Virus record (IMG/VR): IMGVR_UViG_3300007542_000084
Span: 1 to 34,693 of that record
Origin: a virus
Direction: 5' to 3' (one strand)
DNA: 34,693 nt
A program made the translations under genes and the position numbers. The stretch's first letter is position 1. Each line of letters opens with the position of its first letter. Shown piece by piece: positions 1-34,693 of the stretch. Below the pieces are notes generated by a model that was not told the origin of the DNA, ran no database searches, and saw nothing but the letters and a program-made list of their open reading frames with translations.

Positions 1-1
1 C

Positions 2-376
2 ACTAGAATAGGGTATGGAACATCTGACACAACTACACCTGGCACAACGTATATGCTTCAAGTCAATGGTGATATACAAGCAACTGACTTTGTATTAACA
101 TCTGATGAAAGGTCAAAAGAAAATATAAATGTACTTAATCTTAAAAAGATTGAAAGCGTTTATAAAACATTTAACTTTATATCTGATGATAAGAAACAAG
201 AAAGAGTTGGTGTAATAGCCCAAGAATTAGAAAAAACTAATCCGGAGTTTGTAAGAACAGAGGAAGATGGAACTAAGTCAGTTTCATATATAGATTTACA
301 TTCATCAGAGATTGCTTATTTAAAAGATAAGGTAGAGAGATTAGAAGAATTAGTAAATAAATTAATTAATAAATAA
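2..376 (+). CDS. Fibre or spike protein, C-terminal part with peptidase S74 chaperone domain (partial)
   Basis: The frame is open to the left edge, so this is the 3' end of a longer gene; the Met at base 53 is internal. The visible 124 residues hold an intramolecular chaperone (peptidase S74) domain. A SDERSKENI motif lies near bases 113-139, followed by a YKTFNF strand, GVIAQELE, and a C-terminal coiled coil (YLKDKVERLEELVNKL). In this family the domain drives trimer folding of a beta-rich fibre or spike and then cuts itself off just before the Ser of the SD.R.K motif. The upstream residues (TRIGYGTSDTTTPGTTY) look like a beta-rich fibre shaft. The parent is probably a receptor-binding tail fibre or a head fibre; which one cannot be told here. 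The domain call is secure, the virion location is inferred. Confidence 0.88.
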   Translation, partial: TRIGYGTSDTTTPGTTYMLQVNGDIQATDFVLTSDERSKENINVLNLKKIESVYKTFNFISDDKKQERVGVIAQELEKTNPEFVRTEEDGTKSVSYIDLHSSEIAYLKDKVERLEELVNKLINK

Positions 377-380
377 TAAG

Positions 381-632
381 ATGGCAGTAAGAACAATAAT
401 AATTAAAGATGCATATTTACCAGAGATGGTAGAAGTGTTTGGAGAAGGATATAGTGAAATAATTTCAGACCCGACTGACCCAAATGTGCAATTACCTAAC
501 CCTCAAACTAAAGCACAATTTGCCTCTGAAAAGTTTGATAGTGAATGGAGAAATTTTGTAATTCAAAAGGTACAGAGGTATAGAAAAGAAATAGCTCAAC
601 AAACTATTGATGATACATCTATAATAGAATAA
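381..632 (+). CDS. Small hypothetical protein following the fibre gene
   Basis: 83 residues starting ATG four bases after the fibre stop and ending one base before the next ATG, so it is co-transcribed with both neighbours. The N-terminus (MAVRTIIIKDAYLPEMVEVF) is strand/helix-like and the C-terminal half is helical and charged (SEWRNFVIQKVQRYRKEIAQQ). No signal peptide or membrane segment is visible. I do not recognise a family. Its place directly behind the fibre would suit a fibre assembly factor or a small virion protein, but nothing in the sequence proves either. Confidence 0.7.
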   Translation: MAVRTIIIKDAYLPEMVEVFGEGYSEIISDPTDPNVQLPNPQTKAQFASEKFDSEWRNFVIQKVQRYRKEIAQQTIDDTSIIE

Positions 633-633
633 T

Positions 634-1056
634 ATGGCACTAGGTACTGGAGCAATAACATTAGCACAAATTAGAGTTGAGGTAGGCTTAGGAGCAACTG
701 CTAGTTTGGCTGATTGTTTTACAGCGGCCACTGGTACATTTAACCCTACTTATGCAATAGCGGGAGTACAAGCTATGTCAGAGTTTAGGGGATACTCTCA
801 CGCAGTTACCGGAATTACAATAAGCCTTAGCACTTTGACTAATATTACTGGTTTAAATGTTTGCGTATATGCATTAAATTTAACTAAGTACTATGATGGT
901 GGGGGTATTGGAAATGGAATGATAATTTATGATGACGTATCATTAACAACTCCATATACTGGTAGTGGTAAGGATTTCCGTAGAATTAGTTCTGGAGGAT
1001 TTGGTAAAATAAGCACCATTACTGGTGAAGTTAGTAGTTTTGGAGTATGCTTTTAA
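634..1056 (+). CDS. Small structural protein with fibre-type N-terminal motif
   Basis: 140 residues. The start (LGTGAITLAQIRVEVGLG) followed by SLADCF and then MSEFRGYSH matches a pattern I know from the N-terminus of many phage tail-fibre and minor tail proteins: a G.I.L..IR.E.G motif, then a short 'S.FRG' segment. The remainder is Gly/Ser/Thr-rich and probably beta-rich. It therefore looks like a short virion surface or fibre-attachment protein. The gene starts one base after the preceding stop, so the three small genes at the left edge form one unit. The structural role is inferred from pattern and position only. Confidence 0.65.
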   Translation: MALGTGAITLAQIRVEVGLGATASLADCFTAATGTFNPTYAIAGVQAMSEFRGYSHAVTGITISLSTLTNITGLNVCVYALNLTKYYDGGGIGNGMIIYDDVSLTTPYTGSGKDFRRISSGGFGKISTITGEVSSFGVCF

Positions 1057-1077
1057 AAACATAAATTAATAACTGTA

Positions 1078-1124
1078 TAGCTATAATATTTAAAGAGAAA
1101 TAAATAAAAAATACTTTAACTTTG
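1078..1124 (+). promoter_or_regulatory. Candidate promoter of the lysis cassette
   Basis: TAACTTTG at 1117-1124 fits the Bacteroidota -7 element TAnnTTTG. No good TTGAC/TTTG -33 element is seen about 18 bases upstream. The 11-mer TAGCTATAATA at 1078-1088 recurs at 2717-2727, with the same 39-base distance to a TAnnTTTG box. Transcription would start near 1130, leaving a short leader to the ATG at 1146. Confidence 0.45.
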
Positions 1125-1145
1125 AATAGTCAAACACTTAGTAAA

Positions 1146-1643
1146 ATGAAATCACCATTAATTTTTTTTCAAAATATGAGCACCGAGAAGATAATAGCAA
1201 CATCTTCTGTAACTGTGTTACTAACCACACTGTTAAACATGAAGCAAATATTGTTAGCTTTAGCTATAATTATACTTATAGATATGGTAACCGGAATAAG
1301 AAAAAGCTTATTCCTAAAAAAAGTATCACTAAATTTATTAAAAAAAGATTTCTGGGGTGCAATAAATTCATCAGGGCTTAGAAAGACTTGGAGAAAATCA
1401 TATGAATACGGTACTGGTGTGTTGGTGTTTGTTATTTTAGATAGTTTAGTTTTAAAAACATCTAAATTTGAATTAATGGGTGGAGGTCACACTTTATCTG
1501 AATTGGCTGTAGCATTAGCGTGTATGGTAGAGATTTATAGCATATATGAAAATATGGAGGCTGTAAGTGGTAGAAACTTGTTTAAAAGAATGTTATCATT
1601 TTTACCATTAAAAGTAAGAGAGTTTTTAGAAAATAAAAAATAA
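1146..1643 (+). CDS. Holin
   Basis: 165 residues from ATG 1146. A TTG at 1122 gives a longer frame but falls inside the promoter-like box, and ATG 1176 is a shorter alternative. Hydrophobic segments are visible at about residues 17-30, 34-51, 90-103 and 116-134. The segment LALAIIILIDMVTGIRK carries the 'D..TG' signature at the end of a membrane helix that I associate with the holin 4 / TIGR01593 type of phage holin. Such a protein forms holes in the inner membrane at the end of infection so that the peptidoglycan hydrolase can act. It is followed by a TAATG overlap with a DUF5675-like gene, which fits a lysis cassette. The holin family call is good; the exact start is uncertain. Confidence 0.8.
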   Translation: MKSPLIFFQNMSTEKIIATSSVTVLLTTLLNMKQILLALAIIILIDMVTGIRKSLFLKKVSLNLLKKDFWGAINSSGLRKTWRKSYEYGTGVLVFVILDSLVLKTSKFELMGGGHTLSELAVALACMVEIYSIYENMEAVSGRNLFKRMLSFLPLKVREFLENKK

Positions 1644-2062
1644 TGAGAATAGAGATATTAAGATTCGAACAAGATTCAAAACAAACCTTAGCTAAATTCA
1701 TAGTGTTTGACGACTGGAATTGTGAAGTTACCCAAGGATACGTTTTAGAGTTACCAGATAAAGGGAATCAAAAAAGCATATCAAGAATTCCCGCAGGAGA
1801 ATACCAATGTGTTAAAAGAAATTCTGAAAAATATGGAGATCATTTTCATGTTCTTAATGTGCAGGACAGAAAATACATATTAATACATGCTGGAAATTAC
1901 TACATAAATACCAAAGGCTGTCTTCTAGTTGGATCTGGATTAAAGGATATTAATAAGGATGGATTAAAAGATGTTACAAGTAGTAAAAAAACTATGGCAT
2001 CTTTAAATAAAATTATGTCTGAAAAATTTAAGATAGTAATTAAAAACCAATTTAACGTATAA
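1643..2062 (+). CDS. DUF5675-like protein of the lysis cassette
   Basis: 139 residues, ATG overlapping the holin stop (TAATG), which suggests coupled translation. Family-type motifs are in order: RIPAGEY (48-54), HFHV (67-70), ILIHAGNY (79-86) and TKGCLLVG (90-97). This His/Cys-containing pattern is the DUF5675 signature, common in phages of Bacteroidota. The conserved HAGN and T.GC residues resemble an active site of L,D-transpeptidase-like or hydrolase type. The family has no proven reaction that I know of. Its place between a holin and a membrane-anchored periplasmic protein supports a role in lysis, possibly as the cell-wall enzyme. No signal peptide is seen, so holin-dependent release would be required. 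Confidence 0.75.
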   Translation: MRIEILRFEQDSKQTLAKFIVFDDWNCEVTQGYVLELPDKGNQKSISRIPAGEYQCVKRNSEKYGDHFHVLNVQDRKYILIHAGNYYINTKGCLLVGSGLKDINKDGLKDVTSSKKTMASLNKIMSEKFKIVIKNQFNV

Positions 2063-2706
2063 TGAAAATAGACTACAGGATTACAATAGCAATAATTGTC
2101 TCTCTATTCATTATAGACCATGTGTTTTTAAACAATGATCCTAAAGTAAACGATGTAACAATAGTTACCCCAGAAGAAGTCGGTGGAGTAGAAAAGAAAT
2201 TAGCAGAAGCTATTCCGGATACAGTCTATATTGAAGTTCTAATTCCAGGAAAGAATAAACCACAAAAAAAACAAATCATAGTAGATTCTACATATAAGGC
2301 TAAATATGATGCAGCATTAAAAGCTAATGATAGTATTACAGCTCGAAATCTATATCTAGAAAGCATATCTATAAATGAAGTCTCTGAAACTTTAATAGAT
2401 AATAAAGACATTAAAATAGATGGGAAATTTAAAACAAGAGGAACACTTCTTGAATACTCAATCGACTATAAGATAAAGTCTGACACAATTAAATATACTC
2501 CACAAGTAACGTACTTACATCCTAAGCTTACAATTGTTTATGGAGTAAAATTAGGCCTCCCTATTCAGGCTGTTAATCCTGGTCAACCAACAATTGAAGC
2601 TGTTCTAGGATTTCAAAATAAGAAAGGAAATATGGTTACTTTTGGAATTACTTCTGATAAAAGAGCCACTGTTGGATACTATAAATCTTTCAAATTGATT
2701 AAATAA
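2062..2706 (+). CDS. Membrane-anchored periplasmic protein, spanin candidate
   Basis: 214 residues, ATG overlapping the previous stop (TAATG). One N-terminal membrane helix (ITIAIIVSLFIIDHVFL, residues 7-23) is preceded by Lys and Arg, which suggests a cytoplasmic N-terminus and a periplasmic remainder of about 190 residues. The middle is charged, with helix (KAKYDAALKANDSITARNLYLES). The C-terminal half looks like repeated beta hairpins. Gram-negative phages normally carry a protein that disrupts the outer membrane after holin and wall enzyme have acted, and this is the third gene of that cassette, so a spanin-like role is the natural inference. There is no lipobox and no nested second gene as in lambda Rz/Rz1. 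Other envelope roles remain possible. Confidence 0.6.
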   Translation: MKIDYRITIAIIVSLFIIDHVFLNNDPKVNDVTIVTPEEVGGVEKKLAEAIPDTVYIEVLIPGKNKPQKKQIIVDSTYKAKYDAALKANDSITARNLYLESISINEVSETLIDNKDIKIDGKFKTRGTLLEYSIDYKIKSDTIKYTPQVTYLHPKLTIVYGVKLGLPIQAVNPGQPTIEAVLGFQNKKGNMVTFGITSDKRATVGYYKSFKLIK

Positions 2707-2716
2707 GGATATACTT

Positions 2717-2763
2717 TAGCTATAATACTGAATGGACTTTTTTCAGAGAATTCATTAGATTTG
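2717..2763 (+). promoter_or_regulatory. Candidate promoter of scaffold and capsid genes
   Basis: TAGATTTG at 2756-2763 fits TAnnTTTG. TGGAC at 2733-2737 is one base off TTGAC and lies 18 bases upstream of the box, the same spacing as in the two strongest promoters of the window (11159, 18306). The 11-mer TAGCTATAATA at 2717-2727 is shared with the lysis promoter at the same 39-base distance. Leader to ATG 2791 would be about 20 bases. Confidence 0.55.
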
Positions 2764-2790
2764 TATTAGGAGAAATTAAAATTATTTAAC

Positions 2791-3930
2791 ATGGAAGAAT
2801 TAAATTTAGCAGATTTGGATTTTGACACATCATCACTTAACCTTTTTGAAGAAGGTGTTGATATTATAAAACCAAACACAACAGGTGCAAAGCCTGATGA
2901 AACAAAAGGAGATAACCCTCCTGCAACTAAGGTTGTAAAAAAGGTTGACGAAAATATTAACACTGATAGTGAGGATACGGAAGATCCAGAGAGCGTAGCT
3001 AATCAGAGTAAAGATAAAACTCAAGTTCAGGCAGGTAAAACTGCTGATGGAAAAGAAGGCAGCGATTCTTCCTCTCCTAAACTGAATGAGACTGAACAGC
3101 TTTATTCTAACTTAGCTGCAGAATTCAAATCTAAAGGTGTTTTACCTGAACTTGAAGATACAACTGCAATTAAATCTCTAGAAGATTTAAACGCAGCAAT
3201 TAAAAAACACATTGACTCAGGATTAACTGAAAGACAAAAGTTAATCGAAGAGGCTCAATCTGTTGGTGCTCCTGTGGCAAAAGTCACAGAGATGGTTAAT
3301 ACCATAAGTAAACTTGAGGCTGTTACGCCAGAGTTTATTAAAGATGATAAGAATGTGAATTTCAGATTAACTGCAATTGCACAAGATTTCATTGAAAAAG
3401 GATACGCTGAAGATAGAGCAAAAGCACTTGCTCAAAGAAGCGTTGACTCTGGAACAGACATAGAAGATGCAGAATTTGCATTAGCAAGTCTTATTAAATC
3501 AGAGAAAGCAAGTCTTGAAACAATTATTCAAGACGCAAAAAATAAAGAGCAGGATAGCCTTAAAGATATTAAAGGTTATATTTCTAATACTCCAGAAGTA
3601 ATACCTGGTATTACATTAACAGATTCTCAAAAGGATGAGTTATATAAACAGATTACTACTGATTTAGGAAATAAAGAAAATGCTTTTGTAAAAGCCCAGA
3701 AAGCTGATCCAATTGGGTCAAGAATTAAATTAGAAACTATACATTTCTTAACAAAGGGTTTTACAGATTTTAGTATATTCGGAAAAAAAGCTGAATCTAA
3801 AATCACAAACAACATTGAAAATTTACTCAGAGGAGTTAACTTTACAGAGTCAGGAACTATTGATACAAGTAGTCAAGATTTAAACTCTAATTTCAAGTTA
3901 TCCGATATGAAAGATTTTGAAATAGAATAA
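2791..3930 (+). CDS. Probable capsid scaffolding protein
   Basis: 379 residues directly upstream of the major capsid gene. Residues 1-110 are acidic and low-complexity (Asp, Glu, Thr, Ser, Lys), so probably disordered. Residues from about 110 to 290 are strongly helical (for example ETEQLYSNLAAEF, ERQKLIEEAQSVG, KAKALAQ-like stretches). The C-terminus has a short amphipathic region ending SDMKDFEIE. An acidic, helical, N-terminally disordered protein encoded immediately before the capsid protein is the usual picture for a phage scaffold, as with T7 gp9. In this role it would guide procapsid assembly and then be lost. No protease motif is visible. The function is inferred from composition and position; I see no sequence signature that proves it. 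Confidence 0.6.
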   Translation: MEELNLADLDFDTSSLNLFEEGVDIIKPNTTGAKPDETKGDNPPATKVVKKVDENINTDSEDTEDPESVANQSKDKTQVQAGKTADGKEGSDSSSPKLNETEQLYSNLAAEFKSKGVLPELEDTTAIKSLEDLNAAIKKHIDSGLTERQKLIEEAQSVGAPVAKVTEMVNTISKLEAVTPEFIKDDKNVNFRLTAIAQDFIEKGYAEDRAKALAQRSVDSGTDIEDAEFALASLIKSEKASLETIIQDAKNKEQDSLKDIKGYISNTPEVIPGITLTDSQKDELYKQITTDLGNKENAFVKAQKADPIGSRIKLETIHFLTKGFTDFSIFGKKAESKITNNIENLLRGVNFTESGTIDTSSQDLNSNFKLSDMKDFEIE

Positions 3931-3980
3931 AACAACTTTATTAACACTCGTACCACAAAGGTACACAAAACAATTAAATT

Positions 3981-5480
3981 ATGCAATTAGGTAGGTTCCA
4001 AGTGACTGACGCAAAAGCCTTTGCTGGTATGGTTAACCCAGAAAACACTTTAGGTGCTATCTGGAAAACATCTCCAACAAAGATTAATGACGCCATGATC
4101 AAATTACTAGCAATCAACAGAGGTAAGTCTTTGGAGAATATGTTAGCTAAGTTTGAAACAAAAATGGTGGACAACGATAATGAGTTCTATTGGGAACTTA
4201 TTGGTAGTTCACGTAGAAACATTCCATTAGTGGAAGCTTCTTTTAAAGGTGCAACTGTTACAGGTGGTGACAATAACATCGGTGAAGGTGGTCAAGAGTT
4301 TCAATTAACATTCGACGAGCAATGGTTCTTCAAAGGAGAAATCGTTGTTGGTGAGAAAAATGAAGTGTATCCAATAAGATTATTAGATGATGGCTTTCCA
4401 TCAGGATCTCAATGGATTCATACTGCAGAGATTGCAGGTTCAGACAGATCAGGTATTCCTGGTTCTGAATTAGTAGCTGGAAAAAGATTTACTGAAGAGT
4501 TCGCTCCAGTAGGTAAAGGTTTATCTAGAGAAGTAGGTGGAGTTCGTAGAGTTACTCCTGTTTCTATGAGAGGTGAGTTGACTACTATTCGTATCGACCA
4601 CAAATTACCAGGTGATGCTACTGGCAAACAAGTTGTAATGGGAATTCCTGTTATTGACAAAGCTGGTAACAAAAAAGTATTCGGTGCATTAGCATTATAC
4701 GAAGACTGGTTAGTAGAGCAAGAATTTTCTTTATACAAGAATAAATTCTTAATGTACGGTAAAACAAACAGAACTGCTGATGGTCAATACCACAACAAAG
4801 ATGTTTCTGGACGTAGCATTAAAATTGGTTCTGGTATCCGTGAGCAAATGGAGCAATCTAACACTTATTTTTACAATGAGTTTTCTATTGAGTTACTTGA
4901 AGAAATCCTTTTTGGATTGTCAGAAGGTAAATTAGGTTTCAACGACCGTGTTTTCATTCTTCGTACAGGAGAAAGAGGAGCTGCTGAATTCCACAAAGCT
5001 GTATTAACTACAACTTCAGGATGGTCAGCTCATATGAGTACTCCAGGAACAAATCCTAGCACCATTAAAAATGTTAGTTCTGAACTACATTCTAATGCAA
5101 TGTCTGCTGGATTCCAGTTCACTGAGTATATGGCTCCAAACGGAGTAACTGTTAAATTAGAAGTTGATGATTTCTATGATGACAAAATCCGTAACACTAT
5201 AAAAATCCCTGGATCTAGTGGTGTTGCAGAATCTTACAGATTTGATATTTTCTATGTTGGAACTCCAGAAGATCCAAACATTCAAAAAGTTCAAGTTAAA
5301 GGTGCTGAGGAAATTAGAGGTTACCAATGGGGCTTCAGAAATCCTTTCACAGGTGCAATTAACAACGGTAATATGGGAACTTTAGAGGATAGTGGTACTA
5401 TCACTAAATGGTGTCAATTAGGAGTTGTGGTTTATGACCCATCTCGTACTGCATCAATTATCCCTTACGTACTAGCGTAA
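3981..5480 (+). CDS. Major capsid protein (crAss-like, HK97 fold)
   Basis: 499 residues, a normal size for crAss-like major capsid proteins. The N-terminal region (about residues 45-90: KSLENMLAKFETK, FYWELIGSSRRNIPLVEA) and the later GEKNEVYPI stretch match what I recall of Crassvirales capsid proteins. The HK97 fold is known for this family. Many copies would form the icosahedral shell. Codon choice differs from the neighbours: Arg is often CGT or CGC where other genes use mostly AGA, as expected for the most abundant product. It is preceded by a 50-base gap without a clear promoter, so transcripts probably come from 2733, and it is followed by a strong hairpin at 5491. No capsid-maturation protease is seen nearby. 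Confidence 0.9.
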   Translation: MQLGRFQVTDAKAFAGMVNPENTLGAIWKTSPTKINDAMIKLLAINRGKSLENMLAKFETKMVDNDNEFYWELIGSSRRNIPLVEASFKGATVTGGDNNIGEGGQEFQLTFDEQWFFKGEIVVGEKNEVYPIRLLDDGFPSGSQWIHTAEIAGSDRSGIPGSELVAGKRFTEEFAPVGKGLSREVGGVRRVTPVSMRGELTTIRIDHKLPGDATGKQVVMGIPVIDKAGNKKVFGALALYEDWLVEQEFSLYKNKFLMYGKTNRTADGQYHNKDVSGRSIKIGSGIREQMEQSNTYFYNEFSIELLEEILFGLSEGKLGFNDRVFILRTGERGAAEFHKAVLTTTSGWSAHMSTPGTNPSTIKNVSSELHSNAMSAGFQFTEYMAPNGVTVKLEVDDFYDDKIRNTIKIPGSSGVAESYRFDIFYVGTPEDPNIQKVQVKGAEEIRGYQWGFRNPFTGAINNGNMGTLEDSGTITKWCQLGVVVYDPSRTASIIPYVLA

Positions 5481-5490
5481 TATAAAAACT

Positions 5491-5527
5491 TATTTACCCT
5501 CGTTTGTTCGACGAGGGTAAGTATTTT
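5491..5527 (+). terminator. Terminator hairpin after the capsid gene
   Basis: TTACCCTCGT (5494-5503) pairs perfectly with ACGAGGGTAA (5511-5520) around a 7-base loop. The stem can be extended by three pairs including one G-T. GTATTTT follows directly. It lies 10 bases after the capsid stop and could also protect the 3' end of capsid mRNA. Confidence 0.8.
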
Positions 5528-5541
5528 AAATAAAAGCTTAG

Positions 5542-5562
5542 GAGATGTGCTTTAAACATCTC
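5542..5562. other. Second hairpin in the leader before 5600
   Basis: GAGATGT (5542-5548) and ACATCTC (5556-5562) form a perfect 7-bp stem with a 7-base loop. A purine-rich AGGAAGGA stretch at 5570-5577 follows, too far (over 20 bases) from ATG 5600 for a normal ribosome site. No TAnnTTTG promoter is found between the terminator and the next gene, so this leader must be read by passing the terminator or from an unrecognised promoter. Confidence 0.4.
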
Positions 5563-5599
5563 AAAAATAAGGAAGGAAGAATCATAAAATAAGTTAAAA

Positions 5600-6493
5600 A
5601 TGGCAACAGCTAAACAAGTACAAGAAAAAGAAGAGGTCGTACGTACTGATTTCTTAGTAGATAAAATAGTATCAGTTAAATATATTCCAAACGAAAGAAA
5701 CGGAATAAAAGATATTAAGCACGTAGCATACGGCGGTATGTTAAATGGAGCAGAAGTAGCAATACCAGCACCAACAATGGATAATGGGAAGATGAAAAAT
5801 CTTCTAACCAATGTAGAAAAAGCTGGATTGGAAAGTATATTAAGAGGTGTTGACCTTTCTATATACGGAACATTCTGGAAAGAAGGTGGAGGAGCATATG
5901 AAATGGGAATATTACCCATATATCTTGGAAAAGATGAAATGAGATTACAAATCTCAGATCCTTATGACTTCATTAAATATAAAGTATTAATGGCTTGTCC
6001 AATAGTAGCTAATAGTTTAGATGAAATTAAACATAGAGCAACTAACAGATGGGTACTAACATCAGCTTCTGAGCAAATGGCTAAAGAAATTGATAAAGTT
6101 GGTAGCAAAGTACAAGCATACAAATTGTATGTTAAGTATGAAGAAGAAAAAGAAATTCTAAGATATACTTTGAGAAACTTAGGTAGAAATACAAATAGAT
6201 CTCATAAATTAGATTTCTTACAATCTGAATTACATAAGGAACTTGAAAAAAATCCAAGTTTATTATGTTCTATAATGGGCGATGAGTATTTAAAAACAAA
6301 AGTGTTATTAGAGACTTGTTATGAATTTGGAGCAGTAAATAAAGTAGATAAAAAGTTTTATACTTTAGATGATGAACCTATTTCTGATGGTGATGCACCA
6401 TTCTTACAGGTAGCTGCTGAATATTTAGCATCTAACTTAGGACAAGAAATGAGATTATCATTAGAAGCAAAACTTAAACATAATTTAAAGTAG
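5600..6493 (+). CDS. Conserved crAss-like structural protein downstream of capsid gene
   Basis: 297 residues ending in TAG. The first half is beta-rich and Gly-containing (GGMLNGAEVAIPAP, GGGAYEMGILPIYLG). The second half (from about 150) is helical and charged (DEIKHRATNRWVLTSASEQMAKEIDKV, LQSELHKELEKN). No enzyme motif, signal peptide or membrane segment is visible. A protein of this size and layout commonly follows the capsid gene in Crassvirales genomes and is treated as a virion or head-assembly protein of unknown role. The next gene begins five bases later. The assignment rests on position and general resemblance. Confidence 0.65.
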   Translation: MATAKQVQEKEEVVRTDFLVDKIVSVKYIPNERNGIKDIKHVAYGGMLNGAEVAIPAPTMDNGKMKNLLTNVEKAGLESILRGVDLSIYGTFWKEGGGAYEMGILPIYLGKDEMRLQISDPYDFIKYKVLMACPIVANSLDEIKHRATNRWVLTSASEQMAKEIDKVGSKVQAYKLYVKYEEEKEILRYTLRNLGRNTNRSHKLDFLQSELHKELEKNPSLLCSIMGDEYLKTKVLLETCYEFGAVNKVDKKFYTLDDEPISDGDAPFLQVAAEYLASNLGQEMRLSLEAKLKHNLK

Positions 6494-6498
6494 GATAA

Positions 6499-7239
6499 AT
6501 GACTGCACCAGAGTTAAAAGAAGAGTTTAATCTAAGATACAACAATGCTCTTGTAGGAGCACCTGGATTAGATACTTTTGAAATTAGTTCTTATTTAACT
6601 ATTGCTCAAGAGCAATATGTAAAGAATACTTATGATGCAAGCAAGGATCCTTCATCATCCTTTGAACTTAACGAGAAAGCAAGAAGGATATTGAATGACT
6701 TAGTAAAAGATGAAAAGATTACCTCACAAGTAACTTCAACAAGGGGACTTGTGAGTGAATCTAAATTTTATGAGTTAAGTAACGAGGCAATGTATATTGT
6801 ATTAGAAACTGCAACCATAAGCAATACATCAAGTGAAGCTTTAGATGGAAAAATAATTCCTGTCATACCAACTACTCATGATGAATTCATGATAAGTTAT
6901 ATGAATCCATTTAGGAAACCAAATGGAAATAAAGCATGGAGAGTAGATATATCTAAGCAAAATTCTAAAACAACTGTTGAAATAGTTTCAGTTGAGAATT
7001 TGTCGAGATATAATGTTAGGTATATTGCCTATCCTTCTCCAATTATAATTGGAGATTTAATAACCTCTAGTGATGTTGCTGGACTTGGATTAACTATTCA
7101 GGGTAAAACTGCAGTAGCGACTTGCAAATTAGCTCAGTTGGCACACAGGGAGATAGTTAATATCGCTGTTGAGAATGCTGTACTAGATTATAGAGATGGA
7201 ACTTTACAAGCTAGAATGGGATTAGATTCAAGAGTTTAA
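6499..7239 (+). CDS. Ring / head-tail adaptor-like protein
   Basis: 246 residues starting five bases after the previous stop. The N-terminal pattern (APELKEEFNLRYNNAL, ISSYLTIAQEQYVKNTY, NEKARRILNDLV) followed by FYELSNEAMYIVLE, THDEFMISYMNPFRKP and WRVD is one I know from crAss-like ring/connector proteins: a helical N-terminus that packs in a ring, then a beta domain. The C-terminal helix (CKLAQLAHREIVNIAVENAVLDY) resembles the end helix of head-tail adaptors. It probably forms one ring of the portal-tail vertex. The adaptor class is moderately supported; which ring it forms is unknown. Confidence 0.65.
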   Translation: MTAPELKEEFNLRYNNALVGAPGLDTFEISSYLTIAQEQYVKNTYDASKDPSSSFELNEKARRILNDLVKDEKITSQVTSTRGLVSESKFYELSNEAMYIVLETATISNTSSEALDGKIIPVIPTTHDEFMISYMNPFRKPNGNKAWRVDISKQNSKTTVEIVSVENLSRYNVRYIAYPSPIIIGDLITSSDVAGLGLTIQGKTAVATCKLAQLAHREIVNIAVENAVLDYRDGTLQARMGLDSRV

Positions 7240-7263
7240 AAAATAAATTAATAAGTGTTAGGA

Positions 7264-7310
7264 TTTTAAATACTTTATCCTTACATTTGAAACAGAAAAA
7301 GTATTTAAAA
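7264..7310 (+). promoter_or_regulatory. 13-bp perfect inverted repeat enclosing a promoter-like box
   Basis: TTTTAAATACTTT (7264-7276) is exactly complementary to AAAGTATTTAAAA (7298-7310). The 21-base spacer holds TACATTTG (7282-7289), a match to TAnnTTTG, with no good -33 element. It lies 31 bases before ATG 7341. It could be an operator over a promoter, or an RNA hairpin in the leader. Confidence 0.55.
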
Positions 7311-7340
7311 CGATTTATTTAATTAAAAACAATTTTTATT

Positions 7341-8315
7341 ATGGGATTAGCTGGTCAAAACCAAGTTAGACACATGTACGTAGGGGATGCTCCTGCTGCA
7401 ACAGTAACAAGTTTAGCGACACTTAAGTCTGCTGGAGTTGCAAATGATTTAGTTCTTTTGGGAGCTGATGGCGACGCAGTGGCTTTAGGAAAAGCTTTTA
7501 AACTTTACGCAAAGGATGCACTAGGAAACATTATCTCTAGTGATACCATCAAACCGGATAATGTATTAGATGTAAAATCAGTAGCTTATACTGCTGCAAC
7601 TCCAAAAGTAGTTACAATTTCTGCTTTAACAGTAGATGCTAACAGCCTTTATACTGTAAACATTGAGATTCAAGGACATGGTTCTTTATCTCCAGAAGAC
7701 ACTTACCTTAAACAAGGATATTACAAAGCTGTTTCTGGTGATGATGCTGAAGCTATTGTTGATGGTCTTATTGCATCATTAAACAGAAACTTTTCAAGAG
7801 AAGTTGGAGCAACTGCTACAGCTAACCCTTCATTTACATTTACTAAAACTGGATCAACAACTACTGCTGCTTTAGTCGTAACTGGTAAATTAGATGCTGC
7901 TGGATTTGATGGAGACAAAAAAATCAAAGTTTACGATGATTTCTCTGTTGATATTTCTTGTACTACTTACCCAACTGTAACAATAACTCAAGCATTTAGT
8001 GCTGGTGTTGGAACAGGATATCAAGTAGTTGAAATGGAATACTACCTATTAGGAGAAAGAGGAGATGCTTACAGACTTAATGGTTATCCTAACAACATAG
8101 TTGGCCCAGGATTAGCTTCTGTTGCTTCAGGTTCTTATGACATAATTGAAATCTCTTATTTCGATGAAGGAAGAGACGAAGCTAAAAAGTCTAAGAAAAA
8201 CTTAACTATTGCTTTACCTACTGCAGCTGTACCAAATGCAAATGTAAATGGAGTAATTGCAGATTTGAACACTATCTTAGGAGCAGGTTCTGTTGCAACT
8301 ATTAAAGCTGTATAG
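7341..8315 (+). CDS. Probable auxiliary capsid or other abundant virion protein
   Basis: 324 residues, Ala/Gly/Thr/Val-rich and mostly beta, without enzyme motifs, signal peptide or membrane helix. Segments such as KVVTISALTVDANSLYTV and PTVTITQAFSAGVGTGYQVVEMEYYLLG read as repeated beta strands. It stands alone between the inverted repeat with a promoter-like box and a strong terminator, so it can be expressed as its own transcript, which suits a protein made in many copies. In the crAss001 virion an auxiliary protein covers the capsid, and its gene lies a few genes after the capsid gene. This gene is a reasonable counterpart, but I cannot show homology. A tail-tube-like protein is an alternative. 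It ends in TAG. Confidence 0.6.
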   Translation: MGLAGQNQVRHMYVGDAPAATVTSLATLKSAGVANDLVLLGADGDAVALGKAFKLYAKDALGNIISSDTIKPDNVLDVKSVAYTAATPKVVTISALTVDANSLYTVNIEIQGHGSLSPEDTYLKQGYYKAVSGDDAEAIVDGLIASLNRNFSREVGATATANPSFTFTKTGSTTTAALVVTGKLDAAGFDGDKKIKVYDDFSVDISCTTYPTVTITQAFSAGVGTGYQVVEMEYYLLGERGDAYRLNGYPNNIVGPGLASVASGSYDIIEISYFDEGRDEAKKSKKNLTIALPTAAVPNANVNGVIADLNTILGAGSVATIKAV

Positions 8316-8340
8316 TTAGTAACTTAATAACTTAAATACC

Positions 8341-8378
8341 AAAGGGACTGGAGAATCTTATTTCCCAGTCCCTTTTTT
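8341..8378 (+). terminator. Strong intrinsic terminator
   Basis: AAAGGGACTGG (8341-8351) pairs with the CCAGTCCCTTT side (from 8365). The stem continues inward with one mismatch to a three-base CTT loop, and a run of six T follows (8373-8378). This is the clearest factor-independent terminator in the window. The next ATG is only 26 bases further on. Confidence 0.9.
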
Positions 8379-8404
8379 CATTAACTTAAAATTACACAAA
8401 GGCA

Positions 8405-8983
8405 ATGGCTATAAATGTAACAAAATTTTTAGTAGCAAATGATCTTGCTTCAATAGATTTAGATGTCAATGTAACTTCTGGACAAACAGTAACTCAATTA
8501 CTATTGTGGAGCGACACAACATATAAAGACCCAACATTATCAGTTGATATATCTAGCTTACTTGCTGGAACAAGTGAAGTTGAGAGCTTAACAATATCTG
8601 CATTAGATGCAGGATTAACCTCTTTTACTGGAATATATTTCGTACAGATAACTACAAGTGAACCTGAAGTTGCAATAGTAGCTACATTCAACTTGACACA
8701 ATATTATATAGTTCAAGCTAAATTAATCTCAAATATAGATTTATCTTGCCTGAGCTGTAATGGTAACTTTCAAAATGCATTATTATTTGATTTGTATTTA
8801 GAGGCTACAAAAGTATCATTAGTGCTTGGAAGATTCCAAGATGCAATTACAAATCTTAACAACTTAATTATTACTATCGAAACTTCTGATTGTGATTCAT
8901 GTAATAACATAGAGCCTTTAGTTTCATCTGCAGGAAATTTAGTTTCAGTAGGAGTGATTGATTGTTTATTAACAGTCGTATAA
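8405..8983 (+). CDS. CxxC...CxxC virion-region protein, unknown function
   Basis: 192 residues. The first about 105 residues are beta-rich. The C-terminal part has C115-x-x-C118, then a predicted helical hairpin (NFQNALLFDLYLEATKVSLV, LGRFQDAITNLNNLIITIE), then C163-x-x-C166. This spacing suits one structural zinc site holding the hairpin together. A fifth Cys is at 187. The next gene starts inside the stop codon (TAATG), so the two products probably work together. The layout suggests a small adaptor or attachment protein for the cadherin-like proteins that follow. I do not recognise a named family. No promoter is visible between the terminator and this gene. Confidence 0.65.
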   Translation: MAINVTKFLVANDLASIDLDVNVTSGQTVTQLLLWSDTTYKDPTLSVDISSLLAGTSEVESLTISALDAGLTSFTGIYFVQITTSEPEVAIVATFNLTQYYIVQAKLISNIDLSCLSCNGNFQNALLFDLYLEATKVSLVLGRFQDAITNLNNLIITIETSDCDSCNNIEPLVSSAGNLVSVGVIDCLLTVV

Positions 8984-9945
8984 TGAAAGAGAAAGATTCA
9001 AGAATATATCTATCATCAGTAAATAGTATTTCAGCTAGACTTGAAAACTATGGTGATGCAGATATTAGCAAGGTTAGTTTATTAAAACTAATATATAAGT
9101 ATGCAGAATATTCCACGGAATACGCGACACTTAAAAGATTAGACTCTATGGTTGCAGAATTACAGAGAACTAGTCCTTTTATTTGTTTAGAAAAGTTCGC
9201 AGTGCAAGCTTATATTGATACGTCAATAACAATACCTATTGTAGATATAGGAGGTGGAACTACTAATCAGCCACCTGTAATGACAGATATTGCAGCAACA
9301 TTAGGAGATACAGTATATACTTACGCATTTTCATCTGCAGTATTATATTCTACATATACTGACGATGCTGGTGGATCTCCATCTAGCTTTGTAATAAAAT
9401 CTATTCCTGCGGCAGGATTACTTAAATACAATGGAACAGCAGTTACTATTGGTGCACAATATACAAATCCTGCATTATTAACTTTCACTAGAGATGGTGT
9501 AGGTTCTTATGCTGATGTATTTACTTTTAGTGTTTATGATAATGATTCTCAAATACCATTAGAATCTAATACAGTAAATTCAGTATTAACAATTACAGCA
9601 ATAGCTGGAGCAAATCAAGCACCAACAGTGGGAGACAGAGCACAATACGCAGGTAACAGAACTACTACTGTATTTACAGTGGCAGACTTTACCACAGAAA
9701 CAATATTACCTTATTTTGATCCAGAAACAAATGATTTAGACGCTATAAGAATAGATGAAGTATCAACAGCAAATGTAGGTACATACTATTTCTTAGGAAC
9801 TGAAGTTGTTGAAGGACAAATAATTACAAATGCTGAATTAGTTTCAGGTGCTTTCTATCATGTTGCAGCAGATGCAAATGCAATTGCAACTGATTCATTT
9901 AATGCTAGCATTCGAGATACTGGCTCAATGATTTGGGTTCAATAA
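8983..9945 (+). CDS. Virion surface protein with helical N-terminus and two cadherin-like domains
   Basis: 320 residues from ATG 8983, which overlaps the preceding stop; a TTG at 8962 would extend the frame but is less likely. Residues 1-75 are helical (KVSLLKLIYKYAEYSTEYATLKRLDSMVAELQ, too short for a trimeric shaft but suitable for anchoring). Domain A (about 95-207) and domain B (about 211-315) follow the same plan: NQ.P, a strand, Y.D or F.DP, an I(K/D).(I/V) strand, then G.L/YF..G..V..G..I, then a D.F.(F/A)S..D strand. This is the cadherin-like/Ig-like repeat found in adhesins and phage fibres. The likely role is surface display or carbohydrate binding. The frame closes exactly at a domain end. 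Confidence 0.7.
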   Translation: MKEKDSRIYLSSVNSISARLENYGDADISKVSLLKLIYKYAEYSTEYATLKRLDSMVAELQRTSPFICLEKFAVQAYIDTSITIPIVDIGGGTTNQPPVMTDIAATLGDTVYTYAFSSAVLYSTYTDDAGGSPSSFVIKSIPAAGLLKYNGTAVTIGAQYTNPALLTFTRDGVGSYADVFTFSVYDNDSQIPLESNTVNSVLTITAIAGANQAPTVGDRAQYAGNRTTTVFTVADFTTETILPYFDPETNDLDAIRIDEVSTANVGTYYFLGTEVVEGQIITNAELVSGAFYHVAADANAIATDSFNASIRDTGSMIWVQ

Positions 9946-9952
9946 AACTAAC

Positions 9953-9971
9953 TGTTCATGTGACATGAACA
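9953..9971. other. Perfect hairpin upstream of the second cadherin-like gene
   Basis: TGTTCATG (9953-9960) and CATGAACA (9964-9971) form an 8-bp stem around TGA. No T-run follows, so it is a poor terminator. It ends 18 bases before ATG 9990. Confidence 0.6.
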
Positions 9972-9989
9972 TAACAAAATAATGAACGT

Positions 9990-10727
9990 ATGTTATACAC
10001 GATAACAAATACTGGCCTTCAGAATGGAAGGCCAACTGCGATAGGTGCAAATACAATAGCAGTAGCAAGTGAGGCAACTCATGTATTTACATTAGCTAAT
10101 TTTACAACAGAGACTGCACCTGTATATACTGATCCAGAAGGGGACGCTATATCATATATAAAGATATTAAGTTATCCTCAAAATGGAAATTTATATTTAT
10201 CTGGAATTCAAGTTAACGTTAATGATTTAATTTTCTCTGGAAATATAACAGCAAACAACTTTACTTATGTCGCTGAGGTAGCAAATGATATTGCTTACAA
10301 CGACTTATTTAGTTTTGATGCTGCTGATATAGGATCCAACTCATTGAGTGGCTTATCTACTGGTAAAATCACAATGGCAGTTGCAAGTGCTGTTAACCAA
10401 CCTCCTAGTGAAGTTGGCGATAATTCATTTATACTTAATCATGGAGATTCAATAGTATTTACAGTAGCAGATTTTACAACAGCAACTACTCCTGCGTATG
10501 CAGACCCAGAGGGAGATCCTGCGGCTAAAATAAAAATACTTACTCTTCCTATAAATGGAACATTAAAATTTAATGGAACTAATGTTATTATAAATCAAGT
10601 AATAACTGTTGCAGAAATTTCAGCAGGATATTTAGTCTATGTTCCGGATTTATTAGTAGAGACATTACAGAATTTATCTTTTAACTTTTCAGTAGCTGAT
10701 TCCGGCTCTGGATTATTTACAGTATAA
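9990..10727 (+). CDS. Protein of two cadherin-like domains
   Basis: 245 residues made almost entirely of two repeats, domain C (about 14-131) and domain D (about 136-245). Both carry V(F)T.A.FTT.T.P.Y.DPEGD, then IKIL..P.NG.L...G..V...., then an F.F..AD.GS end. They are closely similar to domain B of the preceding gene. The DPEGD motif could bind calcium, as in cadherin-like repeats. There is no signal peptide or anchor, so it probably attaches through another virion protein. The gene is in a different frame from its neighbour (with stops between them), so this is a separate gene rather than a simple readthrough. Origin by duplication or splitting of a four-domain gene is likely. Secretion in the host seems unlikely. 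Confidence 0.7.
   Translation: MLYTITNTGLQNGRPTAIGANTIAVASEATHVFTLANFTTETAPVYTDPEGDAISYIKILSYPQNGNLYLSGIQVNVNDLIFSGNITANNFTYVAEVANDIAYNDLFSFDAADIGSNSLSGLSTGKITMAVASAVNQPPSEVGDNSFILNHGDSIVFTVADFTTATTPAYADPEGDPAAKIKILTLPINGTLKFNGTNVIINQVITVAEISAGYLVYVPDLLVETLQNLSFNFSVADSGSGLFTV
10013..10034. other. Perfect hairpin inside the start of the second cadherin-like gene
   Basis: TGGCCTTC (10013-10020) and GAAGGCCA (10027-10034) form an 8-bp stem with a 6-base loop within codons 8-15 of the gene at 9990. It is unusually GC-rich for this AT-rich DNA. With the hairpin at 9953-9971 it brackets the start codon. Confidence 0.55.
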
Positions 10728-10728
10728 T

Positions 10729-11124
10729 ATGGCAGCTATAATTATTAGAATAATGGAAAAAGAAGTGGTAGCTACTGGAGAAGGGGTATTTAATTCTATA
10801 TCAAGAACTTCTGATGAATGTTCTAGCACTTTTACTTTTGAAGTTTTAACAACAACATCTTGTTGGATTGATACAAACTCAGCTCCAGGTGGATGGATTA
10901 TTCATAAACTTACTGGAAATGGAATTTGGGTTAATGGAGAGACTTTAACTGAAAATACAACCTATAAAGTAACAATATCAGCATTTCGTTCTCTTAATGA
11001 TACTTTAAATACAAACCGTTATACAGTATTGATGCATCTAAGAGATTCAGAATTTGGATTTATTATTGATTCAAAAAGCTGTAATAGATATGCAACTAAT
11101 TTATTATGCCCAAATCCAGTATAA
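10729..11124 (+). CDS. Small four-cysteine beta protein
   Basis: 131 residues, ATG one base after the preceding stop. It looks like a compact beta sandwich (STFTFEVLTTTSCWIDT, YKVTISAFR, RYTVLMHLRD). Cysteines are at 31, 45, 118 and 127, which could form a metal site or disulfides. It is the last gene of the accessory surface block and is followed by a hairpin and a new promoter. I do not recognise a family. A cap or attachment protein for the cadherin-like proteins is a guess from position. Confidence 0.6.
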   Translation: MAAIIIRIMEKEVVATGEGVFNSISRTSDECSSTFTFEVLTTTSCWIDTNSAPGGWIIHKLTGNGIWVNGETLTENTTYKVTISAFRSLNDTLNTNRYTVLMHLRDSEFGFIIDSKSCNRYATNLLCPNPV

Positions 11125-11132
11125 TAAATAGT

Positions 11133-11152
11133 GTATCATAAAAATATGATAC
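11133..11152. other. AT-rich hairpin before the tail promoter
   Basis: GTATCATA (11133-11140) pairs perfectly with TATGATAC (11145-11152) around AAAA. There is no T-run after it, so it may be a weak end for the upstream transcript. Its right arm overlaps the upstream TGATAC element shared with the promoter at 18306. Confidence 0.5.
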
Positions 11153-11158
11153 TATAAC

Positions 11159-11189
11159 TTGACATGTATTGATATTAATTGTATATTTG
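11159..11189 (+). promoter_or_regulatory. Bacteroidota-type promoter of the tail operon
   Basis: TTGAC at 11159-11163, 18 bases, then TATATTTG at 11182-11189. This is a full match to the Bacteroidota primary-sigma pattern (-33 TTG/TTTG, -7 TAnnTTTG). Expected start is near 11195, giving a leader of about 27 bases before ATG 11222, consistent with AT-rich leaders without Shine-Dalgarno sites. TGATAC lies upstream at the same distance as in the twin promoter at 18306. Confidence 0.8.
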
Positions 11190-11221
11190 TCATTGTATCT
11201 TTATTAACTTAAATAAAATAA

Positions 11222-12337
11222 ATGCAAGATTTAGAAATCGTTAAGGAATTTCTTCGTAAAAGACCAGGGTATCTTAAGAAGGGAAACTTAACAGTACAAA
11301 CCGCAATGGCACTGCAATATGATAGCTATCAATTTAGCGAAGAAGTCATAAAAAAAGCCAAGAAAGAAGTAAAAAAAGAATATTCTAATCTCTTAAAACA
11401 AAAAGAAGTAATAAAAATAGTGCCGCCAAAGATTGAAATAACAGCAGAAATGCTGGCTAAATTTAATGAATTGGCAAAACAAATGGGAATGAAAGGGCTT
11501 GAAGCTCCTATATCAGAAGAAGACAATTTAAGTTCTATACTTCAAAGAAAGCAAGCTTTAAAAGGCTTTCATACTCCATCAATAAAAGATCAAGTTGGAA
11601 TGCATATATTACTTGGATGTAATCACGTTCCTTTTCACAACAAACAATTACATCGCGGAATAATTGAGCTAATCAAAGACTTTCCGGAACTAATAAAAGG
11701 ATTTCACTTAATGGGTGATTTCTTAGATTTAAACCCACTATCAAGTCATGATAGAGGAAGATTCACTGCTGTACCTGGACTCACATTAAATGATGAGTAT
11801 CAAATTGGAAGTGATTTACTTTATGATTTTGACCATGTATTACCAAAGGGAACATGGAAAACATACCTATATGGTAACCATGAGGATAGATATAATAGGT
11901 GGATGTCCATAATGGACAATGCAAAAACACCTTTGATATCTCCAGAAGAAGGGTTAAGATTATGGCAGAGGGGATATAATGTAAAGACTAGATGGAGTCA
12001 GGATTTTATTACAATTGGTAATGATTTCGACATATTTCATGGTATTTACTTTAGTATTCATAATGCTAAAGCTCATTTAGATAAGCTAAGAAGAAGTTGT
12101 GCTTATGTACATACTCATAGAATTCAGCATTATCAAGAAGGGCAAATGTCAGCACATAATATAGGTGCTTGTGCAGACTTTAACGCAAAGGCGTTTAATT
12201 ACGCTTCTAGACCAATGAAAGCACAATGGGCTAATGGATTTGCAATAAATATGATTGATGATTCTGGAAAAAGCAATATTACACAAATAAAAGTTGATCT
12301 TTTAGGTCACTTCTATTTTGGAGGAAAAAAGTATTAA
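11222..12337 (+). CDS. Calcineurin-like metallophosphoesterase with altered first motif
   Basis: 371 residues. Residues 1-125 are helical and charged, without known motifs. The phosphoesterase domain follows in the standard order: motif I LLGCNHVPFHN (about 130-140), MGDFLDLN (164-171), YGNHEDR (217-223), FHG (H273) and VHTHR (H297, H299). These residues normally bind two metals and cut phosphate esters of nucleic acids, proteins or small molecules. The usual motif I is D-x-H; here it is C133-N134-H135, so a metal-binding Asp is replaced by Cys. The final motif is VHTH in place of GHTH. It is the first gene behind a strong promoter and stands before ring and muzzle genes, so it may act in head-tail assembly or DNA processing. 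The substrate cannot be inferred. Confidence 0.82.
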   Translation: MQDLEIVKEFLRKRPGYLKKGNLTVQTAMALQYDSYQFSEEVIKKAKKEVKKEYSNLLKQKEVIKIVPPKIEITAEMLAKFNELAKQMGMKGLEAPISEEDNLSSILQRKQALKGFHTPSIKDQVGMHILLGCNHVPFHNKQLHRGIIELIKDFPELIKGFHLMGDFLDLNPLSSHDRGRFTAVPGLTLNDEYQIGSDLLYDFDHVLPKGTWKTYLYGNHEDRYNRWMSIMDNAKTPLISPEEGLRLWQRGYNVKTRWSQDFITIGNDFDIFHGIYFSIHNAKAHLDKLRRSCAYVHTHRIQHYQEGQMSAHNIGACADFNAKAFNYASRPMKAQWANGFAINMIDDSGKSNITQIKVDLLGHFYFGGKKY

Positions 12338-12349
12338 TAAACACATACA

Positions 12350-13021
12350 ATGACTAAGAGAGAAATAATCTATACAGTTTTTGAGAAGTTGAATATCCTT
12401 ACTGACGACACAAACGTTAGTGAGGATTTAGTTTCTAGCCTTGTAGATACAAAAAGAGCAATGCTATTAAAACAACAGTATGCAACAAATGCTTGGCACA
12501 TGCCAATTGAAATTAAGCAAGAACTTTGTATTAATTTAGAGTTAGTTCAAAAAGTTGATGGATATTCTTGTGCAGGAAAAATATTAGCAACAACTGTAAA
12601 ATTACCTAAAGCTATTAAGATTAAAGGCAAAGAGGGGCCAATTAATGTACGACTAAAAGACGGAACTGCAATTGCAATCAATACAGTTTCTATTGAAAGA
12701 GTTCCTTTCTTATTTGAAAACAAATTCACACAACATCTTACCTATTGTGCTATTGATTTTAGTGGAAAATTATTTCTAATATCAAAAGACAATAAATATA
12801 AGTTTCTTAAATCAATTAAAATCACAGATGTATTTGAGCAACCTGATATCGCTAGAGAGCTAGTATGTGGAGTTGATTTAACTAAAGAAGCTTGGGATGA
12901 TGAATACCCTATTGAAGCAGCGATGCAAGATGTAGCTATCGACTTAATTGTAAAAGATTTAAGCAGAACACTTGCTCTTCCTGGTGATAATAATAATAAT
13001 GCTGCAGATGACAGGGGATAA
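12350..13021 (+). CDS. Ring / tail connector protein
   Basis: 223 residues. The helical N-terminus (KREIIYTVFEKLNILTDD, then SSLVDTKRAMLLKQQYA) and a following beta domain fit the crAss-like ring proteins that stack under the portal. The C-terminal region (EYPIEAAMQDVAIDLIVKDLSRTL) has the helix plan of gatekeeper/adaptor proteins, and the tail end is low-complexity Asn/Asp. It overlaps the next gene by 14 bases. The role is inferred from pattern and its place in the tail operon; no enzyme motifs are present. Confidence 0.65.
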   Translation: MTKREIIYTVFEKLNILTDDTNVSEDLVSSLVDTKRAMLLKQQYATNAWHMPIEIKQELCINLELVQKVDGYSCAGKILATTVKLPKAIKIKGKEGPINVRLKDGTAIAINTVSIERVPFLFENKFTQHLTYCAIDFSGKLFLISKDNKYKFLKSIKITDVFEQPDIARELVCGVDLTKEAWDDEYPIEAAMQDVAIDLIVKDLSRTLALPGDNNNNAADDRG

Positions 13022-13514
13022 AAGACTTCATAGAATAAAAACTGATTTTGGTAGTGGTGATTATTATAAATATTTTGTAAAATCAACTGGACATAAAGAA
13101 ATAACAAGAGTTTTGTTCGGAGAAATAATGAGAGAATTCAACGACCATGTCAGAAATAGAATTTCTACTAAAGGAGCTGAATACACAATGCCATCAAAAA
13201 CTGGAAAGATTGAATTAAGAAAGAGCAAGAAAGAAGTTAAGATTGATGATGATGGTAATATAGTAAATAATCTTCCTATTAACTGGAAAGCTTCAAGAGA
13301 ATTATGGGATTCTAATGAAAATGCAAAGGAAAAGAAAACAAAAATTAGATACACTAACGAACATACTGAAGGGCATACCTTCAGAATATTTTATAGAAGA
13401 TCTAAAGCTAATTTCAAAAACAAAACCATCTATAAGATGCGTTTTAATAGAACAATGAAGCGTCAATTATCTGCTGCAATTTTTGCAGGAAAGATTGACG
13501 CATTTTTAAGATAA
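13008..13514 (+). CDS. Basic structural protein of the tail operon
   Basis: 168 residues from ATG 13008 (MTGDKRLHRIKTDFGSGDYY). An ATG at 12999 would add three residues, and a TTG at 12972 would add a hydrophobic, unlikely N-terminus. The protein is very rich in Lys and Arg, especially in the second half (YRRSKANFKNKTIYKMRFNRTMKRQL). A helix near the start contains FGEIMREFNDHVRNRI. A basic protein of this kind, placed between two ring genes, recurs in crAss-like genomes. It could be a tail-completion protein or could touch DNA. I know of no proven function. Confidence 0.6.
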   Translation: MTGDKRLHRIKTDFGSGDYYKYFVKSTGHKEITRVLFGEIMREFNDHVRNRISTKGAEYTMPSKTGKIELRKSKKEVKIDDDGNIVNNLPINWKASRELWDSNENAKEKKTKIRYTNEHTEGHTFRIFYRRSKANFKNKTIYKMRFNRTMKRQLSAAIFAGKIDAFLR

Positions 13515-13520
13515 AATATT

Positions 13521-14228
13521 ATGGCAAGCACAGGTAATTTAGTTAGTATAAAAATGATAGCTGATAGACTAATGAGAAATCCTTTGATGAAGGATCTTAA
13601 TTATGAGTTTATTGTTGACAATGCAATTCAGGTGTTAAGAATACTTGACGCTCCTTCTATTTATGTTAAAAGAAGAGAGGGATTAAATGTGGTAAATTTC
13701 CGGGCACTTAAGCCTATTGATATGGTAAAAATTGATGGAATCTCAAGAGTTGATTCTGGATCACCAATACCATTGTCTTCTAGTGAAGATGACTCTCAAG
13801 ATTTCTTTCATGTTGGAAATAATATGCCAAGCAGAAAGGACTTTACATACTCAATAAATAGTAAGTACATAAATGTAAATTTTGAGAAAGGTGATATTCA
13901 TATAATCTACAAAGCAATAGCAGTAGATGAGGAATGTTATCCTCTTGTATTAGATGATGAAACACTTCTTAGATGTGTTGAAAGTTATATTAAATGGAAA
14001 TGGTATGATATGTTAAATGATATGGACATGTTATCTGATAGAAAACTAAATAAAGCTGAAGTTGACTACTGTTTTAATGTTGGACAAGCTGATTCTAGAT
14101 TGAAAATGCCAAGTGAGGACGAGATGGAGACATTAACAAATATGATTACACAAATACTTCCAAGCAGAACTGAATTCAAAAGTAGATTTGAATTTCTTGG
14201 TACTCAGGAAAAAATGAGAATACACTAA
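13521..14228 (+). CDS. Ring / tail connector protein, second copy type
   Basis: 235 residues. N-terminal helices (SIKMIADRLMRNPLMKDL, YEFIVDNAIQVLRILDAP) are followed by a beta domain and then a helical C-terminus (LDDETLLRCVESYIKWKWYDML, LSDRKLNKAEVDYCFN). This arrangement is shared with tail gatekeeper proteins of short-tailed phages (P22 gp4 / T7 gp11 type) and with crAss-like ring proteins. It overlaps the muzzle gene by one base (TAATG), so the two are probably made in step and assemble together. The class is moderately supported; the exact ring is unknown. Confidence 0.65.
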   Translation: MASTGNLVSIKMIADRLMRNPLMKDLNYEFIVDNAIQVLRILDAPSIYVKRREGLNVVNFRALKPIDMVKIDGISRVDSGSPIPLSSSEDDSQDFFHVGNNMPSRKDFTYSINSKYINVNFEKGDIHIIYKAIAVDEECYPLVLDDETLLRCVESYIKWKWYDMLNDMDMLSDRKLNKAEVDYCFNVGQADSRLKMPSEDEMETLTNMITQILPSRTEFKSRFEFLGTQEKMRIH

Positions 14229-17200
14229 TGATAAAAAAGCACGAAGTTAATTACTCAGGAATGTCTAAAGATTTGTCATCAGACTTACAGTCTGACAAAT
14301 ACTTTGATGCAAAAAACATACGTATATTAGCAACTGATCAAAAGAGTTCGTTTGCTGTTACAAATGAAGTTGGGAATGAACTAATTTTTACCATTCCTAC
14401 TCCATCTATTAACAGCCTTACTACAAGTATTAATTATACTGTTGGAACAACTGTAAAGTCTTTAGTTTATAAAAGAACTGAAATTACTATTCCTGGTTGT
14501 GAATTAGAAACAACATATTGGAACGGAGCATCTTTTGATACTTCTGGGACTCAAGTAATAATAGGAACAAAAGAACTTAGAGATTCAGCATTAATAGTAA
14601 CAACAGATGATGCAGGTTTTGATTGTTTCTGGGAATTAACAAACTTAAATAATGGTCTTTTTGATTTAAACTTACTCTACATGGGTAACTTGTCTTTATC
14701 AAAAAATAATCTAGTTCAAGTATTATTTAATTACGAAAACTCAGTTATACAAAAAATATACTTTATTGATGGCGTACATCAACTTAGATTTCTTAACATA
14801 CGTCAAAGTATTGCTAATGGTGATAGAGACAACCTTATAGATTTAAGTGCAAGTTCAATTGATACTGTAAGTACATTTGTATTATCACAACCATTAATAG
14901 ATGGTGTAATTGCAGGTGGCTCACATACGTCAGGAATGGTTCAATATGCTTATGGGTTATATATCCTCAATGGAGCACAAACAACCATCTCACCACCTTC
15001 AATATTAGTCCCAATAGATAAAGGAGATGGATTAGGCGGTGGAGAAGTAAATGAAGTTTTAGGAAGGTCAGTTCAATTGCTAGTTCCAAATATAGATTCT
15101 AAATTTACACATATTAAGGTATATTCTATAAAATATACTTCTTATAATGAAAATCCTGAAATAAATATTGTTGTAGATAAACAAATAGATAATTATACGT
15201 CTATGCATATTACTGACGATGGAACTAGTCAACTAGCTATATCTTTAGAATCTTTTGTATTTCTAGGATCTAGTCCAATAGTTCCTCAACATATTACAAC
15301 TAAAGACAACAGATTATTTCCTATAAATATTAAAGAAAGTAATTTCATTGTTAATCTAGATATGAGAGCTTATTCGTTTAATGCAGGAGGCACTTTATGT
15401 CAAGTATTAGATAATCCTTATTTAGATGGAAATAGTATTGGTGGAATAACTTCAACTATTACTTCTCCTGATTTTATATTGAATCCTAATCATGATGCAG
15501 TAAATAAAAACTATGATACGTTTAAATATACTTCTGCAGGCACAAAGTTTGGTGGAACGGGGAAGTATGTGAATGTAGAGGTTTGGCAGACTCAAATGTC
15601 TGATGACCTTTCTGAAGAATTGCAATTTTTAAAAGATAGAGAATTATATAGATTAGGCATTAAGTTTTACAATAGAAGAGGACAAACTTCAGACCCTAAA
15701 TGGATGATGGACTTGCGAGCACCAGAAGGAAATGTTCTTGGAAACTATAATCAACTTAAAGTAACTCTTACTTCTGCCTTTTATGTATGGCTTAATGATT
15801 CATCAAACTTTGCATCTGAGGATGACAAACCTGTTGGATACAAAATATTAAGAGCTGATAGAACATTAACAGATCAAACAATACATTCTCAAGGATTTAT
15901 AAATCCTATGGTTGCAAATCTTGTGCACACTAATAAATTTTATAGTGAAACAGATAGAAGATCTGCAGTTAATCATTTAAAAAGCGTTAAACCAGATATA
16001 GTTCCATCTGTTGTTAGATTATTTGAAACAATAACTCCAATTAATGCTTGTAAAGATTATTGGTCACTATCAACTGTTGGAACAAGTAATGGTGGTGAGG
16101 GTCGTGGTAGTAATACAGAAACATTTACTCCTGCTGATTATCATGATTATAGAGCACAAAACTTTCAGCATAATAGACTTATGCAATTTTATAGTCCTGA
16201 AGTATTATTTAGAGATAATGGTATTGACGCTAGTTATAAGTTAAAGATAGTTGGATTAATGGAGCAAAGTGCTATGCACTGTTGGGCAGCAGAAACTAAT
16301 CCAGTTAACGCAGTGAATTCTACTGATGGTAAATTTATTAATGGAATAACTGGATCAACAATAGGAGTAACAAAACAACCTATTACTGGTGATATAGACT
16401 ATTTATTTGATTGGGGTCTTTTTGGGCCAGCCAATAGCAGGGATCGTTTGCAATCTAGATTTCAGATTTATAGAGAATTTAATGGTGCTTTTCGTCCTGC
16501 ATCTGTATCTGCAAAAACAGAATGGGATATATATGGAAGTCCTGAACTAACTAATGAAGGTTCTGACTTTACTACATATAATAACGACTCGAGACTTAGG
16601 TATTCAAATAACCTAAAAACAATGCGTCTTGATGACTTAAATAAGTCAAACGCATCAAATGTAGCTACAAGCGTGTATGGATGTAATACAATAGGAGCTA
16701 AATGTATCACATTTGCTGAAGGAAAAGATGAAGATACTTTTGATATTGCAACAAGATTTTCTATTGAACGTATTCATCAGACTGCTAACATAGGATACAC
16801 AAAAGGAGTATTGCTTGCTGAATTTGTAAAAGACTTTAGCACAATGTATATAGGCAATATATACGGAGGCATGTCTTATGAATCAAAAGCAAATTCAAGC
16901 TATATAGAGATAGGAACATTCACAAACATAAATACAACATCTGTATTTATTGATTCTCCTGGAGATACTTTCGTTAATAAATTTACATTTACTAAATTAG
17001 CAAAAGATGATACAGAGATTGTAGATCATAATATTAATATAGCAGTAGAGATTGTCTCTATAAGGGTAGAAACCACTATTGATTTAAAAAATAGAAATGA
17101 TTTATCTCTTAATAGCTGGGAGAATAGATGGTTACCAAAATACTCAGAATACCAAAAATATAATAAAGTTTATTCGCAACAACCATCATTAATTAAGTCT

Positions 17201-18286
17201 GTTGGAATAGGATCTAAAGTTAAAAAGATTCAAGAATTTGACGGAAGATTAATGGCTTCTAAAGAAAAGATTCCTGGTGAATTTATTGATTCATGGACAG
17301 ATTTCTTAGAGAATGAAATTATGGATTTAGACGGTAAATTTGGGCCAATTAATGCTGTTGTAAACTTAAAAGATGAGATATTCTGTTTACAAGATACTGG
17401 AGTTGCCCATATTGCTGTTAATCCTAGAGTTCAAGTACCAGGCAGTGATGGAGTATCATTAGAGTTAGGTACTGGTGGAATCTTACATGATTATAAATAT
17501 ATAAGCACAACTACTGGATGTTTAAATAGATGGGGAACAGTTACGTCTGAAAATGCATTCTACTTTGTTGATTTAATAAACAAAGGAATAATGGTGTTTG
17601 ATGGAGCTAAAATAGGAAGATTATCAGATGCACAAGGATTTCATCATGAATTGCTTAATAGAATGAACTATGAATCTTTAGTTAAAGATAACGCTGTATT
17701 AGGCAATGGAGTATCTCTTGGATATAATCCTGTAAACTCAGATGTTTACTTTACATTTGTACAAGAAACAGATAGTTTTACTTTAGGATTTAATGAAAAG
17801 GTTAGTGCTTTTGTATCTTATTATGATTATAAACCTGCTTGGTATATAAATAAAGGTTCTGTATTAATTTCAACTGATCAAACGACTACATCTGTTTGGG
17901 AACACTTTAAAGGACAACCAAATAGTTTCTATGGAACTACATACCCTAGTTCAATTACACTACATATTGCACCTGAAGGTGATGAAATTATACTTAATGG
18001 AGCTAGTTATAAATTAGAGATGACTAAAAATGGAGTTGAATTACCACTTGAAGGACTAACTGCAGTGAGAGTTTATAATGATTATCAAGATTCGGGATTA
18101 GTTCCTCTGGTAATGAGACAAAATGTTTTCAAAAAATTCAGAAATTGGAAACTTAATTTCCCTCGCCAGATAAACACTAGAGAAAGAGTTCGTAGTGCTT
18201 GGGGGTTTGCTGAATTTGAATTTACAAACCCAAATGGGAAGAAATTAATCTTACATGACATTACAATATTCTATACACAACACTAA
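14228..18286 (+). CDS. Muzzle / tail nozzle protein
   Basis: 1352 residues, the second largest complete protein here. The N-terminus (HEVNYSGMSKDLSSDLQSDKYFDAKNIRI) is one I associate with the crAss-like proteins first annotated as P22 gp10-like tail proteins and later seen as the muzzle closing the tail of crAss001. The rest is mostly beta, with many Asn, Ser and Thr, and no enzyme motif. In the T7/P22-type plan this hexameric protein forms the end of the short tail and gates DNA exit. Gene order, ring protein just before and cargo block after, supports the call. It ends the tail operon. No terminator is visible, but a new promoter follows 20 bases later. Confidence 0.78.
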   Translation: MIKKHEVNYSGMSKDLSSDLQSDKYFDAKNIRILATDQKSSFAVTNEVGNELIFTIPTPSINSLTTSINYTVGTTVKSLVYKRTEITIPGCELETTYWNGASFDTSGTQVIIGTKELRDSALIVTTDDAGFDCFWELTNLNNGLFDLNLLYMGNLSLSKNNLVQVLFNYENSVIQKIYFIDGVHQLRFLNIRQSIANGDRDNLIDLSASSIDTVSTFVLSQPLIDGVIAGGSHTSGMVQYAYGLYILNGAQTTISPPSILVPIDKGDGLGGGEVNEVLGRSVQLLVPNIDSKFTHIKVYSIKYTSYNENPEINIVVDKQIDNYTSMHITDDGTSQLAISLESFVFLGSSPIVPQHITTKDNRLFPINIKESNFIVNLDMRAYSFNAGGTLCQVLDNPYLDGNSIGGITSTITSPDFILNPNHDAVNKNYDTFKYTSAGTKFGGTGKYVNVEVWQTQMSDDLSEELQFLKDRELYRLGIKFYNRRGQTSDPKWMMDLRAPEGNVLGNYNQLKVTLTSAFYVWLNDSSNFASEDDKPVGYKILRADRTLTDQTIHSQGFINPMVANLVHTNKFYSETDRRSAVNHLKSVKPDIVPSVVRLFETITPINACKDYWSLSTVGTSNGGEGRGSNTETFTPADYHDYRAQNFQHNRLMQFYSPEVLFRDNGIDASYKLKIVGLMEQSAMHCWAAETNPVNAVNSTDGKFINGITGSTIGVTKQPITGDIDYLFDWGLFGPANSRDRLQSRFQIYREFNGAFRPASVSAKTEWDIYGSPELTNEGSDFTTYNNDSRLRYSNNLKTMRLDDLNKSNASNVATSVYGCNTIGAKCITFAEGKDEDTFDIATRFSIERIHQTANIGYTKGVLLAEFVKDFSTMYIGNIYGGMSYESKANSSYIEIGTFTNINTTSVFIDSPGDTFVNKFTFTKLAKDDTEIVDHNINIAVEIVSIRVETTIDLKNRNDLSLNSWENRWLPKYSEYQKYNKVYSQQPSLIKSVGIGSKVKKIQEFDGRLMASKEKIPGEFIDSWTDFLENEIMDLDGKFGPINAVVNLKDEIFCLQDTGVAHIAVNPRVQVPGSDGVSLELGTGGILHDYKYISTTTGCLNRWGTVTSENAFYFVDLINKGIMVFDGAKIGRLSDAQGFHHELLNRMNYESLVKDNAVLGNGVSLGYNPVNSDVYFTFVQETDSFTLGFNEKVSAFVSYYDYKPAWYINKGSVLISTDQTTTSVWEHFKGQPNSFYGTTYPSSITLHIAPEGDEIILNGASYKLEMTKNGVELPLEGLTAVRVYNDYQDSGLVPLVMRQNVFKKFRNWKLNFPRQINTRERVRSAWGFAEFEFTNPNGKKLILHDITIFYTQH

Positions 18287-18305
18287 ATGTGTGTGATACA
18301 TAATA

Positions 18306-18336
18306 TTGACAAATAGTGTTAAGTTTCATATATTTG
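18306..18336 (+). promoter_or_regulatory. Bacteroidota-type promoter of the ejection block
   Basis: TTGAC at 18306-18310, 18 bases, then TATATTTG at 18329-18336, with TGATAC upstream from 18294. It is a near twin of the promoter at 11159 with the same spacing throughout. The ATG of the next gene starts five bases after the box, so the transcript may have no leader. Confidence 0.78.
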
Positions 18337-18340
18337 TAGT

Positions 18341-19060
18341 ATGCGTTATAACAAAGAACAGAAAGCCTCTATACGGCATTACATCAAAGGCTCCTTATTC
18401 GTAGGAGCTTTTGGTATTTTAACAGCTTGGGCTGTATTCCCATTAGCTTGGGTATTTAGAAAAAAAGGAAAGAAGAGCATTTTCTGGTGGTGGATGGATG
18501 ATGAGAGATTTGATTCAGAAGGAAACTACGCTTCAGATTACGTAGCTTTCATTATATTAGAAGGTGGTGCAGAAGAGACATTTAAGATAGCTTATAAATG
18601 GCATAAGAGAAATGCAGTATGGAATCTAAAGAGAGATAAATACCTTGTTGATTCTACTCCTGCTGAAATAGGAAATAATAATATTGACGTTATATCTATT
18701 CCGACAGATAATTATGTACAGTTTAGTGAGAGTGGCTCATTAACAAAATTGAGTCAAACTGGTATATGGGTTATTGATGCTGGATTAAAATTTATTCCAA
18801 TTACACCTCAAACTGATATATGGCAAATAAATGATGGAGACGAGATATCATACAAAACATCTATATTAGGTGAAGGTATGATCTGGTTTAAGCCAAAAGG
18901 AAAAGAACAATTAATGTTTAGGTACAGCCATTGCAAGATAATACAATACAAATTTCTTGGTATTATATTTTGGACTGGTTGGAGAACAGTTAAATTAGGT
19001 TACGGCAATAAGTCATATGTAATGACAGTTAAACATCAAAAAATAAAACCATGGGCATAG
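18341..19060 (+). CDS. Membrane-associated protein at the head of the ejection block
   Basis: 239 residues. One or two hydrophobic helices near the N-terminus (SLFVGAFGILTAWAVFPLAWVF, about 18-39) follow basic residues. Next come RKKGKKS and an aromatic FWWWMDDE patch, then a soluble, beta-rich domain with many Trp and Tyr. The next Met is at residue 52 and would remove the membrane segment, so the first ATG is preferred although it lies almost on the promoter. A similar layout (membrane helix, then W..DDE) is known to me from small uncharacterised phage proteins. It overlaps the muramidase gene by 10 bases. Possible roles are ejection complex, superinfection exclusion or envelope remodelling; none is proven. 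Confidence 0.6.
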   Translation: MRYNKEQKASIRHYIKGSLFVGAFGILTAWAVFPLAWVFRKKGKKSIFWWWMDDERFDSEGNYASDYVAFIILEGGAEETFKIAYKWHKRNAVWNLKRDKYLVDSTPAEIGNNNIDVISIPTDNYVQFSESGSLTKLSQTGIWVIDAGLKFIPITPQTDIWQINDGDEISYKTSILGEGMIWFKPKGKEQLMFRYSHCKIIQYKFLGIIFWTGWRTVKLGYGNKSYVMTVKHQKIKPWA

Positions 19061-21363
19061 ATCCTGCATTATTGAAAAAATTAATACCTAACTATGGCAG
19101 CATGAAGGAAAAAGATCTTAAAGAATCTCTTTCCTTTCTTGGTGATTATTCTAGTGATACAAATAAAGCTACTGAACCAAGTACTGATGATAAAAAACCC
19201 TCATCTGCATCAGGATTTAATATTGATGCATTTAAGTATGCTATAAGCATGATTGAATCTGCTGGTGGTAAACTTTTAGAAACTGGAATTAATCCTAAAA
19301 CTGGTAGGCACTACTCTAGTGCTGCTGGTAAATACCATTTCTTATATGAGTCTATAAAAAAAGACCCAATAATGAAAGGTGTATCTAAGAGAGATTTTAT
19401 TAATGATCCTGACCTTCAGGAAAGGGTAATGGATAAAGCAATAGCAGGAAATCTTGCAGGATATACTTATGGAGAAAAACCAGCTAGACAACTTATTGAA
19501 TCTACTGGGACTAAGCGTGGTATAAATGAAGTAGCTGCTATGATACATTTTCTTGGTGCCGGAGGTGCTAAGAAATTCTTAACTAGTTCAAATTTCATAA
19601 CTCCTGGAGCAGTAAATGCAACAGGGAGTGAATATGTTGATAGATTTAATAAACATTTCAAGAAATATAATAATGATAATAGTCCAACTCCTACTGAACC
19701 AGAAGTTGATAAAAATATCGTATCAGAAAATAGTCAAAAAAAAGTTGAAATAGATAATACACAAGTAGTTGTTCCTCAATTACCTAGAAGAAATGAAGGA
19801 TTAGATTTCCTCACAGATTCAGATAATGAACAACAAGTTCCTATTCAATCAAATAATGGAACTGGATTAGATTTTCTTAATAAGCAATTTGCTGAAGGTG
19901 GACAACTTGATGGTATTCAAAGTGCTGATGAACTAGTAACTAAATTTGAAGGTGGTGGTTCACATGAGCAAAACTCTTTAGGCGGTATTCCACAAGGAAA
20001 AGATTCACAAGGTAAAGTCAATCTCGTAGAAGAAGATGAAACAAAGTGGAATGACTATATTTTCTCGAATTCTTATTCGTTAGATGGCACATATCAAGGT
20101 AAAGACGGCAAATCAGTCAAACTAACTAGTTCTAATGAATTTGAAGGAGGTGGTGGTTTAGATTTATTAAGTAAACTTGGAATTGGAGGTAGTGGCGGTG
20201 CTGCTGGTGGTGCTCCAGGAGCTTCAGGATATATGGGAGCTGCTACTGGTGCTATGGAATTAGCAAATATGGCTTTTGGTCCAACAGGTATTGATACTAG
20301 TGGTAGATCTGCACCTCCTGCTGTTCCTTCAAAAGGAGCTTCTGCTGCTTCAGGAGCTATGAAAGGTATTCAAGCAGGAGCTGCATTTGGGCCTTGGGGA
20401 ATGGCGGCAGGTGCTGTAGTTGGTGGTGTTGCAGGATTAGTTGGTGGAGGTAAGGCACAAAGAGAAGCACAAGATGCTGCCGTTGCTAATGATATGAGAC
20501 TTCATAATGATGCAACTAATGATTATGCAGATGGTGGAGAATTAGATAAAACTAAACCTCCAACTAAAGATAACAACCCTGTTATACCTTCTGTCATGAG
20601 ACCAAAAGAAGATACATCATTAAACTTTACAAAAACAGGAGTAAACGATTATAATCAACCAGTCTCTGAAACATTTAATGTCCCTAATGTTAGAAACCAA
20701 TATACAACACCTAATCTTGTATCTACCGAACAAACTAATAATGTTAATTTCGATCCTGCTGTTAAAGGAGAATCTTCTAAGCAATTTTTAGATAGATATA
20801 ATGACCCTTGGACTAGAAAAGTTATGAAACAACAAACTGGACTATCTGATTCTGATATAGATAATATGATATTAAAAGGATTATCTGCAGGTACTGTCAT
20901 AGGAGGTAATGACAAAGACTCTAAAGCATCAGTTGATAGTAGAAATAATATGATTCGTTTTGGAAATGGATATCAAAATGAAAAAGGAGTTGAAACTCAC
21001 GAAAGAGTACATGTTTCTATGTTTGATTCTGCTCAAGGAAAAAACTTAATGAATGTATTAGGTGACCCTTATAAGCAAACAGCAAAAAATGCTTTTAATG
21101 ACACTAAAGATTATATGAATATGCCTCATGAAGCATATGGCAATTTTGCTGAGTTTAGAGAGAAATTAGGATTTAAAGCTGGTAGTAAAATTACACCTGC
21201 ACAACTTAAGAAAAAAGTAAAGGATTTAAAATTAGAGAATGAAAACTTTTACACAACTTTTGATGATGATAAAATAGCAGAAGCATTAAATACTATTGCA
21301 TATCAAGGTTCTGAAACACCAAAGAAAAAACAACTTACAATCGAAGATTATAGAATAGCATAA
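19051..21363 (+). CDS. Virion muramidase fused to a zinc-metalloprotease-like domain
   Basis: 770 residues in four parts. (1) About 55-210: a lysozyme-like transglycosylase domain, with AISMIESAGG (E69 as probable catalytic Glu), SSAAGKYHF (89-97) and FINDPDLQE. (2) About 215-365: Asn/Gln-rich linker with repeated LDFL and a GGSHEQNSLGGIPQG segment. (3) About 365-470: a Gly/Ala-rich hydrophobic stretch with VVGGVAGLVGGG, likely membrane-active. (4) From about 600: a zincin-like domain with HERVH at 650-654 (HExxH) and E694 or E701 as possible third ligand. Phages inject such proteins to cut peptidoglycan during entry. The protease may process cargo or host proteins. Both enzyme calls rest on motifs only. 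Confidence 0.72.
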   Translation: MGIDPALLKKLIPNYGSMKEKDLKESLSFLGDYSSDTNKATEPSTDDKKPSSASGFNIDAFKYAISMIESAGGKLLETGINPKTGRHYSSAAGKYHFLYESIKKDPIMKGVSKRDFINDPDLQERVMDKAIAGNLAGYTYGEKPARQLIESTGTKRGINEVAAMIHFLGAGGAKKFLTSSNFITPGAVNATGSEYVDRFNKHFKKYNNDNSPTPTEPEVDKNIVSENSQKKVEIDNTQVVVPQLPRRNEGLDFLTDSDNEQQVPIQSNNGTGLDFLNKQFAEGGQLDGIQSADELVTKFEGGGSHEQNSLGGIPQGKDSQGKVNLVEEDETKWNDYIFSNSYSLDGTYQGKDGKSVKLTSSNEFEGGGGLDLLSKLGIGGSGGAAGGAPGASGYMGAATGAMELANMAFGPTGIDTSGRSAPPAVPSKGASAASGAMKGIQAGAAFGPWGMAAGAVVGGVAGLVGGGKAQREAQDAAVANDMRLHNDATNDYADGGELDKTKPPTKDNNPVIPSVMRPKEDTSLNFTKTGVNDYNQPVSETFNVPNVRNQYTTPNLVSTEQTNNVNFDPAVKGESSKQFLDRYNDPWTRKVMKQQTGLSDSDIDNMILKGLSAGTVIGGNDKDSKASVDSRNNMIRFGNGYQNEKGVETHERVHVSMFDSAQGKNLMNVLGDPYKQTAKNAFNDTKDYMNMPHEAYGNFAEFREKLGFKAGSKITPAQLKKKVKDLKLENENFYTTFDDDKIAEALNTIAYQGSETPKKKQLTIEDYRIA

Positions 21364-21373
21364 AAAATATACC

Positions 21374-22627
21374 ATGGAAATAATTAAAAAATTTAACTTG
21401 CCAAACTTCATTAAAGGAAAATCCTTTTCAGAAGCCAGTGCATTGATAGCTAAAAAATTTGAAGGCAGAACTAGTCCTGAAGATATTGATACTTTGAATG
21501 ACTTGCAAGGTAGATTACAGAAAGCTCAGGAATATGTTAAAGCAAAGCAAGAGGCTATGAATAAACCTCAAGAGCAGTATCCTGAACAAGCTAAAATGAA
21601 TCCTGGAGATGCAATGCCACAAGCAGGAAACCCTATGCAAGAGCAGGGGTCAACAATTCCAGCCGGTGCTGGAATTGGTGCGGAGCCGTCAGGCTACGAC
21701 CCTGCGTCATTAGGTAATATGTTTGTTGATGGTGGGACTTTAACAGATCCATTAATTGCAGAAGGTGAGGATTTACTTAAGAGAATGAATCAAGGTGTTT
21801 TAAGTAAAGGTTCAAGACCCTACGCTGAAAGCACAACTGGAGATTTACAACCAGCAGGAGCTACTTCATTACAAACTAGAAATAATCCATATATAGTATC
21901 AAATAGTCAAGATAATAAACAAGGGCTTACAGCTTTGACAAATAGTTTAGGTTTTAATACTGATATGAATCCATCACAAAATAAAGGAGTACAAGATGCT
22001 ATGGCATCAGAACAGACTAAAGCTTATGGTGCTGGAGATTCTAAATTTAATCCAGGAGAATTACTAAGATATGCTCCTGCAGCTATGAATGCAGCACAAT
22101 TATTAACTCTTAAGAAACCAGAGCCTGTTGCATTTGATAAATTAGGTAATACCTATAATAAGCAATTCGTTGATGAAAGAGGAATACAAAATCAAGTTCA
22201 AGAATCTGTATTAAACAATAGAGATGCTTTATTAGGCTCTGCAGGAGGTTCAGGTTCAGGAGCCAGAGCTAATTTACTTGCTTCTCAATTACAAGGAGCT
22301 AAAGCACAATCACAAGCATATCAAGCTGCAACTGCAGAGAATAGACAAGAAAATAGAGCTGCAGATGAATTCAAATTAGGAGTTGATACACAAAATTTAG
22401 GTCAATCTAACTTACAGACTCAAACTAATTTGCAGTTAAAGGCAGGTTATGAAAGCAATAAATCAAAATTATTATCTCAACTAGGTAATGACCTCGGTGG
22501 AATAGGGCAAGAAGAGTTATTTAAAAAGTATCCAGAACTAATGGGATTATCCTATGGTTCAAAAGGTCAACATTTAGGCTCAGAAAAAAGAAAAAAAGAT
22601 GCAAAAAAAGCATCAAGGAACGCATAA
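21374..22627 (+). CDS. Cargo / ejection protein
   Basis: 417 residues, rich in Gln, Ala, Asn and Gly. It has a helical N-terminus (FSEASALIAKKFEGR, then a Gln/Lys coiled coil to about 65), a Pro/Gln/Gly linker, and a long helical region of small residues from about 275 (SGSGARANLLASQLQGAKAQSQAYQAATAENRQENRAA, quoted in part here only as a composition example). The C-terminus is strongly basic (EKRKKDAKKASRNA). Composition and place match the internal virion proteins that leave the capsid before the DNA (P22 gp7/gp16, T7 gp14-gp16 type) and the crAss001 cargo proteins. A VDGGTLTDPL segment resembles the ..GG.L motifs of the preceding protein. No enzyme motif is seen. Confidence 0.6.
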   Translation: MEIIKKFNLPNFIKGKSFSEASALIAKKFEGRTSPEDIDTLNDLQGRLQKAQEYVKAKQEAMNKPQEQYPEQAKMNPGDAMPQAGNPMQEQGSTIPAGAGIGAEPSGYDPASLGNMFVDGGTLTDPLIAEGEDLLKRMNQGVLSKGSRPYAESTTGDLQPAGATSLQTRNNPYIVSNSQDNKQGLTALTNSLGFNTDMNPSQNKGVQDAMASEQTKAYGAGDSKFNPGELLRYAPAAMNAAQLLTLKKPEPVAFDKLGNTYNKQFVDERGIQNQVQESVLNNRDALLGSAGGSGSGARANLLASQLQGAKAQSQAYQAATAENRQENRAADEFKLGVDTQNLGQSNLQTQTNLQLKAGYESNKSKLLSQLGNDLGGIGQEELFKKYPELMGLSYGSKGQHLGSEKRKKDAKKASRNA

Positions 22628-22645
22628 AAAACATATATTTACATC

Positions 22646-24778
22646 ATGGCAGGAATAATCCCCGATATCAGTACATCATCTTTCAAACCATTATCTCTTG
22701 ATGAGATATTAATGGTGCCTTTAGCTAAACAACAGCAAGAGGATACTGCACAATTGCAGTTAGATGAATTTGCAGCACTTGAATCTCAGGCTTTGGGCCC
22801 AGATAAAGATTATGTTTCAGGACAAATAGGTGCTTTTAAGAAAGAAGCAACAGGTTTATCAGATCAGTTGATGAATGAAGGAGTTGACAGGAACTTTATA
22901 AATAAAACAAAGTCTCTACGCAATAGAAAAACTAACGAATTGAGTCTTACTGGTAAAACTGGTCAGGCTGCTGCTGCTTATAATCAATATAAAGCTAACG
23001 AAGCTAATATAATGAAAGACCCTAGATTAACTGCTCAACAAAAGCAACTAGGACTTCAAGAAGCTTTAACTAATTACAAAGGAGTAGCTGAAGGTGGACA
23101 GTATAAGGATTATGTTGGCACAGCACATGTTGGCATACAAGATAAAGCATATGAGGTTGCAGCAAGAATGCAACCACAAGAAATTGCTGATTCATTAGGA
23201 ATAGATGTTGATAAGGATGGGTATTATACCCAAAATGGTATAAAAACTAAAATTCTTGAAGCAAGTCAAATAGAGCGTGTTATTAGACAAGCACTAGAAG
23301 GTGACCAAGATTTAATGGCTTATGCTCAAGAAATGGAGAGATTAGGTATTTCTACGGTAGATAAAGAACTATCTAAGGCAGCTCAAAATGCAGGTAATGT
23401 ATTCCAGAGAAAAGACATTAATCGTACATCATCATTGCTTCCTGCCGGAATGCAACCTAATCAAATTGATTCCTCAAAAGGAATAATAGCTCCTCCTGAT
23501 CATAACTGGGAAAGCAGAATGGATATTGGTACTCAAGGTGCATTTAATCAATTGTTAAAAATTCCTGAAGATTCTGAAAATTACGAAAGTTATTTTAAAC
23601 CTGATGGAAGTTTTACTGATCAAAAGCAAATAACAGAAAAATATGGAGTTAAAATTCCTCAAGTTGAAAAGCCTTCTGAAAAAGAAATTGAAGATGCTAA
23701 AGCATATATAGAACAAGATAAAATAAAAGATATAAAACTAGAAGAGAGAAATAAAGATAAGCATCTATTTAATAAAGAAAGTAAACCACTAGAGGAATTC
23801 AAAGCTAGAACAGAGGCGGAAGATATACTTAAGAGAAATAAGACATATAACGATAGGATACCAAATAAAGTAGCAAAAGATATTGTAAAAGATGTAAGAG
23901 AAAAAAATCCAGTATGGAATGAATTAAAACCTGAAGTAAAGAACCCAGATGGAACTATAAAAGAACCAGCAAGAAAGTGGAATGATAAAGAGGTTTATAC
24001 AGCTTATATAGGTGCTAAGAAAAGATCAGCTTTAACTGCCTCTCAGGTTATAAGCCCAAGAAATCCAGAGAATACATTTTATGCTGTTGGAGATGCCCTA
24101 CTAGGCAAAAACGGATCTCTTGCTGGTATTGTTCAAAAGAATATATCGTTAATGCTTCCTAGCGGAGAAAAAGGAGGATATAGAGTTATGATGGAGAAAT
24201 TAGGATATACTGGTGCTGAAGCTATGGATGATTTCTTAGCAGATCTAAAAGCAGGAGGTGCAGATTCTTATTCTCCAGGAATACCAGATATGCCAGGAGC
24301 AAGAAGAATCTCTTTTATTAATTCAAACACTAACAAAGCTGTTGTAATGTTTGCAGAGCCTTCAATAGAAGAGGCAAAAGCCTTTGCAAATGTTAACGAA
24401 ATTAATAAATTAATATATTCTGGCGAACCATTTAAAGAATTAGGTAAAACAAGTAAAAATGCTAATCAATATGCTGTTGCTGAATTGAGACCAGAAACTG
24501 GGCAATATGAAGGTGCTACAATTATAACTCAACCAGGAGTAGAGTTAACTCATTCTGATATGAAAGAAATATCATATGAGGCTGTTATTAGTAATGGAAT
24601 ACTTCAACCTGGATTATTAAGAGGAACAATAACCTCGGGGCCAAATAAAGGAGAAGAAATTATTAGATATAGTTTAGATGCTGAAATACAATTTGGTATA
24701 ACTGCTATAAATAAATATAACGATACTACTAGAAATGTAAAAACAAGTGCAAAACTAGCTGATGCAGGTAAACAATAA
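22646..24778 (+). CDS. Large cargo / ejection protein
   Basis: 710 residues. The first 260 are helical and Gln/Ala-rich (LAKQQQEDTAQLQLDEFAAL, GQAAAAYNQYKANEA). Residues from about 350 are highly charged Lys/Glu helix. The last 250 form a more globular region with beta strands. No membrane helix or enzyme motif is evident. It lies between the smaller cargo protein and the 1480-residue cargo protein, with two bases to the latter, so all are one transcription unit. In crAss-like virions large proteins encoded between the muzzle and RNA polymerase genes are packed in the capsid and ejected, and this one fits that set. The detailed function is unknown. Confidence 0.6.
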   Translation: MAGIIPDISTSSFKPLSLDEILMVPLAKQQQEDTAQLQLDEFAALESQALGPDKDYVSGQIGAFKKEATGLSDQLMNEGVDRNFINKTKSLRNRKTNELSLTGKTGQAAAAYNQYKANEANIMKDPRLTAQQKQLGLQEALTNYKGVAEGGQYKDYVGTAHVGIQDKAYEVAARMQPQEIADSLGIDVDKDGYYTQNGIKTKILEASQIERVIRQALEGDQDLMAYAQEMERLGISTVDKELSKAAQNAGNVFQRKDINRTSSLLPAGMQPNQIDSSKGIIAPPDHNWESRMDIGTQGAFNQLLKIPEDSENYESYFKPDGSFTDQKQITEKYGVKIPQVEKPSEKEIEDAKAYIEQDKIKDIKLEERNKDKHLFNKESKPLEEFKARTEAEDILKRNKTYNDRIPNKVAKDIVKDVREKNPVWNELKPEVKNPDGTIKEPARKWNDKEVYTAYIGAKKRSALTASQVISPRNPENTFYAVGDALLGKNGSLAGIVQKNISLMLPSGEKGGYRVMMEKLGYTGAEAMDDFLADLKAGGADSYSPGIPDMPGARRISFINSNTNKAVVMFAEPSIEEAKAFANVNEINKLIYSGEPFKELGKTSKNANQYAVAELRPETGQYEGATIITQPGVELTHSDMKEISYEAVISNGILQPGLLRGTITSGPNKGEEIIRYSLDAEIQFGITAINKYNDTTRNVKTSAKLADAGKQ

Positions 24779-24780
24779 AC

Positions 24781-27700
24781 ATGGAAAGAATAGACGACTT
24801 ATTAACAGCTAGAGAAGGTGATCTTATAAATAATCCATCAGCTCCTGAAGGAGAAGAAGGGTATTCAAATAGTGAACACTTATTAGCTCTACGTGATGAT
24901 AATAGAATAGGCCCAAATGTCCAATGGCAAGGAACAAAAAATATTGGAGATAGAGGAATAGGAGATTCTCAGTGGGATGATGCTCTTACTTATAGTGATG
25001 TAGAAGGAGATAGAATAAATGAAGTTAGAGCTGAATTACAACCATGGACTGATCAATTAGCTAATGCAGTAACACAAGCTGTTGTTGGAGAAATTGTTGG
25101 TGGTTCTATTGAGGGTGTTGGATATTTATTAGATTGGCAAGGAATGGCTAATCTTGTATCTGGTGATGAAAAAGAATTTACTAACTGGTTCTCAGATTTC
25201 GGTAAAGCTATTAGAGAAAAAACTGCAGATGCCACTCAAATATATGAGGAAACTCCAGGTGAAATGAATCTTACTGATTCAGGATACTGGTTTAAAAACT
25301 CTGTATCTGTTGCATCTACTCTTTCAATGATGTTGCCTTCTATGGCAGCAACTAAAGGACTAGGAATTCTTGGTCGTGGAGTAAGTAAACTTGCTGGCCG
25401 TGCTGGTAGAAAAATAGGTAGTAAAATTGGTAGAGAAATAGGAAAAGAGGCTTTTGATGTTGCATCAAAAATGGGTGCTAAAGCTGATTGGATGACTGAG
25501 GGTATTACTCAGGCTGTTGTATCAAGACATATTGAAAACTCAATGGAAGCTTCAGGAACATTTGAAGATGTCTATAATGAGAGAATGATGCAGAAGAATC
25601 CTGAAACTGGTGAGTTCTATACAGATGAAGAGGCTAGATTAAGTGCTTCAACTGCTGCTGCAGAAAATTACAAATATGGTTGGGCAATGGTAGCTCAAGA
25701 TATGTTACAATACTTATCTATTGGCAAAGTATTTAATCCAGTGACTAGACAAATGCAAGTTGCAGGAAAATTTGCAAAAAATACCAATATACCTCAATGG
25801 GCTAAAACTGCCGCAGATGTTGGTGGTACTTTCTTATCTGAAGCAGGTGAAGAGGGATATCAACATTACATAGCGTCTAAAGCTAAACTAGGTAGTGACT
25901 TAAGAGCAGGTTTAATTTCTCAAGAAGAATATGATACTCAATTGTCAGATGTAATGTCATCTGATGAAGCTAAGACATCAATGTTATTTGGTGGTCTTGG
26001 TGGTTCTGTATTTGCTGCCGTGGGCCCAAAAGCAAATCAAGCTTTTAAATCTAAAAGTAAAAAAGAATTTGAAGCTAATGCTTCAGAGAACTTTAATACA
26101 GCTTTAGCTCAAAAAAATAAAATGTTTGCTGCACTGCAAATAGAAAAGAATAGAGCTGACCAAACTGGTAATGCTAGAGATATTGAAATAGCTCAAGATG
26201 AAATCATATTATCAATGGTTCTTGATGGTATTAATAGCGATAACCTAGAAATGGTTATGGAGGCTATTAAGAATGGCCCGGAAATGACAGCAGAAGAGAA
26301 AGCTAAATTTGAGGAAGACAATGGATATGAATGGGATGCAGAATTAGCTAAAAAAGGTGCAGATAAAGCACTTAAAGCTGCTGCTGAAATACAAGATATT
26401 CATTTTAAGAATTTATCTAAAGCATCTAATAAGAATACTGATCCGAATATAGTTAAATCTATGTCTCGTATTGAATATCAAAACAAACAATTTTCTGAAA
26501 GAATAGGCAAATCAAAAGAAGAGCAATCTAAGAGAATTAAAGATATTAAATATGATGGCAGGAGAAATCAACCTTCTGATAATTTTAAAGCTAAAAAAGA
26601 TACACAATCTCGAATTCTTGCCACAAAGGCAATGATAGAGAGACAAGAAAAAGCACTTGAATCTTCAGTCGATAAAGAAAGCAAAGCTATGAAAAGTGAC
26701 CTCATTAAGAGGCACAATTATGAACTTAATGAATTAGAGAAAGAATATAAAGAATTAAGCAAAGCTCAAACTGATCAAACTGAAGCACAAGCAAGAGCAG
26801 ATGAATATGCTGAACAAGTGTATTCTCCAAAAGATGAAGAATCTAAAGGTGGAATTCAATTTGATATAGCTGATGGATATGTAGAAGAATTAGAGCTTAA
26901 TGATGCTATTATTGAGAATCAATTTCAACTAACAAGACTTAATGATAAGGAATTTCAAACAGCTTTAATTAATAAGCAAACTAAAGCTTTAATTGATGCA
27001 ACAACTGACAAGGTTTTACTTGAGGATTTTAAACGCAAAGTTGAAAAGGGAGATGTAAGAGGATATACAAAAGAGAGTGAGAAAAAAGCAGTAGTCGATC
27101 AAATAAGTGAAAGATTAGCTGCTATCGAAAAAGAAGAAAAAGACTTAAAGGCAAAAGAGATTAGTGATGCAGCTAAGGCGGCAAGAAGAAAGAAAGCTCA
27201 AGATAAGAAAAAGAATCCTAAGAATCCACCAAATAGTACAGTTGTTGTCCCTGTTGTGGAGGCTATTGAAGATGAAAACTTTGAAGAAGAGAAATACTTT
27301 GAAGAAGAATTTGCTGAAGAACAAGAAGAAGCTCTTGAAACTAGAATTGGTACAGGAAAATCTATTGCATTACTTGATAAGGTTGGAGTAGCAAGTGCTG
27401 GTTATATATCGTGGGTTCATGATAATTTATCTAAAATTGGTGCTAAACTTAAATATGAGGCTGCAAGAAGGGGGTATTTCAAGGCTGACATATCTAAAAT
27501 GTATAATGAAAAGGAAATAGGAATAGCTAGACGGGCTAAAGCAGCAAGATCTGCTTTTAAGAGTGCTCTTAAAAATAAAACAGAAATTCCACAGCATGTT
27601 TATGATAATTTAGAAATACAAGTATTTGTTAATGATGGTGATAAAATAAGCACATTTTTACCAGTAAAACCTCCAAATGATGCTTCAGTTATCGAGAAAA

Positions 27701-29223
27701 AAAGATATGAAGAGAATTATGCTAAAGAAAGAAAGAACATTATTGATGGTCTTCTTAGAGGAGAAGAGGTAACTACAACTGTTAAACATACTGCAGGTGG
27801 AGATTTAAAAACTCAAACTACTGACGGTGTAGTAGCAGAAAATAACATTAAAGATTTACAACAAATTGAAAAAAGTGGAAAACAACCACATATTGTATTC
27901 TCTAATTTAGACGGAAATTTAATGGAGATGGACAAAACTACTCGTAATGAGGAGTTTCGCTCTAAAAGATTAACTGCTGGAAAAGATGAGGACGGTAGGC
28001 CAACGCCTTATCGTGGTGGTTTATTTGTTATATTAAGAAAAGCAGATGGAACTCCATTTCCAGTAAGATTAAATTTCTTAAAAAATACTAATGAGCAAGC
28101 TGAAGTACTAGCTGATTTGTTAATTGATATTGCTGTACCACCTTCAAGTCAAAAAGGCACTCCAAGAACCTTAAATTTAGGAGATACTTTGTCTTTACTA
28201 AATGAAGATGTTAGAGCTAAAGTTGAAAAGCATATGGCTCCTGAAATTGCATTTTTAAAAGGAAAAAAAGGAGTTAACGACCCAACTCTTGGTCAGATAA
28301 TAAATATGTTTGTATATGTTAGTAAACAAACAGAAGGATTAACATCTCAATTATACATGAGTGGAGTTAATTTGTATTTTGGAGGAGCAAATAATTATAT
28401 TAATCTTAAAAATAAAGATAAAAATAGACAAGAACTAGTTGATTTTTTAAGAGACACTAAAAGAAGACAGTTAAATATTAACATGTGGAATAATGAGAAA
28501 GATTTCCCTGGTTATAGAGACTTTGTATTTGACAATAAGATTATTAACACAAATGTAGTTGTAGGAGAGTCTGAATTTCAAACTGAAGATGAAAAATCTT
28601 ATAATAAGCAAGGTGGAAAAGAAGCATTAGGAAGACAATTAAGAAGAGTTCAAGTATATGCAGCTCCTGTTAGTAGTAAAGTTCCTGCTAAAGCTAAACC
28701 TGTTAAGGTAGCGGCTAATCAACCAGTTAAAACTGTTGTAGATGCACCTCTTAATGTTCAAGATGTAATAACAGATGACGGTGCGGCATTAAGAATGAGT
28801 ATTAATGCTGAACTTAAGAAGAAATTTCCTGGAAAGTTCCTTATTTATGATGGTAAAAGTATTACAAAATTAGGTAATCCTGCAGATGCAATGGATGTTA
28901 AAGTTGCAATGAAAGTTGTTAATGATATGAAAAAGGAGCATGAAGAAGGTTTATCTCAGATGGATGAAGCTTTAGGTAATGACCTAAATAAGTTTGCTGA
29001 AGATGTTGAAAATTCATTAGAGTCAAAGTCCTCAGAAACTAATGATACGAAAGTTAGCAAAGATAAAAAAGAAGATGTATCTTCGACTGTTGTTAGAGAA
29101 AGACGGACTAGAGGAAGATCTATTGGTAGTGGTTCTACTTTAAGAGCTAAACCGGCTAATTCTATTAATAAAAAGGATCCAACTAAAGAAGACGATCAAA
29201 AACAACCTAAGTGTAAAGAATAA
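24781..29223 (+). CDS. Giant cargo / ejection protein with membrane-active segments
   Basis: 1480 residues. Hydrophobic, small-residue stretches are seen near 91-118 (VVGEIVGGSIEGVGYLL), 170-200 (SVASTLSMMLPSMAATKGLG) and 400-415 (LFGGLGGSVFAAVG). They are separated by charged helix and could insert in the host membrane. Residues about 430-820 are coiled-coil-like and Lys/Glu-rich, with a Lys/Arg run near 798-812 and an acidic run near 828-852. The later part (about 900-1320) looks globular, and the C-terminus is basic and low-complexity. Size and layout recall the large ejection proteins of short-tailed phages (T7 gp16 class). It is followed 17 bases later by the virion RNA polymerase, with which it is probably packaged. 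No catalytic motif is recognised. Confidence 0.62.
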   Translation: MERIDDLLTAREGDLINNPSAPEGEEGYSNSEHLLALRDDNRIGPNVQWQGTKNIGDRGIGDSQWDDALTYSDVEGDRINEVRAELQPWTDQLANAVTQAVVGEIVGGSIEGVGYLLDWQGMANLVSGDEKEFTNWFSDFGKAIREKTADATQIYEETPGEMNLTDSGYWFKNSVSVASTLSMMLPSMAATKGLGILGRGVSKLAGRAGRKIGSKIGREIGKEAFDVASKMGAKADWMTEGITQAVVSRHIENSMEASGTFEDVYNERMMQKNPETGEFYTDEEARLSASTAAAENYKYGWAMVAQDMLQYLSIGKVFNPVTRQMQVAGKFAKNTNIPQWAKTAADVGGTFLSEAGEEGYQHYIASKAKLGSDLRAGLISQEEYDTQLSDVMSSDEAKTSMLFGGLGGSVFAAVGPKANQAFKSKSKKEFEANASENFNTALAQKNKMFAALQIEKNRADQTGNARDIEIAQDEIILSMVLDGINSDNLEMVMEAIKNGPEMTAEEKAKFEEDNGYEWDAELAKKGADKALKAAAEIQDIHFKNLSKASNKNTDPNIVKSMSRIEYQNKQFSERIGKSKEEQSKRIKDIKYDGRRNQPSDNFKAKKDTQSRILATKAMIERQEKALESSVDKESKAMKSDLIKRHNYELNELEKEYKELSKAQTDQTEAQARADEYAEQVYSPKDEESKGGIQFDIADGYVEELELNDAIIENQFQLTRLNDKEFQTALINKQTKALIDATTDKVLLEDFKRKVEKGDVRGYTKESEKKAVVDQISERLAAIEKEEKDLKAKEISDAAKAARRKKAQDKKKNPKNPPNSTVVVPVVEAIEDENFEEEKYFEEEFAEEQEEALETRIGTGKSIALLDKVGVASAGYISWVHDNLSKIGAKLKYEAARRGYFKADISKMYNEKEIGIARRAKAARSAFKSALKNKTEIPQHVYDNLEIQVFVNDGDKISTFLPVKPPNDASVIEKKRYEENYAKERKNIIDGLLRGEEVTTTVKHTAGGDLKTQTTDGVVAENNIKDLQQIEKSGKQPHIVFSNLDGNLMEMDKTTRNEEFRSKRLTAGKDEDGRPTPYRGGLFVILRKADGTPFPVRLNFLKNTNEQAEVLADLLIDIAVPPSSQKGTPRTLNLGDTLSLLNEDVRAKVEKHMAPEIAFLKGKKGVNDPTLGQIINMFVYVSKQTEGLTSQLYMSGVNLYFGGANNYINLKNKDKNRQELVDFLRDTKRRQLNINMWNNEKDFPGYRDFVFDNKIINTNVVVGESEFQTEDEKSYNKQGGKEALGRQLRRVQVYAAPVSSKVPAKAKPVKVAANQPVKTVVDAPLNVQDVITDDGAALRMSINAELKKKFPGKFLIYDGKSITKLGNPADAMDVKVAMKVVNDMKKEHEEGLSQMDEALGNDLNKFAEDVENSLESKSSETNDTKVSKDKKEDVSSTVVRERRTRGRSIGSGSTLRAKPANSINKKDPTKEDDQKQPKCKE

Positions 29224-29240
29224 ATTAATACATATATATA

Positions 29241-32200
29241 ATGAAAGAGTGCAATGTACTGAATATAGCAAATGGGAAGAAATCCGAATTGCATGAACAG
29301 TTCAGAGAAATATTTCAAGATGATCAAGCTGCAGAAACTGCTTATGCAAAAGTAATTGGCGACTCATTTATGAAAAGATTTGGAGACTGGGAATACAACT
29401 ACAAAAACCCAATGGCATCTGATGAAGAGATATATTTTCATCACAACGGAATAACTATTGAAGAGGCAATAGAGGTTCAAGGATTATCTAAAAAAGAAAT
29501 TTCAAAAGAAATAGAGAATTTAAGAAAATTAGGATTGGTATCCACCAATGGAGAGCCTTTACTTAAACAAGATTTAACTAATGGTCTATGGTTCTTCACA
29601 GATAAGAATGGAGATAGAGATTATATTGATAAATTCAAATTCTCTGAATTCACAGCACAAGAAGTAGAGGAAGTAACAAACCACCTTTTATACAAATTTG
29701 TATTACAGGGAGGCAAAAAGTCATATAATGAATATAATCCTTCTCAATTAGAAGAAGGAAGAATACTTGCTTCAATAGATGCAACCATTGCTTCATATAA
29801 AGAGGCTATTAAAGGAAAAGACAATGAAACTAAACTCTTGGCTAATATCAAATTAGTAGAGAAGAATAGGGTTGAATTTAAGAATGAATTAATATCAGCA
29901 ATTGCTGTATTAGGTGTAAAAGTACGCGAAAGAATTACTGATGCAGAAGGCAACTCAATTACTGAAGTTACTGAAGCAGATAAAGGTGGTGGAGTAAATA
30001 TTCAAGAAAGTTTTGAGACTAATTCTAAAGAAACAGCAACAGTTAATACAAAAATATTTTTATCTCAAATTGAAGAGAGAGTATTTGCTGAAGATGAAAA
30101 TGGAGAAGAATTATCTGTTCCGGTTGAGTCTGGGTTTTTAGAAGAAGCTTCTTTTGCTAAATTTGATGATGTATGGAATACATTGCAGAAAATACTAGTT
30201 GATGAAGTTGGATATGGGCATGGGGATAATGTAGTCGACATATTTGATGAAATGTATAATAAAATTTATTCATTAAAAGATACTAAATTATGGATGCATG
30301 ACTTACTAGATAAGTTAAATACATATATAGCAGATAAGAATACAAATAAAATAACTGAATTTGCACAAGCGTTTAGTAAGACTAACTTAAACTACTTTGT
30401 AACACAAGTAGATGGAGGTGAATATATCGTAATTAATGCTACATCTACAAATAGTAGACAAAGTCAACTCACTAATAAATGGAATAATTCGTTTATAGCT
30501 AGATTTCTTAGTGAAAAAGGAGAATTAGCTGATAGAGAAAGAGGCGTATTAGCTCAAATATTAGAAGATACAAGAAGATCATATAATTTAGCAGATAAAG
30601 CTAGAGAGAAAGCAAAAAAGAAATTAAAAAAAGATAATGAGTTATTTTCAGATGAAACAATTGCTCAAGAGGAATATGAGGATGCTTTATTTGAAATAAG
30701 TTCAAAATCAGCAGTAGATCTAGTTAGTATTCTTCAAAGACTTGGAGCATCTGATATTTATACAGATGATGTTAATACTATGATACTCTTTAATGGTGGT
30801 GCTGCAAAAACTGATCAAACAATTGACAGTTTATATAAGGCAATTGGATTCATGCTTAATTCAAAAAAAGGGATACTAAGTGATGGATATAAATTTGTAA
30901 ATGAATCTGGTTCATTTGAAAATGTATTCAATAAAGAGTCATTTACTAAAGCTTTTGCTGAGGCTGTTGGTTTTAGAATGACAGATATGTCTGATTCTAC
31001 TGTATTATTAAATCAAGGAAAATCCGGATACACTGTATCTAATCCAACTTACATTTCTAATAAAATTAATTCCTGGAAAAAAGACCAAACTGAATTACAA
31101 GATATGTTGCTTGATAAAAGTAAGCATAATTCACAATGGATAAGCCATTTATTAGCATTAGAAGTAACAGACGCAAATAAGAGAGAACAGGAAATACAAA
31201 ATAGACTTGATAATTTTAAAGAAGGATTAGACGCGTCATTTACATCTAAAGGTAAAAATGATGGTGTAACTAATACATCAATTACAACAAATGACAATAT
31301 AAATGCTAACTTAGTCCAAATGCTTAATGATAAGCTTGGAGGGAAATCTATGTTTCCAACAATTATAGCGGCAGATAAGTCAAGAAGAATTCTTTTTGAA
31401 GGATTTGACTCATTTACATCCAATATTCAGCAAGATCCAGTTACTGGTGGAATTTATGTATCCCCGAAAGCTATCTCAATAGCTTATGGATACTTTCTCG
31501 ATGAATATAATAGAATGAAGAGGGTTAATAGAGAAAACTCTGATGACACTATTCAAAAAGTAGTACATTATCACGGCAAAGATGGTAATGGATTAAAATC
31601 ACAAATATTTCCTCAATTTAATAAAGACAGTGAAGACCCTGCTTTTAGAGAATTAAGAGAAGCTATATATGACGAGGATTTTGATAATGATAGATATGAT
31701 GGCATGTCTCCAGGACAAGAAGAGATAGTTAAAAAGTTTATAGAAAATGATATTAAAGATAGAGTATCAGAACATGCTACTAAACTAGAGGGTCTTGATG
31801 GAATAAGCAAGAAATTACTTAAAAACTATGGCACTAAATATAAAGGAAGCCCATATGTGTCTCTTGCAGGAGATTATTTTATGAATGGACTTATATCTTC
31901 AGTGGAATATACTAAATTATTCTCTGGAGATCCAGCGTATTATAAAAATAATGCAGATTTAATTAAGCGTATTCCTGCTACATATACTGATGGATTACAA
32001 TTAAGATTAGAAAATGGAGATGCACTTAGATTTAATCAAGCAACTGTATATGGCGTTGTAGAGTCGTCTAAATATGTAGATAAAATTAGAGAATCTTTAA
32101 CAGATAAATCTATTGCTGATGCTTACACTAAAGATGATGCTAAGAAGTTAGGAGGGGTAAACACTACTGACGCTCAAGCATGGATAACTCCTCGTAGATG

Positions 32201-34693
32201 GAGATTTCTTAAGCAAAAGCTTGGGCAATGGGGGCCACAACATGATAAAGTTTATGACTTGATGGTTACTGGGAAAGCTATGAATCCGCAAGAAATGAAA
32301 CTTGCTGCACAACCATTAAAAGGGGTGTATTTTGAGATAAATGAAGGAAGACCTGTTTATCTTAAGTATTCTCAGATGGCATTAATTCCTTCTTTAGTTA
32401 AAGGAACTCCTATGGAAGCTATCTATAATAAGATGACTAAAAATCCAGAAACTGGAGAAGACTGGGGGTCTAAAGAAGGTCATTTAGAAATTCATGAAGT
32501 TGTCACAATAGATGGAATTAAAGTTGGAGCAGTAGCACCAACATCTATAAACAAACCAGGAACTACTGACTTATTAGATGAAGCTGATATTGTATTAAAT
32601 CCTCAAGTGCTTAACAATAGAGGATGGAAACTACAGCAGGATTTACCTATTAAGTTAATGCATGAAACTAATGTAGGTTCTCAGATTCAAAAAAACATAT
32701 TTGAAGGACTTAAATTAACAGAAGATTATTTTGTTAATGGTGAGAAAATGAATGGCAGCAAGCTTGCAACTAGGATACACGAAACTGTATCCAAGTTATC
32801 TAACTTAGGAAAAGAAGATATTAAAAGAAAGTTTGGTATTGACGAAAATAATATTATTAAAGACAAGCAATATATCTATAATGCTTTAATAGAAGAATTT
32901 AAGGATAGAGGAGGCAATGAGAATGTGCTTGATGCACTTCAAAAACAAATGCCTCTTGATGCAATACCTCAAATTAAAGGTAAGGTTGAAAGTATTTTTA
33001 TGTCCATTATGAACAGAAAAATGACTAAAATTTCTACTGAAGGTGGAAGTTTTATTCAGGTATCTCCATTTGGATTAGAAAAAGTAGGAAAAGATTCAGG
33101 AATAACTATTGTATCTAAAGACTATAATAACGAAGGATTACTTCCTCCTCGTATTGAGAAAGGGAAAGTATTGCCGGGCCAATGTTTTATACCTCATTCT
33201 CAGGTATTAAAAATACTTAAGAAACATAAGATTAACATAGAGGGTAAAGATTTGCAATCTGTAATAAATCTTTTAGATCCTAGTGCACTTGAATTAATTA
33301 CATATCGTATTCCAAACCAAGGGATGTCTTCTAATGACTATTTACAGGTTGTTGGAATATTACCTCCTGGAGTTGGAGATAGCATCATAGTATATGACGG
33401 ATTGCCCGCTAAGACTGGTAGTGATTTCGATATTGATAAGTTATTTGCAATGCAAAATAGTTTAGTTTATGACCCTGAAATAATGAAGGTAACTAAACTT
33501 ACAAAAGACAATATACATTTATTACCTAAAAAGAAAACTAAATTATCAGAGAATGCTTCTCAAAAACAAATACTTGAGGCAGACGCTAGAGATGAGGCTA
33601 ACCACAAAGCTGAAATAGAAAAGTTGCTCACTCAGAATGAACTTGTTGCTCAATATAAGGCTGTATTGAATGCTCCTCAATCATATGACAATATGATGAG
33701 GTCTATTGATGGTGCTCAACTTAAAGAGGATATTGCCGGAAAGAAAGGATTGTTTCCTGCACCAGAAATGAAGAATATGGAATTATTCTCTCCTCTTACT
33801 CAACTTGAAATTAAAAGTGAGTATTTATCAGGAAAAATGGGTGTAGGTCAAACTGCAAATCACCTGGTTGACCATGTAATGAATCAAATGTTAGATGTAA
33901 GACTTAATAAATGGCTTGGACAAGGTAACCAAAGAGAAATCACGGGGAAGAAAGGAAAGAAGTTAATTACTTTCTTTGACAGTGCTACTACTGGAAAACA
34001 ATCAATAGCAGATAATTTATCAGCATTCTTAAATGCATATGTAGATATTGCAAAAGACCCTTATATTGCTCGGGCAAATCACAACTCTATTACAGCTAAC
34101 ACTACATTTATGTTATTAAGAGCAGGTGTTGATTTAAAATGGGTAAATAGATTTATAGGTCAGCCAATTTTAAAAGAATTAGTTGCATTACAGCAAGAGA
34201 ACTTAAGTATTACTGCAAATGATATTTTACTTCCAGGAAAAGACGGTGAAATTAGCAAAGGATCTCCAATGGATAAACTTCGTGCAAAATACGGATTTGC
34301 ACCAATAGGTCAAACTGTTACAGGTCAAACTGTTGCAGGATTAACAGAAGCTGCACTCGAAGCTAATATTAGAAATGATGTGAGAGATGAAAAATTAGAC
34401 TATGAAGTTCTTAAAGCATGGTCATTTCTTCAGGAACAAGCTAAAATATTTGGAGAAAGCGTAATAGCTGCAAAATCAGACACTGCTGGTGCTGGTGGAA
34501 GTAATGTAGAAAGACAGATTAATGAAAATAAAATAGAAGAGGTATTATTAACTAAAACAAGAAAAACAAGAAAAAAGAAAGTTATATTAGGATATGAAGC
34601 TAAATTCAATGGAACTATGCTTGGGACATATCATAATAACACTATTAATTTTGTAAGAGATGTAGTTAGAGCTTCTAATTTATTTTTATCTGG
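29241..34693 (+). CDS. Virion-packaged RNA polymerase, crAss-like (partial, 3' end missing)
   Basis: ATG at 29241 (MKECNVLNIANGKKSELHEQ); the frame stays open for 1817 codons to the right edge. The decisive feature is SDFDIDK at bases 33420-33440, with D1395, D1397 and D1399. This is the metal-binding motif of the crAss-like single-chain RNA polymerase characterised from Cellulophaga phage phi14:2, a relative of eukaryotic RNA-silencing polymerases with two double-psi beta barrels. The position of the motif in the chain and the great length fit that enzyme. It would be injected with the DNA to transcribe early genes without the host polymerase. The about 1390 residues before the motif would hold the N-terminal region and first barrel. 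The remaining C-terminus lies outside the window. Confidence 0.88.
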   Translation, partial: MKECNVLNIANGKKSELHEQFREIFQDDQAAETAYAKVIGDSFMKRFGDWEYNYKNPMASDEEIYFHHNGITIEEAIEVQGLSKKEISKEIENLRKLGLVSTNGEPLLKQDLTNGLWFFTDKNGDRDYIDKFKFSEFTAQEVEEVTNHLLYKFVLQGGKKSYNEYNPSQLEEGRILASIDATIASYKEAIKGKDNETKLLANIKLVEKNRVEFKNELISAIAVLGVKVRERITDAEGNSITEVTEADKGGGVNIQESFETNSKETATVNTKIFLSQIEERVFAEDENGEELSVPVESGFLEEASFAKFDDVWNTLQKILVDEVGYGHGDNVVDIFDEMYNKIYSLKDTKLWMHDLLDKLNTYIADKNTNKITEFAQAFSKTNLNYFVTQVDGGEYIVINATSTNSRQSQLTNKWNNSFIARFLSEKGELADRERGVLAQILEDTRRSYNLADKAREKAKKKLKKDNELFSDETIAQEEYEDALFEISSKSAVDLVSILQRLGASDIYTDDVNTMILFNGGAAKTDQTIDSLYKAIGFMLNSKKGILSDGYKFVNESGSFENVFNKESFTKAFAEAVGFRMTDMSDSTVLLNQGKSGYTVSNPTYISNKINSWKKDQTELQDMLLDKSKHNSQWISHLLALEVTDANKREQEIQNRLDNFKEGLDASFTSKGKNDGVTNTSITTNDNINANLVQMLNDKLGGKSMFPTIIAADKSRRILFEGFDSFTSNIQQDPVTGGIYVSPKAISIAYGYFLDEYNRMKRVNRENSDDTIQKVVHYHGKDGNGLKSQIFPQFNKDSEDPAFRELREAIYDEDFDNDRYDGMSPGQEEIVKKFIENDIKDRVSEHATKLEGLDGISKKLLKNYGTKYKGSPYVSLAGDYFMNGLISSVEYTKLFSGDPAYYKNNADLIKRIPATYTDGLQLRLENGDALRFNQATVYGVVESSKYVDKIRESLTDKSIADAYTKDDAKKLGGVNTTDAQAWITPRRWRFLKQKLGQWGPQHDKVYDLMVTGKAMNPQEMKLAAQPLKGVYFEINEGRPVYLKYSQMALIPSLVKGTPMEAIYNKMTKNPETGEDWGSKEGHLEIHEVVTIDGIKVGAVAPTSINKPGTTDLLDEADIVLNPQVLNNRGWKLQQDLPIKLMHETNVGSQIQKNIFEGLKLTEDYFVNGEKMNGSKLATRIHETVSKLSNLGKEDIKRKFGIDENNIIKDKQYIYNALIEEFKDRGGNENVLDALQKQMPLDAIPQIKGKVESIFMSIMNRKMTKISTEGGSFIQVSPFGLEKVGKDSGITIVSKDYNNEGLLPPRIEKGKVLPGQCFIPHSQVLKILKKHKINIEGKDLQSVINLLDPSALELITYRIPNQGMSSNDYLQVVGILPPGVGDSIIVYDGLPAKTGSDFDIDKLFAMQNSLVYDPEIMKVTKLTKDNIHLLPKKKTKLSENASQKQILEADARDEANHKAEIEKLLTQNELVAQYKAVLNAPQSYDNMMRSIDGAQLKEDIAGKKGLFPAPEMKNMELFSPLTQLEIKSEYLSGKMGVGQTANHLVDHVMNQMLDVRLNKWLGQGNQREITGKKGKKLITFFDSATTGKQSIADNLSAFLNAYVDIAKDPYIARANHNSITANTTFMLLRAGVDLKWVNRFIGQPILKELVALQQENLSITANDILLPGKDGEISKGSPMDKLRAKYGFAPIGQTVTGQTVAGLTEAALEANIRNDVRDEKLDYEVLKAWSFLQEQAKIFGESVIAAKSDTAGAGGSNVERQINENKIEEVLLTKTRKTRKKKVILGYEAKFNGTMLGTYHNNTINFVRDVVRASNLFLS

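Follow-up and report, generated by a model that had tools for sequence, protein, structure and literature searches.

The window analysed here, a 34,693-nucleotide stretch of viral DNA (IMG/VR record IMGVR_UViG_3300007542_000084), contains at 19051..21363 (+) an open reading frame (ORF) of 770 amino acids with no internal stops. A Pfam search of its product, C1, returned a single domain, crAss_CARG1 (PF25725), at residues 293–345 (E = 4e-15), with a score of 56.5 bits, above the curated cut-off of 27. Upstream, a gene at 14228..18286 (+) encodes a gp44-like muzzle protein (41% to phi14:2 g071; 29% to crAss001 gp44, E = 2e-50), separated from C1 by a gene at 18341..19060 (+) for a 239-residue protein with one hydrophobic segment. 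Downstream lie a second cargo protein of 417 residues (21374..22627, +), which beyond its residues 7–71 matches phi14:2 g069 and, weakly, gp45, and further cargo genes encoding proteins of 710, 1480 and at least 1817 residues (22646..34691, +), the 710-residue protein matching phi14:2 g068. C1 thus sits after the muzzle gene, with the 239-residue gene intervening, and before the remaining cargo genes, and the order muzzle, C1, second cargo gene and giant cargo genes is that of phi14:2 and crAss001. By Pfam match and synteny, the ORF is crassvirus cargo protein C1, related to phiCrAss001 gp45, and the source phage appears to be a relative of the common gut crAss phages. This homology to crassvirus cargo makes it likely that C1 is ejected, as the first-pass annotation had supposed. 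Elsewhere amid the structural genes, the product of 11222-12337 looks by eye like a metallophosphoesterase-like protein with a GNHE motif.

The CARG1 match in C1 (19927..20085, +) covers only positions 15–67 of the 133-position profile, and a complete domain was not found in the C1 chain. In phiCrAss001 gp45, the full domain occupies residues 424–555. Cryo-EM showed residues 425–552 of gp45 attached to the portal within the capsid and located another part of the protein in the tail; ejection of gp45 with its N-terminus first was proposed (PMC10172136). The missing half in the window lies at the N-terminus of the second cargo protein (residues 7–71; 21392-21586). Among 36 proteins scanned, a profile of second-cargo-gene N-termini matches gp45 499–550 and, directly after the CARG1 first half, five further C1 proteins of the fused type; whole-sequence E values of these matches run from 4e-8 to 0.0075. 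With the two halves on adjacent genes, the window protein is an atypical, split-domain C1. CARG1 is divided in this way in the window lineage and in phi14:2, and whole in the gut crassviruses. The zincin described below is carried on the first gene of the split pair, downstream of the break.

Short [FY]xxGG tags flank the modules of C1 (window positions 19888, 19945, 20140 and 20524) and of the second cargo protein (21722). They exceed shuffles in the C1 proteins of several crassviruses, with p about 0.06 for the window. Cleavage of these tags by the zincin is not favoured, because crAss001 gp45 retains the tags without a zincin.

The first-pass annotation had placed a lysozyme-like domain with E69, a Gly/Ala stretch and an HERVH motif at residues 650–654 in this one 770-residue ORF, and all three were located where it put them. 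The N-terminal domain spans residues 55–205 (19213..19665, +), and its predicted catalytic Glu69 (19255..19257, +), within the sequence FKYAISMIES, is invariant in alignments of six and then twelve sequences. In the AlphaFold2 (AF2) model, of moderate confidence (pLDDT 75), E69 ends the first helix and is followed by a hairpin. The top Foldseek matches were the lytic transglycosylase Cj0843 and the phi6 lysin, none of them significant (best E = 0.81; no PDB match with E < 0.001). As a single sequence the domain was unrecognised by Pfam, NCBIfam, PHROGs and PDB sequences. A profile of the domain finds a Leptolyngbya phage protein, a remote relative that itself resembles transglycosylases. A helical domain of some other kind, cutting no peptidoglycan, would fit the lack of a Pfam match, the moderate model and the lack of a significant fold match. 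We regard it as unlikely in view of the invariant Glu that closes helix 1 ahead of a hairpin, the lytic transglycosylases and phi6 lysin among the best fold matches, and the transglycosylase-like remote homologue. Conservation and the model together make a lysozyme/transglycosylase-like domain probable, in line with the initial reading. The linker from this domain to CARG1 is about 75–88 residues long, shorter than the 180 residues of gp45 that span some 420 Å, and this may keep the lysozyme from reaching far into the tail.

The C-terminal region (residues 558–758; 20722..21324, +) is predicted to form a zincin-like metallopeptidase domain (AF2 pLDDT 82.7, pTM 0.77). Its HERVH motif (residues 650–654; 20998..21012, +) is unlikely to have arisen by chance, since any HExxH occurs in only 0.5% of shuffles of C1, and 20 sequences, remote ones included, all retain the motif. 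A check of six further window proteins in the neighbourhood of C1 found no HExxH. Twelve sequences were aligned over residues 540–770, and a wider set of 20 takes in both copies from phi14:2, Dulem virus 41 and relative L053. Just eight columns show no variation across the 20 sequences: H650, E651, H654, Y688, E694, E701, G711 and A750, the invariance of E701 being alignment-dependent in the second phi14:2 copy. From the twelve-row alignment, AlphaFold predicted a helix, three strands (614–617, 626–629 and 634–637), the HExxH helix (645–656) and a later helix (692–706), near the start of which lies Glu694 (21130..21132, +), the predicted third zinc ligand. H693 was rejected for this role, as it varies to N, G, S or E whereas E694 is constant. 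The earlier reading of HERVH as a zincin-like motif is thus borne out in the model: the motif helix follows a three-stranded sheet, and H650, E651 and H654 together with the invariant E694 downstream give the pattern of a Glu-ligand zincin.

Foldseek searches of the zincin model against the PDB returned selecase/minigluzincins, IrrE-like proteins and deuterolysin as the best 21 matches. With E values of 0.34–1.7 and probabilities up to 0.82, none is significant, and these zinc-peptidase and IrrE-like matches are suggestive only. Against viral structure models, the domain matched structural proteins of phi4:1 and phi14:2 with E < 1e-4. As a single sequence it was unrecognised by Pfam, NCBIfam, PHROGs and PDB sequences, and single-query IMG/VR scans with whole C1 and with its C-terminus gave no matches, whereas alignment-based searches recovered relatives. 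The zincin alignment found no matches in GTDB genomes.

Between CARG1 and the zincin lies a Gly/Ala-rich segment (residues 358–498; 20122..20544, +), densest at 428–467, where Gly and Ala make up 60% of residues. Its best 19-residue Kyte-Doolittle mean of 1.45 is borderline for a membrane helix. Relatives encode a homologous stretch within their second cargo gene: identity is 57% over 138 residues to the block of L033 and 72% over 100 residues to the block of L034, whose muzzle protein makes it the closest relative to the window. In nine distinct relatives the lysozyme, CARG1 half and zincin share one ORF without the Gly/Ala block, which is encoded by the next gene. The proposal of a one-piece envelope-penetration device therefore holds for the window chain, which has all three parts, and fails for these nine relatives; the joining of lysozyme, Gly/Ala segment and zincin would be a peculiarity of the window phage and no general principle. 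An assembly artefact could also produce such a chain, which is known from a single contig and was found complete in no other relative. We consider this very improbable: the frame is open from end to end, the block is present in C1 and gone from the window's second cargo gene, as a true transfer would leave it, and a single chain of L053 likewise combines zincin with Gly/Ala segment.

The modules are combined differently among other relatives. L006 and L044 have lysozyme, Gly/Ala segment and CARG1 without the zincin, and L043 has lysozyme and CARG1 only. In L041, a record of 90,570 bases, the zincin was found nowhere. L023 and L053 have zincin ORFs near crassvirus muzzle genes, and in Dulem virus 41 the zincin stands at the start of a giant cargo protein. 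Muzzle data grouped the window with L002 at 100/100, whereas the zincin data reject both this pair (AU p = 0.003) and a wider muzzle clade (p = 0.001), a conflict which indicates that the zincin has been swapped between phages. Together with its absence from the 90-kb relative, this indicates on sequence evidence that the zincin is an accessory part, exchanged between phages.

Several further arrangements were observed. Tandem zincin copies occur in virion proteins of the Cellulophaga phages phi14:2 (L015:4839-6617) and phi17:2 (L054:4101-6317). Two gut crassviruses, cr114_1 and cr125_1, have a zincin gene placed between those for the portal and the major head protein (L055:5413-6315 and L056:5413-6525); it has in-frame stops and reads HE*AH, probably from recoded TAG. 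In the C1 of L006 (L006:3751-6303), a second lysozyme-like region by eye replaces the zincin, and CARG1 is C-terminal. A common short domain, ITMxGVxYPVxGI...MxPxKxYxF...EIP...GG, recurs in L023, L048, L014 and L054, in phage proteins that bear a zincin or lysozyme or in a gene adjoining one, and is perhaps an alternative virion anchor. On another phage contig, a chaperonin (Cpn60) gene (L029:4672-6222) and a stand-alone zincin ORF are separated by about 1.5 kb.

We propose, with a probability of about 0.6, that C1 is a crassvirus cargo/ejection protein of exchangeable parts: a portal clamp, a lysozyme, a Gly/Ala segment and an injected Glu-zincin protease. Homology, conservation, predicted folds, gene order and module exchange support this proposal, and from them we infer ejection, activity and substrate. 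The CARG1 half would clamp C1 to the portal within the capsid, with the product of the next gene probably supplying the remaining half of the clamp, and C1 would leave with or before the DNA. On ejection, the N-terminal lysozyme, judging from its position and fold, would open the peptidoglycan, and the Gly/Ala segment might conceivably enter a membrane. The C-terminal Glu-zincin would then reach the host envelope or cytoplasm as an injected protease. It would act after delivery, with a host protein a likelier target than a role as an essential assembly protease. The first-pass annotation had offered two roles for the protease, maturing the giant cargo proteins or disabling a host factor; the patchy, swapped occurrence of the zincin leans slightly towards a host-directed or accessory function.

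A close rival to the host-directed protease is self-processing, in which the zincin cleaves the chain it sits in or adjacent cargo, either ahead of injection or afterwards, freeing the lysozyme, the anchor and other modules. Zincin swapping is compatible with this too, and we see it as a substantial possibility, if short of an even chance. For polyvalent proteins, such a role of the zincin domains has been proposed, and P1 DdrB is processed before packaging, whereas the N4 virion RNA polymerase (vRNAP) is packaged unprocessed despite its zincin (PMC5512222). The modules of C1 belong in different compartments, as processing would suit; against it, the zincin is missing from close relatives that share the lysozyme and anchor of C1, one of them on a 90-kb contig. 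Gly-Gly tags between modules also persist in crAss001 gp45, in a genome without a convincing zincin; a candidate elsewhere in the crAss001 genome scored weakly (E = 0.005) and was not accepted. The portal-proximal zincin gene of cr114_1 and cr125_1 favours processing, and its place in cr114_1 between portal and major head protein counts against an injected protease. This interval is a frequent site of maturation protease genes. A third role, a zincin fold kept for structure or regulation and inactive as a protease, would resemble the C-terminal HExxH domain of N4 vRNAP, for which allosteric inhibition of the polymerase is reported (PMC12633501). It seems improbable for C1, since a pure scaffold needs no invariant E651 and ligands, and these four residues are among the only eight positions invariant in 20 sequences.

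Compared with known systems, C1 shares with phiCrAss001 gp45 (PMC10172136) CARG1, the position after the muzzle gene and a Gly/Ala hydrophobic segment; gp45 has neither this lysozyme nor a zincin, and its CARG1 is whole where the window's is split over two genes. The counterpart in phi14:2, g070, annotated from virion mass spectrometry, likewise joins the CARG1 first half to zincin in a virion protein with the second half on the next gene, but has two zincin copies and neither lysozyme nor Gly/Ala segment. Phi17:2 gp042 and its phi4:1 homologue are annotated as tail or structural proteins and place lysozyme before zincin domains in one chain; unlike C1, gp042 has a PF18013 lysozyme (E = 9e-32) and two zincins, without a CARG1 match. 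T7 gp16 (PMC8954989) also has an N-terminal transglycosylase in an ejected, membrane-crossing protein, but a protease is not described in it, and we found no sequence relation to C1.

C1 also has the trait of polyvalent proteins, its nearest known kind, in that unrelated enzyme domains, including a zincin and a lysozyme, share one chain encoded among virion genes. In those proteins, N4 vRNAP among them and thought to be injected, a zincin-like peptidase is likewise fused to lysozyme and other domains; their zincins, in 12 published clades, have the same core layout as the window domain (PMC5512222). That account does not mention crassviruses, and the window chain differs in being tied to the portal by CARG1. 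The joining of lysozyme and zincin in injected phage proteins is thus already known (PMC5512222). Within the open-access literature we found no description of a metallopeptidase in crassvirus cargo, and new within it are the zincin family on crassvirus C1, the exchange of the zincin and the split CARG1.

Crassviruses are the most abundant gut viruses, and to our knowledge the functions of their cargo proteins are largely unknown. More tentatively, C1 may be a portal-anchored launcher with a swappable payload. On this view, phages would trade the protease family among their cargo proteins to suit targets that differ from host to host, and two chains would each supply half of the portal clamp. 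The two enzyme predictions, with named residues, would make part of the cargo-function question testable, aided by the presence of the zincin in the cultured phages phi14:2 and phi17:2; the split portal domain adds a prediction that bears directly on structure.
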